DNA of 64,000 bases from Alistipes sp. (GTDB lineage Bacteria > Bacteroidota > Bacteroidia > Bacteroidales > Rikenellaceae), in NCBI GenBank assembly GCA_017937125.1, contig JAGBEH010000010.1, positions 1 through 64,000 on the forward strand. The letters run 5' to 3'. The notes beneath the pieces are model-generated. The model saw nothing but the letters and a program-made list of their open reading frames with translations. It was not told where the DNA came from and ran no database searches. Every line of letters starts with the position of its first letter. The first letter of the stretch is position 1. Below, one piece after another: positions 1-64,000 of the stretch. Made by a program: the position numbers and the translations under genes.

Positions 1-90
1 TGAATGGATAGATAAATATTAGTCTTTTCTCATCGGATTCTTTTAATATCGCTACTCTTTTATTATGTAGTGGTTGTATTATCTTAAATA

Positions 91-140
91 AAACAAAAAC
101 ACCCGACTTTACATTCTTGGGTGTAAAACTGGGTGTTTGT
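91..140 (-). terminator. Terminator-like hairpin after tRNA-Ser
   Basis: Read on the minus strand, AAACACCC pairs with GGGTGTTT, with an inner TTTACA/TGTAAA stem, followed by a T-rich tail (TTTTTGTTTTATTT). It sits about 30 bp past the tRNA-Ser 3' end and would end that transcript. Confidence 0.6.
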
Positions 141-171
141 TTTACAATTTGCTGATTTTCAGCGTTTGTTG

Positions 172-258
172 CGGAGAGAGAGGGATTCGAACCCCCGGTA
201 CAGTTGCCCGTACACCGCATTTCGAGTGCGGCCCGATCGACCACTCCGGCATCTCTCC
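172..258 (-). tRNA. tRNA-Ser (anticodon CGA)
   Basis: The minus strand folds as a long-variable-arm tRNA of 87 nt. The 7-bp acceptor stem is GGAGAGA/TCTCTCC with discriminator G, the anticodon stem is CCGCA/TGCGG, and the loop CTCGAAA reads CGA. The T arm is GGGGGTTCGAATCCC-like. No CCA is encoded. A TATCTTTG box lies 34 bp upstream. Confidence 0.96.
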
Positions 259-291
259 TCGTCGGCGGACGTTTCCGTCCGTTTCGGTTGG

Positions 292-299
292 CAAAGATA
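292..299 (-). promoter_or_regulatory. -7 box for tRNA-Ser
   Basis: TATCTTTG on the minus strand matches the Bacteroidetes -7 consensus TAnnTTTG, 34 bp upstream of tRNA-Ser. I see no convincing -33 TTTG at the usual distance. Confidence 0.55.
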
Positions 300-382
300 T
301 AAAGTTTTTTATTACGATACTAATTTCATCCGAAAAAAATATCGATTCATTGAAACTTTTTCGAGTTTGCGGGCATAATTAG

Positions 383-390
383 TATATTTG
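383..390 (+). promoter_or_regulatory. -7 box for the 472 lipoprotein unit
   Basis: TATATTTG matches TAnnTTTG and would place transcription start near 397, about 75 nt before the first ATG of the two-gene unit. No clear -33 box is present. Confidence 0.5.
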
Positions 391-471
391 TGACGATAAT
401 GGCATACAATATGGTGCTGTTTTTACGTTCATAATAATGAAAGTTGTGCGATACCTTAAAATATCTGCGAT

Positions 472-1626
472 ATGAAGATTACTGATTTGATTTTTGCGGT
501 TATGGCGGCATCATCGTTGATGTCGGGTTGCTCGGCGGCGTTGCAGAGTGCGGCGAGTGCCGATGACGGTATGTACGGAATACATGATAAGATATTGATA
601 GCCGATAAACAACGCGAGCGTGCCGAATTGCAGCGCGCCGAAGCCGAGGCGCGGCGTGCCGAACTCGAGGCACGCATAGCGCAGGCGCAGGTGCGCGTGC
701 TCGAGGACGAGTATTATTATGATTACCCTGCCGAGAGCTATTCGTCGGTGCTGGCCGACAGCTACGAGAGTGCGTATATGCGCCGCCTGCGCGGCTTCAG
801 TTCGCCCACGTACCGTTTGCCGTCGAGCTATTACGATTTCCGCTACGGCAGCGCCTACGATTATGTTACGGCTTACGATCCCGCGTTCTACAACGTTATG
901 GTGTCGGGCGATCAGGTGTGGGTGGAGCCCAAATATATCTCCTCGATGTTCGGTACGTGGGGTGCTACGAACGTTACGATGGGGCTGACGCTCGGTGCGG
1001 GCAGCTGGTATTTCGGTTGGCATACCCCGTATTACGGCTACTGGTGGGGGTTCCCGCACTATTCGTGGTATGACTGGAACTGGGGCGTATGCTATAATCC
1101 CTACGCGTGGTGGGGATATGGCTGGGGCCCGTTGTGGGGGCCTGTGTGGGGACCCGTATGGGGTAGCGGCGGTTCGTGGCACGGCCACCATTGGGCGCCG
1201 CGTCCGCATCGCGAGAATATCGTGAACCGTCCTCCGTATACATCGCCTTCGACGGGTAAGAACTTCGGTTCCCGCCCCGCCCGAGGGACGATAAACGGCT
1301 CGGGCATCTTCCGCGGAGATGGCTCTTCCGTCAGCCGTCCGTCGTCGGGCTCGTACAGATACGACTACAAAGCCCCGAACCGAACGAACAACAGCGGCCG
1401 CGGGTCGTTCAACGGAGACAGGCGCGGGTCGTCGTCGTTCTTCAACTACGACAATAACGGCAGCCGCACCAATCGGAACGACTCCAACCGGAACGACCGC
1501 AATTCGTTCGACAACGACTCGTACCGTTCCCGCGGCAGTTCGTCGGGCTTCTCGGGCGGCGGCTTTTCGGGCGGATCGGGCAGCAGCAGCGGCGGACATC
1601 GCAACGGCAACTCTCTGGGGCGTTAA
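472..1626 (+). CDS. Putative lipoprotein, low-complexity, unknown function
   Basis: 384-residue protein of unknown function. A short hydrophobic leader ends in a lipobox (LMSGC) with the lipidated cysteine at position 20, so it is probably tethered in the cell envelope. Residues about 45-75 are rich in Ala, Glu and Arg and probably form a short coiled coil. Residues about 85-245 are dense in Tyr and Trp. The last 130 residues are a Gly/Ser/Asn/Arg-rich, probably disordered tail. It lies 19 bp before a FadL-like barrel gene on the same strand, so the two are likely co-transcribed. Long ORFs on the opposite strand are GC-driven shadows. I do not recognise a family. Confidence 0.85.
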   Translation: MKITDLIFAVMAASSLMSGCSAALQSAASADDGMYGIHDKILIADKQRERAELQRAEAEARRAELEARIAQAQVRVLEDEYYYDYPAESYSSVLADSYESAYMRRLRGFSSPTYRLPSSYYDFRYGSAYDYVTAYDPAFYNVMVSGDQVWVEPKYISSMFGTWGATNVTMGLTLGAGSWYFGWHTPYYGYWWGFPHYSWYDWNWGVCYNPYAWWGYGWGPLWGPVWGPVWGSGGSWHGHHWAPRPHRENIVNRPPYTSPSTGKNFGSRPARGTINGSGIFRGDGSSVSRPSSGSYRYDYKAPNRTNNSGRGSFNGDRRGSSSFFNYDNNGSRTNRNDSNRNDRNSFDNDSYRSRGSSSGFSGGGFSGGSGSSSGGHRNGNSLGR

Positions 1627-1645
1627 ACATTGAAAAACCAAGGCT

Positions 1646-3292
1646 ATGGGAAAGAAAGTTATAGCGGTAATTTTAGCGGCGGCTGCCTTGTGCGGCGCCA
1701 CGGCGCAGCAGCGCTGGGATACGGGCGGTATGGTCATCGATCCGAACGGCGTGACGGCGATGGACATCTTCAATTATTCCTCCGTGTCGCATAATTTCGG
1801 TACGGCGCGTTCGATGGCTATGGGCGGTGCGCTGACGTCGCTCGGCGGCGATATGTCGTCGATGGCGATCAACCCTGCGGGAATGGGGATGTACAGGACC
1901 AATGACATAGTGCTGACGCCGATGATCGGTGTGGCCAAATCCTCGACTTCCGATACCTCGCCTTTCGGCAAGAACTCCTCGACGCGCTTTTCGATAGCCA
2001 ATTTCGGTGTCGTGCTGAAAGCTTACGAAGGGACGGGAAAGGTTGTGGCCGTGAATGTCGGTTTCGGATACAACCGTATGGCCGACTTCAACTACCGCAC
2101 CTCGTTTTCGCGTGCGGACAACGCCTCCTCGATAGCGGGCGTGTTCGCCCGCCAGTTGCAGAACAGCGGTATGACGTCGAACGATTTCTACGACAGCCAG
2201 GACAGGTTCGACTGGTGGCGTATAGACCCGACATACTGGGGAGCCGCTTTGGGTTACAAATGCGGTCTGGTGGATGATAAGAGCGGCACGGCGCCGTGGG
2301 CACCCGATATGTTCGGGAATGCGCCCTCGGTAGGCCAATACGCTTCGTTCGAAAGCAAGGGCTCGATCGGCGAGTATGCATTGTCGGCGGGTATGAATAT
2401 CGACAATAAGGTATACATCGGCCTGACTCTCGGCATACAGAACCTGTACCAGCGCCGCGATATTTACTACGGCGAGGATTATGCCTACGCCGACGGCAAT
2501 GCTCCGTCGGGCAGGGAGGTGCGGTGGTTCAATTATAATCAGACTGCCGTCGTAGACGGTACGGGCGTGAATATCAAGTTCGGCATCACGTATCGTCCCA
2601 TCCCCGCACTGCGGTTGGGTGTGGCCGTGCATACTCCGACGTGGTATGCCCTCGACTATAAATATCAGGGGGCGATGATGTCGCGTGTCTACGACAACGC
2701 TTCGGGAACCTACATAACGCCCGACCCCGACGGGATAACCGAGGTGTGGCGCGATACGGGCAGCGACAGCTGGAATTTCCGGACGCCTGCGCGCCTGCTG
2801 TTCGGCGCATCGTATACGTTCGGCAGGTTCGCGATAATCTCCGTAGATTACGAGCGCGACTGGTACAACGGTATACGTACGTCGTCTACGCCTGTCGGAC
2901 GCGGGGTCTACAACGAGTTCTTCCGTCAGAATTTCAAGGGGTCGAACACGGTGCGCGTGGGGGCCGAAGTCAAGCCGCTGCCCTTTATGGCGGTGCGCGC
3001 GGGATACGGCTATAACGGGTCGATGCTCAAGGACGACAAGACGATATTTTCGTCGCCCGTGGTGTACGATACCCAATATGTATCGGCGGGTCTCGGTTTT
3101 ACGCTGTCGCGATATGTATATATCGATGTCGCTTATCAGTATGTGGCGCAGAAATTCACCACTGCCAAGCTGTTCTATGCTCTCGACAATGTCGGTGAAA
3201 ACGACGGTACGTACTACGATGATTTCAGCGGCAATTTCTCGACGAAACACAAACGGCACAATATCGTTATGACGCTCGGATTCCGTTTTTGA
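1646..3292 (+). CDS. Outer membrane protein, OmpP1/FadL/TodX-like
   Basis: 548 residues. An N-terminal signal peptide (hydrophobic to about residue 18, cut near ATAQ) is followed by a region typical of Bacteroidetes FadL-like proteins: 'ARSMAMGGALTSLGGDMSS' and 'NPAGMGMYR' resemble the family's hatch segment. The rest alternates aromatic and polar residues as in a large beta barrel, and the protein ends in the outer-membrane C-terminal signature 'MTLGFRF'. By family it would pass hydrophobic compounds across the outer membrane; the substrate is unknown. The length suits a FadL barrel with long loops. It is second in a unit with the 472 lipoprotein. Confidence 0.85.
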   Translation: MGKKVIAVILAAAALCGATAQQRWDTGGMVIDPNGVTAMDIFNYSSVSHNFGTARSMAMGGALTSLGGDMSSMAINPAGMGMYRTNDIVLTPMIGVAKSSTSDTSPFGKNSSTRFSIANFGVVLKAYEGTGKVVAVNVGFGYNRMADFNYRTSFSRADNASSIAGVFARQLQNSGMTSNDFYDSQDRFDWWRIDPTYWGAALGYKCGLVDDKSGTAPWAPDMFGNAPSVGQYASFESKGSIGEYALSAGMNIDNKVYIGLTLGIQNLYQRRDIYYGEDYAYADGNAPSGREVRWFNYNQTAVVDGTGVNIKFGITYRPIPALRLGVAVHTPTWYALDYKYQGAMMSRVYDNASGTYITPDPDGITEVWRDTGSDSWNFRTPARLLFGASYTFGRFAIISVDYERDWYNGIRTSSTPVGRGVYNEFFRQNFKGSNTVRVGAEVKPLPFMAVRAGYGYNGSMLKDDKTIFSSPVVYDTQYVSAGLGFTLSRYVYIDVAYQYVAQKFTTAKLFYALDNVGENDGTYYDDFSGNFSTKHKRHNIVMTLGFRF

Positions 3293-3311
3293 CGGTCTGC
3301 GGAATAATTAA

Positions 3312-3342
3312 TTGTTAATTACGGATTAAAGTTTTACCTTTG
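3312..3342 (+). promoter_or_regulatory. proS promoter
   Basis: TTG (3312-3314), a 20-bp gap and TACCTTTG (3335-3342) match the Bacteroidetes -33/-7 pattern. Transcription would start near 3348, which excludes the upstream TTG codon at 3340 as the proS start and supports ATG 3370. Confidence 0.75.
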
Positions 3343-3369
3343 CAGATTGAATGCAAAGGTAAAATTTTT

Positions 3370-4854
3370 ATGGCAGTAGAACTTAAGGATCTGACCAAAG
3401 CGGACGATAACTATTCGCAGTGGTACAATGAGTTGGTCGTAAAGGCGGGACTGGCGGAGAACTCGGCCGTCAGGGGCTGTATGGTTATCAAACCGTACGG
3501 ATACGCCATTTGGGAGAAGATGCAGGCGGCATTGGACAAGATGTTCAAGGATACGGGGCACCAGAACGCCTATTTCCCGTTGTTCATTCCCAAATCGTTC
3601 TTTTCGAAGGAGGCGCATCACGTCGAGGGTTTCGCCAAGGAGTGCGCCGTGGTTACGCACTACCGTCTGAAGAACGACCCCGAAGGCAAGGGCATCATCG
3701 TAGACCCCGATGCCAAACTCGAAGAGGAGCTTATCGTGCGTCCGACGTCGGAGACGATCATCTGGAATACGTACAAGAACTGGATACAGTCCTATCGCGA
3801 TCTGCCTATTCTGTGCAACCAGTGGGCGAATGTCGTTCGCTGGGAGATGCGTACGCGCCTGTTCCTGCGCACGGCCGAATTCCTGTGGCAGGAGGGACAC
3901 ACGGCACACGCCACCCGCGAGGAGGCAATGGCCGAAGCCGATAAAATGGTGCACGTCTACGAAAAGTTCGCACAGGAGTGGATGGCCGTTCCCGTCATCG
4001 TGGGACACAAGTCGCCCAACGAGCGTTTCGCGGGTGCCGAAGATACGCTGACTATCGAGGCGCTGATGCAGGACGGCAAAGCCTTGCAGAGCGGAACCTC
4101 GCATTTCCTCGGCCAGAACTTTGCCAAGGCGTTCGACGTGCAGTATGTCAATAAGGAGGGCAAACTCGAATACGTGTGGGCGACGTCGTGGGGCGTTTCC
4201 ACACGTCTGATGGGTGCTCTGATTATGGCGCACTCGGACAACAACGGTCTGGTGCTGCCGCCGAAACTCGCGCCTATACAGGTCGTTCTGGTTCCTATTT
4301 ACAAGGGCGACGAGCAGCTGAAGGTCATTTCCGAGCGGTTGAATGCCATAGCCGACGAGTTGAAGGCCAAAGGCATCAGCGTGAAGGTTGATTTGCGCGA
4401 CAACGTGCGTTCGGGCTTCAAGTTCGCCGAGTACGAACTCAAGGGCGTGCCCGTGCGTCTGGCACTCGGGCCTCGCGATATGGAGAACGGGACTATCGAG
4501 CTTGCGCGCCGCGATACGCTTACCAAAGAGGTCGTATCGCAGGAGGGGCTTGCGGACCGCATCGTATCGCTGCTCGATGAGATTCAGGAGAATATCTACC
4601 GCAAGGCGCTCGATTACCGCAATTCGATGATTACCAAGGTCGATACGTGGGACGAGTTCGTCGATGTGCTCAACAACAAGGGCGGATTCATCTCGGCGCA
4701 CTGGGACGGTACGGTCGAGACCGAAGTCGCCATAAAGGAGGCGACGAAAGCTACCATACGCTGCATTCCGCTCGATGCCGAAGAGGAGGAGGGCAAGTGC
4801 GTATTTACGGGCAAGCCGTCGCACCGCCGTGTACTCTTCGCACGCAGCTATTGA
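3370..4854 (+). CDS. proS: Prolyl-tRNA synthetase
   Basis: Class II synthetase that charges tRNA-Pro with proline in the cytoplasm. At 494 residues it is the short archaeal/eukaryote-like ProRS type used by Bacteroidetes, without the INS editing domain of E. coli ProS. Motif 2 is visible ('[25 protein letters not shown]' region, residues about 155-185), preceded by 'RPTSE'. An anticodon-binding domain follows (about 285-400), and the typical C-terminal zinc-like/Tyr-ending domain finishes with 'ARSY'. ATG 3370 is chosen because the promoter -7 box ends at 3342. A strong terminator follows, so the gene is monocistronic. Confidence 0.97.
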
Positions 4855-4891
4855 CACCCGACCCCCGCGGACGGGGTTATGACAGTTATCC

Positions 4892-4931
4892 GTTCGGGCA
4901 TCCGTTTCTAAGGATGCCCGAACCGTTTTTT
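4892..4931 (+). terminator. Rho-independent terminator of proS
   Basis: GTTCGGGCATCC (4892-4903) pairs with GGATGCCCGAAC (4912-4923) around an 8-nt loop, followed by CGTTTTTTA. It lies 38 bp past the proS stop. Confidence 0.9.
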
Positions 4932-4932
4932 A

Positions 4933-5073
4933 CCCCCCCCCTCCTGCTCCGTTCCCCTGCTCCGTTCCCCTGCTCCGTTCCCCTGCTCCGTTCCCCTGCT
5001 CCGTTCCCCTGCTCCGTTCCCCTGCTCCGTTCCCTCCTGCTCCGTTCCCTCCTGTCCCGTTTTTCCCCCCCCC
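4933..5073. repeat. 13-bp minisatellite flanked by C9 tracts
   Basis: Seven perfect tandem copies of CTGCTCCGTTCCC run from 4944 to 5034. After a TC insertion an eighth copy occupies 5037-5049, followed by a degenerate end. A C9 run lies on each side (4933-4941 and 5065-5073). The array is intergenic between the proS terminator and the promoter of the 5212 gene. There are no unique spacers, so it is not a CRISPR. Such an array is expected to vary in copy number by slippage. Confidence 0.9.
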
Positions 5074-5089
5074 GCCACTTTGCTGCGAC

Positions 5090-5166
5090 TCAGGCAGGGG
5101 CTATGGGTGAAACCCGCAAGGCGGCAGGGTTTTGGAATAAGGTCGGTGTAAATAGTATATAATTGC
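5090..5166. repeat. Dispersed intergenic repeat, copy A
   Basis: The segment CTCAGGCAGGG...GGTGAAACCCGCAAGG...GTGTAAA...TTGCCGAA recurs, degenerate, at about 41805-41880 and 56771-56876. The core GGGTGAAACCC is a short inverted repeat. This copy lies just upstream of the -7 box of the 5212 gene. Copies A and C also share an adjacent GTTCC-type pyrimidine array. Confidence 0.65.
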
Positions 5167-5176
5167 CGAATTTTAC

Positions 5177-5184
5177 TATATTTG
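5177..5184 (+). promoter_or_regulatory. -7 box for the 5212 gene
   Basis: TATATTTG fits TAnnTTTG, 27 bp before the chosen ATG at 5212. No good -33 box is visible; that position is inside dispersed repeat copy A. Confidence 0.55.
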
Positions 5185-5211
5185 CGATATGACAACATTA
5201 CTCCCTTAAAA

Positions 5212-6615
5212 ATGAAAATGACGAAACTATTGCTGCTTGTCGCCGCTATGATTGCGTGGACGGGCATTTCGAAAGCCGACGGACTCGACCTGCCCGACGG
5301 TGCGGTCGTGAAATACCGTCTCGACAAGACGGTGACCGACGAGACGGGTTCATTCGAACTCAAACGGTACGACAAGGGTACGGGTGCGGTTTCCGATCTG
5401 CGCAATCCCGTGTTCGCCGACGGTGGGTTGGCTGTAAAGGCTTGTTATGCCGTCGATCGCAAACTGCCCTCGTACGAATCCAAACCGCTCGGAATAGTAA
5501 TGCGATGCCGTCTCGGCGGCAAACTCGTGGATGCCTGCCCGTTTATGCTCACGAAGGCGGGTTCGCCGCGCAAGATCCTGCGTCCGTTCATCATCGACGG
5601 GGATTCGATACGCATATTCGGCCATGCCGTCAAGCAGAAACATTCGTGGTGGTCGCTGCCGTTGCCGAAGGCCGATGAGGACGGGTTCCGCACGTTCATA
5701 TATACGCGTCGAGGTTCATATTGCGAGCTGTCTACGGGCGATCGCCGCTACGAATTTTATGACGATGCGCCCGGCAGTGCAGGTCTCGACCGCCTTGTGA
5801 TATGCCCGACGGGCGATATGGTGATAACCGAGCTGGCCGTCTACGACAAGACGTTGTCCGTAGGCGAGAAGCTGACGATCGTAGGGCGTAAAAAAGGCCG
5901 CCGGCTGGAGTTCGGCGAGGCCGATATCTACGACGATGCGAAAGACGAACGCGGCAAGACCGCTATGATGTGGGTGTACATATCGTTCAACTGCGCACTT
6001 GCCGCATTTGCGGTCTATCAGCGGCGCAAGCCGTCGCGGAATATCGCCGGATACCGTTTTAACGGTCGTTTGTGGGTCGTTCTGGCAGCTGTCGCAGCTA
6101 TGGCCGTGAACGTGTTCCTCTATATGCGCGGCGGGCTCGAACTGTCGTTGGCGGTGTATGTCGTCAGCCTGATTTCATACATAATTGTCGCACGGCGTCC
6201 CGTTACGTATGCCGAGCTCGAGAAGGAGCGTGCGCTGGCCGAATATGAGAACGGGCGGAACAAGGGCGGCAAATACGGTAAAGGCGAACTGATGAAGGAT
6301 GTCGGCAAACTGGGCTCGGGCATTCTCGGAATGTTCGGACACGCGGCCGTCTCTGCGGCCGAGGCAGTCGCGGATGCCGACAGGGTAGTGGAGACACGCG
6401 ACGCCGCAACGGGGAAGGTGCTGAAACGCGAAAAGTCGCTCGACTTCGGATCGCTCGCCGCGTCCATAGTCGGTTTCGTTTTGGTGGCTGCGGCGGTTGT
6501 CGGGATAATTATTTTCGTCGCGATGTTCGCTATGGCGTTACTGCTCGCCGTTTTGTCGTTTATGCCTCTTGTAAAGTTCATTATGAACAGGCGCCGATAC
6601 GGCAACATCGTTTGA
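5212..6615 (+). CDS. Predicted membrane protein with signal peptide, unknown function
   Basis: 467 residues. ATG 5212 follows a -7 box at 5177-5184 and gives a clear signal peptide (KLLLLVAAMIAWTGISKA). Residues about 20-230 form a soluble, probably periplasmic, region with beta-rich character. Membrane segments follow at about 250-270 (MWVYISFNCALAAFAVY), 290-310 (VVLAAVAAMAVNVFLYM), 313-332 and a long hydrophobic stretch at about 415-455. Between them is a cytoplasmic-like charged segment (about 335-410). No domain is recognised with confidence; the N-terminal part could be lectin-like, but this is only a guess. It is monocistronic or loosely linked to the CDF gene 66 bp downstream. Confidence 0.8.
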   Translation: MKMTKLLLLVAAMIAWTGISKADGLDLPDGAVVKYRLDKTVTDETGSFELKRYDKGTGAVSDLRNPVFADGGLAVKACYAVDRKLPSYESKPLGIVMRCRLGGKLVDACPFMLTKAGSPRKILRPFIIDGDSIRIFGHAVKQKHSWWSLPLPKADEDGFRTFIYTRRGSYCELSTGDRRYEFYDDAPGSAGLDRLVICPTGDMVITELAVYDKTLSVGEKLTIVGRKKGRRLEFGEADIYDDAKDERGKTAMMWVYISFNCALAAFAVYQRRKPSRNIAGYRFNGRLWVVLAAVAAMAVNVFLYMRGGLELSLAVYVVSLISYIIVARRPVTYAELEKERALAEYENGRNKGGKYGKGELMKDVGKLGSGILGMFGHAAVSAAEAVADADRVVETRDAATGKVLKREKSLDFGSLAASIVGFVLVAAAVVGIIIFVAMFAMALLLAVLSFMPLVKFIMNRRRYGNIV

Positions 6616-6681
6616 CGGAAACGGCGCGGACAAACGGGATGATTATCTGATCGCTTGAGGCCGTTCGGAAAGATTATTGAT

Positions 6682-7584
6682 ATGGCAGACAGGACAGAGG
6701 ACAGAATAAGGAGCGTTTACCGCGTGACCGTAGTGGGTTTCGCGGTGAATCTCGTATTGACCGTCGCCAAACTTGCGGCCGGTATCTTCGGACGGAGCAG
6801 CGCTATGGTTGCCGATGCCGTACATTCGGCGTCCGATTTCGCAACGGATCTGGCCGTGCTGGTGTTCGTGAGGTTCTCGGCCAAGCCGAAGGACGACGAC
6901 CACGATTACGGGCACGGCAAGTATGAAACGCTGGCGACGCTGATAATAGGCTTTGCATTGGCCGCCGTCGGTGTCGGAATATGTATCAACGGCGTGCGTA
7001 TGATTGCGGCCGTATCGGAGGGGCGGGAGATTCCGAGTCCCGAACCGATAGCGCTTGCAGCGGCGGTCGTCTCCATTGTAGTCAAGGAGTGGCTGTATCG
7101 CTATACGGCGGCAGTAGGGCGACGGGTGGATTCGCCGTCCGTTATCGCCAATGCGTGGCATCACCGCAGCGATGCGCTGTCGTCGGTGGGAACGCTCGCA
7201 GGCGTAGGGCTTGCCTATTTCTTCGGGGGTAAATGGCGCATAGCCGACCCGATAGCCGCCATTGTCGTGGCGGTCCTGATACTCAAGGTCGCATACGGCC
7301 TGATTCGCTCGGGCATCGATGAGCTGCTTGAAAAGTCGCTTCCTCCCGAGGTCGAAAGCGAGATACTTGAGATCATAACGGCGGATAAGGCCGTAACGTC
7401 GCCGCACAACCTGCGTACGCGCCGCATAGGTGCGGGAATCGCCGTCGATGCCCATATCCGCGTGAACGGGAATATGAGCGTGAACGATGCGCACGATATA
7501 ACCGTCGTCATAGAACGGGGGCTGAAAGAGCGTTTCGGCGAAAATACGATAGTTATGATACACGTCGAACCCGAAAAGCGGTAA
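6682..7584 (+). CDS. Cation diffusion facilitator family transporter
   Basis: 300-residue inner membrane metal/proton antiporter of the CDF family (Zn2+, Fe2+, Mn2+ or similar; specificity cannot be read here). The family motifs are present: 'DAVHSASDFATD' in TM2 and 'HHRSDALSSVG' in TM5 supply the paired H/D metal ligands. The 'DYGHGKYE' linker and a C-terminal cytoplasmic domain with the conserved 'DAHIRVNG' and 'IHVEP' strands are also present. ATG 6682 is preferred over an upstream in-frame TTG. A long hairpin about 100 bp downstream probably ends transcription. Confidence 0.92.
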   Translation: MADRTEDRIRSVYRVTVVGFAVNLVLTVAKLAAGIFGRSSAMVADAVHSASDFATDLAVLVFVRFSAKPKDDDHDYGHGKYETLATLIIGFALAAVGVGICINGVRMIAAVSEGREIPSPEPIALAAAVVSIVVKEWLYRYTAAVGRRVDSPSVIANAWHHRSDALSSVGTLAGVGLAYFFGGKWRIADPIAAIVVAVLILKVAYGLIRSGIDELLEKSLPPEVESEILEIITADKAVTSPHNLRTRRIGAGIAVDAHIRVNGNMSVNDAHDITVVIERGLKERFGENTIVMIHVEPEKR

Positions 7585-7680
7585 GGCCCGTTATGCGGAG
7601 CGGAAAACCGGGAACTGGGAGCGGGACCGCCTGCCGCGGGATAGGGAGACGGAACATCCCGCCTGCCCGCTGCGAGACGG

Positions 7681-7722
7681 GACAATGCCCCTGTCGGAAT
7701 AAACTCCGACAGGGGCGTTGTC
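7681..7722. terminator. Long hairpin, likely bidirectional terminator
   Basis: GACAATGCCCCTGTCGGA pairs with TCCGACAGGGGCGTTGTC around a 6-nt loop, giving an 18-bp stem with one G-U pair. It separates the convergent CDF gene and acyltransferase gene. No T run follows on either strand, so efficiency is uncertain. Confidence 0.65.
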
Positions 7723-7745
7723 ATTGTGGCGGACGAGTTCCGTGC

Positions 7746-8861
7746 CTATCCTATGATATATTTGCTTTTGGGCAGATACGACAGTATCTTGGTCAGCAGG
7801 TAGCTCACGATGTAAGTGACGAACCCGACCGAATAGATCGTCGCAGGTGTCGGGAAACGTCCCGATAACAGCGCGAAGACCGCATTGAGTACGAAAATGT
7901 GCATCAGATACATTCCGAAACTCATACGCGAGATGTCTGCTATGACCTTGTAGACGATTCCTTTCGAATAGGTTATCTTTTTGAAGACCAAAAATATGGC
8001 TATCGACATCAGGGCCACGTTAGGTGTGCAGAACCGCCAGCTTATTTCTATGTCGTGGAGCATTTGCGTCGTTCCGAATATCATTCCGTCGGCATCGGCG
8101 CCTATCGTCTGCGCGAAGCCGTAGAACCAGCCGGCCGTGACGGCGTAGCCTATGGCGAATGCGGGGACGGCGAAAGCCAGCGTTTTGCCCCACGACCAGT
8201 CGATATACGTGCGGATGTAGTGTGCGATTACTAAATAGCCTATGTATCCGCTTACGTACCAGAATAACGAGAATTCATTCCACAGCCCTTCGCCGTAGAG
8301 GAACTCGTGCGAATAGCGCAGGTAGGGTACGAACGTGGTCAGGAACCACATACCTATGAACAACAGTTCGCCCCGTTTTGTCAGCCCTGCGACCCACGAT
8401 GAAATCATAGGCATCAGCAGATACAGCCCGAGCAGCATATACATAAACCACAGGTGTCCCGCGGCGGGAGGAAAGTTGAAACACAATGTCTTGAGGTTCG
8501 CGAGCACCGTTTCAGAGCTCCACTCCGCACCTGCCTGCGGCAGAACCGCATAGAGCAGCAGCCATACGATGAACGGGATGGCGACGCGCGTGAAGCGGCG
8601 CTTGAGGAATGTCGGCGTGTCGGTTCTGACGGGGAACAGAAGGTAGCTCGACGTCATTACGAACAGCGGTACCGCTGCCCGCAGCATACTGTTGAGCAGG
8701 GCGATCCAAAGGTCGTCGCCTGCGGCGATGGTTACGGGGTGCTCGCTGCCGATATAGAAATATTCGGATGCGTGTACTATGATTACCATCAGGCACGCGA
8801 ATGCGCGCAGGTAATCGAGGAATACTACTCTTTCGGTGTGTGGAGCGATCGTTCGGGTCAT
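7746..8861 (-). CDS. Acyltransferase family 3 membrane protein
   Basis: 371 residues with about ten hydrophobic helices, typical of acyltransferase-3 (OafA/NodX-like) enzymes that O-acylate surface sugars from a membrane-carried acyl donor. The N-terminal signature 'LDYLRAFACLMVIIVHASEYF' holds the conserved Arg and the catalytic-type His of the family. The acceptor is not evident; surface polysaccharide or LPS is likely. It lies downstream of the glpT-like gene on the same strand, but a stable hairpin between them (8894-8918) may uncouple the two. Confidence 0.88.
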   Translation of the reverse strand: MTRTIAPHTERVVFLDYLRAFACLMVIIVHASEYFYIGSEHPVTIAAGDDLWIALLNSMLRAAVPLFVMTSSYLLFPVRTDTPTFLKRRFTRVAIPFIVWLLLYAVLPQAGAEWSSETVLANLKTLCFNFPPAAGHLWFMYMLLGLYLLMPMISSWVAGLTKRGELLFIGMWFLTTFVPYLRYSHEFLYGEGLWNEFSLFWYVSGYIGYLVIAHYIRTYIDWSWGKTLAFAVPAFAIGYAVTAGWFYGFAQTIGADADGMIFGTTQMLHDIEISWRFCTPNVALMSIAIFLVFKKITYSKGIVYKVIADISRMSFGMYLMHIFVLNAVFALLSGRFPTPATIYSVGFVTYIVSYLLTKILSYLPKSKYIIG

Positions 8862-8893
8862 ACGGTTTTCGAATTAGTTTGGGTTTCACGACA

Positions 8894-8918
8894 TTCCCCG
8901 CCTTGCGGAAGCGGGGAA
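8894..8918 (-). terminator. Hairpin between glpT-like and acyltransferase genes
   Basis: TTCCCCGC pairs with GCGGGGAA around a 9-nt loop. It has no T run, so it may act as a weak terminator or a 3' stabiliser of the glpT-like transcript. Confidence 0.45.
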
Positions 8919-8943
8919 CGACGTATTTGTATGGATTGCGGAA

Positions 8944-10341
8944 TTATTCTTCCCTGACTTTCTTATTCCAGTTGAGTATCGGGAGAAGGAACGATATTAT
9001 CGAGGCCCCTATCCAGAATATCGCAGCCTGCGAGAAGTCGTAGTGTTTCACGACCTCGCCCAACTCATTGACGGTCTCGGTGATATTGTTGTTTATAAGG
9101 TATCCGCTGACAACCTCCTGCAAGGCTGCGGCGGCATAGCTCGCCATTCCGACGATGCCGAGTGCGGCGCCCGTCGCCTTGCGCGGGACGATATCGACTG
9201 CCATAAGTCCGCCCAAAAAGCAGATCAATACGCCGATGGCGATACCGAAGAGCACCATACTTGCGACATTGACGATATACGAATCACCGCCGTAGATGAA
9301 CATAATGTAGGCGACGGTGAGCAGCACGCCCGAGATGAATGCGGGGATGTTGCGGTTGCCCTTGAAGAGGACGTCCGAGAGCCAGCCCGACAGCACCGTG
9401 CCGAAAATGCCCAACAGGGCGTTTATGGATATGATGAACGTGGCGTCCCCCATATCGAAACCTTTGGCCTCCTGAAGGAACAGCACGCCCCAGCTGTTGA
9501 GCGAATAGCGGCTGACATACATGAATGCCGACGCGGCCGCGAGAATCCATACGGCGGGCGAACGCAGCACCTGACGCTGGATCTCCTGTGTGGACTCGTT
9601 CTTCGCGGGAGCCTCCTTGCTTTCGTGCGCCAAGACCTCGATGGCGGGCAGTCCCTTGCTTTCGGGGGTGTCGTGCAGGAAGAAGAGGATGATTATCACG
9701 CCTATGGCACCTGCTATGGCCGAGCCGAAGAAGCCCCACTGCCAGCCGAACAAGGCCACGACCTGTCCGACGAATACGAACGAGAACCACTCGCCGAGAT
9801 TGTGGCTCGCCGAGAAAAATCCGTAGTACGTACCTCGTCTGTTGAGCGGGAACCAGCGCGACAGCGAGATGATTGCCGGAGGTGCGCCCATAGACTGCGA
9901 CCATCCGTTCACGCCCCACATTATGGCGAAGACGATGAACATAACCGAGGTGGTTACGGCCGTAACGCCCGATGCCAGACCGAGGATGCCCATTATGAGG
10001 TTGGCGGCGGTCGAGATTATGAGGCCCGTCGCCATAAATTTCTTGATGTTGCAGTAGTCGGCGATGAAGCCGTTTACGAACTTGCCGACTGCGTATGCTA
10101 TCAAAAGCGCCGAGCCGATATATCCCAACTGCGTGGCGTCGAGAATGCCGTTGTCGAGGATAGGTTTTTTCATCACGTTGAGACTCGTGCGGCATACGTA
10201 GTAGAGACTGTATCCGAGAGTCGCGGCGACGAAGGCCTGCAAACTCAGTTTGCGATAATAGCGTTGCTGTTTGCGTTCGTCCATTTGCAGCGGTTCGGAC
10301 GGCTCGCTGATTTTGTAGAAGTTTACGATTGATTTGAACAT
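8944..10341 (-). CDS. glpT: OPA-family organophosphate transporter, GlpT/UhpT-like
   Basis: 465-residue MFS transporter with twelve hydrophobic segments in two six-helix halves, the second half after a charged central loop (about 215-245). The start 'AATLGYSLYYVCRTSLNVMKKP' matches the OPA-family first helix, which carries the phosphate-binding Arg. By family it exchanges inorganic phosphate for glycerol-3-phosphate or a hexose phosphate; glycerol-3-phosphate is my preferred substrate from resemblance, not proof. A periplasmic-type glycerophosphodiesterase is encoded at 29084-29905 and could supply it. The promoter at 10382-10412 fits well. Confidence 0.88.
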   Translation of the reverse strand: MFKSIVNFYKISEPSEPLQMDERKQQRYYRKLSLQAFVAATLGYSLYYVCRTSLNVMKKPILDNGILDATQLGYIGSALLIAYAVGKFVNGFIADYCNIKKFMATGLIISTAANLIMGILGLASGVTAVTTSVMFIVFAIMWGVNGWSQSMGAPPAIISLSRWFPLNRRGTYYGFFSASHNLGEWFSFVFVGQVVALFGWQWGFFGSAIAGAIGVIIILFFLHDTPESKGLPAIEVLAHESKEAPAKNESTQEIQRQVLRSPAVWILAAASAFMYVSRYSLNSWGVLFLQEAKGFDMGDATFIISINALLGIFGTVLSGWLSDVLFKGNRNIPAFISGVLLTVAYIMFIYGGDSYIVNVASMVLFGIAIGVLICFLGGLMAVDIVPRKATGAALGIVGMASYAAAALQEVVSGYLINNNITETVNELGEVVKHYDFSQAAIFWIGASIISFLLPILNWNKKVREE

Positions 10342-10381
10342 TTATTTAATAATATTTTAGGTTGCTTACGGCAATTTCCTA

Positions 10382-10412
10382 CAAAGATAAGTTTTTTTGG
10401 CTGAAGAACAAA
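10382..10412 (-). promoter_or_regulatory. Promoter of the glpT-like gene
   Basis: On the minus strand TTTG (10409-10412), a 19-bp gap and TATCTTTG (10382-10389) match the Bacteroidetes consensus. The -33 box lies in the T-rich tail of the terminator of the upstream TIM-barrel gene. Confidence 0.8.
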
Positions 10413-10441
10413 ACGGGGAGGCGAATGTCGCGCCTCCCCGT
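10403..10441 (-). terminator. Terminator of the susC-led operon
   Basis: On the minus strand ACGGGGAGGCG pairs with CGCCTCCCCGT around a 7-nt loop, followed by TTTTGTTCTTC. It lies 20 bp past the stop of the last gene of the 27.7-10.5 kb cluster. Confidence 0.85.
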
Positions 10442-10460
10442 CGTTATGCCGTCGGATACG

Positions 10461-13145
10461 TTATTTGCCGCATGCCGCACGGAATGCGGGATAAACGTAG
10501 GTGTCGTAGTTGTAGACCGCGTGCCACGGCGTCTTTATCTGGTCGTAGCGATCCTCGCTCTCGCCCGAGAGAGGCGTAATCTGCCCGAACGATGTCGAGC
10601 CCGCCTCGTAATCGAAGACCCCGCGGTAGCGGCACTCCCCGAGCAGTGTCTTGTACACTTCGCCCCAGAGACCGCGTTCGCCTATCGAACCGTATTTTTT
10701 GTCTTTAGCGTAGAGTGCGCCGTTTTTGGAGTAGCCCGGGTCGAGATGATCGTCTTGGTATGAGCGTTCGCGTATGCCCGTACCGCGATTGTCGTGCATA
10801 TGCAGCGTGCCGATGCGCGTGCCCGCCGTCTTCATCCAGTCGATGACATTCGTCTTGTTGCCGTCGATGCCGAGCCATATGTTCGCATGTCCGATGTCGA
10901 ACGCTATTTTCACGGGTTTGCGCAGGGCGCCTTTCGAGGTCATAGCATTGGCTTCGTCTATGGCTTTCGACAGCACGGCGGCTTCGGCGCCTACGCCGCA
11001 GGACATATTCTCGACGGCTATCTGCGTGCCTATCTCGTCGGCGACGAGTTGCAGCTCGTAGAGCGACTGCGCAAGGCTTGCTGCCGAACTGCCGTCGCTG
11101 AATTTCAGCGTCTGGTTGCAGTGTATGAGAAGGTATGCGGGTTCGAGCGCCTCGGCGGCACGGATTAGCTGCGAGAAGTAGCGCACCGTCGAGTCGCGGT
11201 GTTCGGCATCGGGTGCGCACAGGTCGTAATAGCGCTCCTCGGTCTGGTTGCCGTACGGCAGGTGCATACACCATATCTTCAACCCGTTGGCTCGTGCTTT
11301 CTCCGCGTATTTTTTAGCATCGGCTTCCCACTTGGCATAGGCCGTCGCGGCGTTCTCCTTGCTGCCGAACCCGGGGCTTATATATGTATAGCCCAATGCG
11401 CGCGTCGATAGATAGGCGGCATCGTCGTAAAGGCTCATCGTGCTGCCGACACGCAGTCGCAGCCGCGAAATATCCTCGGCGGGATCGCCCGGTTCGGTCG
11501 TGGGTTCTACGACGGTGTAGTCGCCCTCGTAGCCGTAGGGTATGCGGCGGATTATCAGGTCGTCGATATAATAGATGTTCTTTGCATTGCGTATGGCCGT
11601 AGGCATCAGCCGCAGCGAGGTGTTGGACGAGAAGGCTCCGACCGTCAGTTTCACTTCGTGCCATCTGCCCGCTGCGATGTCGCCCGTCGTCAGCAGTATT
11701 TTCGGGCGTGCGGGCGATGCCTGCGAGAGACGGCGGCTCGTGGCGGGCGATATGTCGAGTTCCGTACCGTCGATGGACAGCGTCAGCGGTACTGTTCCCG
11801 AGCTCGCGATGAGCTTGTCTCCCGAGCCGTGCGATGCGGACTGAAGTTCGAGCGTGCATTCGAATCCCTCCTCCAAACAGAGGCGGAACGATATTTCCGC
11901 CGTGCAGGGTACGTTGCCGAGCGAGGTTACGCAGGGGGTGCGTATGATGCCGCGGTTGGCATTGGCTTCATTGTCGCCGCAGCATATGTACCCGTTGTAT
12001 TCCGACACGTAGTAGAGCGTGCGCCAGTCGTCGAGACCGCGATTGCGCAGATATGCCTGCGAAAGCTCCAACCCCGCACTTTCGTACGTGTGGTCGGTGT
12101 AGTCCGTCGTGGTGACGAAGGAGGTGCCGGCGGTCGATGAGAGTTTCACCTGCAAGGCCGTCTCGGTGCCCGAAGCGGCTTTGGGTGCGAAATCGCTGCC
12201 CGAACTGCCGCGCCCCAAACCTTTCTGTCCCGCCACTATGTCGCCGCCCCACGTGCAGTTGTCGAAATGCTGGGCATAGAGCAGGTTCTTGTCGGGCGCA
12301 TAGTTTACGGTCGGCAGCGAGAGCGTCTCGCCTGCCCGCACCGTATATGAAGAGGCGAACTCCTGCTCGACGAACTTGTGCGAGCGGTCGCTGATACGGA
12401 CTGAAAAACCGTTGTAGGTGCCTGCGGGGAGGACCAAATAGAAGTCGGTGCCTGCCGTAGAGAGGGCGGCGCCCGTGTCGCCCGTACCCGCGCAGTTCAA
12501 TACGACACTGCCCGAGCAGGGGGTGCCGATATTCTCGGTCGCGAGGATGCCGCGCTCTTTATCGAACGCGCATACCCCCGCCAGATTTTTGTCGGATGTC
12601 TCGGCGATGCGGATGCTCGTTGCATATCCTTCTCCTGCCACGTTCAGGTGCAGCAGACCGCAGGCGGCGGCCATAGGGAGTCTCTCGCCGTCGGTGCCGA
12701 CGCCGTACATCGGCATCGCCGACTTTTCGAACTCGCCTTCGCGGTAGAGTTGTGCGAACGGCAGGGTGAAAGTATTGTCGCTCTTCGAGTATAGCGAGGC
12801 GGGATAGTATGCCGTGTAGGTATCGTCTTCGGCCTTATCGACATAGAGGACGGCTCGGTTTTCGCTGTCGAACCGTACGTAGTACGTTCTGCGATTGACT
12901 ATTACGGCATCGTCCTTTTGCCACTCGATTTTCGGTCCGCCGCCTGTCGTCGGGCCGACGGTTTCCAGCCGCAGTGCGATCTGGCCTTCGTCGGGTCCGT
13001 CGGGCTGCTCCGGTTTTTCGGGACCGTCGCTGCTCGTCGGGTCGTCCGAACAACCCGATGCGCAGACGGCCGCTGCGAGGACGAACAGGAGCATTGCGAC
13101 GAATGCCGCCCGCGATGTCGCGCTGTGGAATATATTGCCTGACAT
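10461..13145 (-). CDS. Lipoprotein with fimbrillin-like N-terminus and sugar-isomerase-like TIM barrel
   Basis: 894 residues. A lipoprotein signal (lipobox CASGC) is followed by a Ser/Pro/Glu-rich linker. Residues about 50-260 resemble fimbrillin/Mfa-like domains ('KDDAVIVN', 'YYPASLY', 'AACGLLHLNVAGEGY'). Residues about 265-545 form a beta-sandwich-like region ('WHEVKLTVGAFSS', 'YYIDDLIIRRI'). From about 560 to the end there is a xylose-isomerase-like/AP-endonuclease-2 TIM barrel, with acidic and His positions such as 'VENMSCG', 'FDIGHANIWLG' and 'LHMHDNRG' that look like metal ligands. It would be a surface or periplasmic isomerase, epimerase or hydrolase with binding modules; the substrate is unknown. 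It is the last gene of the cluster and is followed by a terminator. Confidence 0.85.
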   Translation of the reverse strand: MSGNIFHSATSRAAFVAMLLFVLAAAVCASGCSDDPTSSDGPEKPEQPDGPDEGQIALRLETVGPTTGGGPKIEWQKDDAVIVNRRTYYVRFDSENRAVLYVDKAEDDTYTAYYPASLYSKSDNTFTLPFAQLYREGEFEKSAMPMYGVGTDGERLPMAAACGLLHLNVAGEGYATSIRIAETSDKNLAGVCAFDKERGILATENIGTPCSGSVVLNCAGTGDTGAALSTAGTDFYLVLPAGTYNGFSVRISDRSHKFVEQEFASSYTVRAGETLSLPTVNYAPDKNLLYAQHFDNCTWGGDIVAGQKGLGRGSSGSDFAPKAASGTETALQVKLSSTAGTSFVTTTDYTDHTYESAGLELSQAYLRNRGLDDWRTLYYVSEYNGYICCGDNEANANRGIIRTPCVTSLGNVPCTAEISFRLCLEEGFECTLELQSASHGSGDKLIASSGTVPLTLSIDGTELDISPATSRRLSQASPARPKILLTTGDIAAGRWHEVKLTVGAFSSNTSLRLMPTAIRNAKNIYYIDDLIIRRIPYGYEGDYTVVEPTTEPGDPAEDISRLRLRVGSTMSLYDDAAYLSTRALGYTYISPGFGSKENAATAYAKWEADAKKYAEKARANGLKIWCMHLPYGNQTEERYYDLCAPDAEHRDSTVRYFSQLIRAAEALEPAYLLIHCNQTLKFSDGSSAASLAQSLYELQLVADEIGTQIAVENMSCGVGAEAAVLSKAIDEANAMTSKGALRKPVKIAFDIGHANIWLGIDGNKTNVIDWMKTAGTRIGTLHMHDNRGTGIRERSYQDDHLDPGYSKNGALYAKDKKYGSIGERGLWGEVYKTLLGECRYRGVFDYEAGSTSFGQITPLSGESEDRYDQIKTPWHAVYNYDTYVYPAFRAACGK

Positions 13146-13229
13146 ATCGAATATGTTTTCGTTTTTTCGGGAATCATCGCGGCCGCCCGACTGGCAGCCG
13201 CGATAAATGCCTCGATATTATATCTCACG

Positions 13230-15533
13230 TTACATATAGCGCAACGTAATCGTGCCGAACTGGATGTAGTTGTCGTAGCTGGTGCTCATCTTTATCTCAC
13301 CCGTTTCGCTGTTGTCGTCCCAGCGTATGGGCAGCGACGAGAGTACGTTGTCGTAGGGACGTATGCGTATCATAACCTTCTCCTTGCCGAAGATGTCGGC
13401 GGGGAAGACGAACATATGGTCGGTCATACCGAGCCCAGCGTCGTAGCAGGTGTAATATTTGTTGCCGTTTACGGAGGCATCCCACCACGGCAGCGAGCGC
13501 AGCTTGAAGTAGGGCTGGTTGCGGTGCGAATCGCACACTACGCGGTCCTTGACTTCGTTGTAGGTGGCACCTCCGTCTGTCGAATACTCTACGCACCAGT
13601 GTGCGGGGAATGTCTTGGAGGTGTTGGCGGATACGGTGCCTGCCGAGAACGTGAAGCCCAGACACATATGCGTTCCCGTAACCTCGCTCGTCGAGAACTC
13701 CAGACGTATGCCGTTGATGCCCGTTATCTTGCCGTCCGTCCACTCGTACCAGCCTTTCACGTTGGCACGTATTCCGTATGCCGTGTTCTTGGAGTCGGGA
13801 TATGCCAGACTGAAGGGTATGCCTCTGTCTCCCAAATCCCGTGCGTTGTAGTCGTAGCAGCCCGTTATGGGGTAGTTGCGCAGCGACGCCGTGACGGGCA
13901 TGGCGTGGTTCTCGCAATACAGCTCGGTGTTTTTCGGGAACTTGTCGTAGTCGGGAGGACATATCGATTCGAGACCGTTCGCCTTGTATTTCGCATCGAC
14001 TTTGGCGACGTACTGCCCGAATTTGTAGGCGTACGTATGGCCGTTGTATTCGGCCAGAGTGGTGTAGTTCGATGCCCCGTTGCCCATAGTGAGAATGTCT
14101 TTTTCATCTACGGGACGTATCTGGTAACGGCCTATGTAGTCGCCGTAGCGGTGCACCTCGGAATGGACGATTATGCCGTTGATGTCGCCCGCACCCTGCG
14201 GAACGCCGAGCCCCGAGCGGCGCCACGTGCAGAGCATATTCATCAGCATATATATGCCGTCGCCGTTGCGGTCGAACAGGAGCGATGCCCAGCCGTCGAG
14301 ACGGTTATTGTTGCCCGAAAGGGAGGCGTTCACGGATGACGAGAGCGTATAGTTCTCGTAGACATTGGCGTAACAGCCGTCCTTGAAGAGGAATTCCGTG
14401 TCGGTGAGGGTTACGAACGTATAGATGTCGTCGTCGGTGAGTTCGGCTATGGTTTTCCGCTTCACGGGCAGCTCCGACGCTTCGCCCGCACGTCCCGAGA
14501 GGATGTTCTCGGCCGTAAGACCCGTTACGGTATAGCGGTCGGGATCGCTCTCTCTGACCATCACGGCATCCTTGAGCGAAATCTGCACGAACGAGTAGCG
14601 CGACAGTACGTTGTCCGACGCTTCGTCGAATTGCAGGCGTATGCCGCAGCTGCCGTCGGCGCTCTCGATATACGCCGTGCGGTCGCTGACCGAGGTGTCC
14701 ACCTTGTCGTAGTTCACGCTCGGGTTCAGTTCCATATTCTTGCTTCGGTAGTCGCTTATTATCCAGCCCTCGATATTTACGTCGTCGGTGATTTCCGCTC
14801 CCGCCTCCGTAGCCATGGCACGTGCTTCGGAGAATGTCAGCGTGCGGCCGAAATTGTCGTCCTTGTCGGCTTGGGTGATGAATATGCGCAGGAGGAACTC
14901 TTCCTCCCAGCTGTCCACGTAACGCATTGATATTATCGACGAGCGCGGGTTCGCGGAGTTGTTGTATTGAGGGGTTACACGCAGTACGCCGTCGTTGTAG
15001 ACGGGCTGCGAGAGCCACTCCTCACCGCCGTTCGAGTAGGATATTTCGAAATCTTCGAACGGGATGTTGGTGTCGATGCCGAATTCGGCGGGCTGCTGGC
15101 TGCTGCCCTCGATGGCGCGGAACGGCGCTTCGCACTCGACTGCGGGGACTATGCCTTTCTGTTTTATGTAAACCGTGTCGGCTTTGGCTCCCGAGTCAAG
15201 CCGCAACGCTATTACCGCCATTCGGCGGAACCCCTCGTTGGCCTTGCAGTCGAGGACGATGGTGCCGTCACCCTTCATATGGCGTTTGTCGAGCGAGGCC
15301 CATTCGTCTTCGATTTTGTTGGCGAACTTTATCGAATAGCCGTCGTTGGCATATACCTGAATTTCGAGCGTGCCTCCGTTTTCGTCTATCTCATAGACGT
15401 TCTGCGGCGATACGAGTTCGATTACCTTAGGATATTCGGCATCGTCGATCTCGCACGAGCTGAGACACATTGCTCCCGCAAGGCACAGCATGGCCGTGCC
15501 TGCGGATACGATGTATTTCATAAGATGTTTCAT
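13230..15533 (-). CDS. BACON/DUF5689-type surface lipoprotein
   Basis: 767 residues with a lipobox (CLSSC). Two N-terminal BACON-like repeats (about 35-130 and 135-220) are suggested by 'VYEIDENGGTLEIQVYAN' and the strand ends 'VYIKQKG' and 'IFITQAD'. A DUF5689-type module follows (about 225-480: 'FSEARAM', 'WIISDYRSKNMELNP', 'AYIESADGSCGIRLQF', 'DDDIYTFVTLTDTEFLFKDG'). The C-terminal 280 residues resemble a carbohydrate-binding beta sandwich and match the ends of the other paralogs here ('HWCVEYSTDGGATYNEV', 'FGTITLRYM'). Family knowledge suggests a surface glycan- or host-binding role, which is unproven. It lies 25 bp after the preceding gene's stop. Confidence 0.85.
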   Translation of the reverse strand: MKHLMKYIVSAGTAMLCLAGAMCLSSCEIDDAEYPKVIELVSPQNVYEIDENGGTLEIQVYANDGYSIKFANKIEDEWASLDKRHMKGDGTIVLDCKANEGFRRMAVIALRLDSGAKADTVYIKQKGIVPAVECEAPFRAIEGSSQQPAEFGIDTNIPFEDFEISYSNGGEEWLSQPVYNDGVLRVTPQYNNSANPRSSIISMRYVDSWEEEFLLRIFITQADKDDNFGRTLTFSEARAMATEAGAEITDDVNIEGWIISDYRSKNMELNPSVNYDKVDTSVSDRTAYIESADGSCGIRLQFDEASDNVLSRYSFVQISLKDAVMVRESDPDRYTVTGLTAENILSGRAGEASELPVKRKTIAELTDDDIYTFVTLTDTEFLFKDGCYANVYENYTLSSSVNASLSGNNNRLDGWASLLFDRNGDGIYMLMNMLCTWRRSGLGVPQGAGDINGIIVHSEVHRYGDYIGRYQIRPVDEKDILTMGNGASNYTTLAEYNGHTYAYKFGQYVAKVDAKYKANGLESICPPDYDKFPKNTELYCENHAMPVTASLRNYPITGCYDYNARDLGDRGIPFSLAYPDSKNTAYGIRANVKGWYEWTDGKITGINGIRLEFSTSEVTGTHMCLGFTFSAGTVSANTSKTFPAHWCVEYSTDGGATYNEVKDRVVCDSHRNQPYFKLRSLPWWDASVNGNKYYTCYDAGLGMTDHMFVFPADIFGKEKVMIRIRPYDNVLSSLPIRWDDNSETGEIKMSTSYDNYIQFGTITLRYM

Positions 15534-15558
15534 CTTCGGATGATTGGTCTGTTAAGGA

Positions 15559-16920
15559 TTAGTATGTTATTACCACGTCTTCGAGCATGAATGCACTCGG
15601 GTATTTGAGGGTCGATGTGCAGTCTACGCCCGTATCTATCGAGTCGGTGTATGTCGCGCTCAACCACGCCAGTCGCAGCGATGCGGGCGAGATCTTCACC
15701 ATCACCTTCGCGGCTCCCGCGGCCGATGCGGGCAGCGTGAACTTCTCCTGAATGAAGCCCGAAGGCATTGCCAGCGGCGTGTAGGCCTTTATCGCCTCGC
15801 CCGTTACGGGGTTGGTGAGCGCCTGCGCGGACAGCCAGTTTACGGACGAGCGCATTTCGAACTCCTGAGTGCCGTTCACAGTATTGGTGCAGAGCTCCCA
15901 CGTCGTACCGCCGTCGGTCGAGCACTCCACTTTCCAGTAGAGCGGGAACGAGTGCGTCAGACCTTTGTACATATGTTTGGTCGATACGTTGGCGTTATTC
16001 GTAGTTCCTACCTGCATAGCCGAGGTGGTGAACGATACGGCCATAGTGCCCGTAGCGGTCGTTGCGGGGAACTCGATGACTATACCGTTGGTCTTGCCCG
16101 TCCAGTTGCCGCTCTCGTCCCATTCGTAGTAGCCTGCCACATCGTGGCGGAATACGAGGGCTGTCGATTTCGATTGGCCGTGCATATCGTTGATATTAGT
16201 CGGTTTTCCGTTCGAACCATTTACGGGAGTAGTCGTCGTCGCGAGATTGGTCGTGCCTTTGGTGCCGTTGATGATGCTCGGCTGGTACGAATAGTTGTTC
16301 ATCGTGCCCGCGGTTCCTCCGACAATCGTCGGGTGTCCCGTAGTCGCACCGTTGATTATTGTCAGGTTCGTCGTATATAGCACTGCACTGCCGTCTGTCA
16401 GTCCGTGCGTCGCGTGCATCTTGTTCTGCTGCATCGTCGTGGCATTGCCCTGTTTGAAACCTCCGAGCGCGGCGGCTCCGTTCCAAGCGTACTGCCCGAT
16501 CGATACGGTCTCTTTGGTCAGCGACCAGCGTGCAAGTACGTTCGTCGCACTGGCTTCTTCGGCGGGTATGTCGAACGATGCCTCGTCTATCGGGCGTATC
16601 TGGTATTTGCCCATATCGCCGTAGGCGGGATCTTCGGTGTGGACGATTATGCCGTTCACCTTGCCCACACCCTGCGGGACGTGTTTGCCCGTATCGCTGT
16701 CGCGGCGCCACTCGCATTCCGAATTGATGAGTGCGTATATGGCATTGTTGTCGGCATCCTGCATCATTGTGGCCAATTGGTCACGAATACCGCCGGTCAT
16801 CGTCTCCGTGGTGTAGGTATAGGGCCCGTCCTTTACGACGAACTCCATATCCGTCAGCGTCGTGCAGGTGTAGATGTCCTCGTCGGTGAGGGTCGCGATG
16901 GTGCGCTCCTTGGAGACTAT
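15559..16920 (-). repeat. Long direct repeat, copy 1
   Basis: This part of the fimbrillin-like gene, encoding from 'SKERTIATLTDED' to 'AFMLEDVVITY', is highly similar in DNA and protein to 20117-21475 on the same strand about 4.5 kb away. Differences cluster in a Gly/Asn/Thr-rich loop (about 16190-16480). Confidence 0.85.
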
Positions 16921-18273
16921 TTCGCTTTCGTGTCCCGCCTCTTTGTTCCGAATATGTTTCGGCAGGAGATTGCCTATGTAGTAGCGGTCGGGATTCTCCT
17001 CTTTGAATACTTTCGCTCCGTAGAGGTTGAGTTTCAGCTTGTCGCCGCGGTGCAGCTTATTGTCGAGCACGTTCGTGAAGACTAAACGGAACCCGTACTT
17101 GCCGTCGAGCGTCTGGGCGTATGCAGTCTTCGGGTTTATGGATGTATCGGAGATGTTCCAGCTTTTGTTGGGATTTTTCTCTATATTCGAACATTCTGAG
17201 CCGCTGCCGATTACGATCAACTCGTCGGCGAGATATGCGTCGTAGGCCGTACCCGTTACCTTGCTGTCTCGGCGCAGCTGCTCTGCGGTAGGCAGAACGG
17301 AGCGTTTTGCACTCTCGCCTGCGAGGTCCAAAGCGAACGGACGTATCGTCGCGCGGGCGAACTCGTAACCGCCCGTGTCGGCATTGTCGGGCATATCGAA
17401 GCGGAAACGCCCTTTGTCGGTGAAGATATAGATGTAGCTTTTAGTCGAAACTTCGGCATCCGAGCCGTAGTTGCCCGGCCAAAGGCAGATGTAAAGGCTC
17501 TGTTTGTCGGCGGAGACCGTTATGTCGCCGTCGGCGAACAGGTGGGTCTGATAGGTGGTGTCGCCCGTTGCCACTACTTTGATGGTGTTCTTGACAAGCG
17601 AGAGATCGCCGGTCTCGGTGACGGACGTCAGGTCGAACGGGGCGTATCCAACGCACCAGTTGTCGCCCGAAGTCGCGTTCGACCACTTCGTGCACCAGAA
17701 GCTCGCACCCAAAATCTTGGCACCCTGATATTTCGCATCGGAGCTGAAGACGTTGAGTTTCATAACCGATGCCATCGGGCGGAAGAGCACCGTAGTGCCT
17801 TCGGTAGTCTCGGCTGCCGTCGCAACCGCCACGAGCGGGAAGTTGCGGCCGTCCAAAACATCGGCCTGCGCCTGGCTTTGGTTGTGGGGAACCGTGATTT
17901 TGGCTTTGTCGGCCGCAACACCGTTGTTGTCGGCGGTGTAGGGGTAGTAGGCCATAATCTTGTCGCCTGCCTCGAAGGCTGCGGCGGTGAAGGTTACGAC
18001 CGCCTTGCCTTCGACGTGGCTGACGGTACCTTTGGCGTTGAGGGTGGGTGTCGAGGCGTTGGCGACGTATACGCCGACCTCGTCGCCGTCCGTGAATTTT
18101 ACTATAGTTCCGTCGAGCGTCGTGCGGGTGTCGTCGAATGCCGCCGTGAAGGACATGGCTACTCCTGCGGCCGCATCGTTGCGGAGATTGTCTTCCGTTA
18201 TGTCGGTCGTACAGCCGACGGTAGTCGCGAATGCAGTCGCGACTACGAGTATGGATCGATACAGATTTTTCAT
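15559..18273 (-). CDS. Fimbrillin-like lipoprotein with DUF5689-type C-terminal half
   Basis: 904 residues. The lipoprotein leader has lipobox TVGC. Residues about 35-330 resemble the fimbrillin/Mfa N-terminal domain ('MSFTAAFDDTRTTLDGTIVKFTDGDEVGVY' region, 'DKIMAYYPYTAD', 'ASVMKLNVFSSDAKYQGAKI'). From about 340 there is a DUF5689-type module and then a beta-sandwich end. The last about 450 residues are close to identical to the end of the 20117-22870 product, showing a recent duplication or gene conversion. The fimbrillin domain suggests either assembly into surface fibres or a fibre-like fold on a lipoprotein. A 46-residue ORF lies 23 bp upstream. Confidence 0.87.
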   Translation of the reverse strand: MKNLYRSILVVATAFATTVGCTTDITEDNLRNDAAAGVAMSFTAAFDDTRTTLDGTIVKFTDGDEVGVYVANASTPTLNAKGTVSHVEGKAVVTFTAAAFEAGDKIMAYYPYTADNNGVAADKAKITVPHNQSQAQADVLDGRNFPLVAVATAAETTEGTTVLFRPMASVMKLNVFSSDAKYQGAKILGASFWCTKWSNATSGDNWCVGYAPFDLTSVTETGDLSLVKNTIKVVATGDTTYQTHLFADGDITVSADKQSLYICLWPGNYGSDAEVSTKSYIYIFTDKGRFRFDMPDNADTGGYEFARATIRPFALDLAGESAKRSVLPTAEQLRRDSKVTGTAYDAYLADELIVIGSGSECSNIEKNPNKSWNISDTSINPKTAYAQTLDGKYGFRLVFTNVLDNKLHRGDKLKLNLYGAKVFKEENPDRYYIGNLLPKHIRNKEAGHESEIVSKERTIATLTDEDIYTCTTLTDMEFVVKDGPYTYTTETMTGGIRDQLATMMQDADNNAIYALINSECEWRRDSDTGKHVPQGVGKVNGIIVHTEDPAYGDMGKYQIRPIDEASFDIPAEEASATNVLARWSLTKETVSIGQYAWNGAAALGGFKQGNATTMQQNKMHATHGLTDGSAVLYTTNLTIINGATTGHPTIVGGTAGTMNNYSYQPSIINGTKGTTNLATTTTPVNGSNGKPTNINDMHGQSKSTALVFRHDVAGYYEWDESGNWTGKTNGIVIEFPATTATGTMAVSFTTSAMQVGTTNNANVSTKHMYKGLTHSFPLYWKVECSTDGGTTWELCTNTVNGTQEFEMRSSVNWLSAQALTNPVTGEAIKAYTPLAMPSGFIQEKFTLPASAAGAAKVMVKISPASLRLAWLSATYTDSIDTGVDCTSTLKYPSAFMLEDVVITY

Positions 18274-18296
18274 TGTCGTCAGTGTTTTAAGTCGTT

Positions 18297-18437
18297 TTAC
18301 AATGTCTCCTCTCCGTATTCTCCCAAATGTTCCGTGTTCTCGTTGGGGTCGTACGAGACGGCGAAGCCCGCTTCCGAGCGTACTTCGGCGATTCTGATTG
18401 TCGGGGTTGCGTAAAGTCCCGAAGTTGTGGTTTTCAT
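18297..18437 (-). CDS. 46-residue ORF upstream of the fimbrillin-like gene
   Basis: The ORF starts MKTTTSGLYATPTIRIAEVR, continues 'SEAGFAVSYDPNENTEHLGE' and ends YGEETL. It fills the gap between two long genes of the cluster, starting 17 bp after the 18455 stop and ending 23 bp before the 15559-18273 start. It has no signal peptide or membrane segment. From memory it resembles short Bacteroidales proteins that accompany fimbrillin-like lipoprotein genes and carry an 'EVRSEAGFA' type motif; I cannot test this here. Function unknown. Confidence 0.65.
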   Translation of the reverse strand: MKTTTSGLYATPTIRIAEVRSEAGFAVSYDPNENTEHLGEYGEETL

Positions 18438-18454
18438 ATGATAAGTGTTTTTGT

Positions 18455-20107
18455 TTATTTGTAACATACGTATATCGACCCGAATCTGATTATGGTCTGT
18501 TGCTTGATATTCTTGTTTACCACCTTGTTGTCCATTATGACATCCTTTTCGGGATTGGCGCGTATCTGAGAGAGTTTCGTACTCGCGGGACTTATGGCTA
18601 TGAGCACCTTATCCCTGCCGAACATCGATTGCGGCAGGGCATACATATGCTGTTGCAGACCCATTCCGCAGTCGTAACCCGTGGGCAGCGGCTTGGGGTT
18701 GCCCGAGCCTTCGACGACTTTCGGCCAGAACGGTACGGGGCGCAGAACGGTCTTGTCGCTGCCCGTGGCGCTGTCCTTGAGCAGCGTCCAGTGTACGCCG
18801 TCGTACGAACACTCCACCTTCCATTCGGCGGGGTAGTTCCACGAACCGTTGGCGTCCTGATTGCCTGCGCCGAAATCGAAGCATAGAGCCATATCCGTCC
18901 CTTTGATTTTCGCGGTCGAGAACTCTATGAGGAACGAATTCACTCCGTTCGCCTTGCCCGCCGCGTCGAACGTGTACCAGTCGGGAGTCGGGGCATTGAA
19001 GAACAGCGCCCCCTTGTAGACGGCACCGCGCTGGTAGGTGTCCAAGGCGTTGAAATCGTTGGTGACCATTATGTACGAGTTGCTCGTGGTCCACATAAAT
19101 CCGCGGCCGACATCGGGCAGGATGCGGTCGCCGCGCACCTCCTTCTTGTTCTCGATGCCCGTTTTAGTCCCCATATACTCGAAGTCGAGCGAGGCGTCGG
19201 TGTTATTTTCGAGGAACCAGCCTATGAGCACCTTGTACGGCGATTTGGCTTTCTTGTCGGCGACGATGTCGTTGCCGTCTACGGGACGTATCGAGTAGCG
19301 TCCCATATTCCCGCCGTAACGGCGCATCTCGGTGTGGACGACGATACCGCTCAAAGCGACCTGCCCCTGCGGGATGCGCTTGCCCGTGCGGCGCCATTGG
19401 CACAGCGTATTGACGGGCATATATATCGCGTCGTTGCGCGAGTCGCGAACGAGGCTCGCCCAGCCGTCCATACGGCTCGTGACCTTGTAGTATTTGGGAT
19501 CTTTCTCGTTGTCGGGATGAAGCTCCGACTTGATGCAGTACGGCTCCCAGATATTGGTGTACGATCCGTCCTTGATAACGAACTCGACCTCCTTCAGCGT
19601 GATGAACGTGTAGACGTCCTCGTCCGTAAGTTCGCCGATGAACTTCTGTTTGGGTACGACAGCCGAGGCGTCGCCTTTTACAGCATCGACGATGTTTTCG
19701 GCCGTCAGGCCGTCTATCGTGTAACGCTCGGGGTCGTTCTCGCGTACTATCTTCGTGCCGCGCAGGTTTATCTTCACCTTGCCGTAACGGTGCAGTTCGT
19801 TGTCCTCGACGCTGGCGAATTTCAGACGGAAACCGTAGCGGCCGTCGGCGCTCTGGATATACGAGGTCTTGTCGTTCGGCGTCAGGTCTACCTGCGATTG
19901 CGATACGTTTACGTTCAGCTCCATATTCTTGCTGTCGCAGTCGCCGATAACGATGCCTTCGATTATGAGGTCGTTTTCTACGGCGACGGGCGCATCGGCC
20001 GATGCCATAGCGCGAACCTTGTCGAAGCTCTGCGGCGTTTGCGCAACGGCGGCGGCGAAGAAAAACGTCGCCGCTGCCGTGAAGTGCAATATTCTGATAA
20101 GTTTCAT
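18455..20107 (-). CDS. Secreted DUF5689-type protein
   Basis: 550 residues. A cleavable signal peptide (FTAAATFFFAAAVAQ) has no lipobox, so the product is periplasmic or secreted. Residues about 25-290 form a DUF5689-type module with the blocks shared by all five paralogs: 'DLIIEGIVIGDCDSKNMELN', 'SYIQSADGRYGFRLKF', 'DPERYTIDGLTAENIV', 'TDEDVYTFITLKEVEFVIKDG' and 'MGRYSIRPVDGNDI'. A beta-rich C-terminal half ends 'IIRFGSIYVCYK'. Its stop is 9 bp... its start lies 9 bp after the stop of the preceding 20117-22870 gene, consistent with one transcript. The role is probably surface or periplasmic glycan binding (inference). Confidence 0.85.
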   Translation of the reverse strand: MKLIRILHFTAAATFFFAAAVAQTPQSFDKVRAMASADAPVAVENDLIIEGIVIGDCDSKNMELNVNVSQSQVDLTPNDKTSYIQSADGRYGFRLKFASVEDNELHRYGKVKINLRGTKIVRENDPERYTIDGLTAENIVDAVKGDASAVVPKQKFIGELTDEDVYTFITLKEVEFVIKDGSYTNIWEPYCIKSELHPDNEKDPKYYKVTSRMDGWASLVRDSRNDAIYMPVNTLCQWRRTGKRIPQGQVALSGIVVHTEMRRYGGNMGRYSIRPVDGNDIVADKKAKSPYKVLIGWFLENNTDASLDFEYMGTKTGIENKKEVRGDRILPDVGRGFMWTTSNSYIMVTNDFNALDTYQRGAVYKGALFFNAPTPDWYTFDAAGKANGVNSFLIEFSTAKIKGTDMALCFDFGAGNQDANGSWNYPAEWKVECSYDGVHWTLLKDSATGSDKTVLRPVPFWPKVVEGSGNPKPLPTGYDCGMGLQQHMYALPQSMFGRDKVLIAISPASTKLSQIRANPEKDVIMDNKVVNKNIKQQTIIRFGSIYVCYK

Positions 20108-20116
20108 ATTACGACC

Positions 20117-21475
20117 TTATTTATAGGATATTACCACGTCTTCGAGCATAAATGCGCTCGGATATTTGAGTGTCGGGGTGCAGTCGATGCCCGTGTCTAT
20201 CGACGAGGTGTACGACGAACCGAACCACGCCAGCCGCAGCGATGCGGGCGAGATTTTCACCATCACCTTCGCGGCTCCCGCGGCCGATGCTGGCAGCGTG
20301 AACTTCTCCTGAATGAAGCCCGAGGGCATCGCCAGCGGCGTGTAGACGTTGAGCGCCGAGCTCGTAACGGGGTTTGTCAGGCTTTGCGGGTTCATATAAT
20401 TGACTGTCGAACGCATTTCGAACTGCTTCGAGCCGTTCACCGTATTGGTGCATTTCGTCCACGTCGAACCGCCGTCGGTCGAGCACTCCACTTTCCAGTA
20501 GAGCGGGAACGAGTGCGTCAGACCTTTGTACATATACTTGGTCGATTTGTTGGCGTTATTCGTCGTTCCTACCTGCATTGCCGACGTGGTGAACGATACG
20601 GCGAGAGTACCCGTTGCCGATGTCGCGGGGAATTCCAAAACGATACCCGTAGTGCCGCCAGTCCAGTTGCCGCCGCTCCATTCGTAGTAGCTTGCCACAT
20701 CGTGGCGGAATATGAGGGCGGTCGATTTCGACTGGCCGTGCATATCGTTGTGCCCGTTCGTTGCCGTGGCGAGATTGTTCGTGCCTTTGGTGCCGTTGAT
20801 GATGCCCGGCTGGTACGAATAGTTGTTCATCGTATTCGCGTCTTTTCCTCCCTCAATCTTCGGGTGCCCCGTAGTCGCACCGTTGATTATCGTCAGGTTC
20901 GTGGAGTAGAGCACCGCCGAACCGTCGGTCAGTCCGTGCGTCGCGTGCATCTTGTTCTGCTGCATCGTCGTGGCGTTGCCTATCTTGTATCCGCCGTTGT
21001 TCACGGTCGCCGCTCCGCCGTTCCAAGCGTACTGCCCGATAGATACGGTCTCTTTGGTCAGCGACCAGCGTGCCAGTACGTTCGTCGCCGAACTCTCTTC
21101 GGCGGGTATGTCGAACGATGCCTCGTCTATCGGGCGGATCTGGTATTTGCCCATATCGCCGTAGGCGGGATCCTCGGTGTGGACGATTATGCCGTTCACC
21201 TTACCTACGCCCTGCGGGACGTGTTTTCCCGTTGCGCTGTCGCGGCGCCACGCGCATTTCGAGTTGATGAGTGCGTATATCGCGTTGTTGTCCGCATCCT
21301 GCATCATCGTCGCCAGATTGTCGCGGAATTGATTGGATGCCGTGCATCCGAGCATCGTCTCCGTGGTGTAGGTATAGGGCCCGTCCTTTACGACGAACTC
21401 CATATCCGTCAGCGTCGTGCAGGTGTAGACGTCCTCGTCGGTAAGGGTCGCGATGGTGCGCTCCTTGGAGACTAT
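20117..21475 (-). repeat. Long direct repeat, copy 2
   Basis: Encodes the same module as 15559-16920 ('SKERTIATLTDED' to 'AFMLEDVVISYK') with a few substitutions and a variable Gly/Asn/Thr loop around 20745-21010. Homologous recombination between the copies could delete or rearrange the intervening 4.5 kb. Confidence 0.85.
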
Positions 21476-22870
21476 GTCTGCGGGCGAACCTGCCGCTTCG
21501 ACTTCGATGTCGTCAGCCTTTATGCCGCTCAACGTGTAACGTTTCGGGGAATCCTCCATAGTGAGGGTCTTGCCGTCGAGATAGAGACGTATCTTGTCGC
21601 CGCGATGCAGCGTGTTGTCGGCCGCAGTTGCGAATTGCAGGCGGAAACCGTATTTTCCGTCCTCGCTTTGGGCGTATCCCGTTTTCGCCGTTGCCGTGAA
21701 GTCGATTCTGTTCACCGACGTGTTGGGGTTCTTCTCCGTATTGAGGTCGTCCCTGTCGCTGGTGACGCGTACTGTTATGTAGTCGCGGTAATCTTCGTCG
21801 CTCGGGTAGGTTTGAGACCCTGCCGATGTCTGCATAGCGCGCAATGCTTCGGCTGTAACCGTCCTCGGCATTACCTCGCCGCGTTGCAGGAATTTCAGGA
21901 CACCCTCCGTTACCGTTCCGTTGAGGTCGGTATGCGAGACGGTTATGGTCGCCGAACGTTTGATGCCGTCGTTCGCCGCACAGTCGAATGTTACGGCACC
22001 CTCCTCGACGGCGATGTTCGAGATATAATCTTTCGCGTCGCCTTCATATGCGGTCGATACCGTCATTGCGCCGTAGAGCGCAGAGATGTTCGACGCGAAG
22101 GAGGCGGCGATGCCTTGATGTTCGTCTTTCGAAACGACCACGTCCGCGAAGTCGATGTACGCCTTGCGGTTGCTTTGGTCTATGACGGTTTCGGCGCGGT
22201 ATTCCTTGCCCTCGGCATCCGTCGTGCTCATCGCTATCGACGCCTTACGCGCCTTGTCGCCCGCATTTTCCGCAATCTTGAAAGATACGTATGCGCTTTC
22301 GGGAGCATCTTCGCTGCTGTCGGTTGCAGCGCGCGAGGGATGGTACTGCAAATCGGAGATCCAGCCGCCTTCACCCTCGTCGTAGAGCGCGACGGGCTTC
22401 AGCTCTTCGAGCAGCGTCTCCGGAAGGTTGGTGTCGAGTGTCAGACGCCCCTCATAGGCGCCTGCGGCGAACTGCAACGAGTTTTTATCGAATGCGAGTT
22501 TGGGATTTGTAAGTCCCGGGCGCTGTGTGAGGCGGATGATCTGCTCCTTGCCGTTGCCGCGCAGGATAACGTTCACCATACGCGACAAGCCCGTGTTTTC
22601 CGAGTAAGAGAAGCGTATGAAAGCGGTGCCTTTGCCCGATGTGCGGTCCAAAGCGCCCCACGAGATCTCCTCCGAGAGCGAAGCCTCCCATTTCCCGTCG
22701 CAGTAGCAGCCGAAAGTTATCCGTCCCTCGTCGGCATCGAAAATAAGGGCGTTGGAATCTACGGCCATATCGAATTTCTCCTCGAAATCGCGGTTGCATC
22801 CGCCCGCTGCGAGTGCCGCTGCGAGCGCAACGGCTGCGAGAAACCTTTTTGTTTTATATACGGTGTTCAT
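20117..22870 (-). CDS. Multi-BACON/DUF5689-type lipoprotein
   Basis: 917 residues from ATG 22870; an in-frame ATG at 22882 is also possible. The lipobox is AAGGC. Three to four N-terminal beta-sandwich repeats of about 80-90 residues (to about residue 350) look like BACON domains ('GKWEASLSEEISWGAL', 'VNVILRGNGKEQIIRLTQRPG', 'LKFLQRGEVMP'). A DUF5689-type module follows (about 355-600), then a C-terminal sandwich nearly identical to that of the fimbrillin-like gene. It begins 4-16 bp after the susD stop, the position usually occupied in such loci by a surface glycan-binding protein, which is my best guess for its role. Confidence 0.85.
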   Translation of the reverse strand: MNTVYKTKRFLAAVALAAALAAGGCNRDFEEKFDMAVDSNALIFDADEGRITFGCYCDGKWEASLSEEISWGALDRTSGKGTAFIRFSYSENTGLSRMVNVILRGNGKEQIIRLTQRPGLTNPKLAFDKNSLQFAAGAYEGRLTLDTNLPETLLEELKPVALYDEGEGGWISDLQYHPSRAATDSSEDAPESAYVSFKIAENAGDKARKASIAMSTTDAEGKEYRAETVIDQSNRKAYIDFADVVVSKDEHQGIAASFASNISALYGAMTVSTAYEGDAKDYISNIAVEEGAVTFDCAANDGIKRSATITVSHTDLNGTVTEGVLKFLQRGEVMPRTVTAEALRAMQTSAGSQTYPSDEDYRDYITVRVTSDRDDLNTEKNPNTSVNRIDFTATAKTGYAQSEDGKYGFRLQFATAADNTLHRGDKIRLYLDGKTLTMEDSPKRYTLSGIKADDIEVEAAGSPADIVSKERTIATLTDEDVYTCTTLTDMEFVVKDGPYTYTTETMLGCTASNQFRDNLATMMQDADNNAIYALINSKCAWRRDSATGKHVPQGVGKVNGIIVHTEDPAYGDMGKYQIRPIDEASFDIPAEESSATNVLARWSLTKETVSIGQYAWNGGAATVNNGGYKIGNATTMQQNKMHATHGLTDGSAVLYSTNLTIINGATTGHPKIEGGKDANTMNNYSYQPGIINGTKGTNNLATATNGHNDMHGQSKSTALIFRHDVASYYEWSGGNWTGGTTGIVLEFPATSATGTLAVSFTTSAMQVGTTNNANKSTKYMYKGLTHSFPLYWKVECSTDGGSTWTKCTNTVNGSKQFEMRSTVNYMNPQSLTNPVTSSALNVYTPLAMPSGFIQEKFTLPASAAGAAKVMVKISPASLRLAWFGSSYTSSIDTGIDCTPTLKYPSAFMLEDVVISYK

Positions 22871-22886
22871 AGTGTTGTTCATTGGG

Positions 22887-24536
22887 TTATAAGCCTGCGG
22901 CCTTGTATTCGTCATTTGTCAGCACACCGCCGGACAATGCGCACTGCGTGTCGGGTATGGGGTAGTAGCGATGGCAGGGGCGCATCTTCTCCTTGAGGCG
23001 GGTGTAATTGGTGTAATTGTATGTCTGCTCGTACCATATGCCCCAGCGTACGAGGTCGAACTTGCGTTGGAATTCGCCGCCGAGCTCTTTCGCGCGCTCG
23101 TTGCGGATCTCCACCGTCAGGTCTTCGAAGCCCGAGAAACTCGTGTAGAGGTCGATGCCCGCACGCGCCTTTATCATATTGAGGTAGCGCATCGATTCGA
23201 CATCGTTCTCCAGCTGGCAGTAGCATTCCGAGAGCATAAGCACCGCGTCGGCATAGCGGAACAGGTGATAGTTGTTGCCGTCGGCCGTATTGACTATGTC
23301 GGGACACCAGAACTGCGGGCCCGGCCACACTACGCCGTACTGCCGTACAAACGTGAAGGTGTCGCCCGTTTCGAGGTTGCCCAGACCGAGCTTGTAGACC
23401 ACGCGGCGATCGACCTTCTTCCCGCGGATTTCGAATGTCTTGAGAGCGTCGAGGTCAATCTTCGTGTAGTAGCGGTTTTGGTCTTTCCACAATTCATCGT
23501 CGTAGGTGAGCGGCAGGGGATTGAACAACCCGCCCTCTTGGGTGCTGGCCGTCTCCTCCTTCTTGCCGTTGTTCGCAGGGCGGAATATGCCGTAGTAGTT
23601 GTTGCCGCGCAGCGAGTTCCATCCGGGGATGGAGGTGCCGTATTCGCTTAAATATACGCCGTTGAAGATGCCGTCGCCTTCGTGGCGGGGCATCATTATG
23701 CAGGCTACGTTGCCGTTGTACTTTACGCCCGTGTTCGACCATTCGTGCTGAAGTTCGAATATCGATTCATCGACATTCTTGTAGCGCCACATATTCTTCT
23801 CCCAAGGGTAGCGCTCTTCGGTCAGCTCGCCGTAGATCTCCTCGAGCTTGTGCAGCGGGATGAGGGCGCTTTCGAAATCCTCGTTCCACATAGCGAATTT
23901 CGCCATCAGCATATATCCGAATGCCGCTCCGGCACGGTTTTCCTTGACCTCGTTTGCACGCACCTGTTCGAGATACTGCTGGTGCATATCGATTTGGTCG
24001 TAGAGCGTTTGCCGAGTGTCGTAGGCGCTCATACGGGGCAAGCGGCGCAGCCTCTCCTGCGTCTCGATGCAGTCCACACGCTCGGTGTAGAACGGGACGT
24101 CGCCGAAGAAGCAGGTAAGTATGTAGTAGTAGAATGCGCGCATAACGACGGCCTCGGCCACCATAGACATCTTGGCCGTCTCGTCGATGTCGGCGGCGGA
24201 GATGCAATCGACGCATTCGTTGCAGTACATAACGCCCTTGTACGCCTGCGTCCAGACGTTTTTGCCCATCTGCGGTTTGGCGGGCGTGACGTCGAGAACG
24301 GCGTCTACCGTACTCGATGTGCAGTACCATATGTCCGTACAGCCCTCGACTGCCATCATAAAGTTGGCGGTGAAAATCGAGTTGAGCGGTATGTAGCACG
24401 AATTCAGTGCCGCGCGGCATTGTGTTTCGTTCTTGTAAAACGACAGGTGGTTTACGAACGATGTCGGCTTCTCTTCGAGGTTGCACGATACGAAAAGCGC
24501 GGCGACCAGTGATAGCAACAGATATTTGGTTTTCAT
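22887..24536 (-). CDS. RagB/SusD family outer membrane lipoprotein
   Basis: 549 residues. The lipoprotein leader ends in VSC (cysteine 18). The body has the SusD-like helical TPR scaffold: an early 'FYKNETQCRAALNSCYIPLNSIF' region, 'EAVVMRAFYYYILTCFFGDVPFYTERVD' (the conserved RA-x-AY-x-L-x-x-xYGDVP family block) and a C-terminal 'NMIKARAGIDLY...EIRNERAKELGGEFQRKFDLVRWG' block. SusD proteins cap the SusC barrel at the surface and bind the ligand for TonB-driven uptake. Its start lies 27 bp after the susC stop. Ligand unknown. Confidence 0.95.
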   Translation of the reverse strand: MKTKYLLLSLVAALFVSCNLEEKPTSFVNHLSFYKNETQCRAALNSCYIPLNSIFTANFMMAVEGCTDIWYCTSSTVDAVLDVTPAKPQMGKNVWTQAYKGVMYCNECVDCISAADIDETAKMSMVAEAVVMRAFYYYILTCFFGDVPFYTERVDCIETQERLRRLPRMSAYDTRQTLYDQIDMHQQYLEQVRANEVKENRAGAAFGYMLMAKFAMWNEDFESALIPLHKLEEIYGELTEERYPWEKNMWRYKNVDESIFELQHEWSNTGVKYNGNVACIMMPRHEGDGIFNGVYLSEYGTSIPGWNSLRGNNYYGIFRPANNGKKEETASTQEGGLFNPLPLTYDDELWKDQNRYYTKIDLDALKTFEIRGKKVDRRVVYKLGLGNLETGDTFTFVRQYGVVWPGPQFWCPDIVNTADGNNYHLFRYADAVLMLSECYCQLENDVESMRYLNMIKARAGIDLYTSFSGFEDLTVEIRNERAKELGGEFQRKFDLVRWGIWYEQTYNYTNYTRLKEKMRPCHRYYPIPDTQCALSGGVLTNDEYKAAGL

Positions 24537-24563
24537 TTAATGTTTCGTTTTAAGAGTTCGACA

Positions 24564-27500
24564 TCAGTATCTAAGTTGCAGGCTGAAGACGAATGTTCTG
24601 GAACGCGGGTAGGCGCCCAGGTCCACGCGTCGCAGCGTCGAACCGCCGCTTTCGGTCGAGACGTCGGGGTCGAAGCCGTTGTAACGGCTCCAGAGCCACA
24701 GGTTCTCGCCGCTGAGGCTGAGAGTTATGTCGCGCAGCGCCTTGGTCTTCTTGCGAAGGTCGAACGTGTAGGATATGTTCACGCTCTTCAGGCGCAGGTA
24801 CGAGGCGTCGTGGATTTGCAGGTCGCTCGGCACGAGAATGTCGTCCGTGCCCGCGCGGGGCAGATTCGAGTCGGGATTGCGCACGGGGTGCCACGCATTG
24901 AGCATATACCTGTACTGGTTGGTGGCGTAACCGCCGCCCATCGCCAGCTCGGAATAGTTGTATATTTTGCCTCCGAGCGAGTACGAGAAGTAAACGCCTA
25001 TTTTCAGCTGCCCGATGTGGAACGTGTTCTGCATACCGCCGTACAGCACGGGGTCGGAGTTGCCCATATAGACGAGGTCCTCCTCCGACAGGATGCCGTC
25101 GTTGTTGGTATCCACATATTTGGGATAACCGCGCATCTGGCTGGGGTTGGTGTTGGTGCTCGACGAGACGTACGAATGCGTGACGTTGTTGCGCTCGTAC
25201 TGCTCGGCCGTTTTCCATACGCCCGCGTACTTGAAACCCCAAAGCGAGTTGAGCGGGTAGCCCGATTTGTAACCGTACATCATATAGTTGGTGTTGCCGC
25301 CGCTCTGGAGGGCGCTGACGTACTCCTCCTGGCCGATGTCGTCCACCATCTGCTTGTTGTGCGAGAGGGTGAGGCTCGTGGTCCACTGGAATTTGGGTTT
25401 TACGATGTTGCGGCTTTCGATGGTGACCTCTATACCCTTGTTCGAGGTTTGGCCGATATTGGTATAACGGCTCGTATAACCCGTGACGTGAGGGGTTTGG
25501 AGCGTCAGCAGCAGGTCGTTGGTCTTGGACCAGTAGCCTTCGACCGTGAAACTCAGACGGTTGTCGAATGCCGCGAAATCCAGGGCGACGTTGTAGAGCG
25601 TGGTTTTCTCCCACGTCAGGTTGGGATTTTCGTTGCGCGAGGGGTAGAATGCGGCCGATTGCGATCCGTCGAACAGATAGCCGTTCGTCGTCGTGCCGTA
25701 GGCTTCGAGCGAGCGGTATGCCGCGATGGCATCGTTACCCGTACGGCCTGCGCTCAAACGTATCGCCAGTTCGTCGAGCCAGCGTGCCGATTTCATAAAC
25801 CGCTCGTTGCGTATGTTCCATTTTATGGCGCCCGACGGGAAGAATCCCCACTTGTGGTTGGCGGCGAAACTCGACGAGGCATCGGCGCGGGCGGTAAACG
25901 TGATATAGTAGCGTTGCTTATAATTATAGTTCGCGCGCGCGAGGACCGATTCGCGTACGACCTTGCTCGATTGGGTCGAGGCGGTATAGTTGTCCTTGCT
26001 CATAATGCCGTTCATATTGTTCCACTTCAGGTCGTCGGTGACCAAACCTACGGCCTTCAGCGAGAAACGGTTGATTATCTCGCTCGAAGCGGTGAAACCG
26101 CCCATTATGTCGAAATAGTGTCCCGAACGGAACTTGCGGGAATAGGTTATGGTGTTCTCGCTCGTCAGACGGCGTGCATCGCCTTCGTAACGGTAGGCGT
26201 CCGAACCTTCGCCTTCGGTCTTTTTCGGCAGGTCGCTGGGCCAGAACTGGTAGTCGTGGCGCTGGTAGACCATATACGAGTTCTGGCTGCGTATGCGCAG
26301 GCCTTTCACGGGCGTGAAGGTGAATATCAGCACGTCGGTGTTGGTCATCTGCTCGCTGAAGTTGTCGATCATATCGGTGCAGACGCGCGGCGTGTTGAAT
26401 TTCGTGCCGTTTTCGTAGATGGGGTTGGTGTCGTCGTAGATGCCGATCATCGGAGAGAGGTAAATGGCTCCGCCCCAGATATTGGTTCCGCCGATAGCCG
26501 CCTTGTTGGCGTCGTTGCGACGGAACGTATAGCTGCCCTTGAAGCCTACTTCGAACCACTTCGCGAATTTGTGGTTGATGTTGAAACGCCCCGTTATGCG
26601 GCGGAAACCGCTGCTGCGGATGATACCCGGAGTGTCGTTGTAACCGAGGGCGGCATAGTAGTTCGTGTTTTTGTTGCGGCCGCTTACCGAGAGGTTGTAG
26701 TTCTGGTAGATGGTCGTGCGGGTGATGGCGTCGAGCCAGTCGGTGCCTTTGCCCCACTCGTTAGGGTCGCGGACGATCGGACGGCTGTCGTTGAAGTTGC
26801 TGCCGAAATATGAACGGTCGTTTTGGTAGCGGGCGAATTCCCGTGCATCCATAAGGTCGAGCTTGCGTGCTATGGACGAGACGCCGATATCGGCCTTGGC
26901 CGTCACCGTGGGACGCGATGTGGTGCCGCTGCCCTTTTTGGTCGTCACTATAACGACGCCGTTCGAACCGCGCGAACCGTATATCGCCGTCGATGAAGCG
27001 TCCTTGAGCACCGAGACCGATTCGATGTCGGCAGAGTTGATGTCCGACAGGTCGCTGACGGCATCTATCACGCCGTCCACGACTATGAGCGGCTCGTTGG
27101 ATGCCGTGATCGAGCGTGTACCGCGGATACGTATCGAGGTCGTGGCGCTGGGGTCTCCCGAGGTGGACATAATGTCTACGCCCGCGATGCGCCCCTGCAA
27201 GGCTTGGTCTACGGAGGTTACGGGCGAGTCCTTGATGTCGGACATCTTGACGTTGGCCACGGAGCCCGTAAGGTCGGTTTTCTTTACCTGGCCGTAGCCT
27301 ATGACGACCACTTCGTTGATCGCCAGTGCCGGATCGGGCGCGAGTTCTATGTCGAGAACGGTGCGTTTGCCGATTACGACCTGTTGGGTGAGATAACCCA
27401 GATAGGAGAATTCGAGAATGCCCTTTTCGGCCTCTACCGAGATTTGGAAAGCACCTTGGGCATCTGTCGTGGTGCCTCGTTTGCCGTCGGGGGTCGAAAC

Positions 27501-27675
27501 CGTCGCTCCGATGAGCGGGTTGCCTTCGGCATCCTTTACGAAACCTTTGACGGTAACGTTCTTTTGCGCCGTTTGCGAAAAAACGCTCAGGGGGCTAAGC
27601 GTAAGCAGGAGAATCAGAATCCCCCCCCCCGAATTTTCGGGCTAAATGGCGCGTAGATAGTAGATTTGCAGTCAT
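24564..27675 (-). CDS. SusC/RagA TonB-dependent receptor, out of frame at a G10 run
   Basis: Outer membrane TonB-dependent transporter, partner of SusD. The ATG at 27675 opens MTANLLSTRHLARKFGGG; the next bases are a G10 run (27621-27630). With 10 G the frame meets a stop after about 26 codons. With 9 G it continues ILILLLTLSPLSVFSQ (signal peptide end), a carboxypeptidase-regulatory-like domain ('VKGFVKDAEGNPLIGATV'), a TonB-box-like stretch, the plug ('VVVIGYGQVKKTDLTGSV') and a barrel ending 'FVFSLQLRY', about 1036 residues. No ATG, GTG or TTG in frame replaces the lost start before the GTG at 27311, which would delete the signal peptide. It is therefore either a phase-OFF allele or a sequence error in the run. 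Confidence 0.9.
27621..27630 (-). repeat. G10 homopolymer in the susC signal-peptide codons
   Basis: Ten consecutive G on the coding strand, immediately after the codons for ARKF. Nine (or twelve) G would restore the reading frame. This is the usual architecture of translational phase variation by slipped-strand mispairing. Confidence 0.85.
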
Positions 27676-27716
27676 TTATGTGAAGTTTATGGATGTTGGA
27701 GCATATTGCCTCGAAA

Positions 27717-27746
27717 CAAAGATAGTAAAAAATTCCCCCCCCCAAA
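27717..27746 (-). promoter_or_regulatory. susC promoter with a G9 run in its spacer
   Basis: On the minus strand TTTG (27743-27746) and TATCTTTG (27717-27724) are separated by 18 bp, versus 19-20 bp at the other good promoters in this window. The spacer begins with a G run (9 in total counting the last base of the -33 box, 27735-27743). Gain of one or two G would bring the spacing to 19-20. Transcription would start near 27710, about 35 nt before ATG 27675. Confidence 0.75.
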
Positions 27747-27887
27747 TATTTTGCGCGAAAAAATGTACAAAGAAAACAAATAAATTTTCGTGCTTGTCAT
27801 ATGTTTTTGTCGCAAAGCTTTTGCATTTTATTTCCTTTGTGCGCGTAGAAATGTCCGAATCGCCTTCACAAAGGTATCCGAAACGAA

Positions 27888-27921
27888 ACGGCGCCCGACG
27901 ATCTAAACCGTCGGGCGCCGT
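27888..27921 (-). terminator. Terminator of the galactose/GDPD operon
   Basis: ACGGCGCCCGACG pairs with CGTCGGGCGCCGT around an 8-nt loop, followed on the minus strand by TTTCGTTTCGG. It lies 23 bp after the galK stop and isolates the susC promoter from the upstream operon. Confidence 0.85.
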
Positions 27922-27943
27922 TGGTGGCAGATATATGCGGAGG

Positions 27944-29080
27944 TTATTCCAGCCGGCGCGAACCGTCGGAGATAACTACCTGATATACTTTGGGTTCGTG
28001 GCCGAACTTCTCTGCGAATTTCGCTTTGGCCGTAGCTATGAAGTTGTCGTACAGCTCCTCTTTCACAAGGTTGATGGTGCAGCCTCCGAAGCCGCCGCCC
28101 ATAATGCGCGAGCCGCTTACGCCGCACTCTTCGGCAACGGTGGCGAGGAAATCCAGCTCTATGCAGCTTACCTCGTAGTCCTTCGACATTCCCCAATGGG
28201 TCTCGTACATACGTTTGCCGACCGTCTCGTAGTCGCCTTTCTGCAATGCGTCGCAGACGTCGAGCACGCGGCGCTCCTCGCCGATGACGTAGCGTGCGCG
28301 ACGGTAGTCCTCGTCCGAAATCTTGTCCTTGACGGCGTCTAACTGCTCCATAGTAGCGCCGCGCAGGAACTCCTGCCCGAGCATCTTGGCAACGCGTTCG
28401 CACGATGCGCGGCGGTCATTGTAGGGCGAACCTACCAGTTCGTGCTTGACCACCGAGTCCAACAGTACGAGTTTGTAGCCTTTCGGGTCGAAGGGGAAGT
28501 ATTCGAACTCCATCGAGCGGCAGTCGAGACGCATAAGGCAGCCTTTTTTGCCGAAAACCGATGCGAACTGGTCCATAATGCCGCAGTTCACGCCGCAGTA
28601 GTTGTGCTCTGTGGACTGTCCTACGCGTGCGAGTTCGAACTTGTCGATGTTGCCGTCGAACAGTTCGTTCAGCGCGAACGCATATGTGCTTTCGAGCGCT
28701 GCCGACGACGACATTCCCGCTCCGAGAGGCACGTCTCCCGAGAAGGCCGTGTCGAATCCTTTCACCTTGACTCCGCGCTTCTGCATCTCGCGGCAGACGC
28801 CGAAGATGTAGTGCGCCCAGCTCTGCGCAGGCTTGTCCTCCTCGTTCAGACCGAACTCGGCGCTCTGGTCGAGGTCGATTGCGAATGCGCGCACCTTGTC
28901 GGTGCCGTTGGGCCTGATTGCCGCTACGATACCCTTGTCCACGGCCCCGGGGAATACGAATCCTCCGTTATAGTCCGTGTGCTCGCCGATAAGGTTGATA
29001 CGGCCCGGCGAAGCATACATTATCGCTCCCGCACCGAACAGCTCTTCGAACTTCGATGCTACTTTCTCTTTCATTTCCAT
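27944..29080 (-). CDS. galK: Galactokinase
   Basis: 378-residue GHMP kinase that phosphorylates alpha-D-galactose to galactose-1-phosphate in the cytoplasm, the first step of the Leloir pathway. The galactokinase signature is present near the N-terminus ('GRINLIGEHTDYNGGFVFP'), as are the ATP-binding GHMP motif 'GDVPLGAGMSSSAALES' and the C-terminal 'SRIMGGGFGGCTINLV' motif. Length is normal. It starts 4 bp after the GDPD stop and is the last gene of its operon, next to galM. An alternative start at 29074 removes two residues. Confidence 0.97.
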   Translation of the reverse strand: MEMKEKVASKFEELFGAGAIMYASPGRINLIGEHTDYNGGFVFPGAVDKGIVAAIRPNGTDKVRAFAIDLDQSAEFGLNEEDKPAQSWAHYIFGVCREMQKRGVKVKGFDTAFSGDVPLGAGMSSSAALESTYAFALNELFDGNIDKFELARVGQSTEHNYCGVNCGIMDQFASVFGKKGCLMRLDCRSMEFEYFPFDPKGYKLVLLDSVVKHELVGSPYNDRRASCERVAKMLGQEFLRGATMEQLDAVKDKISDEDYRRARYVIGEERRVLDVCDALQKGDYETVGKRMYETHWGMSKDYEVSCIELDFLATVAEECGVSGSRIMGGGFGGCTINLVKEELYDNFIATAKAKFAEKFGHEPKVYQVVISDGSRRLE

Positions 29081-29083
29081 AGG

Positions 29084-29905
29084 TTATCTTGTTTTCTGAT
29101 TGTGTTTCTTTCCGTTTTTGCCGCCCTTGTCCGCCTGCTTGAGCATCTCGATGACCTTGAGCGGGTTGTCTGTGGTGATGAAATCGACCTTTTTGTCGAT
29201 GAAATATTGAATCTCTTCGGGTTCGTTTACCGTCCAGACGTTCACCTTAAGGCCTAACTTCTGCGCCTCGGCAATCCATTCGGGGTGTTCCCTGAGGACC
29301 TTTTTGGAGTAGTCGATGCCCGTGTAGCCGCGCTCCTTGACGACAGCGGGAGCGTAGTCGCCGTTGAGGTATGCTATTTCGTTATGCGGTGCCAGACGCG
29401 CCACCTCGTCGCATACCACTGCACTGAACGCTATGTAATCCACCTGATTCTCGAGCCCCGCAGCCTTTACCTGATCGATTATCGCCTTGGTAACCTGCTT
29501 CTCGCGTTCGGGAGTGTCGTGGTTCTTGATTTCGATGACTAAACGCATCTTGCCGTCGGCCTTCATCTGCTCCAGATACTCGTGCAGGGTCGGAACGATG
29601 TTGCCGTTTTCGCACGAGCGGCTGCGCACGGTCTTGAAATCGTCTTTCTGGACGTGTACGCGCTGCGGGTCTTTGCGGCCGCGGTGCCATTTGCCGTGAA
29701 CCACGACCAAAGAGTCGTCGGAGGTCATATTCACGTCGCACTCCGAACCGTATATGCCTAATTTCTGGGCGTTGCGCAGGCTCGATATCGTGTTGTGCGC
29801 CGAGCCTTCGGCTGCGTGGAATCCGCGATGCGCGATTACCTGTGTCTGAGCAGCGGCCGTCAGCGTGGCTATCGCCAGGGCGGCCGTAAGAATCGTTCGT
29901 TTCAT
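29084..29905 (-). CDS. Secreted glycerophosphodiester phosphodiesterase family protein
   Basis: 273 residues. The signal peptide (KRTILTAALAIATLTAAAQ) directs it to the periplasm. The GDPD TIM-barrel motif 'VIAHRGFHAAEGSAHNT' carries the catalytic His-Arg, with 'GSECDVNMTSDDSLVVVHG' supplying the acidic metal ligands and second His. The C-terminal 'VNVWTVNEPEEIQYFIDKKVDFITTDNP' is typical. It would cleave glycerophosphodiesters to glycerol-3-phosphate plus an alcohol. Its ATG overlaps the galM stop by 4 bp (ATGA), giving translational coupling. An ORF extends in frame far upstream, but the coupled start with signal peptide is clearly right. Confidence 0.93.
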   Translation of the reverse strand: MKRTILTAALAIATLTAAAQTQVIAHRGFHAAEGSAHNTISSLRNAQKLGIYGSECDVNMTSDDSLVVVHGKWHRGRKDPQRVHVQKDDFKTVRSRSCENGNIVPTLHEYLEQMKADGKMRLVIEIKNHDTPEREKQVTKAIIDQVKAAGLENQVDYIAFSAVVCDEVARLAPHNEIAYLNGDYAPAVVKERGYTGIDYSKKVLREHPEWIAEAQKLGLKVNVWTVNEPEEIQYFIDKKVDFITTDNPLKVIEMLKQADKGGKNGKKHNQKTR

Positions 29906-31038
29906 TTGGTTTGTCGTTTTATGTAGAATTTGTATATGCAGGTGTGTTTGTAAACCTCGTCGGGACGGAGCGTGCACGACGGGAAATTTTCGTGGTTCGG
30001 CGAGTCGGGGTAACGCTGCGTCTCCAGTGCCAGCGCCTCGCGGTAGCCTATGGGCTTGCCGTATTTGCCGCCGTAGGAGCCGTCGAAGAAGTTGCCGCTG
30101 TAAAACTGCATAGCTATCTGGTCGCTCCATACCTCGATGCCGCGACCGCTCGTCGGGTCGTAGAGGTCGGCGAACTTGACGATCTCGCCGTCGTTGTCGC
30201 GGTCGATTATCCAGTTGTGGTCGTAGCCGTTGCCGTTGCGGAGCTGGACATTGTCGTCCGATATGCGTTCCCCGATGGCGCGGGGCGTGCGGAAATCGAA
30301 CGGAGTGCCCTCCACGGAGGCGATTTCGCCCGTAGGAATGAGATATTCGTCTATGGGCGTGGTGCGGGATGCGTTGATGGTCAGTATGTTGTCCAGAACC
30401 GTGCCGTTGCCTTCGCCCTTGAGGTTGAAGAACGAGTGGTGCGAAAGGTTCATAACCGTCGGGGCGTCGGTCGTCGCCGTGTAGGTGACGATGAATTCGT
30501 TGTCGGGCGTAAGCGTATATCGCATCTCTATGGTGCGGTTGCCCGGGAAGCCGTCCTGCCCGTCGGGCAGCGTGCAGGTGAAGGTTATGCTGTTCTGGTC
30601 TACATGCGCGATGCGCCATACTATGCGGTCGATGCCCAGCGTACCGCCGTGAAGCGTATGCCCGTTGTTGTTCTGCGGCAGTACGTACTCTTTGCCGTCG
30701 AGCGTGAACCGCCCGTTGCCTATACGGTTGGCATAGGGGCCTACGGCCGCGCCGAGGTAGCGCTCGCCCGTGTTGTCGATATACCTGCCGATGTTCCCGT
30801 ACCCTATTTCGATGTCGGCATAGTTGCCGTTGCGGTCGGGCATCCACAGCGAAACGACGCGGGCGCCGTAGTTCGTCACCTGCATCACCAGATCGCCCGC
30901 CTCGAGCGTTATGAGCGTCACGGGGATGTCGTCGATGACCGTGCTGAAATTCTCGGCTTCTATCAGTTCGATTTCGGTGCGTTTGTCGGTGCAGGCGACC
31001 ATTGTCAGAACGGCTGCGGCGAGTATGGCTTTTTTCAT
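29902..31038 (-). CDS. galM: Galactose mutarotase (aldose 1-epimerase), lipoprotein-type
   Basis: 378 residues from ATG 31038, which gives a lipoprotein leader (AAAVLTMVAC). Aldose 1-epimerase features: 'VTNYGARVVSLWMPDRNG', 'GAAVGPYANRIGNGRFTLDG', 'NGHTLHGGTLGIDRIVW' with the catalytic-type His, 'MNLSHHSFFNL' with the second His, and the late Glu in 'YREALALETQRYPDSPNH'. It interconverts alpha and beta anomers of galactose, supplying the alpha form to GalK. Like other Bacteroidetes homologues it appears exported. It is coupled to the GDPD gene by a 4-bp overlap. The longer ORF to 31119 would cover the likely promoter region. Confidence 0.93.
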   Translation of the reverse strand: MKKAILAAAVLTMVACTDKRTEIELIEAENFSTVIDDIPVTLITLEAGDLVMQVTNYGARVVSLWMPDRNGNYADIEIGYGNIGRYIDNTGERYLGAAVGPYANRIGNGRFTLDGKEYVLPQNNNGHTLHGGTLGIDRIVWRIAHVDQNSITFTCTLPDGQDGFPGNRTIEMRYTLTPDNEFIVTYTATTDAPTVMNLSHHSFFNLKGEGNGTVLDNILTINASRTTPIDEYLIPTGEIASVEGTPFDFRTPRAIGERISDDNVQLRNGNGYDHNWIIDRDNDGEIVKFADLYDPTSGRGIEVWSDQIAMQFYSGNFFDGSYGGKYGKPIGYREALALETQRYPDSPNHENFPSCTLRPDEVYKHTCIYKFYIKRQTK

Positions 31039-31099
31039 TCGGATGAGGGTTGGTTTGACGGTTAGTTTTCTTTCGAAATGTAAAGATATGGAAATATTC

Positions 31100-32002
31100 T
31101 CAATAATCCAATTTTTCATTTGCCGCGGTCCCTATGTCGAATGAATGTATCTCTCCGCGATTGTGGCCGAAAAAGACGTACAGCCTGTCGCCTGCCGTGC
31201 ATACTCCCTCGGGTTCATAGGGTATGCGGTCGATGTTGTGCTTGTCTGCGGGGTGCCCGTCCGTAAGGTCGAGGACGTGGATGTAGCAGCTGCCCGCACG
31301 GGGGTAGCCCGTCGGGCAATACATATAGTTGTCGCGTATGCAGGTGCCTTGCGTTATGTGGAAAAAGCCTTTCGGATAGGTGTGCTCCCACAATATGTCG
31401 TCGTCGCCTAACAGCACCTCGCCGTCGGCGTCGGATTCGGCGAGCGACGGCAGGCGGAACCGTTTCAGCACCACGCCCCTCTCGGGTGTCATACCGAATG
31501 CGTAGAGAAACCTGTTCTCGCGATCGACGCACCAGTCGCAGTAGGATGTTATGCCGCTGCCGACGTAGCGTACGGTCTGTATGTGGCGCGAGCCTTCGGT
31601 CGAGACGTCGATGACGAAACAGCGCATCGGACGTCCGCATTCCGAGACGTAGAGCAGCGGGAAACGCGAGGTCGAGTCGGCGTATTCCACACCGAACGAG
31701 GCGTTGTTGCAGTGGGTTTTCGCGGCCCCAGCGATGATGTATTCGTTGATGAACTTCCCGTTTTTGAGGTCTGCGACCACGCAGTCGCCGAGGTGGTAGA
31801 GCGCGAACAGGTAACCGTCGTGTATGGCCATACCCTGCGCTCCGTGCCATGAGTACTGGTTTTTGATCTCGATGAAATCGTTGAGGTCTATTTCCTTGCG
31901 GTCTTCGTATGTGGGAACCGTATATTGCCGTTGTGCGGTTGCGGATGTCGCAAGGCACAGGAATACGGCCGCGGATGTAAGCAGTCTGTTCATTTCGGTC
32001 AT
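31100..32002 (-). CDS. Secreted protein, propeller-like, unknown function
   Basis: 300 residues from ATG 32002, which overlaps the stop of the preceding gene by 4 bp (ATGA). A signal peptide (LLTSAAVFLCLATSATAQ) is present. The mature part consists of repeated strands of about 50 residues with motifs such as 'QGMAIHDGYLFALYHLGDCVVADL', 'SCYIHVLDLTDG' and 'EGVCTAGDRLYVFFGHNRGEIHSFDI', suggesting a beta-propeller. No catalytic motif is identified. Its position between a DUF5689-type protein and galM suggests a role in handling a galactose-containing extracellular compound (inference). Confidence 0.82.
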   Translation of the reverse strand: MTEMNRLLTSAAVFLCLATSATAQRQYTVPTYEDRKEIDLNDFIEIKNQYSWHGAQGMAIHDGYLFALYHLGDCVVADLKNGKFINEYIIAGAAKTHCNNASFGVEYADSTSRFPLLYVSECGRPMRCFVIDVSTEGSRHIQTVRYVGSGITSYCDWCVDRENRFLYAFGMTPERGVVLKRFRLPSLAESDADGEVLLGDDDILWEHTYPKGFFHITQGTCIRDNYMYCPTGYPRAGSCYIHVLDLTDGHPADKHNIDRIPYEPEGVCTAGDRLYVFFGHNRGEIHSFDIGTAANEKLDY

Positions 32003-33597
32003 CGGTATTTTATCGCGACGGTGCCGAAACGCAGGCTCGCGCGATAGCAGGTGAACATAAAGTCGGCTTCGCGTTCGGCGAGCGGCGACGATGCGTCGGC
32101 GGGTGCCCAGGAAACGCGGTTGTCGGCAGGGGTTATCCGTATGAATATGCGTTTTCTGCCGAAGAGCGACGAGGGCAGCGTCACCGAATGCTCGGTCAGC
32201 CCCGTGCATGTATCGTAGTAGAGCGGCATGTCGCCCATATATTCGTCTTTGCCCGGTTTGTACGGCACGGGCCGCATAATTACAGGTCCGCTATCGACGG
32301 GGGTGAATGTCTCGCCGTCGGTCGAGTACTCCACGCGCCAGCGTACGGGATAGCGCAGGGCGCGTTTCGCGCGTCCGTCGCCCGCACCGAACGTGAAATC
32401 GAGCGTCAGTACGGTCCCGTCTATGCCGTCCGTCGATGTCTCTGCGATGAGGGCATTGCCGCCTGCATATCGGCGTTCGGCATCGAAACGGAACCAGTCC
32501 CGCGAATCGGAGTCGAGACGCAGCGCCCCGTATTTCCGGATGCCGTTTTTCGCGGCGGCGCGATGCTTGCCGTGCTTGTCGGCCGCCGTAGAGGAATCGG
32601 GTTGCGCGTCGTAGTCGTCGCCCGCCGAGAGATACGCCCCGCTGTCGGTGGACAGGAATCCGTACCCCTTGTCGGGCAGGATGCGGTCGCCGATTATCGA
32701 ACCGTAGCGCGCCTTGCGCGTGCCGTGATATTCGAATTTCAATTCGGCGCGCGGATTGTCGTCCCAGTTCCATTCGACTAAAGTTTTGAACTGCGATGCC
32801 GCCGTCGGGGCTATGTCTATGTCCGAGACGTCGTTAGGCCGTATGGCATAGCGCGCCGTGCTGTCTCCGTAGCGCCGCATACGGGTATGTACTATTATCC
32901 CGCGAATGTCGCCCGCACCCCGCGGTACGGCGCCGTGCCGCCATCCGCATCCCGCATTTACCAGCATCGCCAGCTGCTCGTTGTCTCCGTTGCGCAGGAG
33001 CCGTTGCAGTCCGTCGGCCATACCCCGCATGCTGTCGGCGCGGCGCAGGCAGCTCTCGTCGGCATTGGCATAGCGCCCGTTGCCGAAGACGAACTCCGCA
33101 TCGCGTACGGTTACGAGCGTATATATGTCTTCGTCGGTCAGCTCGCCTATGGACTTGCGCTTTTCGGCTATCCTGCCGCCCGATCTTGCCGATACGATGT
33201 TTTCGGACGTCAGCCCGCTTACGGTGTATCGTTCGGGGTCGTTCTCGCGCGTTACCGTACAGCCGCGCAGGTCGAGCGTCGCGCGTTCGCCGAATGTGAG
33301 CGTGAGCGCTTCGGGGCTGTCGAATTGCAGCCGCAGTCCGTGGCGGCCGTCGCGGCTTTGGATGTATGACGTGACGGCGTTGGGCAGGGTATCGACTGTG
33401 TCGTCGCCTATGTTAGGATTGTACTCGCGGTTCGGCGAGTCGCGGCGGCAGATTACGGTGCCCGTTATTCTCGTTTTCCGCGTAATCGGCGTCCCCTGTT
33501 CGGTCGCGAGCCTGCGGATGCTTCCGAAATCGGCCGCAAGGATCGGTATGACGCACATCGCGGCGCAGACGGAGGCGGAGAGTGTTTTGATTCTCAT
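31999..33597 (-). CDS. Secreted DUF5689-type protein, first gene of galactose operon
   Basis: 532 residues with a signal peptide (VCAAMCVIPILAADF). It has the same block order as the four paralogs in the 13-23 kb cluster: 'ITGTVICRRDSPNREYNPN', 'SYIQSRDGRHGLRLQF', 'NDPERYTVSGLTSENIVSA', 'GELTDEDIYTLVTVRDAEFVFGNG' and 'RRYGDSTARYAIRPNDVSDI', then a sandwich end ('ALRYPVRWRVEYSTDGETF', 'FGTVAIKYR'). It is more diverged than the others and Arg-rich. It starts the co-directional run with the propeller-like protein, galM, GDPD and galK. Probably a periplasmic or surface binding protein (inference). Confidence 0.84.
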   Translation of the reverse strand: MRIKTLSASVCAAMCVIPILAADFGSIRRLATEQGTPITRKTRITGTVICRRDSPNREYNPNIGDDTVDTLPNAVTSYIQSRDGRHGLRLQFDSPEALTLTFGERATLDLRGCTVTRENDPERYTVSGLTSENIVSARSGGRIAEKRKSIGELTDEDIYTLVTVRDAEFVFGNGRYANADESCLRRADSMRGMADGLQRLLRNGDNEQLAMLVNAGCGWRHGAVPRGAGDIRGIIVHTRMRRYGDSTARYAIRPNDVSDIDIAPTAASQFKTLVEWNWDDNPRAELKFEYHGTRKARYGSIIGDRILPDKGYGFLSTDSGAYLSAGDDYDAQPDSSTAADKHGKHRAAAKNGIRKYGALRLDSDSRDWFRFDAERRYAGGNALIAETSTDGIDGTVLTLDFTFGAGDGRAKRALRYPVRWRVEYSTDGETFTPVDSGPVIMRPVPYKPGKDEYMGDMPLYYDTCTGLTEHSVTLPSSLFGRKRIFIRITPADNRVSWAPADASSPLAEREADFMFTCYRASLRFGTVAIKYR

Positions 33598-33671
33598 CTG
33601 TTTTCGTAATTGTATGACAAAACTAACTAAAAAATGCGAAGCGGCGGAGGGTTAATGTCGATTTTTTTGCC

Positions 33672-33679
33672 TACCTTTG
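33672..33679 (+). promoter_or_regulatory. -7 box for xer gene
   Basis: TACCTTTG fits TAnnTTTG. Transcription would begin near 33686, allowing translation from 33707 (or 33695). No canonical -33 is seen. Confidence 0.55.
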
Positions 33680-33706
33680 TTTACATAGTATGCTATGTGT
33701 TGCGAA

Positions 33707-34630
33707 ATGACCCCGATAGACGATTTTTTGAAATATATGGAGGCCGAGCGTCGGTTTTCGCCGCTTACGATAGGCAATTATCGTCGCGACATCGGGAATT
33801 TCGTCGCATGGGCCGAACGCGGCGGCGAACCGTTCGATCCCGAGCGCATAGGCACGGAGGATATTCGTGAATGGATAATCTACCGTACCGACGAGTGCGG
33901 AATCGGGGCGTCGTCGATGAACCGCGAGGTGTCGTCGATACGTTCGCTGTTCCGCTATCTGCGCGGCAAAGGTGTCGTCGGCCGCGACATTTTCGCCGGC
34001 ATCGGTTCGCTGAAGACCCCGAAGCGTTTGCCGTCGTTCGTTCCCGAGAGCCGTATGCCCGATTTGCTGGAGGAGTTGTGCGACGGGTACGAGAGCGGCG
34101 ATTTCGAGAGTATGCGCAATGCGCTTATAGTCCAGATGTTCTATATGTGCGGCTTGCGGCTCGCGGAGCTGGTGGGGATCGATACGGATGATTTCTCGTC
34201 GGATTTCTCGTTGCTGAAGGTGCGCGGAAAGGGCGACAAGGAGCGTGTAGTGCCGATAGTGGAGTCGGTCGGCGGGCGTATAGAGGACTATCTGCTAACG
34301 GTCGAGAGGCAGAATATTTGCAGAAACGGAGAAAAATCGTTATTTTTAACACGCGACGGGGCACGGATTTCGCGAACGACGGTCTACCGTATAGTGCGCA
34401 GGGCACTCGAACGGGTCGGTATTCAGGGAAAGAAGAGCCCTCACGTGCTTCGGCATACGTTTGCCACTCATTTGCTGGACGCGGGTGCCGATATGCGGGA
34501 AATACAGGAGCTTATGGGGCACTCGTCGCTGAAGACGACGCAGGTTTACACCCATAACAGCATAACCGCACTGTGCGAGGTCTACGCCAAGGCGCATCCT
34601 CGCGAAAAGGGGCGGAAGGTACGCGAATGA
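33707..34630 (+). CDS. Tyrosine recombinase XerC/XerD family
   Basis: 307 residues from ATG 33707 (an in-frame ATG at 33695 adds four). It has an N-terminal SAM-like core-binding domain (about 1-90: 'MTPIDDFLKYMEAERRFSPLT') and a C-terminal catalytic domain. The catalytic set is complete: Arg in 'GLRLAELVG', Lys in 'KGDKERVVP', His-x-x-Arg in 'HVLRHTFATH', His in 'MGHSSLKTT' and Tyr in 'QVYTHNS'. The length and lack of nearby mobile-element genes favour the housekeeping enzyme that resolves chromosome dimers at dif over a phage integrase. XerC and XerD cannot be separated from this sequence alone. Confidence 0.93.
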   Translation: MTPIDDFLKYMEAERRFSPLTIGNYRRDIGNFVAWAERGGEPFDPERIGTEDIREWIIYRTDECGIGASSMNREVSSIRSLFRYLRGKGVVGRDIFAGIGSLKTPKRLPSFVPESRMPDLLEELCDGYESGDFESMRNALIVQMFYMCGLRLAELVGIDTDDFSSDFSLLKVRGKGDKERVVPIVESVGGRIEDYLLTVERQNICRNGEKSLFLTRDGARISRTTVYRIVRRALERVGIQGKKSPHVLRHTFATHLLDAGADMREIQELMGHSSLKTTQVYTHNSITALCEVYAKAHPREKGRKVRE

Positions 34631-34725
34631 CGGATGATGAGACCGAACCCGCGACGCAGAGTGTGCGGGAACGAGGTTACCACTTTTTTATTAACAGGCG
34701 GTTCGCCGCCATAAACTCCACTATT

Positions 34726-35022
34726 ATGAACGTAAACATTCAGACGGTGAAATTCGATGCGGACAAGAGACTGGTCGAATTCGTGGAACACAAATTGGCT
34801 AAAATGGATCGTTTTGCGGAACGTTCGACGGGAGCGGACGTCGTGTTGAAACTCGATAAGGACTATGACAAGGGTAATAAGGTGGCAACGCTGACGCTCC
34901 ATATGCCGGGCGGCGACTTGGTGTCGGAGCAGCGTGCCAAAACCTTCGAGGAGGCCGTCGATCTCGCTATCGACGCCCTGAAGCGTCAGAACGAAAAACT
35001 CAAGGAACGTTACGCCAAGTAA
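34726..35022 (+). CDS. hpf: Ribosome hibernation-promoting factor, HPF/YfiA family
   Basis: 98-residue short-form HPF/RaiA. It starts 'MNVNIQTVKFDADKRLVEFVEHKLAKMDRF' and shows the beta-alpha-beta-beta-beta-alpha pattern with 'LHMPGGDLVSEQRAKTFEEAVDLAIDALKRQ', typical of the family. It binds the 30S decoding region and stabilises inactive ribosomes in stationary phase. The start is ATG 34726, 95 bp after the xer stop; the ORF reads open upstream but lacks family similarity there. Downstream of Xer is the usual Bacteroidales location for this gene. Confidence 0.94.
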   Translation: MNVNIQTVKFDADKRLVEFVEHKLAKMDRFAERSTGADVVLKLDKDYDKGNKVATLTLHMPGGDLVSEQRAKTFEEAVDLAIDALKRQNEKLKERYAK

Positions 35023-35045
35023 CGGGTCTCGAGGGATGTCGAGGG

Positions 35046-35072
35046 TGCGGCTGTCGCGTTGCGACGGCCGCA
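35046..35072 (+). terminator. Hairpin after hpf
   Basis: TGCGGCTGTCGC pairs with GCGACGGCCGCA (one G-U) around GTT, 24 bp after the hpf stop. The following sequence is only mildly T-rich. Confidence 0.6.
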
Positions 35073-35251
35073 TTCGGTTTGTGCGGGGCGGGCAGGCTTT
35101 TGCAGTACCGTTTCCTGCATTTGCGCAGCGCGGCGGTTTCGGCAGCGGCAGGCTGATCGCAGGTGCGGATTCGCTGCGGTCGGGCAGTCGTGTCGGCGGC
35201 AAAAACCGACTGTTTTTTGTAAATGGTGTCGTATATGCCCCGAAAACGGTT

Positions 35252-35259
35252 TATCTTTG
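35252..35259 (+). promoter_or_regulatory. -7 box for DNA glycosylase gene
   Basis: TATCTTTG fits TAnnTTTG, placing the start of transcription near 35266, about 30 nt before ATG 35297. Confidence 0.55.
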
Positions 35260-35296
35260 CGGGGATAAGTCGGGATGTATACCCGAAGTCGTATTT

Positions 35297-35872
35297 ATGC
35301 TACCGATAGAATATCACCCTTTCGAACCTTTTTTGCCCGACGGCGGCAGGCTGTTGATGCTGGGCAGTTTCCCTCCCGCGCCCGAACGTTGGTCTATGGA
35401 GTTTTACTATCCCAATTTCCGTAACGATATGTGGCGTATCGTCGGATTGCTGTTTTTCGGCGACAAGGAGTATTTCGTCGAGTCCGCGTGCAGGTTCGAC
35501 CGGACACGCATCGAGGCTTTCTGTCGTGAAAAGGGAATTGCGCTTTACGATACGGCGCGTGCCGTGCGGCGTCTGCGCGGCAATGCCTCGGACAAATTTC
35601 TGGAGGTCGTCGAGCCTGCCGATACGGGGGCTCTGTTGCGACGGCTGCCCCTATGCAGGGCCGTTGTCGTTACGGGCGAGAAGGCGGCCGAAACACTGGC
35701 GGCATCGTTCGGCTGCAAAGCCCCGCGCACGGGCGAACGGGAGCCGTTCGAATTCGACGGCCGCGAGATGATGCTTTACCGAATGCCGTCGTCGTCGCGA
35801 GCGTATCCGCTCTCTGTCGAACGCAAGGCCGAAGCCTATCGCAGGGTGTTTGCCGATGTGGGGATGCTTTAG
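35297..35872 (+). CDS. Uracil-DNA glycosylase family protein
   Basis: 191 residues from ATG 35297. The pattern 'LLMLGSFPPAPERWSMEFYYPNFRNDMWRIVG' (residues about 18-50) matches the active-site region of the UDG superfamily: 'GSFPP' loop, aromatic pocket and Asn-rich 'N.FW' type helix. A late 'MPSSSRAYPLS' segment is in the position of the superfamily's second, HPS-type loop. It would excise uracil or mismatched bases for base excision repair; the exact substrate class is not clear. The ORF reads open to 35036, but the -7 box at 35252 supports the shorter start. Confidence 0.85.
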   Translation: MLPIEYHPFEPFLPDGGRLLMLGSFPPAPERWSMEFYYPNFRNDMWRIVGLLFFGDKEYFVESACRFDRTRIEAFCREKGIALYDTARAVRRLRGNASDKFLEVVEPADTGALLRRLPLCRAVVVTGEKAAETLAASFGCKAPRTGEREPFEFDGREMMLYRMPSSSRAYPLSVERKAEAYRRVFADVGML

Positions 35873-36110
35873 CCTGTTGGGTTCCCTTTGCGTAAATCGG
35901 TTCTGTGCCCTCCCGTTTTCCGTATTGCGGCTGCAAAGTTTCTGCTCGGCATCGTTCCCGTGTTCGGCCGCGCCGAGCGAGGAGGTGCCGTGCCGTCTTC
36001 CTCGGGACGGTGTCGCGTGTCCGAAGGGGTTTTGTCGTCCGTTGCAGCCGTTCGCAGGCTTCGCCCGCCGAAAAGCGGCCGATACTTATTGAAAAATGGG
36101 TAGCCGTAAG
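35873..36110. other. Intergenic, no gene recognised
   Basis: About 240 bp between the glycosylase stop and the 74-bp repeat array. I see no protein with coding character and no clear structured RNA. The opposite-strand and forward ORFs here are short and mutually overlapping. Confidence 0.6.
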
Positions 36111-36130
36111 TTGCATATAGTTCCCTTTTG

Positions 36131-36360
36131 TATATTTGGCTTGCGTCTTACATACTCCCGCTCGGCAATACTCAAATAAATTTGGCATTGCTCTCGCTTA
36201 TTCGTATATTTGGCTTCGCCTTATATACTCTCGCTCGGCAAAATCGCAAACAAGTTTGCTTTTGCACTCGCTTATTCGTATATTTGGCTTCGCCTTATAT
36301 ACTCCCGCTCGGCAAAATCGCAAACAAGTTTGCTTTTGCACTCGCTTATTCGTATATTTG
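36131..36360 (+). repeat. 74-bp tandem repeat carrying repeated promoters
   Basis: Four TATATTTG boxes recur at exactly 74-bp spacing (36131, 36205, 36279, 36353). The two downstream units are nearly identical; the first is diverged. Each unit contains GCTTCGCC, TATACTC(C/T)CGCTCGGCAA, an inverted GCAAAC-AA-GTTTGC and CTCGCTTATTCG before the box. The array ends 93 bp before ugd. Confidence 0.93.
36329..36360 (+). promoter_or_regulatory. Proximal promoter of the ugd operon (last of an array)
   Basis: TTTG (36329-36332), 20 bp, TATATTTG (36353-36360). The same -33/20 bp/-7 arrangement occurs at 36255-36286 and 36181-36212, so three near-consensus promoters point at the operon. The fourth -7 box (36131-36138) lacks a good -33. 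Confidence 0.85.
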
Positions 36361-36453
36361 CATAAATTTACCGATTGCCGCTATGGGGTCGGCGGGTGCC
36401 GAAGCCGTGCGCAAAGCGGCGGCGGTGTCGGAAAATAAACGAGGAGGGATTTT

Positions 36454-37764
36454 ATGAAAATCGTAGTTATAGGCTCGGGATATGTCGGGCTTGTTACGGG
36501 GGCCTGCTTCGCCGAGATGGGCGTTACGGTGTGTTGCGTGGATACGAACGCCGAGAAGGTCGCGTGTCTTAAGCGCGGCGAGATACCCATTTACGAACCG
36601 GGGCTCGCGGAGATGGTCGAACGCAACTGTGCGGCGGGGCGTCTGCATTTCACGACCGAAATCGGCGAGTGCGCCGACGGTGCCGATGCGATGTTCATCG
36701 CCGTCGGGACTCCGTCGGACGAGGACGGCAGTGCCGACGTGAGCTATGTGCTCGGGGCGGCACGGTCGATAGGCCGCGTATTGAACGGCTATACGGTCGT
36801 AGTAGTTAAGTCTACGGTGCCGGTAGGAACGTCTGGACGCGTACGCGATGCCATACGCGAGGAGTTGCAGGCACGTGGGGCGGATGTGGAGTTCGATGTG
36901 GCGTCGAATCCCGAATTCCTGAAAGAGGGTTGTGCCGTACGCGACTTTATGCAACCCGACCGCGTCGTGGTGGGCGTCGAAAGCGAGCGGGCGCGCAAGG
37001 TGCTCGCCGAGCTGTACAAGCCCTTTATGATGACTGCCGACCGTCTGCTGTTCACCGATCTGGCGACTTCCGAGATGACGAAATATACGGCCAATGCTAT
37101 GCTCGCTACGCGCATATCGTTTATGAACGAGATAGCCAACCTCTGCGAACGTCTGGGGGCTAATGTCGATATGGTGCGCAAGGGTATAGGCGCCGACGTG
37201 CGCATAGGTCCCAAGTTCCTCTATGCGGGCTGCGGCTACGGCGGCTCGTGTTTCCCGAAGGACGTGCGGGCATTGATAGCTACGGCCGAGCAGAACGGCT
37301 ATACTATGGAGCTGCTGCGCTCGGTGGAGCGCGTGAACGACCGTCAGAAAACGGTGCTGTTCGACAAGCTGTGCCGCCATTTCGGCGGGGAGCCGACGGG
37401 TAAGACGGTTGCCGTGTGGGGTTTGGCGTTCAAGCCCGAGACGGACGACCTGCGCGAGGCTCCGTCGTTGGTGCTCGTTTCGCAGCTGCTCGAAGCGGGC
37501 TGCGAGGTGCGTATTTTCGACCCCGTGGCTATGGACAACGGCCGCAGGCTGTTGGGTGACAAGGTGACTTTCGCCGACGATATGTACGCGGCGGCGGCGG
37601 GAGCCGATGCGCTCGTGGTCGTTACGGAGTGGAAAGAGTTCCGCCTGCCCGACTGGAAAGCCATACGCGCCAAAATGCGCGGCAATGCAGTGATCGACGG
37701 CCGCAACATATACGACAGAACGAACATGGCGGAGGAAGGTTTCGCCTATTACAGAATAGGGTAG
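36454..37764 (+). CDS. ugd: UDP-glucose 6-dehydrogenase
   Basis: 436 residues. Oxidises UDP-glucose to UDP-glucuronate with two NAD+ in the cytoplasm. The N-terminal Rossmann motif is 'VIGSGYVGLVTGACFAEMG'. The catalytic cysteine lies in 'YGGSCFPKDVRAL' (about residue 265), and the C-terminal UDP-binding domain has 'WGLAFKPETDDLREAPS'. Length is typical. It is the first gene after the 74-bp promoter array and is followed after 3 bp by a UDP-glucuronate epimerase, so the product is probably used at once for a uronic-acid sugar nucleotide. Confidence 0.97.
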   Translation: MKIVVIGSGYVGLVTGACFAEMGVTVCCVDTNAEKVACLKRGEIPIYEPGLAEMVERNCAAGRLHFTTEIGECADGADAMFIAVGTPSDEDGSADVSYVLGAARSIGRVLNGYTVVVVKSTVPVGTSGRVRDAIREELQARGADVEFDVASNPEFLKEGCAVRDFMQPDRVVVGVESERARKVLAELYKPFMMTADRLLFTDLATSEMTKYTANAMLATRISFMNEIANLCERLGANVDMVRKGIGADVRIGPKFLYAGCGYGGSCFPKDVRALIATAEQNGYTMELLRSVERVNDRQKTVLFDKLCRHFGGEPTGKTVAVWGLAFKPETDDLREAPSLVLVSQLLEAGCEVRIFDPVAMDNGRRLLGDKVTFADDMYAAAAGADALVVVTEWKEFRLPDWKAIRAKMRGNAVIDGRNIYDRTNMAEEGFAYYRIG

Positions 37765-37767
37765 CGT

Positions 37768-38787
37768 ATGAAGGTGCTTGTTACGGGCGCTGCGGGATTT
37801 ATCGGCAGCCGATTGATGCACGCGCTGCTCGACGGCGGGGCCGAGGTCGTCGGCATTGACTCGCTGAACGACTACTACGACGTACGTCTGAAATATGCGA
37901 GGCTTGCGGCGCTCGGTATTGCGGCGGACGGATTCGTCTACGGCGAGGAGCTGCGCAGTGCGAAATATCCGTCGCTGCGGTTCCGCACACTGCGTATCGA
38001 AGACCGCGACGGAATGGAGCGGCTCTTTGCGGAGGACGGCTTCGATATCGTCGTAAACCTCGCCGCACAGGCGGGCGTGCGTTATTCGCTGGAGAACCCC
38101 TATGCGTATATAGAGAGCAATATCGCGGGCTTCGTAACCCTTTTGGAGTGCTGCCGCCGCTATCCCGTGCGGCATCTGGTCTACGCCTCGTCGAGTTCCG
38201 TCTACGGAGGCAACGAGAAGGTCCCTTTCTCCGAAGAGGACGACGTGAATATGCCCGTGTCGCTCTATGCCGCCACAAAACGGTCGGACGAGCTGATAGC
38301 CCGAACATACGCGCGGCTATATAAAATTCCGTCTACGGGTCTGCGTTTCTTCACCGTCTACGGCGAGTGGGGGCGCCCCGATATGGCGCCGATGCTCTTT
38401 ACGCGCGCGATACTCGACGGGCGGCCGCTCAAGGTCTTCAATTACGGCGATATGGCGCGCGACTTCACCTATGTGGGCGATATAGTCGAGGGTGTCGTGC
38501 GGCTTTTAGACAAGGCTCCCGACGGCGACATACCGACCGACATATTCAACATAGGCTGCGGGCACCCCGTGCAGTTGCTCGACTTTATCCGCACGTTGGA
38601 AACGGCGCTCGGCCGCAAGGCCGTGCTCGATATGCAGCCGATGCAGGCTGGCGATGTGCCCCGCACATACGCCGACACGTCGAAACTCGCCCGCAAGACG
38701 GGCTATTCTCCGCAAACCGATCTTCGGGCGGGTATAGGCCGCTTCGTCGAGTGGTATATGTCGGACGCAAATCCGCTTCGCGATTAA
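37768..38787 (+). CDS. UDP-glucuronate 4-epimerase-like SDR
   Basis: 339 residues, extended SDR fold. The NAD-binding motif is 'VTGAAGFIGSRLMHAL'. The segment 'GIDSLNDYYDVRLKYARL' is typical of UDP-glucuronate 4-epimerases (GAE/LspL type), and the catalytic 'SLYAATKRSDELIA' contains YxxxK. The sequence 'GLRFFTVYGEWGRPDMAPMLFTRAIL' is also typical. It would convert UDP-glucuronate to UDP-galacturonate. It starts 3 bp after ugd, which supplies the substrate. A related 4-epimerase activity on another UDP-sugar cannot be excluded. Confidence 0.92.
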   Translation: MKVLVTGAAGFIGSRLMHALLDGGAEVVGIDSLNDYYDVRLKYARLAALGIAADGFVYGEELRSAKYPSLRFRTLRIEDRDGMERLFAEDGFDIVVNLAAQAGVRYSLENPYAYIESNIAGFVTLLECCRRYPVRHLVYASSSSVYGGNEKVPFSEEDDVNMPVSLYAATKRSDELIARTYARLYKIPSTGLRFFTVYGEWGRPDMAPMLFTRAILDGRPLKVFNYGDMARDFTYVGDIVEGVVRLLDKAPDGDIPTDIFNIGCGHPVQLLDFIRTLETALGRKAVLDMQPMQAGDVPRTYADTSKLARKTGYSPQTDLRAGIGRFVEWYMSDANPLRD

Positions 38788-38800
38788 CAACAGAGAGATT

Positions 38801-39532
38801 ATGAATAAAACATCCGATTACGATCTGACGGTGGTCGTCCCCGTCTACAACGAGGAGGAGAATATGGCGCGCATCGAAAAGACGTTCGCCGAATGGATGC
38901 CGAGAGCGTCGCGCAAGGTGTGCGTGCTGTTCGTGAACGACGGCTCGAAAGACGGCAGCCTGCAACATATAAAGCGTATTTGCGGGAACGGCGGCGACTT
39001 CTATTACATCTCGTTCGCCCGCAATGCGGGGTTGAGCGCAGCGATAAAGGCGGGTATCGACTACACCTGCTCGCCGCTTGTGGGGTACATAGACGCCGAT
39101 TTGCAGACGACGCCCGAAGATTTCGACCTGCTGCTGCCCTATACTGACGAATATGCGCTCGTTACGGGCATCCGCGCCAACCGCAAGGATACAGTTTTCA
39201 AGCGTTTTCAGTCTCGGTTTGCGAACGGGTTCCGCCGTATGATGACACACGACGACGCTACGGATACGGGCTGTCCGCTCAAGGTGTTGCACACCGATGC
39301 CGCCAAGCGCATCCCATTCTTCAAAGGTATGCACCGCTTCCTGCCCGCGCTTATCCGCCTTCAGGAGGGCGCCGACTACAAGGAGCTGCCCGTGCGCCAC
39401 TTCCCGCGTACGGCGGGTGTGTCGAAATTCAGTATGTGGAACCGCCTGACAGGTCCGCTGGCCGACTGCTTCGCATACCGCTGGATGAAGAAGAGATACA
39501 TAAACTACGACGTTGCGGAGAACGATCTATGA
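38801..39532 (+). CDS. GT2 glycosyltransferase, DPM1/ArnC-like
   Basis: 243 residues, GT-A fold. It has 'TVVVPVYNEEENM', 'VNDGSKDGS' and the metal-binding 'YIDADLQTTPED' motif. It lacks the two C-terminal membrane helices of ArnC/GtrB proteins, so it resembles soluble dolichyl/polyprenyl-phosphate mannose synthase-like enzymes. In this operon it probably moves a uronic-acid-derived sugar from the UDP donor to a polyprenyl phosphate (inference). Its stop overlaps the next start (ATGA), coupling it to the LAB_N protein, which may provide the membrane anchor. Confidence 0.9.
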   Translation: MNKTSDYDLTVVVPVYNEEENMARIEKTFAEWMPRASRKVCVLFVNDGSKDGSLQHIKRICGNGGDFYYISFARNAGLSAAIKAGIDYTCSPLVGYIDADLQTTPEDFDLLLPYTDEYALVTGIRANRKDTVFKRFQSRFANGFRRMMTHDDATDTGCPLKVLHTDAAKRIPFFKGMHRFLPALIRLQEGADYKELPVRHFPRTAGVSKFSMWNRLTGPLADCFAYRWMKKRYINYDVAENDL

Positions 39533-40152
39533 CGGAGGCTTGGTGGATATACGGCATCGGATTTTTGGCGCAGGCATTCTTCTCGGCACGCATACTTGTG
39601 CAGTGGATACTGTCGGAACGCGCCAAAAAGGTAGTTTCGCCTACGGCCTACTGGATATGCAGTCTAGCGGGGTCGTGGCTGCTGTTCGTATACGGCTGGC
39701 TGCGCGACGATTTCGCCATAATTCTCGGTCAGTTCGTCTCTTATTACATCTATCTGTGGAACCTCGACGCCAAAGGTTTGTGGAAACCCGTGCCGTTCCT
39801 GTTTCGTGTGGCGCTGCTGGCTACGCCCGTCGCTGTTGCGGTAGCCATAGGGCATAATGCGCCCGCGTTTTTCGAAGCCTTCCTGCGGAACGACGATGTG
39901 CCGATGTGGCTGCTGCTGTTCGGTTCGGCGGGGCAGATGATATTCTCGCTGAGGTTCATATATCAATGGTACTGCTCGTCGCGTCGCGGAGAGTCCGTAT
40001 TGCCTGCGGGCTTTTGGGCGCTGTCGCTGCTGGGCTCGGGTATGATAGTGCTCTACGGCATCATCCGCCGCGACCCCGTTCTGATACTCGGCCAGTCGGT
40101 CGGCTTCATAGCATACACCCGCAACTTGTTTATCGGTAAAAAGGGAAAATGA
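39529..40152 (+). CDS. Membrane protein with two LAB_N (lipid A biosynthesis N-terminal) domains
   Basis: 207 residues from ATG 39529, overlapping the previous stop by 4 bp. There are about six membrane helices in two similar halves: 'WIYGIGFLAQAFFSARILVQWILSE...VSPTAYWICSLAGSWLLFVYGWLRDDFAIILGQ' and 'LLLFGSAGQMIFSLRFIYQWYCSS...VLPAGFWALSLLGSGMIVLYGIIRRDPVLILGQ' regions. Each half matches the short LAB_N domain named after its fusion to lipid A disaccharide synthase in some species. Function is not established; placement between a DPM1-like and an ArnT-like enzyme suggests help with a lipid-linked sugar or lipid A. Its stop overlaps the next start (ATGATGA). Confidence 0.9.
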   Translation: MTEAWWIYGIGFLAQAFFSARILVQWILSERAKKVVSPTAYWICSLAGSWLLFVYGWLRDDFAIILGQFVSYYIYLWNLDAKGLWKPVPFLFRVALLATPVAVAVAIGHNAPAFFEAFLRNDDVPMWLLLFGSAGQMIFSLRFIYQWYCSSRRGESVLPAGFWALSLLGSGMIVLYGIIRRDPVLILGQSVGFIAYTRNLFIGKKGK

Positions 40153-41714
40153 TGAAAAAAGCACTTCACTATCTGCCGCTGGCCATATTCGCGGCGCTGC
40201 TGCCCGTAATGATACTGCGCGACTTCACGCCGTCGAACGAGCTGCGCTATTTGAGTATCGCCGACGAAGCGATCGAACAGGGGAATGTCTTCGCATTCAC
40301 CAATCACGGTGAGCCGTATGCCGACAAACCGCCGTTGTATCTGTGGATAGTGATGCTCGGCAGGCTGCTGTGCGGCGGCCACGCGATGTGGTTCCTGTCG
40401 CTCTTCTCGTTCGTTCCCGCCGTCGTCATAATGATGATTATGAACCGTTGGGTACGCGAGGTAACCGATGACGAAATGAGATTTACGGCGTCGATGATGC
40501 TGATGAGCTGCGGCCTTTTTCTCGGGCTTGCCGTCGTGCTGCGTATGGATATGCTTATGTGTATGTTCATCACGCTTGCGCTGTGGCTCTTCTGGCGGAT
40601 GTACACCGGCAAGGGCGGCCGTCGTGAACGCATACTCTTCCCGATAGCCGTATTTATGGCGCTCTTTTCGAAAGGTCCCGTCGGGGTGCTCGTGCCGCTC
40701 GTCTCGACGATAGCGTTTCTCGTCGTACGCGGGAAATGGCGCGACATCGGCCGCTACTGGGGTTGGACGACATGGGGCATACTGCTTGCGGGGTGTGCGG
40801 CGTGGTTCGGTGCCGTGTGGATAGAAGGGGGCAGCGAATATCTGAACAATCTGCTCTTTCACCAGACGGTAGACAGGGCGGTGGATGCCTTCCACCATAA
40901 GGAGCCGTTCTGGTACTATCTGGTTTCGGTGTGGTATTCGCTGGCTTTGTGGTCGCCGCTGTTCTGCGTCGTATATGTAACGGCAGCCGCGCGCCGCGAG
41001 AAACTGACGGAGCTGGAGACGCTATTCGTAACCGTAATCGTTACGACGGTGGCGATGCTGTCGGCATTCAGTTCGAAGCTGGCCGTATATCTTGCGCCGA
41101 CATTCCCGTTCTTCGTCTATCTGGCAGCAATGCTTATGTCGCGTATGAAGACCAACGGCTTTATGCGCGGTGCCGTGGCGTTCGTCGCTGCGGTATATAT
41201 CGTTGTATTGCCAGTCATTGCTGTGCCTGCGTTCGGTATCGAGGGTGCGTTCGTGGGGAATGCGTGGTGCATAGTCGCCGCATCCGTAATGCTCGTTGCG
41301 GGCATCGTCGCTCTGGTGTTTATCGGTCGGCCGAATTTGAATGTTTCGATCTGTACGTTGGCGGGCGGTCTGTTCGTCGCACTGTTTTTCGGCGGCCTCG
41401 CGCTGCATTCGCTGAATGCCGAGATAGGTTACGGAGAGCTGTGCCGCACGGCACGAGAGGTCGCGGCCGAAAAGGGGTTGGACGGATATTATGTGTGGAA
41501 GGTCAGCCGCCCCGAGAATATGGATGTATATCTGGGCGAGGATGTCAGGGAACTGTCGGCAGAGGAGGTGCTGGAGGGCAGAAGCCGCGGCGGCGTGCTG
41601 ATGCTGTCGGAGCGCTGGCTGCGCAGGAATGACGATATACGCCGTTTCGTCGAGAACAACGGGCGGATTACGGTAGGCAATAATATGATAGTCGTTTTGC
41701 AGGACGGGGAATAG
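40149..41714 (+). CDS. ArnT/PMT-like integral membrane glycosyltransferase
   Basis: 521 residues, GT-C fold with about eleven to thirteen membrane helices. The first periplasmic loop carries the family acidic and aromatic motif ('NELRYLSIADEAIEQGN'), followed by 'YADKPPLYLWIVMLG', the ArnT signature region. The C-terminal 100 residues are soluble. Family enzymes use a polyprenyl-phosphate sugar on the periplasmic face to modify lipid A, other glycans or proteins. The operon partners suggest a uronic acid such as galacturonate is transferred (inference). Last gene of the unit; a hairpin follows at 41733-41770. Confidence 0.92.
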   Translation: MMKKALHYLPLAIFAALLPVMILRDFTPSNELRYLSIADEAIEQGNVFAFTNHGEPYADKPPLYLWIVMLGRLLCGGHAMWFLSLFSFVPAVVIMMIMNRWVREVTDDEMRFTASMMLMSCGLFLGLAVVLRMDMLMCMFITLALWLFWRMYTGKGGRRERILFPIAVFMALFSKGPVGVLVPLVSTIAFLVVRGKWRDIGRYWGWTTWGILLAGCAAWFGAVWIEGGSEYLNNLLFHQTVDRAVDAFHHKEPFWYYLVSVWYSLALWSPLFCVVYVTAAARREKLTELETLFVTVIVTTVAMLSAFSSKLAVYLAPTFPFFVYLAAMLMSRMKTNGFMRGAVAFVAAVYIVVLPVIAVPAFGIEGAFVGNAWCIVAASVMLVAGIVALVFIGRPNLNVSICTLAGGLFVALFFGGLALHSLNAEIGYGELCRTAREVAAEKGLDGYYVWKVSRPENMDVYLGEDVRELSAEEVLEGRSRGGVLMLSERWLRRNDDIRRFVENNGRITVGNNMIVVLQDGE

Positions 41715-41732
41715 CTTGCGGGGCGGATATGA

Positions 41733-41770
41733 CGGCGGCGGGAATGCGAGGGTGTATCATTCCCGCCGCC
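41733..41770 (+). terminator. Hairpin after the ugd operon
   Basis: GGCGGCGGGAATG pairs with CATTCCCGCCGCC around a 12-nt loop, 19 bp after the ArnT-like stop. No T run follows. Confidence 0.65.
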
Positions 41771-41804
41771 GAACTTATGTCGTCTGCGCTGCGGATTTCT
41801 CTCG

Positions 41805-41880
41805 GCAGGGGATACCCTGCGTCTGACTTTCGGCGGAACCCGCAAGGCGGCAGGGATTTGGGATAAGGTTAGTGTAAAAA
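41805..41880. repeat. Dispersed intergenic repeat, copy B
   Basis: The most diverged copy of the family seen at 5090 and 56771. Shared words include AACCCGCAAGGCGGCAGGG and a GGATAAGGTTAGTGTAAA-like end. It lies between the ArnT-like gene hairpin and the tRNA-Glu terminator. Confidence 0.55.
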
Positions 41881-41892
41881 CAGTTATAGTTG

Positions 41893-41927
41893 TCAAAAAG
41901 AAAAAGCGATTGCCGAGACAATCGCTT
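41893..41927 (-). terminator. Terminator of tRNA-Glu
   Basis: On the minus strand AAGCGATTG pairs with CAATCGCTT around a 6-nt loop and continues TTTCTTTTTG. It begins 5 bp after the tRNA. Confidence 0.9.
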
Positions 41928-41931
41928 CGAG

Positions 41932-42003
41932 TAGTGGATAGGGGATTCGAACCCCTATGTCGTGCGTGAGAGGCACGTATCCTAACCCTTAGATGAATCC
42001 ACC
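41932..42003 (-). tRNA. tRNA-Glu (anticodon CTC)
   Basis: 72-nt cloverleaf on the minus strand. The acceptor is GGTGGAT/ATCCACT with a G-U first pair and discriminator A, the D arm is ATC/GGAT-like, and the anticodon stem CGTGC/GCACG has loop CTCTCAC reading CTC. The T arm GGGGTTCGAATCCCC is normal. No encoded CCA. A TATCTTTG box lies 15 bp upstream. Confidence 0.95.
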
Positions 42004-42017
42004 ATAGTTTTGTGGTG

Positions 42018-42025
42018 CAAAGATA
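42018..42025 (-). promoter_or_regulatory. -7 box for tRNA-Glu
   Basis: TATCTTTG on the minus strand, 15 bp before the tRNA 5' end, fits TAnnTTTG. Confidence 0.6.
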
Positions 42026-42124
42026 GACAAAAAAAATCAATTACAAAATCCGCAACCGTAAAAATCGAAAAAATATTCCGAAAGCCGCTCCATTTCTTTT
42101 TCGGCGAACCGCTGCCGTCGAAAA

Positions 42125-42258
42125 CGGCAAAAAAAATCGAGGCTCCGAAGGTATTCGACCCCAAGCGAGCACCGCTTGAAAGTCTTAGCAGTCCATCGAC
42201 TGCAACCTCCGATTCCTCTACCAACCTAAAACTACTAACCTAAATGAACCTTAAAACT
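42125..42258 (-). ncRNA. Structured small RNA candidate, about 130 nt
   Basis: A near-consensus minus-strand promoter (42265-42295) would start an RNA near 42258. Its body is closed by a helix between GAGGAATCGGAGGT (42218-42205) and ACCTTCGGAGCCTC (42152-42139), with 12 of 14 positions paired. Inside are two hairpins, GCAGTC-gatg-GACTGC and AAGCG-gtgct-CGCTT. The closing helix is followed directly by GATTTTTTTT (to 42129), an intrinsic terminator. No convincing protein is encoded. The known Rfam families I can recall (SRP core, tmRNA, RNase P) do not match. Confidence 0.65.
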
Positions 42259-42264
42259 TCACTG

Positions 42265-42295
42265 CAAAGATAAGGCTAAAAATTATTCCGTGCAA
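42265..42295 (-). promoter_or_regulatory. Promoter of the 42.2-kb RNA candidate
   Basis: On the minus strand TTG (42293-42295), 20 bp, TATCTTTG (42265-42272), a full match to the -33/-7 layout. Confidence 0.8.
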
Positions 42296-42528
42296 GTATT
42301 TCGTAAAAAATTTTCATAAATTTTTGATATTTTTTATTACTGCGTCGCGTTCTTTAGATATAATCGATTGAGGAACAATTATTTGGTATGCGGATGCTGC
42401 ATGCGGGAAAAATGCGTTTTTTTTGTCGGACAGGTGCTTTTTTTCTTGAAGGTGTCGTTTTTGTGAGTAAAAATGGGGGCGGAATCCGAGAAACGACGAT
42501 TTGTGTGCGGTTGTTTCGGCTATTGTAT

Positions 42529-42536
42529 TATCTTTG
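42529..42536 (+). promoter_or_regulatory. -7 box for glf
   Basis: TATCTTTG fits TAnnTTTG, 80 bp before ATG 42616. It argues against the upstream in-frame ATG at 42388. Confidence 0.55.
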
Positions 42537-42615
42537 TAAAATAAAAACGGCATTGCGCCGACGGAGAGGAACAAGCCTGCGGAGGCGCGTCGGGTTGTGT
42601 CGTGAGGACGGCAAT

Positions 42616-43710
42616 ATGTATAGATACGATTATCTGGTTGTAGGGGCGGGGTTGTTCGGCTCCGTATTCGCGTGGCGTGCCGCACGTGCGGGCAAGCGTG
42701 TTCTGGTTATCGACAAACGGCCGCATACGGGCGGTAATGTGCGGTGCGAAAACATCGACGGCATTGAGGTGCACAAATACGGCGCCCATATATTCCATAC
42801 CTCCGACCGTGAGGTGTGGGAGTTCGTAAACCGTTTTGCCGAGTTCAACAACTACGTGAACTCGCCCGTCGCGAACTACAAGGGGAAACTCTATAACCTC
42901 CCGTTCAATATGAATACCTTCTACGCGATGTGGGGCGTGACTACGCCCGACCAGGCGCGTGCGAAGATAGATGCCCAGCGCCGCGAAGCGGGTATCGCCG
43001 AGCCGCGGAATCTCGAGGAGCAGGCCATATCGCTCGTCGGGCGCGACATCTACGAGACGCTCGTCAAGGGCTATACCGAGAAGCAGTGGGGATGCGATGC
43101 CGCGTCGCTGCCCGCGTTCATCATAAAGCGGCTGCCCGTGCGTTTCACCTTCGACAACAACTATTTCAACGACCGCTGGCAGGGTATCCCCGCAGGCGGA
43201 TACAACCGAATTATCGACGGCCTGCTTGAGGGTGTCGAGGTGCGCTGCAATGTCGATTTCTTCGCCGAGCGCGAACGTCTGCTCGACCGGTGCGAGCGCG
43301 TGGTATTCACGGGGCGCATCGACGAATATTACGGTTTCCGCTTCGGCGCTCTCGACTATCGCAGCCTGCGTTTCGAAACCGAGCGGTTGGAGACGGCTAA
43401 TTTCCAAGGTTGCGCCGTCGTCAATTACACCGAGCGCGAGGTGCCTTATACGCGTATTATAGAGCACAAGCATTTCGATTTCGGTACGCAGCCCGTGACG
43501 GTCGTAACACGCGAGTATCCCGACACGTTCGGGGAGGGTAAAGAGCCGTATTACCCCATCAACGACGAGCGCAACAATGCACTCTATGCCCGTTACCGCG
43601 AGCTGGCCGACGGCGACCGAAGGGTGATTTTCGGCGGCCGTCTGGGCGAATACCGATATTACGATATGGACAAGGTGATTGCAAGCGCACTGAAAACTGA
43701 GATACTATGA
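42616..43710 (+). CDS. glf: UDP-galactopyranose mutase
   Basis: 364-residue FAD enzyme that converts UDP-galactopyranose to UDP-galactofuranose, the donor for galactofuranose in surface glycans. The FAD-binding motif 'VVGAGLFGSVFAWRAARAGKRVLVIDKR' is followed by 'HTGGNVRCENIDGIEVHKYGAHIFHT', a UGM hallmark with the flavin-contacting His. 'KGYTEKQWG' and 'GRIDEYYGFRFGALDYRSLRFE' are also typical. Length is normal. ATG 42616 follows the -7 box. Its stop overlaps the next gene start (ATGA), so the two are co-translated. Confidence 0.97.
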   Translation: MYRYDYLVVGAGLFGSVFAWRAARAGKRVLVIDKRPHTGGNVRCENIDGIEVHKYGAHIFHTSDREVWEFVNRFAEFNNYVNSPVANYKGKLYNLPFNMNTFYAMWGVTTPDQARAKIDAQRREAGIAEPRNLEEQAISLVGRDIYETLVKGYTEKQWGCDAASLPAFIIKRLPVRFTFDNNYFNDRWQGIPAGGYNRIIDGLLEGVEVRCNVDFFAERERLLDRCERVVFTGRIDEYYGFRFGALDYRSLRFETERLETANFQGCAVVNYTEREVPYTRIIEHKHFDFGTQPVTVVTREYPDTFGEGKEPYYPINDERNNALYARYRELADGDRRVIFGGRLGEYRYYDMDKVIASALKTEIL

Positions 43711-44540
43711 GCAAGACGGTAATAATGGTTTGCGCGCACAAGCAGGACGAGTGTCTGAATCGTCCGCCCTATATGCCCGTGCAGGTGGGCAGGGCTGTCT
43801 CGGGTGTCGATCTGGGCTTTCGCACCGACGATACGGGCGACAATATCAGTGCCCGCAACCGCAATTATTGCGAATTGACGGCGCATTACTGGGCTTGGAA
43901 AAATCTGAAGGATGCCGATTACATAGGTCTCAACCACTACCGCCGTTATTTCGATTTCGGCAGCGATTTATGCAATGTGGTGACTGCGGGTACACGGGAA
44001 TTTTTCGATGCCGAACATCCCGTGCCCGACTTCGACGAGCTGTTCGGGCACTTCGACATCGTAATGCCGAAGCCGAAAGTATATGCCTACAATCTGTGGT
44101 GCGACTATGCGAAATGCCACCGTGAGGAGGACCTCGAAGTACTGCGTACGGTCGTCGCCGAGCGGCATCCCGAATATCTCGACGCTTTCGACTGGGTATT
44201 TTTCCGCAACAACAGGCTCTCGCATTTCAATATGTTCGTAATGCAGCGTGCGAAGTTCGATGCCTATTCGGAGTGGCTGTTCGACATACTTTTCGAAGTC
44301 GAACGGCGTGTGGAGATCCCGTCCGACCCCGTGCAGGCACGCATTTTCGGATATATGAGCGAGCGGCTGCTTATGGTCTACGCCCGGCATAACCGCTGGC
44401 GCATATCGTACCGCACGGTCGTAATGGTAGACGACCGCAAAAAGAAAGGCGCGGCGAGCTACCTTTTCCACTATGCGATGAACAATCTGATGTACGCTGT
44501 TACCTATCCTTTCCGTCGCCGTTCTCCTGCCAGGGGATGA
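43707..44540 (+). CDS. DUF4422-type glycan biosynthesis protein (probable glycosyltransferase)
   Basis: 277 residues. The start 'IMVCAHKQDECLNRPPYMPVQVGRA' and 'NYCELTAHYWAWKNLKDADYIGLNHYRRYF' are typical of DUF4422 proteins found in capsule and LPS clusters. They are thought to be glycosyltransferases; that is family inference. Coupled to glf by a 4-bp overlap, so transfer of galactofuranose is an attractive but unproven role. Its last 41 bp overlap the 3' end of the convergent gene at 44500. Confidence 0.88.
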   Translation: MSKTVIMVCAHKQDECLNRPPYMPVQVGRAVSGVDLGFRTDDTGDNISARNRNYCELTAHYWAWKNLKDADYIGLNHYRRYFDFGSDLCNVVTAGTREFFDAEHPVPDFDELFGHFDIVMPKPKVYAYNLWCDYAKCHREEDLEVLRTVVAERHPEYLDAFDWVFFRNNRLSHFNMFVMQRAKFDAYSEWLFDILFEVERRVEIPSDPVQARIFGYMSERLLMVYARHNRWRISYRTVVMVDDRKKKGAASYLFHYAMNNLMYAVTYPFRRRSPARG

Positions 44541-45309
44541 TGTCGCGCCAGAAGCGGAACATTCGCGGCTTGGTCCAGCTGTGGCATCCGAACGGCAGGC
44601 GCCCGTTCCGCAGACGGTAGCAGTATTTCGGATTGGTGTCGAATGCGAAGGCCAAAGCCTCGTCGAGCGGCGGATAGCGGAACTCCGTCGGGACGATCGC
44701 CCAAAAGACATCCTCGTTATACAGGTGATGGCGGTTCGCACGGAACGTCTCTATTTTGTCGGCGTAGCGGTCGCACGCGGCGACGAATGCATCGACACGG
44801 CGCAGCGACAGCCCTCCGTTGCCGATTTTGTCGTATATGTCCGCTTTGGTTATCCCTCCGTTGCGTGCGGCGAGACGGTTTTTCAATGCGAAGAAATGTC
44901 TGATTATCGGCAGGTCGTAGACGCGGCGGCGTATCCACGGGGCTGCCGTGCAGTCGTAGCCCTTGTCGCACCACGCGTCGAGTTCGTCTCGGAAAATCCA
45001 CGCGTCGGTGTGGCAGATAAGGATGTATTCCGTGTCGGCGAAAAGCTCGTAGAATGCGCGCGAGAGCATCATATCGTTGTAGCCGCGGACGCCGTTTTTC
45101 GGACCTATCCATTCGTCCGACACTTCGACCGTCTCGAACGGAGGCAGGTCGCGCACGATATTCGAAATATCCATACCGCGCGGTTTGAGCAACACTATCG
45201 GGTAGGCTCCGAGCACCTCGAACGTATTGCGCAGCGATTTCGCGTAAAGTTCCGACAGCGTAGGTTTGTATATCGGCACTACGACCTTTACTTTGTATCT
45301 CTTTTCCAT
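44500..45309 (-). CDS. DUF5672-type glycosyltransferase-like protein
   Basis: 269 residues. 'KVKVVVPIYKPTLSELYAKSLRNTFEVLG' at the start, 'EYILICHTDAWIFRDELDAWCDKGYDCTAAPW' (a DxD-like acidic pair context) and 'GNGGLSLRRVDAF' with 'NEDVFWA' match DUF5672 proteins, which resemble GT-A glycosyltransferases. Probably acts on a surface glycan in the cytoplasm. It overlaps the stop region of the FAD oxidoreductase gene by 22 bp on the same strand and the DUF4422 gene by 41 bp convergently. I see no terminator in the overlap. Confidence 0.85.
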   Translation of the reverse strand: MEKRYKVKVVVPIYKPTLSELYAKSLRNTFEVLGAYPIVLLKPRGMDISNIVRDLPPFETVEVSDEWIGPKNGVRGYNDMMLSRAFYELFADTEYILICHTDAWIFRDELDAWCDKGYDCTAAPWIRRRVYDLPIIRHFFALKNRLAARNGGITKADIYDKIGNGGLSLRRVDAFVAACDRYADKIETFRANRHHLYNEDVFWAIVPTEFRYPPLDEALAFAFDTNPKYCYRLRNGRLPFGCHSWTKPRMFRFWRDIIPWQENGDGKDR

Positions 45310-46865
45310 CTCTGTTCAACGTATTTATATACCGCATCGGCCGCGCGCTCCCCGTCGAGTGCCGCCGAGATTATGCCTCCCGCATAGCCTGCCCCTTCGC
45401 CCGACGGAAACAGACCCTCGGTTTCGGGGTGCATAAGCGTCTCGGCATTGCGTGGAATGCGCACGGGCGTGGATGTGCGCGACTCGACGCCGACCACGAC
45501 CGCTTCGTTAGTGAGAAATCCGTGCATACGTCTGCCGAATGTCGCTATGCCTGCACGGAGCGATTGCGAGATGAACGGCGGCAGCCACTCTGCGAGGTTC
45601 GACGAAACGACCCCGGGGATGTACGACACCGACGGAAGCGTCGCACTGCGGCGTCCGCCGACGAAGTCTGCCACGCGCTGCGCAGGGGCTGTCTGATGTG
45701 CACCGCCGTTGCGTCGTGCCGCCTGCTCGACCTCGCGGCGGAATGCCAGACCCGCGAGTTCTCCGTACTGCGCGCGCAGGTGTTCGAAATCCGAAAGCCG
45801 CACCTCCGTGACGATGCCCGAGTTGGCGTACGGGGAGTTGCGGTTACTCGGCGACATACCGTTTACGACCGATTGCGATGCGTCCGTCATTGCGGGGACC
45901 ATAAAGCCTCCCGGACACATACAGAACGAATAGACGCCGCGTCCGCCCTCCTGCGACACGAGCGAATAGGATGCGGCGGGCAGGTACTCCGTCTCGTTAG
46001 ACCCGCGATATTGTATCGAGTCGATAAGCGCCTGCGGATGTTCTATGCGTACGCCCATAGCGAAAGGCTTGGCTTCGAGCCGTACGCCCGCATCGTGCAG
46101 CATCATATATATGTCGTCGGCCGAGTGCCCCGTAGCGATTACCACTGCGGCGGCTTCGACGAGCGTATCGCCGCAGTATACCCCTTCGACCTTGCCGTTG
46201 CGGATTTTCAATCCCGTCATACGGTGCCCGAAATGCACCTCGCCGCCCGCTTCCGTTATCGTGCGGCAGATGTTCGAGACGATGCGCGGCAGTCGGTCGG
46301 AGCCGATATGCGGATGCGCTTCGTAGAGGATTTCGGGCGACGCTCCGTGAAATACGAGCGTTTGCAGCGCCTTATTGTAATCGCCGCGCTTCTTGCTGCG
46401 GGTGAATAGCTTGCCGTCGGAAAAAGTTCCTGCACCGCCCTCGCCGAAAGCGTAGTTGGAGTCGGGATCGATCGCCCCGTTGCGGTTTATCTCGGCAATG
46501 TCGCGTTTGCGCGGGAGCACCTCCTTGCCGCGTTCGAACACTATCGGCCGCAGCCCGAGCTCGATAAGCCGCAGCGCGGCGAACATTCCTGCGGGGCCTG
46601 CACCTATGACTGCGACGGGAGTACGCCCCGCAACCGACGGGTAATCGAAATGCACGGGTGCGGGTTGCGGTTCGCAATCGACATATACTTCCAGCGTGAG
46701 GTTCACTTTGGGGCGCCCGCGTCGGGCGTCTATCGATCGCTTGACGGTGCGTACCAGCGCGATGTCGCGCTCGTCGATGCCCAGAGTACGTGCCGCTGCC
46801 GCCGTATACGTATGGGCATCGGCGGATTGTTTGGGCGAGAGTACGAGCGTTACGGTTTTGGGCAT
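45288..46865 (-). CDS. FAD-dependent oxidoreductase (COG2509-like)
   Basis: 525 residues. An N-terminal domain (about 1-85) precedes the dinucleotide motif 'VAVIGAGPAGMFAALRLIELGLRPIVFERG'. 'NYAFGEGGAGTFSDGKLFTR' and 'VIATGHSADDIYMMLHDAGVRLEAKPFAMGVRIEHPQ' are typical of the uncharacterised FAD-dependent dehydrogenase family widespread in Bacteroidetes. The end 'LFPSGEGAGYAGGIISAALDGERAADAV' is the FAD-contacting C-terminus. Substrate unknown. The DUF5672-type gene follows with a 22-bp overlap, although no functional link is obvious. Confidence 0.92.
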   Translation of the reverse strand: MPKTVTLVLSPKQSADAHTYTAAAARTLGIDERDIALVRTVKRSIDARRGRPKVNLTLEVYVDCEPQPAPVHFDYPSVAGRTPVAVIGAGPAGMFAALRLIELGLRPIVFERGKEVLPRKRDIAEINRNGAIDPDSNYAFGEGGAGTFSDGKLFTRSKKRGDYNKALQTLVFHGASPEILYEAHPHIGSDRLPRIVSNICRTITEAGGEVHFGHRMTGLKIRNGKVEGVYCGDTLVEAAAVVIATGHSADDIYMMLHDAGVRLEAKPFAMGVRIEHPQALIDSIQYRGSNETEYLPAASYSLVSQEGGRGVYSFCMCPGGFMVPAMTDASQSVVNGMSPSNRNSPYANSGIVTEVRLSDFEHLRAQYGELAGLAFRREVEQAARRNGGAHQTAPAQRVADFVGGRRSATLPSVSYIPGVVSSNLAEWLPPFISQSLRAGIATFGRRMHGFLTNEAVVVGVESRTSTPVRIPRNAETLMHPETEGLFPSGEGAGYAGGIISAALDGERAADAVYKYVEQRWKRDTK

Positions 46866-46883
46866 AATTTCGAATTTATCTTA

Positions 46884-46891
46884 CAAAAGTA
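46884..46891 (-). promoter_or_regulatory. -7 box for the FAD oxidoreductase
   Basis: TACTTTTG on the minus strand fits TAnnTTTG, 18 bp before ATG 46865. The preferred -33 is not obvious. Confidence 0.5.
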
Positions 46892-46966
46892 ACCATATTT
46901 ATATAAAATATCCCCGTATTTCCGCAAAATATCCTCGTTCGTAGCCCGCTTTCGCATAATTTTTCC

Positions 46967-46974
46967 TACCTTTG
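46967..46974 (+). promoter_or_regulatory. -7 box for tRNA-Leu
   Basis: TACCTTTG fits TAnnTTTG, 62 bp before tRNA-Leu, implying a short 5' leader removed by RNase P. Confidence 0.55.
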
Positions 46975-47036
46975 TGCAAGTCGGGGCGTCGGCGCTGCGT
47001 AAACAGGGCTTATGCGGCGCTTCGGACCGGACATTT

Positions 47037-47118
47037 GCGGATATGGTGTAATTGGTAGCCACGTCAGACTTAGGATCTGATGCCGAGAGGCGTGGGGGTT
47101 CGAGTCCCTTTATCCGCA
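47037..47118 (+). tRNA. tRNA-Leu (anticodon TAG)
   Basis: 82-nt tRNA with a variable arm. The acceptor is GCGGATA/TATCCGC with discriminator A, the anticodon stem TCAGA/TCTGA has loop CTTAGGA reading TAG, and the T arm is GGGGGTTCGAGTCCC-like. No encoded CCA. Confidence 0.95.
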
Positions 47119-47132
47119 CTTGACTTTACGCG

Positions 47133-47162
47133 AGCGGCCGAAGATCTTCGGCCGCTTTTTTC
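47133..47162 (+). terminator. Terminator of tRNA-Leu
   Basis: AGCGGCCGAAGA and TCTTCGGCCGCT form a perfect 12-bp palindrome followed by TTTTTT. Confidence 0.92.
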
Positions 47163-47229
47163 GTTCGCTCGCCGTCTGTTCGCCGTCCGTTCGGACGGAA
47201 TCGGCGATACAGTCTGTACCGCTTGAATG

Positions 47230-47265
47230 AATTAGGCAGGCCTTTATCATATGGCCTGCCTAATT
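47230..47265. terminator. Hairpin after the caspase-like gene
   Basis: AATTAGGCAGGCC pairs with GGCCTGCCTAATT around a 10-nt loop. On the minus strand it lies 20 bp after the 47285 stop. No strong T run. Confidence 0.6.
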
Positions 47266-47284
47266 CGCGTATGGCGGAACGGTA

Positions 47285-49180
47285 TCAGCGCAGTTTCAGG
47301 CTGCGCCACGACTGTGCCATAGAGGGGGTATAGATGACGGTCGGTCTTTGCGAGCGTTTGTTCACGACTACCGATTCACGGTTCACCTGCGTCTCGACGT
47401 ACTCGGCAAGTTCGCCGAGCGTGCAGGCGCCCTGCGTCTGCTGCAGCTTCTTCAGCAGGAAATAGGTGAACAGCCCGTGTCCCTCGTCGGGATGCAAAGC
47501 GGCCGTTTCGTCGCCCGTAGTGGCCGACAGGACGACGATATTGCCCTTATCGAGCGTCGAGCTCTTGGGTTTCAGCGCCACGCCTCGCGAAGCGACCATC
47601 ATATCGCCGTCGCGCTTGGCGCCGCTGAAGCAGGCGTCCAGAAAGACCGTTACCGAGTTTACGGGCAGCGCTCCCAGCTGCGCATATAGCTTGTCCGTCG
47701 AATAACCCGACTCTATGTCGTTGCCCGCGCCGTCGGTAGGCAGCAGGAACGCCGAGTGCGAACTGTCGTCCGAAACACCGTGTCCCGCATAGTAGAAGAT
47801 GATTTTTGCATCGCCGCCGAACGATTCGCCGATATTGCGCAGCCAGTTCATCTCCATACGCATCTCGTTCAGAGTGGCGTCGGTGCAGAAATGCACACGG
47901 TTTTCGGGCAGTCCCAGCGTGCGTATGCAGTAGTTGCGGAAACTTTCGCCGTCGGTCTTTGCATAGGGTACGTTCTCCTCGTGCTTGTAGAGCTCGTTGG
48001 CGATGATTACGGCGAACGTATTGTCGTTCATACCGTTGAATTTCGGAATATTGACGTCTACGTCCGATTTGACGGTCTTTTCGAGTTGCGCGTACTTGAT
48101 TCTCTGCTCGCCGCTTTGCATCTTGGTAACGGCATCCGCATCTATCTCGATGGGCGCAAAACGATAGTCTATGTTGGTGACGAAGTATTCGAGCGACGCC
48201 CGATTGCTGTATGTATAGGATTTGCCGTCGTTGGTGGTGAGGGTCATCTCGGCCAATGCGAGGCGGTCGTCGGCGACGAAGTATTTAACGAAGCGCTTCA
48301 TCGTGTAGAACGAATTCTCGAACGCGGGAGCTTCGGCTATCGGTACGGGAACGAGCAGGTCGCCGAAATTTTCGTCCTTGATGAGGAATATCTCGTTGTC
48401 GGCATCGTAGTCGTTCAGCTTCTGATTTATTTCGATCGTCTTGCCCATTTCGGCAATATACTCCTTCTCGGCCTCGTGCGTCAGCTCCGTGACTTTGGCT
48501 TTGCGGGTCTCGTCGGTTACGCGCGCCTGCCAATCGACGGTCTTTTCGTACTTGCCTTTGGCCTGCCACTTGACGATGCGTCTCTCGACGAAACGCTTGG
48601 CATAGTCGGAGAAAGGCATTATGTAGTCGTCTTTCGAAACATACCATTTGCCGTTCTTGTCGATGAACCCCCACGTGTCGCCACGCCTTACCGATGCCAG
48701 CCCTTCGGAGAAGGCATTCGCCTGGTCGTAGCCGTACGGGATTACGCACTGCCCGCTGCGGTCGATGAAACCCCACTTCCCGTTGTTCAGCACGGCTGCC
48801 ATCCCGTCCGAAAAGGGTTTCGCGTCGTCGAACCGATACTCTATGATCGATGCGCCGCTGCGGTCGATGAAGCCGCATTTGCGGTTCACCGAGACGAGCG
48901 CAAGACCCTCTGAAAAAGGCCACGCCGTATCGAAGCGATATTGTATGACCGACTCTCCGACTTTGTTTATGAACCCGTACTTGCCGTTCAGACGTACGCA
49001 GGCCAACCCCTCCGAGTACGAGAAAGCGCGCTCGAAACGGGGGTTTATGACCCAGCTGTCGTACTTCATATATCCCCATTTGCCGCTCGCGTCGTCTTTT
49101 TTCGGCTCGAGCTCTTGGGCTGCCGCGGCCGTCGGGACGATCGATATCGCCCATACGGCGAGTAAAGTCGATATTCGCAT
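47285..49180 (-). CDS. Secreted WG-repeat caspase-family (C14) protein
   Basis: 631 residues. The signal peptide (TLLAVWAISIVPTAAAAQ) is followed by five WG/KWG-type repeats of about 35 residues (about 30-185: 'GKYGFINKVGES', 'RKCGFIDRSGAS', 'GKWGFIDRSGQC', 'DTWGFIDKNGKW'). A mixed charged middle region covers about 190-390. The C-terminal caspase-like domain has the catalytic His in 'IIFYYAGHGVSDDS' and the Cys in 'VTVFLDACFSGAKRDG'. Both catalytic residues are present, so it is probably an active cysteine peptidase of the metacaspase-like type, in the periplasm or secreted. Targets are unknown. The barrel-protein gene upstream ends... its neighbour at 49193 lies 12 bp before its start, so they are likely co-transcribed. 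Confidence 0.9.
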   Translation of the reverse strand: MRISTLLAVWAISIVPTAAAAQELEPKKDDASGKWGYMKYDSWVINPRFERAFSYSEGLACVRLNGKYGFINKVGESVIQYRFDTAWPFSEGLALVSVNRKCGFIDRSGASIIEYRFDDAKPFSDGMAAVLNNGKWGFIDRSGQCVIPYGYDQANAFSEGLASVRRGDTWGFIDKNGKWYVSKDDYIMPFSDYAKRFVERRIVKWQAKGKYEKTVDWQARVTDETRKAKVTELTHEAEKEYIAEMGKTIEINQKLNDYDADNEIFLIKDENFGDLLVPVPIAEAPAFENSFYTMKRFVKYFVADDRLALAEMTLTTNDGKSYTYSNRASLEYFVTNIDYRFAPIEIDADAVTKMQSGEQRIKYAQLEKTVKSDVDVNIPKFNGMNDNTFAVIIANELYKHEENVPYAKTDGESFRNYCIRTLGLPENRVHFCTDATLNEMRMEMNWLRNIGESFGGDAKIIFYYAGHGVSDDSSHSAFLLPTDGAGNDIESGYSTDKLYAQLGALPVNSVTVFLDACFSGAKRDGDMMVASRGVALKPKSSTLDKGNIVVLSATTGDETAALHPDEGHGLFTYFLLKKLQQTQGACTLGELAEYVETQVNRESVVVNKRSQRPTVIYTPSMAQSWRSLKLR

Positions 49181-49192
49181 AACGGTAGCTGG

Positions 49193-49945
49193 TTAGAACG
49201 CGAAACCGAGTTTGAGAGCGAGACCTGCCATATCCACATCGGCATTGGGGATGAATATACCCGATAAGCCGACGGTAAAGGCCGTTTTACGTTTGATGCG
49301 GCAATCTATACCTATCATAGGCTCGATATATACGCCGTTAGAAGACCCTCCTTCGGAATAGTGAAAACCTCCGATATCATACGAAAGAGTAGTGAAATTA
49401 GAAGATACGGTAATATTATAACCTATGCTGAAGCCGAAGAACGGAGATACTTTAGTGTTTTTCAGAAAGGGTGCACGCAGATTGAGAAAAACGGGTACGT
49501 TGATTATGTTCTCACCTCCGCTGTAAGCCATATAATCTACTCCCACACCTATACCGGCAAATAAGTGCGCTCCGAAATTATAGCCATTGATGAACGTGAA
49601 CTGAACACCGCCGCCTTCCCACGAGAGATCGTATACGCCGCCTATCTCGACGATACCCTTATAACCTTTGAAATTGCCCAGCCCGCGTTCGGCTCTCTTC
49701 TCTGCTTTCGGATTTGTCCGCATCTCTTCGCCGTCGGTTTCGATGCGGCCGATTTCGTTGGCGCGATAGACGAATACATCGCCGTCTTTGGTCTTCACCT
49801 TGACCGAGCCGTCCGATGTCCGTTCGACGATCTGTCCTTCGACCGAAATGCCGCTCTTGAGTTTTACGGTCGATGTCTTTTCCTCCTGAGCGAATACCGT
49901 ACTCGTCGTGAAGACGAGGAGCGACAGTAAAAGAAATTTCTTCAT
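49193..49945 (-). CDS. Secreted protein with N-terminal Sm-like segment and beta barrel
   Basis: 250 residues from ATG 49945 with a signal peptide (KKFLLLSLLVFTTSTVFAQ). Residues about 22-75 ('TSTVKLKSGISVEGQIVERTSDGSVKVKTKDGDVFVYRANEIGRI' region) look like the small beta-barrel of secreted Sm-like domains. The rest alternates as an outer membrane barrel of eight to ten strands and ends 'LALKLGFAF', an outer membrane C-terminus. Base use is more AT-rich than its neighbours. Function unknown. The promoter at 50216-50245 implies a leader of about 265 nt, in which the same frame stays open to 50107, but without a signal peptide there. Confidence 0.82.
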   Translation of the reverse strand: MKKFLLLSLLVFTTSTVFAQEEKTSTVKLKSGISVEGQIVERTSDGSVKVKTKDGDVFVYRANEIGRIETDGEEMRTNPKAEKRAERGLGNFKGYKGIVEIGGVYDLSWEGGGVQFTFINGYNFGAHLFAGIGVGVDYMAYSGGENIINVPVFLNLRAPFLKNTKVSPFFGFSIGYNITVSSNFTTLSYDIGGFHYSEGGSSNGVYIEPMIGIDCRIKRKTAFTVGLSGIFIPNADVDMAGLALKLGFAF

Positions 49946-50215
49946 TCCATTCGTTTTTGTGTCGCCGCGACCCCTGAAGCAACGGTTCGAATATGCAAAC
50001 AAGAAGTGTGAGGTCGATAGTTTATCTCTTTGGAGGCTCTGGCAAGCCGTCGGACAAATAAACAATACCCCACACCGATGATATAGTATTGAGATACTAC
50101 TATACACGGCACCGAGCGTTCATATTGCTTATCCCTGTCCTATCGATCGCCAGATTCCAAAGAAGGATGAAGCTAAACACTTCTACCAAATATGTTGCCG
50201 AAACTGTCGGCATTG

Positions 50216-50245
50216 CAAAGATAGACAATGTTTTCGAAATTACAA
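50216..50245 (-). promoter_or_regulatory. Promoter of the barrel/caspase unit
   Basis: On the minus strand TTG (50243-50245), 19 bp, TATCTTTG (50216-50223). The interval to ATG 49945 is a long leader of about 265 nt with no structure I can assign. Confidence 0.65.
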
Positions 50246-50405
50246 CGCCCGTGTGAGGTATTGCAATGCAAAATTGCGAAAAACAAAGTTCAAATACAAC
50301 GGTTTATGCCGTTGCACCGAATTTTTGTTATTTCAATTTGCGGGAGTATGGTTTCGGACGGGATTCAGGCCATTCTGCACCCGAAATTCCCGAACCGCAC
50401 CGCCG

Positions 50406-50816
50406 CTACTCCTCGGGCGGTATGCTCAGTTCGAGCGACGCCCCCGACCAGCGGTTTATCGTGTATGTGCGTTCGAAAACGCGTTCACCGTCGCGGGAAA
50501 CCCTGACTTTCAGATCGAAGGGCTTCGATTCGGCGATGTCGTTGTCGGCTGGCAGCGTGTGGGGTATAATATATATGTACATCAGCAGCCTGCTGCAAGG
50601 CTCCGTTTCGAACGTCACCGTGCGCGGCGTACGGTAGCCTGCGGGCGGCGCCTGCATATTCGCTCCCACATCCGCGACGGTATCCTCGGCCGAGGCGAAA
50701 CCCGTCCGTTTGCCGTCGCCGTCGAAACACCCGCACGTCACGGCGATGTTGTAACACCAGAATTTGTCGAACCCGCTCGAAATCTCGACCGAGAAACGGC
50801 CGTTCACAATCTTCAT
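50406..50816 (-). CDS. Small hypothetical protein
   Basis: 136 residues from ATG 50816, chosen because the -7 box at 50837-50844 lies just upstream and would exclude the longer 50849 start. No signal peptide. The pattern is beta-rich ('NGRFSVEISSGFDKFWCYNIAVTCGCFDGDG', 'YTINRWSGASLELSIPPEE'), possibly a small immunoglobulin-like or lipocalin-like fold; no family is recognised. It is monocistronic, with a gap of about 180 bp to the next promoter on the same strand. Confidence 0.75.
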   Translation of the reverse strand: MKIVNGRFSVEISSGFDKFWCYNIAVTCGCFDGDGKRTGFASAEDTVADVGANMQAPPAGYRTPRTVTFETEPCSRLLMYIYIIPHTLPADNDIAESKPFDLKVRVSRDGERVFERTYTINRWSGASLELSIPPEE

Positions 50817-50836
50817 ATCTTCATATTTAATCCGTA

Positions 50837-50844
50837 CAAAAATA
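50837..50844 (-). promoter_or_regulatory. -7 box for the 50406 gene
   Basis: TATTTTTG on the minus strand fits TAnnTTTG, 20 bp before ATG 50816. Confidence 0.5.
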
Positions 50845-50926
50845 GTCATTTAACTCCAAGTGCACGAATAAGGCCGCGGTTTATTCTCGCCGTGTCGCGG
50901 TTTTTAGCGTTAAAAAAGCTGAAAAC

Positions 50927-50958
50927 TTTGCACAATTTGCGAATTTATAGTACATTTG
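50927..50958 (+). promoter_or_regulatory. Promoter of yceD-rpmF
   Basis: TTTG (50927-50930), 20 bp, TACATTTG (50951-50958), a full match to the Bacteroidetes pattern, 17 bp before ATG 50976. Confidence 0.85.
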
Positions 50959-50975
50959 CGGACTAATTGCGTCAA

Positions 50976-51464
50976 ATGGAGACTGCGAAAAAATATTCCA
51001 TAGTTTTCCAGGGGCTGAAAAACGGCGTTCACGAGTTCGGCTTCAAGGTCGATAAGGGGCTGTTCGAGGCCGAAGGGAACGGCGAGATCAAGGGAGGCGA
51101 CTGCGACGTACGGGTTCGGATGGACAAGACCGAGACGATGCTCGAGCTGACGGTCGGAATCCGCGGAGAGGTCGTCGTCGAGTGCGACCGCTGCCTTGAG
51201 GACTGCCCCGTCCCTATCGATTACGAAGGGGTGCTGGCGGTCAAGTTCTCGGACGAGGTTCGCGATTACGACGGCGAAATTATGTGGATTTCGCGTGCCG
51301 AGGGCGAGGTAGACCTGACGCAGTACATTTACGAAAGCATAGTGCTCTCGTTGCCTTACCGCCGCGTACATCCCGACGGGGGGTGCAATCCCGATATGCT
51401 GGCGCGTTTCACGATTGCCGACACGCAGGGGGACGGCGGGGACGAGACGTACGAAGAGAAATAA
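50976..51464 (+). CDS. YceD/DUF177 family protein
   Basis: 162 residues. The family's characteristic Cys pair 'VVECDRCLEDCPVPIDYEGVLAVKFSD' (residues about 65-95) is followed by a 'DLTQYIYESIVLSLPYRRVHPDGGCNPDM' block, as in DUF177 proteins, which are encoded just before rpmF in most bacteria and are linked to 23S rRNA or L32 metabolism. Exact function is unsettled. ATG 50976 sits 17 bp after the -7 box. rpmF follows after 26 bp. Confidence 0.93.
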   Translation: METAKKYSIVFQGLKNGVHEFGFKVDKGLFEAEGNGEIKGGDCDVRVRMDKTETMLELTVGIRGEVVVECDRCLEDCPVPIDYEGVLAVKFSDEVRDYDGEIMWISRAEGEVDLTQYIYESIVLSLPYRRVHPDGGCNPDMLARFTIADTQGDGGDETYEEK

Positions 51465-51490
51465 ATATAATTTATAAAAGTTACTGAAAT

Positions 51491-51676
51491 ATGGCACATC
51501 CTAAACACAAAGTCTCATCTACGAGAAGGGACAAGAGAAGAACTCATTACAAGGCCGAAGTTCCGACCGTAGTCGTATGCTCGAACTGCGGGGCATCGGT
51601 ACTTTACCATCGCGTTTGCCCCGAGTGCGGTTTCTATCGCGGCAAGCTCGCAATCGAAAAGAAGGCGGCCGAATAA
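51491..51676 (+). CDS. rpmF: 50S ribosomal protein L32
   Basis: 61 residues. It starts 'MAHPKHKVSSTRRDKRRTHY', the L32 N-terminus, and contains two CxxC pairs ('VCSNCG' and 'VCPECG') that form the zinc ribbon, so this is the zinc-binding C+ form rather than the zinc-free paralog. A terminator follows. It is in the conserved order DUF177-rpmF-plsX. Confidence 0.98.
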   Translation: MAHPKHKVSSTRRDKRRTHYKAEVPTVVVCSNCGASVLYHRVCPECGFYRGKLAIEKKAAE

Positions 51677-51693
51677 TCGGGTCGATATGGACA

Positions 51694-51728
51694 AAAAAGG
51701 CACTATTATATCGGATAGTGCCTTTTTT
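51694..51728 (+). terminator. Terminator of rpmF
   Basis: AAAAGGCACTA pairs with TAGTGCCTTTT around ten bases, and the stem runs into TTTTTT. It lies 17 bp after rpmF. Confidence 0.92.
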
Positions 51729-51777
51729 CATAAAAAAATAGTACCTTTACGGCGTAAATACTAACATACGGAAATTT

Positions 51778-52734
51778 ATGTTGAAGATAGGTTTGGATGC
51801 GATGGGCGGCGATTTCGCCCCCGAAGCAGCCGTCAAAGGAGCCGCAATGGCCGTAAATGAAACGGGCGAAGACAGCCGCATAGTGCTTTTCGGCGACGAA
51901 GAGCGCATCCGCGCGATCCTCGCTGCCGAAAATTGCAATACCGACAAGATAGACATAGTCAATACGACCGAAGTCATAGAGATGGGCGACCATCCCGCGA
52001 AGGCGTTCCAGCAGAAGAGCGATTCGAGCATCACCGTAGGCTTCGGCTATTTGGCCAAGGGGCTTATCGACGGATTCGCCAGTGCGGGCAGCACGGGCGC
52101 GATGATGGTCGGCTCGATGTTCGCCGTGAAGCCGATAGAGGGCGTTATCCGTCCGACTATTTCCACCGTCGTCCCCAATGCCAAGGGTACGCCCATAGTA
52201 TTGCTCGACGTCGGTCTGAACGTGGACTGCAAGCCCGAGGTGCTGTGCCAGTACGGCCTTATAGGGTCGATCTATGCGGAATCGGTGCTCAAGATAGACA
52301 ATCCGCGCGTGGCGCTGCTCAATATCGGCGAGGAGGAGACCAAAGGCAATGCGCAGGCGCAGGCTGCCTATGCGCTTATGAAGGCCGAAAGCGAGGGCGG
52401 CAAGTTCAACTTCGTGGGCAATGTCGAGGCTTCGCACGTCTTCTCGGGCAAAGTCGCCGACGTGATCGTGTGCGACGGTTTCGTGGGCAATACGATTCTG
52501 AAAATGGTCGAGGGACTTTACCAGATAAACAAGCGTCTGGGTGTCGATAATGCTTTCTGGGCATCTATGAACTACGAGAATGCGGGCGGCACGCCCGTTT
52601 TGGGCATCAATGCTCCCGTGACTATCGGTCACGGCAAATCTACGCCGCTGGCCATCAAGAATATGGTGCTGTCTACCGAGCGCACGATAAAATCGCATAT
52701 CACCGCCAAATTGCAGAACGCATTCAAGGCGTAA
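51778..52734 (+). CDS. plsX: Phosphate acyltransferase PlsX
   Basis: 318 residues. Makes acyl-phosphate from acyl-ACP for phospholipid synthesis at the membrane face. The N-terminal 'IGLDAMGGDFAPEAAVKGA' is the PlsX signature, and 'FASAGSTGAMMVGSMF' and 'VVCDGFVGNTILKMVEG'-like segments are also typical. Length is slightly short but normal for Bacteroidetes. A TACCTTTA box (about 51741-51748) may give it its own promoter after the rpmF terminator. fabH, often next in this order, is absent here. Confidence 0.96.
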   Translation: MLKIGLDAMGGDFAPEAAVKGAAMAVNETGEDSRIVLFGDEERIRAILAAENCNTDKIDIVNTTEVIEMGDHPAKAFQQKSDSSITVGFGYLAKGLIDGFASAGSTGAMMVGSMFAVKPIEGVIRPTISTVVPNAKGTPIVLLDVGLNVDCKPEVLCQYGLIGSIYAESVLKIDNPRVALLNIGEEETKGNAQAQAAYALMKAESEGGKFNFVGNVEASHVFSGKVADVIVCDGFVGNTILKMVEGLYQINKRLGVDNAFWASMNYENAGGTPVLGINAPVTIGHGKSTPLAIKNMVLSTERTIKSHITAKLQNAFKA

Positions 52735-52757
52735 GGGTTCGTCGTCGGACGGAATAC

Positions 52758-52791
52758 AAAGGGCTGCAACCTCGCGGGAGCAGCCTTTTTT
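52758..52791 (+). terminator. Terminator of plsX
   Basis: AAGGGCTGC pairs with GCAGCCTT around a 12-nt loop and continues TTTTT, 24 bp after the plsX stop. Confidence 0.9.
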
Positions 52792-52867
52792 CGTCGTACG
52801 GGCTGCCGCTCGGAGAGGAAAACGCAATTTTTGCGTCGCGATTTTTTAATATAAGCGGAATTTATGC

Positions 52868-52875
52868 TATATTTG
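52868..52875 (+). promoter_or_regulatory. -7 box for the 53.0-kb RNA
   Basis: TATATTTG fits TAnnTTTG, about 60 bp before the closing helix of the 6S-like RNA. Confidence 0.6.
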
Positions 52876-52930
52876 TATTCGGATAAATTCGGCACAGGCC
52901 GATAAAGATATATATAAAGGGTAAACAACT

Positions 52931-53110
52931 CTTTATACCTTGTGTAAACTTGGAACCCTCCTCGGAGGTTGTTTAATCGGATGGTATAATGGTTGTCAGT
53001 CTCAAGTTATGTCCTGCTCGTTTCGGGCAGGACTGACTTGGGCGCAGGACAGCTTCCATCCGAAGGTTCTCCAAGACCGACACAAGGGGCTGACACCGCG
53101 CCCCTTTTTT
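52931..53110 (+). ncRNA. ssrS: 6S-like structured RNA
   Basis: An about 150-nt rod-like fold: CCTTGTGT/ACACAAGG closing helix (52938-52945 with 53080-53087), CTTGG/CCAAG, a bubble containing a small hairpin CCTC-ctcg-GAGG, TCGGATGG/CCATCCGA, TGTC/GACA, CAAGT/ACTTG and an apical GTCCTGC/GCAGGAC hairpin. It ends in AAGGGGC-GCCCCTT and TTTTTT. One long hairpin with a central bubble is the 6S RNA design, which binds RNA polymerase by mimicking open promoter DNA. No coding potential is evident. The 6S assignment rests on architecture only. Confidence 0.6.
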
Positions 53111-53214
53111 ATTTATTATTGGGTGCTGAATTGAATGAACAACAGAATATAGAACATTATTATGCACCGTTTTCTACCAACCCATAACAAGTATTTATAA
53201 CAAAAGTCGGTGCA

Positions 53215-53259
53215 GGACGCCCGCCGCACGAGCGGAATGCGGGTGCGGCGGGAACGTCC
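53215..53259. other. GC-rich hairpin
   Basis: GGACG, then CCGCCGCAC, pair with GTGCGGCGG and CGTCC, about 14 bp in total. It lies in the long 53111-53511 gap. No T run; role unknown. Confidence 0.6.
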
Positions 53260-53300
53260 GAAAAATCAAAGGTATATAATTGTCGAATAGATATTGGGGC

Positions 53301-53374
53301 TCGGCCGTCGGCAGGTTCGTCACGAAAATTGGATAACTTTTTCGTCTGCAAGACGGGACCTGCCCGACGGCCGA
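53301..53374 (+). terminator. Large compound hairpin downstream of gapA
   Basis: TCGGCCGTCGGCAGGT pairs with ACCTGCCCGACGGCCGA (one bulge), with an inner ACGAAAA/TTTTCGT stem and an alternative CGTCT-gca-AGACG hairpin. On the plus strand it is followed by TTTTTC, so it could end plus-strand transcription. Confidence 0.5.
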
Positions 53375-53396
53375 TTTTTCAACCCCGAACGAAAAC

Positions 53397-53424
53397 AAAA
53401 GAGCCCCGTCGTAACGGAGCTCTT
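53397..53424 (-). terminator. Terminator of gapA
   Basis: On the minus strand AAGAGCTCCGT pairs with ACGGGGCTCTT around TACG, followed by TTGTTTTCG. It lies about 90 bp after the gapA stop. Confidence 0.85.
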
Positions 53425-53511
53425 GTTCGATTCTTGCACCTTTTCCCTCCTCGGCATACCCCGAGCAAGCTCGGCTCTGCGTTCGGCGAAAAGGACCGAA
53501 AGGTTTACCGA

Positions 53512-54546
<1,035 letters not shown>

Positions 54547-54576
54547 TTAATGAATACGTTTCTGTCTTCAGTCACG

Positions 54577-54608
54577 CAAAAGTATATACTTTGTATATAT
54601 TAACCAAA
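54577..54608 (-). promoter_or_regulatory. gapA promoter
   Basis: On the minus strand TTTG (54605-54608), 20 bp, TACTTTTG (54577-54584), a perfect layout for a strongly expressed gene. Confidence 0.88.
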
Positions 54609-54675
54609 TAAAAAATAAATTTTTTTATTAAAATGGTGCTTTTCGTTTCGGACCGTAAGCGTATGGGACTTCGCA

Positions 54676-55449
54676 CTATCGCGTTCGGTCCTCCCGCATT
54701 TCGGCACCGCGCGCCCGCTTGGCCATAGCCGAGGCGAAGACGAAATCGTTGAGTTCGCGGTTGTCGGCTTGCAGGATGTCGTCCTTGGTGCCCTCCCACC
54801 ATTTGTGCCCCTCGTGGATATATACAATCTTCTCGCCGATCTCCATCACGGAGTTCATATCGTGGGTGTTTATGATGGTGGTGATGTCGTATTCGCGGGT
54901 GATGTCGTGAATCAGGTTGTCGATAACCACGGAGGTCTGCGGGTCGAGACCCGAGTTCGGCTCGTCGCAGAAGAGGTATTTCGGATTCATGACTATCGCA
55001 CGGGCTATGGCCACGCGCTTGATCATACCGCCGCTCAACTCCGAGGGATAGAGGTTGTCGGCACCATCCAGACGCACGCGCTTGAGACAGAAATCGACGC
55101 GCTCGCGCTTCTCGGCCTCGCTCTGGTCGGTGAAGAGGTCGAGCGGCAGCTTGACGTTCTCGATGACCGTTGAGGAGTCGAGCAGCGCCCCGCCCTGAAA
55201 TATCATACCTATGTCGCGACGCACGGTCTTGCGCTCGGTGAAGTCGAGCGACGAGAAGCAGGTGTCGTCGTAGTATATGTCGCCCGAGTCGGGCGTGTGC
55301 AGCCCCACGAGCGTCTTGAGCAGCACGGTCTTACCCGAGCCGCTGCGCCCGATGATGAGGTTGGTTTTGCCCGTTTCGAACTCGACCGAGATGTCGTCGA
55401 GCACCGTGCGCCCGTCGAACGATTTGAATATGTGTTCGCACTTTATCAC
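54676..55449 (-). CDS. ABC transporter ATPase, MlaF-like
   Basis: 257 residues. Complete nucleotide-binding domain: Walker A 'IIGRSGSGKTVLLKTL', Q-loop 'GMIFQGGALLDSSTV', signature 'ELSGGMIKRVAIARAI', Walker B 'KYLFCDEPNSGLDP' and H-loop 'INTHDM'. The 'GGALLDSSTV' and 'GGMIKRV' forms are typical of MlaF/Ttg2A ATPases that power phospholipid transport between the membranes. It overlaps the permease gene by 4 bp (ATGA) and is the last gene of the unit. The MCE-domain partner (MlaD) is not encoded next to it here. Confidence 0.94.
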   Translation of the reverse strand: MIKCEHIFKSFDGRTVLDDISVEFETGKTNLIIGRSGSGKTVLLKTLVGLHTPDSGDIYYDDTCFSSLDFTERKTVRRDIGMIFQGGALLDSSTVIENVKLPLDLFTDQSEAEKRERVDFCLKRVRLDGADNLYPSELSGGMIKRVAIARAIVMNPKYLFCDEPNSGLDPQTSVVIDNLIHDITREYDITTIINTHDMNSVMEIGEKIVYIHEGHKWWEGTKDDILQADNRELNDFVFASAMAKRARGAEMREDRTR

Positions 55450-56189
55450 GTCAGCAGCAGTTGTGTAAGTATGAGGTTGAAAATCATTATCACGACAGAG
55501 CTTACGACCACGGCGCGGGTGGATGCCTTGCCCACTTCGAGCGAGTTGCCCTTGGCATAGTAGCCGCAGAATGCCGATATCGAAGTGATGATGAAAGCGA
55601 AGACCGCAATTTTGATGAGCGAGTAGACAACCGAATAGACGCGGAAGTCGAAGAGCAGACCCTCGATATAATCATTCGGTATCATTATGCCCGTAAGCAC
55701 GGCTATGGCGTAGCCGCCGATCGAGCCGATCATAATGCTGAGCAGCGTGAGAAACGGAAAAAAGAGTACCGTCGCGATGATTTTGGGCAGGATGAGATAG
55801 GAGGCGGAGTTGATGCCCATAATCTCCAGCGCGTCGATCTGCTCGGTGATGCGCATAGTGCCTATCTCGGAGGCGATGTTCGAGCCTACCTTGCCCGCGA
55901 GGATCAATGCGACCACGGTAGACGAGAATTCGAGCGTCATAGTCTCGCGAGTGGCGTAACCTATGAGATATTGCGGGATGAACGGCGATTCGAGACTTAT
56001 GGACATCTGCAACGTTATGGCGGCGCCGATGAATACCGATATTATGGCCGTCAGCCCTATGGAATTCATACCCAAGGCCTCCATTTCGTATATGACGCGG
56101 CGACGGTATATCGAGATCTTCTCGGGTCTCGAAAAGACCTTGCCCATAAGCAGGAAATAGCGTCCTATCAGTTCGAAAATCTTCAACAC
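55446..56189 (-). CDS. ABC transporter permease, MlaE family
   Basis: 247 residues with five to six membrane helices. The MlaE signature blocks are visible: 'EMEALGMNSIGLTAIISVFIGAAITLQ', 'FSSTVVALILAGKVGSNIASEIGTMRITEQIDALEIMGINSASYLILPKIIA'. With the MlaF-like ATPase it forms an inner membrane complex for lipid asymmetry maintenance. Its stop overlaps the ATPase start. The DUF4834-like gene is 19 bp upstream, so three genes may share one transcript. Confidence 0.94.
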   Translation of the reverse strand: MLKIFELIGRYFLLMGKVFSRPEKISIYRRRVIYEMEALGMNSIGLTAIISVFIGAAITLQMSISLESPFIPQYLIGYATRETMTLEFSSTVVALILAGKVGSNIASEIGTMRITEQIDALEIMGINSASYLILPKIIATVLFFPFLTLLSIMIGSIGGYAIAVLTGIMIPNDYIEGLLFDFRVYSVVYSLIKIAVFAFIITSISAFCGYYAKGNSLEVGKASTRAVVVSSVVIMIFNLILTQLLLT

Positions 56190-56208
56190 GAGCGGATGGT
56201 TTTGGAAA

Positions 56209-56580
56209 TTATCGTTTGCGGCCGTCGGGATTTTTCTCCTCCTCGAAATCGACGTATTCGCCCACGTCGTCGTTCACCTTCTTTTCGGGGGCGTCCGTTG
56301 TCTGATAAATGCGTACGTCGCCCTCTTTGCGGCGGCCGCGTGCAGTGTAGTCGGCATTATTGCGCAGTTCGTCCTCCATTCGGCGCTGCACGCGGCGCAG
56401 ATGCCACGCGAACAGGGCGGTCGAGATCAGCGACAGCAGGATTATGCCCAGTACCACATAGAGCATAAAACTGAAGACCCACGGCGCTGCTATCGCTATC
56501 AGCAGCATAAGCAGGCAGAACAGCGGGTTGCGGCGGATGAAGCCGACGATAGTATCGAAAAGTACGGTAATGAAATTCAT
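56209..56580 (-). CDS. DUF4834-like small membrane protein
   Basis: 123 residues from ATG 56580, with a -7 box at 56615-56622. Two close hydrophobic helices (about 17-55: 'NPLFCLLMLLIAIAAPWVFSFMLYVVLGIILLSLI') are followed by a charged tail 'RRVQRRMEDELRNNADYTARGRRKEGDVRIYQ' and an acidic/Lys-rich end. The layout resembles DUF4834 proteins of Bacteroidetes. Function unknown; it precedes the Mla-type genes by 19 bp. Confidence 0.8.
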   Translation of the reverse strand: MNFITVLFDTIVGFIRRNPLFCLLMLLIAIAAPWVFSFMLYVVLGIILLSLISTALFAWHLRRVQRRMEDELRNNADYTARGRRKEGDVRIYQTTDAPEKKVNDDVGEYVDFEEEKNPDGRKR

Positions 56581-56614
56581 CGTCTTAAAAACGGTTCTAT
56601 ATGCAAAACCTTTG

Positions 56615-56622
56615 CAAAGGTA
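56615..56622 (-). promoter_or_regulatory. -7 box for the DUF4834-Mla unit
   Basis: TACCTTTG on the minus strand fits TAnnTTTG, 34 bp upstream of ATG 56580. Confidence 0.6.
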
Positions 56623-56674
56623 CAAAAAAAGTGGCAACTATATATATATTGCACCTCATTTGTTTTTAATATCC

Positions 56675-56876
56675 CGCTCACGTTCCTGTTCCTGTTCCCG
56701 TTCCCGCTCCGGTTTTTCGGGTTTCTCGCGGCATAGCCGCGTTTACAAATTTGACCCGCCCCTAAATCCCCGCCTCAGGCAGGGACTTCGGGTGAAACCC
56801 GTAAGGAAAACAGGACTTGGGAAGAACGTCAGTGCAGATTATGCATATAGTCGCCGAAAAAGTGGCAGGTTTCATT
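56675..56876. repeat. Pyrimidine array plus dispersed repeat, copy C
   Basis: A short GTTCC(T/C)-type array (about 56680-56715) is followed by CTCAGGCAGGGACTT, CGGGTGAAACCCGTAAGG, ACAGGACTTGGGAAG, GTCAGTG and TCGCCGAA words in the same order as copy A at 4944-5166. The inverted CGGGT-gaa-ACCCG is at its centre. It lies directly upstream of the purB promoter. Confidence 0.65.
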
Positions 56877-56885
56877 ATAAATTAC

Positions 56886-56893
56886 TAATTTTG
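56886..56893 (+). promoter_or_regulatory. -7 box for purB
   Basis: TAATTTTG fits TAnnTTTG, 19 bp before ATG 56913. Confidence 0.5.
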
Positions 56894-56912
56894 GCGTCAA
56901 ATCCTACGCTTT

Positions 56913-58259
56913 ATGTTAAATCGATTATTGGCCGTTTCGCCTATCGACGGCCGTTACCGCAGAGTAACGGAACCGTTGGCCGACTATTTCTCCGAGTATG
57001 CGCTCATACGTTACCGCGTGCGTGTGGAGATAGAGTATTTCATCGCCCTGTGCGAGCTTCCCCTGCCCGAACTGAAGGGTGTGGACGCTTCGCTTTTCGA
57101 CACTTTGCGCGACATCTATCGCAACTTCACGCAGGAGGATGCCGAACGCGTGAAGGAGATCGAACTTACGACGAACCACGACGTGAAAGCCGTCGAGTAT
57201 CTGCTCAAAGAGAAATTCGCGGTGCTCGGACTGGCCGGCTGTTCGGAATTCATCCATTTCGGCCTTACCTCGCAGGACATCAACAATACGGCTATGCCGC
57301 TGATGCTCAAGGAGGCGCTGGCCGACATATACATACCTGCCGTCGAGGAGTTGCAGGAGCGGCTCGCGGCTCTGGCGGAAGAGTGGCGCGGCATACCGAT
57401 GCTCGCGCACACGCACGGCCAGCCCGCATCGCCCACCACGCTCGGCAAGGAGATACTGGTTTTCGCCGAACGTCTCGACGAACAGTACGGGCAGCTGCTC
57501 GATATTCCGCTGACGGCCAAGTTCGGCGGGGCTACGGGCAATTTCAACGCCCATCACGCGGCATATCCCGCAATCGACTGGGCCGCGTTCGCCAACGGTT
57601 TCGTGGGTGGGCGTCTGGGACTGCGCCGCTCGCAGTTCACCACGCAGATAGACCATTACGACAATCTCGCGGCGACGTTCGATGCGCTGAAACGCATAAA
57701 TACCATACTCATAGACCTCTGCCGCGATATGTGGACATATATATCTATGGAGTATTTCCGCCAGCAGATAAAGGCGAACGAGGTGGGTTCGAGCGCTATG
57801 CCGCACAAGGTGAACCCCATAGATTTCGAGAATGCCGAAGGCAATTTCGGTATTGCCGATGCCGTTTACGAACACCTCTCCGCCAAGCTGCCCGTCTCGC
57901 GCCTGCAACGCGACCTGACGGACTCGACCGTTATGCGCAATACGGGCGTGCCCGTCGCGCACTCGCTTATCGGCATACGGTCGCTGCTGAAAGGGTTGGG
58001 CAAGCTGCTGTTGAACCGTGAAGCCATAGACCGCGATTTGGATGCCAACTGGGCTGTCGTCGCCGAGGGTATTCAGACTATTCTGCGACGGGAGGGTTAT
58101 CCCAAACCGTACGAGGCGCTTAAGGCCCTTACGCGCAAAAACGAGCATATTACCGAGCAGACGATACGCGAGTTCATCGCATCGCTCGACGTGTCCGAGA
58201 GCGTGAAGGAAGAGCTGTCGGCTCTGACGCCGCATACGTACGTCGGTATTTTCGGTTAG
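56913..58259 (+). CDS. purB: Adenylosuccinate lyase
   Basis: 448 residues. Catalyses two purine steps: SAICAR to AICAR and adenylosuccinate to AMP, each releasing fumarate. The start 'AVSPIDGRYRRVTEPLADYFSEYALIRYRVRVEIEYF' is of the E. coli PurB type. 'HFGLTSQDINNTAMPLMLKEAL' and 'AHTHGQPASPTTLGKE' carry active-site Ser/His residues, and the fumarase superfamily signature 'GSSAMPHKVNPIDFENAEGN' is complete. Length is normal. Monocistronic. Confidence 0.98.
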   Translation: MLNRLLAVSPIDGRYRRVTEPLADYFSEYALIRYRVRVEIEYFIALCELPLPELKGVDASLFDTLRDIYRNFTQEDAERVKEIELTTNHDVKAVEYLLKEKFAVLGLAGCSEFIHFGLTSQDINNTAMPLMLKEALADIYIPAVEELQERLAALAEEWRGIPMLAHTHGQPASPTTLGKEILVFAERLDEQYGQLLDIPLTAKFGGATGNFNAHHAAYPAIDWAAFANGFVGGRLGLRRSQFTTQIDHYDNLAATFDALKRINTILIDLCRDMWTYISMEYFRQQIKANEVGSSAMPHKVNPIDFENAEGNFGIADAVYEHLSAKLPVSRLQRDLTDSTVMRNTGVPVAHSLIGIRSLLKGLGKLLLNREAIDRDLDANWAVVAEGIQTILRREGYPKPYEALKALTRKNEHITEQTIREFIASLDVSESVKEELSALTPHTYVGIFG

Positions 58260-58279
58260 CGGACGGCGGGGTGATGTAT

Positions 58280-58348
58280 AAAAAAACAGGCGGGAATCTC
58301 TCAATTGCCGCCTGCCTTCGGGGCTTTGCACCCCTAAACTACTAACCC
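58280..58348 (-). ncRNA. Small RNA or terminator-like element with GGGTTAGTAG leader (copy 1)
   Basis: On the minus strand GGGTTAGTAG (58348-58339) is followed by a GGGG-CCCC hairpin and a stronger AGGCGG...CCGCCT hairpin with TTTTTTTA at its end. No minus-strand gene lies upstream, so a short independent transcript is possible; it may instead be only a terminator opposing purB. The same order of elements occurs at 59262-59334. Confidence 0.4.
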
Positions 58349-58390
58349 AAAGGTTGTAAACATTTATTGATACACCTATGTAGGTTTCAT

Positions 58391-58421
58391 TTTGTTTTTG
58401 TAAATAAATTATCTATATTTG
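58391..58421 (+). promoter_or_regulatory. Promoter of the long structured leader
   Basis: TTTG (58391-58394), 19 bp, TATATTTG (58414-58421). Transcription would start near 58428, about 257 nt before ATG 58685. Confidence 0.75.
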
Positions 58422-58474
58422 TGGTATCATTGCGGAATACGCAATGTTTTGGATGGCATTTAGGCTGTTGGATT

Positions 58475-58666
58475 TGTAACAAAAACGACCAATTTTAGAG
58501 ACAAAAACACCAACAGGCACACTAAGTGCTCACGCCGTTTTGGCGTGGGTTGTGCTTGTGTTTTTGTAGGTGCTTGGTCGTACCTTGTTACAATGAGCGC
58601 ACTCACGCTTCTCTTTTTTAGAGTTAAACAGTTGCTATCTAAAGAGCAACGACACCTATGTTTAAC
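58475..58666 (+). ncRNA. Structured 5' leader or small RNA
   Basis: One hairpin spans 58475-58592: TGTAACAA/TTGTTACA, CGACCAA/TTGGTCG, ACAAAAACAC/GTGTTTTTGT, AGGCACA/TGTGCTT and CACGCC/GGCGTG. A second spans 58623-58666: GTTAAACA/TGTTTAAC with inner GTTGC/GCAAC. A T run (CTTCTCTTTTTT) lies between them. A 25-codon ORF starts at 58593 (MSALTLLFFRVKQLLSKEQR...) and ends at 58670, 14 bp before the next gene, so a leader peptide is conceivable. It may be a regulatory leader of the 58685 gene or a separate RNA. Confidence 0.65.
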
Positions 58667-58684
58667 TTAAATAATTAAAGTACT

Positions 58685-59245
58685 ATGAAAAGGTTTTTAT
58701 TTTTGGTGATTACGGTTTTATTATCAGTTCCTTGTTTTGCGCAAAAAAGCACAAATGAAGATAAGACTGAAAGTAAAACACTAGAGTTTATTTCTCGCGG
58801 AAGCTCTCTTATTAGAAAGGAGTTCTATGATTTGGGGTCAGTTAAAGGGGTTCAATGTGAAGTATTGATTGTTACTGATTTGCTTAAAAATGAGAAAATG
58901 GGTTGCCTTCGTCTGAAAACCAAATATACCAGTAGCTATTCTACCGATACTTATATTGGTACCCTCGATTACGACGAAATAGAAGATTGTATTAAATCTC
59001 TTAATCATATTAAAGATAACATTCTTCCATCTATACCTAGCACATACACAGAAGTGGAATATAGCACTAGAGATAATATAAAGGTAGGTGCTTATTATAA
59101 TGAAAAAAAACTTTCTTGGACTGCATATGTTTATATAAAAAGTTACACAAGTCGATCAGCTGAGTTTTTTGATGCAGCATCATTATCTTTGTTGGTTAAC
59201 AAAATGGCTTCTGCGAAGAATATGATTGCCGAAAAAATCAAATAA
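58685..59245 (+). CDS. Secreted hypothetical protein, AT-rich
   Basis: 186 residues with a signal peptide (RFLFLVITVLLSVPCFAQ). The mature protein is Lys/Ser/Thr/Tyr-rich with alternating strands ('VQCEVLIVTDLLKNEKMGCLRLKT', 'YIGTLDYDEIEDCIKSLNHIKDNI', 'KVGAYYNEKKLSWTAYVYIKSYTS') and a final helix. No domain is recognised. Codon and base use are strikingly AT-rich compared with all neighbours, and the gene is preceded by a 257-nt folded leader, so recent horizontal acquisition is likely (inference). Confidence 0.82.
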   Translation: MKRFLFLVITVLLSVPCFAQKSTNEDKTESKTLEFISRGSSLIRKEFYDLGSVKGVQCEVLIVTDLLKNEKMGCLRLKTKYTSSYSTDTYIGTLDYDEIEDCIKSLNHIKDNILPSIPSTYTEVEYSTRDNIKVGAYYNEKKLSWTAYVYIKSYTSRSAEFFDAASLSLLVNKMASAKNMIAEKIK

Positions 59246-59261
59246 TAGAAACATAAAACAA

Positions 59262-59334
59262 AAATAGGCGAGAGTCGTCACGACTGTCGCCTACCCCAGG
59301 ACTCATTGCGAGCCCTTCTACTAACCCAAACTTA
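59262..59334 (-). ncRNA. Small RNA or terminator-like element with GGGTTAGTAG leader (copy 2)
   Basis: On the minus strand TAAGTTTG (59327-59334, fits TAnnTTTG) overlaps GGGTTAGTAG, followed by a CCTGGGG region and a 12-bp stem AGGCGACAGTCG/CGACTCTCGCCT (with one mismatch) ending in ATTTTTGTTTT. Same layout as 58280-58348. It also lies 20 bp past the 58685 gene and may end its transcript from the other side. Confidence 0.4.
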
Positions 59335-59592
59335 AATAAATGAAGAAACCTCACTGCGCCGTGCAGTTTTTCGACGCAGTTGCCCGAACTGTCGCAAATC
59401 CCGTGCCGCCGGTATGCCGTCGGGCGAATCGAGCCTTTAGGCGACATCAAAAAGCCCGAAACGGATATTATCGCATTTTTTTTCGATTCCGATATGTGGG
59501 TTTTTCGGCAGTCGGCCGTCATATATATGACAAAGGTTCGGATTTGCTTCCGAATGTGTCATATTTTACAGAAAAACCAAACAACCTTAGTT

Positions 59593-60444
59593 ATGAAAAA
59601 ACTTCTTATTCTTTCGGCTTTGGCATTGCTCGTCGGAGCGACCGATTGTTCAGCCAAGAAATTCCGTTACGACACGCCTGCGGGCAAAGTGAAGCTCATA
59701 AGCTACAATATCCGTCAGAGCGGGGCCAACGACGGCGACAACTGTTGGATGAACCGCCGTCCCGCAACTGTCGAGATGATGCGTCGCGAGGCGCCGTCGG
59801 TGATAGGTATGCAGGAGGTGAAACTCGACCAGGCGCAATATATCGAGGAGAATATGCCGCAGTACGCACGTGTCGGCGTCGGCCGCGACGACGGGAAAGA
59901 CAAGGGCGAGATGTGCGCCATCTACTATCTGAAAAAGAAATTCGAATTGCTCGACAGCGGTACTTTCTGGCTCAGCGAGACGCCCGATGCGATTTCGCGC
60001 GGCTGGGACGCGAAGTACAACCGCATAGTTACGTGGGTGAAACTTCGCGAGAAGGCTACGGGCAAGGAGTTTTTCTTCTTCAACGGCCACCTCGACCACA
60101 AGGGCGTAACTGCCCGCAAGGAGTCGATGAAACTCATCGTACGCAAGATTTTCGAGATTGCGGGCAAGGATGCGGCCGTCATCTTGGGCGGCGACTTCAA
60201 TGCGCTGATAAACGATGACATTTACACGCCCGTAAAGGAGGTCTCCACACTTGCGCGTACGGCAGCGCCCGTTACGGATTCCCGCCCGACATTCAACTCG
60301 TGGGGACGGCGCAAGGGCGATATTATAGACCATCTGTTCGTGCGTAATCTCAACTGTCTCGAATACCGTACGCTCGACGGCGATTACGGGGTTCCGTTCA
60401 TATCGGACCACTATCCCGTGCAGCTCGTGTTCGAGGTGAAATAG
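59593..60444 (+). CDS. Secreted endonuclease/exonuclease/phosphatase (EEP) family hydrolase
   Basis: 283 residues from ATG 59593 with a signal peptide (KKLLILSALALLVGATDCSA). EEP motifs in order: 'VKLISYNIRQ' (Asn), 'SVIGMQEVKLDQ' (metal-binding Glu), 'FFFNGHLDHKG' (catalytic-type His), 'VILGGDFNAL' (Asp and Asn), 'IIDHLFVRN' and 'FISDHYPVQLVFEVK' (final Asp-His). It would cleave a phosphodiester or phosphomonoester outside the cytoplasm; nuclease, sphingomyelinase-like and inositol phosphatase roles cannot be separated. A terminator follows. Confidence 0.92.
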   Translation: MKKLLILSALALLVGATDCSAKKFRYDTPAGKVKLISYNIRQSGANDGDNCWMNRRPATVEMMRREAPSVIGMQEVKLDQAQYIEENMPQYARVGVGRDDGKDKGEMCAIYYLKKKFELLDSGTFWLSETPDAISRGWDAKYNRIVTWVKLREKATGKEFFFFNGHLDHKGVTARKESMKLIVRKIFEIAGKDAAVILGGDFNALINDDIYTPVKEVSTLARTAAPVTDSRPTFNSWGRRKGDIIDHLFVRNLNCLEYRTLDGDYGVPFISDHYPVQLVFEVK

Positions 60445-60467
60445 CCGCTGCTTACGGCAAGTCGCAG

Positions 60468-60494
60468 GCCGCCCCGTTTCGGGGCGGCTTTTTT
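60468..60494 (+). terminator. Terminator of the EEP gene
   Basis: GCCGCCCCG pairs with CGGGGCGGC around TTT, followed by TTTTTT. Confidence 0.93.
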
Positions 60495-60530
60495 GTCGTT
60501 CGGCAGGATTTCGCGACTGTTTGTCGCCAA

Positions 60531-60573
60531 GTGTCATAAGTTGGCAGACTTTTGCGGCCATTGTGTCATATTT
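60531..60573 (+). promoter_or_regulatory. Paired GTGTCATA elements upstream of clpB
   Basis: GTGTCATA occurs at 60531-60538 and 60563-60570, the second within TGTGTCATATTT, a 12-mer also found 27 bp before the EEP gene start (59555-59566). No clear TAnnTTTG box lies upstream of clpB, so these may belong to a heat-shock-type or other regulated promoter (inference). Confidence 0.35.
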
Positions 60574-60636
60574 CTGCCGCTGGCAGGTATTTTGCTCGTA
60601 CGAAGGCGAAACGGAAACGATAAAAACATATACGAT

Positions 60637-63240
60637 ATGAACATCAATTCTTTAACAGTCAAAGCGCAGGAGGTGTTGCAGAATGCCTACTCGCTTGCTC
60701 AACGTAACGGCCAGCAGGCCGTCGAGCCGTTGCATATCCTCGCGTCGCTCGTAGCCGAGGACGATTCGCTGTCGGCTTTCCTGCTCGGGCGTGTCGGCGT
60801 AAACGTGCGCAATCTGCGCGGCGAGGTCGATGCGGCTGTTGCGGCATTGCCGAAGGTCTCGGGCGGCAACGGCGAACAGTATTTTTCGGGCGACGCGTCG
60901 AAGGTCATTCAGCGCGCCGTCGATTTCACGAAGAACTTCAACGACAAATATGCGTCGGTGGAGCATCTGTTGCTGGCGCTCGTGGCCGAACGCGGCACGG
61001 CGGGCGACATTCTCAAACGCAGCGGTGCTGCCGAGAGGGAGCTGACCTCTGCCATACGCGAATTCCGCAAGGGAGCGACGGTCGATTCGCAAACCGCCTC
61101 GCAGGAGTTCAACGCATTGGGCAAATATGCCGTAAATCTCAACGAGCAGGCGCGCAACGGGAAACTCGACCCCGTAATCGGCCGCGACGAGGAGATACGC
61201 CGCGTGTTGCAGATACTTTCGCGCCGCACCAAGAACAATCCCATTCTGGTCGGTGAAGCGGGTGTCGGCAAGACGGCCATAGCCGAGGGCATCGCGCATC
61301 GTATCGTCGATGGCGACGTGCCCGAGAACCTGAAATCGAAGATGATATTCTCGCTCGATATGGGTGCGTTGATCGCGGGTGCGAAGTATCAGGGCGAGTT
61401 CGAGGAGCGTCTGAAGGCCGTCGTACAGGAGGTTATCGCCAGCGACGGCGAGATACTGCTCTTCATCGACGAGATACACACGCTGGTCGGTGCGGGCAAG
61501 TCGAACGGCGCGATGGATGCCGCAAATATCCTGAAACCCGCCCTCGCGCGCGGCGAACTGCGTACGATAGGCGCCACGACGCTCGACGAGTTCCAGAAAT
61601 ATTTCGAGCAGGACAAGGCGTTGGAGCGTCGTTTCCAGAAAGTTATGGTCGATGAACCTACTACCGAAGATGCCATTTCCATCCTGCGCGGTCTGAAGGA
61701 GCGGTACGAAAACCACCATCAGGTGCGTATCAGGGACGAGGCGATAATCGCTGCCGTAGAGTTGTCGCACCGCTACATCACGTCGCGTTTCCTACCCGAC
61801 AAGGCTATCGACCTCGTGGACGAGGCGGCATCCAAGCTGCGGCTCGAAATGAACTCCGTACCCGAGGAGATCGACGCTCTCGACCGCCGTATGCGTCAGC
61901 TCGAAATCGAGCGCGAGGCCATACGCCGCGAGAACGACACACAGCGTGTCGAGTCGCTGACCAAGGAGATCGAAGACCTGCACTCGCGCGACAAGGCACT
62001 GCGCGCCAAATGGGAGGGCGAGCGCACCCTGCTGCGCAAGATACAGGAGGACAAGGCGCTTATCGAACGGTTGAAAATCGAGGCGCAGCAGGCCGAGCGT
62101 CAGGGCGACTACGGCCGCGTGGCGGAGATACGCTACGGTAAGATCGTCGAGGCGCAGAAGCGCATAGACGCTTTGCAGGACGAACTGAAAATCGCATCGG
62201 CGAACGGCTCGATGATAAAGGAGGAGGTCGATGCGCAGGACATAGCCGAAGTGGTGTCGCGCTGGACGGGCATTCCCGTGACGCGGATGCTGGCCTCCGA
62301 GCGCGAGAAGCTGCTCGATATGGAGAACGAGCTGCACAAACGGGTAGTCGGGCAGGAGGATGCCATAGCGGCGATTTCCGATGCCGTACGGCGGTCGCGC
62401 GCGGGGTTGAACGACCCTCGCAAGCCTATCGGTTCGTTCATATTCCTCGGTACAACGGGTGTCGGCAAGACCGAGCTGGCGAAGGCGTTGGCCGAGTTCC
62501 TGTTCAACGACGACAATATGATTACCCGTATCGATATGAGCGAGTATCAGGAGCGCCACAGCGTCTCGCGGCTCGTCGGAGCGCCTCCGGGATATGTCGG
62601 TTACGACGAGGGCGGACAGCTCACCGAAGCCGTGCGGCGCAAGCCCTATTCGGTGGTACTGCTGGACGAGATAGAAAAGGCGCATCCCGATGTCTTCAAC
62701 ATTCTGTTGCAGGTGCTCGACGACGGGCGTCTTACGGACAACAAGGGGCGTACGGTGGATTTCCGCAATACGATAATCATAATGACGTCGAATATGGGCT
62801 CGCACATCATTCAGGAGAATTTCGCGGCCGCGTTCGACGGGCGGAAACTGCCCCGCGAGGTCATCGATAATACCCGCAGGGATGTCATCGAACTGCTGAA
62901 GCAGCAGCTCAAACCCGAGTTCCTGAACCGTATCGACGAAATCGTGATGTTCGAACCGCTCACGCGCAAGGACATAGAGCGCATAGTAGACATACAGATG
63001 AAGTCGATAGGCCGTATGCTTGCACAGAACGGCATAAAATTGGAATATACCGATGCTGCACGCGAATGGATAGCGGCAGCGGGCTACGACCCGATGTTCG
63101 GCGCGCGTCCCGTCAAGCGTACCATCCAGCGCAGCGTAGTCAATGAGTTGTCGAAAGAGATACTCGCGGGGCATATCGATCGGGAATACCCCATACGTAT
63201 CGATGCCGCCGATGACGCGCTGACGTTCGAGAACAAATAA
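60637..63240 (+). CDS. clpB: ATP-dependent chaperone ClpB
   Basis: 867 residues from ATG 60637. Hexameric AAA+ disaggregase working with DnaK to rescue aggregated proteins in the cytoplasm. The N-domain (about 1-150) is followed by AAA-1 with Walker A 'GEAGVGKTAIAEG', then the coiled-coil M domain (about 400-520, Glu/Arg/Lys-rich, characteristic of ClpB rather than ClpA/C). AAA-2 has 'GTTGVGKTELAKALAEF', and the C-terminal oligomerisation domain contains 'GYDPMFGARPVKRTIQ'. Length is normal. The ORF reads open to 60493 but lacks homology there. Confidence 0.98.
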   Translation: MNINSLTVKAQEVLQNAYSLAQRNGQQAVEPLHILASLVAEDDSLSAFLLGRVGVNVRNLRGEVDAAVAALPKVSGGNGEQYFSGDASKVIQRAVDFTKNFNDKYASVEHLLLALVAERGTAGDILKRSGAAERELTSAIREFRKGATVDSQTASQEFNALGKYAVNLNEQARNGKLDPVIGRDEEIRRVLQILSRRTKNNPILVGEAGVGKTAIAEGIAHRIVDGDVPENLKSKMIFSLDMGALIAGAKYQGEFEERLKAVVQEVIASDGEILLFIDEIHTLVGAGKSNGAMDAANILKPALARGELRTIGATTLDEFQKYFEQDKALERRFQKVMVDEPTTEDAISILRGLKERYENHHQVRIRDEAIIAAVELSHRYITSRFLPDKAIDLVDEAASKLRLEMNSVPEEIDALDRRMRQLEIEREAIRRENDTQRVESLTKEIEDLHSRDKALRAKWEGERTLLRKIQEDKALIERLKIEAQQAERQGDYGRVAEIRYGKIVEAQKRIDALQDELKIASANGSMIKEEVDAQDIAEVVSRWTGIPVTRMLASEREKLLDMENELHKRVVGQEDAIAAISDAVRRSRAGLNDPRKPIGSFIFLGTTGVGKTELAKALAEFLFNDDNMITRIDMSEYQERHSVSRLVGAPPGYVGYDEGGQLTEAVRRKPYSVVLLDEIEKAHPDVFNILLQVLDDGRLTDNKGRTVDFRNTIIIMTSNMGSHIIQENFAAAFDGRKLPREVIDNTRRDVIELLKQQLKPEFLNRIDEIVMFEPLTRKDIERIVDIQMKSIGRMLAQNGIKLEYTDAAREWIAAAGYDPMFGARPVKRTIQRSVVNELSKEILAGHIDREYPIRIDAADDALTFENK

Positions 63241-63261
63241 TAGGCGTTGCCGATAGTAACG

Positions 63262-63299
63262 GAGAGGGAGATGCAAAAGCATCTCCCTCTCTTTGTTTT
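63262..63299. terminator. Terminator between clpB and the convergent glycosyltransferase
   Basis: GAGAGGGAGATGC pairs with GCATCTCCCTCTC around AAAA, followed on the plus strand by TTTGTTTT. It can serve both convergent genes. Confidence 0.9.
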
Positions 63300-64000
63300 A
63301 CATCCCTTTGCGTGCCGTCAGCCACGCCATCGCGTTGTAGAACCTCAATACGGGCTGCCGCCATGCTACGGGCAGCGAGTTGATGAATTTCAGTTTGCAG
63401 AGTGCGCGGCGGTTGCGCGATGTGTATCCGAAAAATCCGATGGCGCGCGCGGCCTCGGCCGTTCCGCCTTTGGCGCTTTGCACCAGTGCCTTGCCCAGAG
63501 CTGCGCGTGCTATGTATTCGTTGCTCGCGTCGTCGGCCGAGGCGTCGTACAGGTCTTCGAACGAGTAGGGTGTATCCTCGGCGCGGAATATGGCGGCCGA
63601 ACGGTTGTCGGCCGAGCGCGAATAGCATACGAGCCGTTTGGGCGAGAAGCAGACGGGGGCCGTACGTGCCATTTTAGTCCACAGATACTGGTCTTCGCCC
63701 ATACGCATCCCTGCGGGAAAACCTCCAGCGTCGAGGAACGTGCTGCGCCGCAGCGTGGCGGCCGACGGTATGACGACGTATTCGGTAAGCGAGGCGGTGA
63801 AGAAATCGATGATACCCTCTGTGTCGGGCGTATTGCCGGGTACGGAACGCGTACCGTCGATAATGTCGAACCCCGTGGCATAGATGCCGCAGTCGGGGTA
63901 TTCCTCTATCAGGCGGCAGATCTCCTCCAGGTAGTTCTCCTTCCACGCGTCGTCGCCGTCGAGCAGTGCGATGAACTCGCCCGTCGCTTCGGCCGCGGCG
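63298..64000 (-). CDS. Family 2 glycosyltransferase, truncated at window edge
   Basis: The reading frame is open from the stop at 63298 to the window end, so the N-terminus is missing. The visible part opens with 'GEFIALLDGDDAWKENYLEEI', the GT2 DxD-type donor-binding motif, then 'GFDIIDGTRSVPGNTPDTEGI', 'LRRSTFLDAGGFPAGMRMGEDQYLW' (the acceptor-side acidic 'GEDQ' motif), and an Arg-rich C-terminus typical of surface-glycan GT2 enzymes. Donor and acceptor are unknown. The internal ATG at 63708 is not the true start. Confidence 0.9.
   Translation of the reverse strand, partial: AAAEATGEFIALLDGDDAWKENYLEEICRLIEEYPDCGIYATGFDIIDGTRSVPGNTPDTEGIIDFFTASLTEYVVIPSAATLRRSTFLDAGGFPAGMRMGEDQYLWTKMARTAPVCFSPKRLVCYSRSADNRSAAIFRAEDTPYSFEDLYDASADDASNEYIARAALGKALVQSAKGGTAEAARAIGFFGYTSRNRRALCKLKFINSLPVAWRQPVLRFYNAMAWLTARKGM

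Follow-up and report, generated by a model that had tools for sequence, protein, structure and literature searches.

A run of ten G in the signal-peptide codons of a susC gene of Alistipes sp. puts that gene out of frame as assembled. Is such a gene broken, wrongly assembled, or switchable? An earlier note, made from the sequence alone, had read the run as a device for translational phase variation. We analyzed the whole stretch of 64,000 nucleotides around it (here called the window), the rest of the genome, and related genomes; loci and genomes are given L and G numbers where they must be told apart. The main features at the start of the gene are as follows.

27743-27746 (-): TTTG, a -33-like element whose last G is the first G of the G9 run
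27735-27743 (-): G9 run in the predicted promoter spacer of susC
27717-27724 (-): TATCTTTG, a predicted sigma-ABfr-type -7 element, spaced 18 bases from the TTG
27621-27630 (-): G10 run within the signal-peptide n-region of SusC; gene out of frame as assembled
27595-27675 (-): 26-codon frame, from ATG to TAG, of the assembled G10 state
24564-27620 (-): SusC/RagA TonB-linked outer membrane receptor, 1018 amino acids after the run, starting at the hydrophobic segment of the signal peptide

The reading frames at this start are as the earlier note had described them. Fifteen codons separate ATG 27675 (-) from the ten G at 27630-27621 (-), and the frame of this ATG reads MTANLLSTRHLARKFGGGDSDSPAYA before it ends at TAG 27597-27595, matching the predicted stop about 26 codons in. 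The frame behind the run (27620-24564, minus strand) starts ILILLLTLSPLSVFSQ and continues for 1018 codons without a stop. With the 15 codons and three Gly added, this agrees with the protein of about 1036 residues that the removal of one G had been expected to give. The first ATG, GTG, or TTG in the open frame is GTG 27311; no ordinary alternative start therefore keeps the signal peptide, which had also been claimed. The G10 run is not a chance occurrence. Overlapping G8 words were found nine times in the window compared to 1.42 expected, and none of 100 dinucleotide shuffles reached nine. The lengths of G/C runs in the window fell from 264 runs of 4 to 33 of 5 and 1 of 6, with none of 7 or 8, followed by three runs of 9 and one of 10.

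A second run, absent from the earlier note, lies upstream of the gene. Between 27746 and 27717 the minus strand reads TTTG, eight more G, AATTTTTTAC, and TATCTTTG. The promoter elements of Bacteroides are given as TTTG near -33 and TAnnTTTG at -7 in PMC7366714, and both are present here as sequence matches. We accordingly predict that 27746-27717 is a sigma-ABfr-type promoter of susC. The pattern TTTG-N16-19-TAnnTTTG matched four times in the window (0.34 expected), a number reached in 0 of 100 shuffles. The G9 run occupies nearly half of the promoter spacer, and the assembled spacing of 18 is the commonest among the 68 promoter sites described below.

The product of the open frame belongs to the SusC/RagA family. 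It scored 816 bits against TIGR04056 (cutoff, 368) and 65.8 against TIGR04057 (cutoff, 46.2), contains the Pfam domains Plug and CarbopepD_reg_2, has a SusC homolog (8aa4_A) as its top match among solved structures, and is encoded next to a SusD partner. Over the 1018 codons without a stop, dN/dS was 0.083 relative to L173 (G053), 0.087 relative to L174 (G036), and 0.087 relative to L175 (G112), orthologues with 72 to 74% amino acid identity; these ratios are rough, with dS above 2, yet far from neutral. The open frame of susC is thus under purifying selection (dN/dS of about 0.08). The locus has three features of poly-G contingency loci: a homopolymer longer than composition predicts, its position early in the reading frame or between promoter elements, where a single base counts, and a gene that is otherwise open and selected. 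In the susC paralogue L172 (G000 C6), there was no run of at least 7.

The genes behind susC, and the hairpin in front of it, are the following.

22887-24536 (-): SusD-family protein, 27 nt after susC; Pfam SusD_RagB and SusD-like_3, with solved SusD homologues
20117-22915 (-): BACON/DUF5689 protein, overlapping the end of susD
18455-20107 (-): DUF5689 protein, its transcript probably shared with the preceding genes
15559-18273 (-): protein with a DUF5689 match below the cutoff, preceded by a 181-nt gap without TAnnTTTG
13230-15533 (-): DUF5689 protein (Pfam)
10461-13145 (-): protein with a xylose-isomerase-like TIM-barrel domain (Pfam)
27887-27922 (-): hairpin after the galactokinase gene, with perfect arms of 14 nt

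From 10389 to 25755 there is no TAnnTTTG on the minus strand, and the genes behind susC may therefore depend on its promoter. Since the 181-nt gap contains no such element, the gene at 15559-18273 is perhaps part of the same transcript. No glycoside hydrolase was found among the ten window proteins scanned with Pfam. Upstream of susC lies a galactokinase gene (27944-29080). The region of the hairpin behind it (27875-27935) folds at -36.9 kcal/mol (z, -6.8), and the hairpin is possibly a terminator that separates susC from the galactokinase gene; a terminator scan of 27600-28000 called none, the hairpin included.

Next, we looked at the same gene in the genus. Of 180 genus genomes searched, 132 had a match, and we examined 30 returned loci plus 10 named loci (L088 is the same record as L054, and L083 apparently the same as L062). 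All 40 had a protein match at the susC start. A G/C run of at least 7 within 400 bases of the signal-peptide codon was present in 11 loci and absent from 29. The closest of the 40 over the whole protein, at 72 to 74%, were L174/L088 (G036), L173 (G053), L087 (Alistipes montrealensis), and L175 (G112). The earlier note had suggested comparing the tract in related genomes, and the answer was divided. G036 (L054 = L088) and G053 (L059) carry G9 at the same signal-peptide place, in frame, as AGG GGG GGG GAA amid codons that differ from those of the window, and neither has a G run in the promoter spacer. In G112, however, the residues RGGE are encoded by AGG GGT GGA GAA, so that the coding run is interrupted with the protein unchanged, and the promoter spacer has a G8 run. 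L087, which is 72.6% identical over 1004 residues, has neither run, and its start is a different one, with an STN-type domain. The two layers therefore occur separately between species, in the coding sequence only (G036 and G053) or in the promoter only (G112); in the window they are present together. L054/L088 and L059 also have C8/C10 runs some 190 bases before the signal-peptide codon, perhaps the promoter run of a gene on the opposite strand.

Long G runs are not restricted to susC. The genome contains 192, 128, and 66 overlapping words of 7, 8, and 9 G, respectively, and its runs of exactly 7, 8, 9, 10, and 11 number 2, 6, 47, 8, and 1. Among the 56 runs of nine or more, 47 are thus exactly nine and 9 are longer. 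The codon-usage score was weak for these runs, and we sorted them by reading frame and Pfam match instead, a procedure that favors the detection of in-frame cases. Seventeen runs lay in an open frame with a Pfam match, 3 in open frames with a lipoprotein-like start, 4 in genes out of frame, and 5 in promoter spacers, leaving 27 unassigned. The coding cases are listed here, beginning with the 17 that matched Pfam.

L003, L009, L038: SusC-type receptors with an open frame across the run
L012, L036: ECF sigma factors, run in frame
L004: LicD, run in frame
L020: nucleotidyltransferase, run in frame
L021: polysaccharide-biosynthesis protein, run in frame
L029, L031: glycosyltransferases, run in frame
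L034: sulfatase-family protein, run in frame
L044, first of L047: fimbrillin-like proteins, run in frame
L050: OmpA/DUF3575 protein, run in frame
L015: PspC, run in frame
L039: DUF1573, run in frame
L024: BACON match below the cutoff, run in frame
L013, L027, L049: lipoprotein-like starts (by eye), open frames with a run
Window susC: out of frame at G10
L045: lipoprotein-like gene without a Pfam match, out of frame at G10
L032: OmpA/DUF3575 gene, out of frame at G9
L048: sulfatase-family gene, out of frame at G9

Of the 27 runs outside the sorted classes, 21 are exactly nine, so selection on the reading frame alone does not explain the peak at this length. How many long runs there are is in itself no argument, since a rough hand estimate from base composition alone gave the same order as the 56 observed. 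The case therefore relies on how run lengths are distributed and on the dinucleotide shuffles made for the window. Loss of mismatch repair was rejected as the cause, as the genome has MutS and MutL genes, neither of them interrupted by a stop.

Some of these loci resemble each other. The minus-strand ECF sigma genes L012 (about 1501-1509) and L036 (about 1480-1488) have an in-frame G9 at a similar place, in sigma region 2; if these genes switch, their regulons would switch too. L018, L037, and L046 are short frames with G9/G10 about ten codons after the ATG and a similar pattern with GFA and S, possibly a small-protein family judged by eye. The L032 gene has G9 at both 1483-1491 and 1733-1741, one upstream and one soon after the signal peptide. 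C9 runs were also seen in the SusC-type receptors L003, L073, and L081, between the STN-like and CarboxypepD parts and, by eye, apparently at the same place.

The preference for nine extends through the genus. In 101 genus genomes (this one included), we counted 2537 runs of exactly nine versus 735 of exactly seven; nine was the more frequent in 90 genomes, equal in 5, and less frequent in 6. In 118 other genera of the order, represented by one genome each, the counts were 353 of nine versus 4437 of seven, with nine commoner in only one (G187) and equal in two. G187, with 10 runs of exactly nine and 4 of exactly seven, is perhaps an independent case. A poly-G artifact of two-color sequencing was rejected by reasoning alone: the flanks are conserved on both sides of the runs, and in G011 the count is 72 for exactly nine and 2 for exactly seven.

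The promoter layer also recurs. The word G7-N2-18-TAnnTTTG had 6 distinct sites in this genome and 0 in the backward control, and its G8 version was found in 91 of 180 genus genomes versus 31 of 180 in the backward control (our own count of the table). We compiled a promoter set from 60 stretches in 34 genomes (from the matches listed), the six places in this genome, and one in G112, giving 68 sites with 62 distinct flanks. All sites had been chosen by the promoter word, so only the upstream element tests them independently. Between the nearest TTG and TAnn, the spacing was 18 in 34 sites and 19 in 12; when the upstream bases were shuffled (1000 rounds), spacings of 18 and 19 together averaged 3.8 sites, with a maximum of 11. 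Run lengths were 9 in 51 sites, 8 in 8, 10 in 8, and 11 in 1. Behind 58 of the 68 promoters there is a reading frame, and most of these begin like a signal peptide or lipoprotein, as judged by eye.

Like promoters in this set sometimes differ in run length. L147 (G9) and L149 (G10) share the nearest 38 upstream bases and 90% of 249 downstream bases. L161 (G10) and L162 (G8) come from one genome (G055) and have flanks equal at 133/133 and 126/128 positions, a comparison to be read with caution as both lie near contig ends. These two are copies of one promoter and signal-peptide start and may be a duplicated cassette. The flanks of L120 (G11) and L129 (G9) are less alike (69 to 76%). Between L151 or L139 and L152, and between L142 and L148, one promoter has 9 G and the other 8, yet both have a spacing of 18; because the spacing is kept, these pairs look like substitution at the run edge rather than slippage. 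Both members carry G9 in the pairs L133/L134, L136/L143, L125/L130, L019/L137, and L150/L153.

Taken together, these results make it probable that susC is a two-layer slipped-strand contingency locus built on poly-G. Replication slippage would lengthen or shorten the signal-peptide run one base at a time, moving susC in or out of frame and turning its translation on or off. Slippage in the promoter G9 run would shift the spacing between the -33 and -7 elements and so alter transcription of susC, the susD-like gene, and the DUF5689 genes. SusC would then be made only by cells in which both layers permit it. As the coding run is out of frame, SusC would be off in the assembled consensus, where the promoter has the commonest spacing (18). 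Three points are inferred: variation of run length within the strain, control of promoter strength by the spacing, and switching of the SusC protein. Translational phase variation, as the earlier note proposed, stands as the best reading in view of the open selected gene, the G9 in two of the four closest relatives examined, and the many runs in the genome. The proposal was incomplete, however, as it missed the promoter run and did not cover the genus-wide excess. Weighed against a two-layer switch are L087, the lack of a promoter run in G036 and G053, the pairs that keep their spacing, and the presence of MutS and MutL; L087 and these pairs led us to lower our confidence slightly. In Neisseria, switching at mononucleotide tracts rises 100- to 1000-fold when repair is defective (PMC3639595).

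It is possible, though we lean against it, that the tenth G is an assembly error and the actual consensus reads in frame, with or without switching at the run. Nine is the commonest length here (47/56 runs of nine or more), the in-frame relatives carry G9, and the genome, in 12 contigs at 90% completeness, may be metagenome derived; that 9 of the 56 runs exceed nine would also fit errors of one extra base. Yet the run itself, the like runs of relatives, and the promoter run would all remain. GGG accounts for 112 of the 897 Gly codons in 17 window open reading frames, so three in succession are unlikely by chance, and L032 and L048 are out of frame at G9 in the same genome. Such an error would alter the state of the susC locus, not its nature. 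The broken frame could alternatively mark a plain pseudogene in which the frameshift is fixed, but 1018 codons without a stop, a dN/dS of about 0.08 (rough, with dS >2), and the open state of susD and the genes that follow make this very improbable.

The remaining explanations concern how the runs act. Polymerase or ribosome slippage could occur on a homopolymer of ten bases near the start codon, so that some G10 messages yield full-length SusC without a change in DNA and the run serves as a tuner, not a switch. We consider this unlikely, as it leaves the promoter runs and the length differences between like promoters unexplained. The promoter runs could instead be a conserved binding site for a regulator, which would suit the run length of 9 in 51/68 sites, the recurrent neighbors, and the spacing kept in some pairs despite a run change. 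Lengths of 8 to 11 nevertheless occur, also between like promoters, and the G9 excess extends to coding sequence and other places; a binding site seems to us improbable as well. DNA inversion, the known route for SusC/SusD in Bacteroides fragilis, can be dismissed almost entirely: in 27500-28000, the only inverted repeat is the hairpin at 27887-27922, and no inverted repeats flank the susC promoter. An invertible promoter was rejected on this ground.

Poly-G phase variation is well known, and the two-layer poly-G switch proposed for susC can be set beside several systems. In porA of Neisseria meningitidis, a poly-G tract lies between -35 and -10, and PorA-negative variants have arisen through changes in a 7A tract near the start of the gene's reading frame (PMC3639595). 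Like porA, susC would have two layers on one outer membrane protein gene. Unlike porA, it belongs to another phylum, has a promoter of the -33 TTTG/-7 TAnnTTTG type, carries poly-G in both layers, and encodes a nutrient receptor in a commensal genus; we do not claim homology. Campylobacter jejuni NCTC11168 has 29 loci with poly-G/C tracts of seven or more (PMC4965091). Alistipes shares the many poly-G/C runs but is a member of the gut Bacteroidales with MutS and MutL genes, and has many runs in promoter spacers; the genes affected include SusC-type, fimbrillin-like, and ECF sigma genes. In Bacteroides fragilis, SusC/SusD phase variation by DNA inversion was reportedly described by Nakayama-Imaohji in 2009. 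Inversion is also the route described for SusC/SusD in Bacteroidales in two sources (PMC12632263 and PMC11868660), and the words "homopolymer" and "slipped" are absent from the main text of the former, a 2025 review of gut Bacteroidales. Among the titles and abstract openings listed from one open-access library, none dealt with homopolymer phase variation in Alistipes. The Alistipes locus thus resembles the B. fragilis invertase system in being a candidate for SusC/SusD phase variation in Bacteroidales, whereas the mechanism is site-specific inversion in B. fragilis and, as we propose, homopolymer slippage in Alistipes. New here are the other phylum and promoter type, a nutrient receptor with poly-G in two layers, and the genus-wide peak at nine, for which reasons we regard susC as a known principle in a new form.

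Whether the genus Alistipes as a whole has a large poly-G phasome, with runs held near nine by a length balance in coding, promoter, and other places and with receptors gated by two serial switches that are gained and lost separately, is to us an even bet. This genome and its genus offer a test case from gut commensals. If the proposal is true, slippage would make individual cells differ in their nutrient receptors, fimbrillin-like proteins, glycan enzymes, and ECF sigma factors. Annotation may record such slippage states as frameshifted genes, and strain comparisons based on single nucleotide polymorphisms would miss them.

The window has other repetitive sequence. At 4933-5073 on the minus strand, a 13-base tandem repeat with about 8 to 9 copies (4939-5061) has a G9 run on either side, another possibly unstable place. 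A 74-base tandem repeat with 3.1 copies lies at 36130-36360, with TATATTTG at 36131, 36205, 36279, and 36353.
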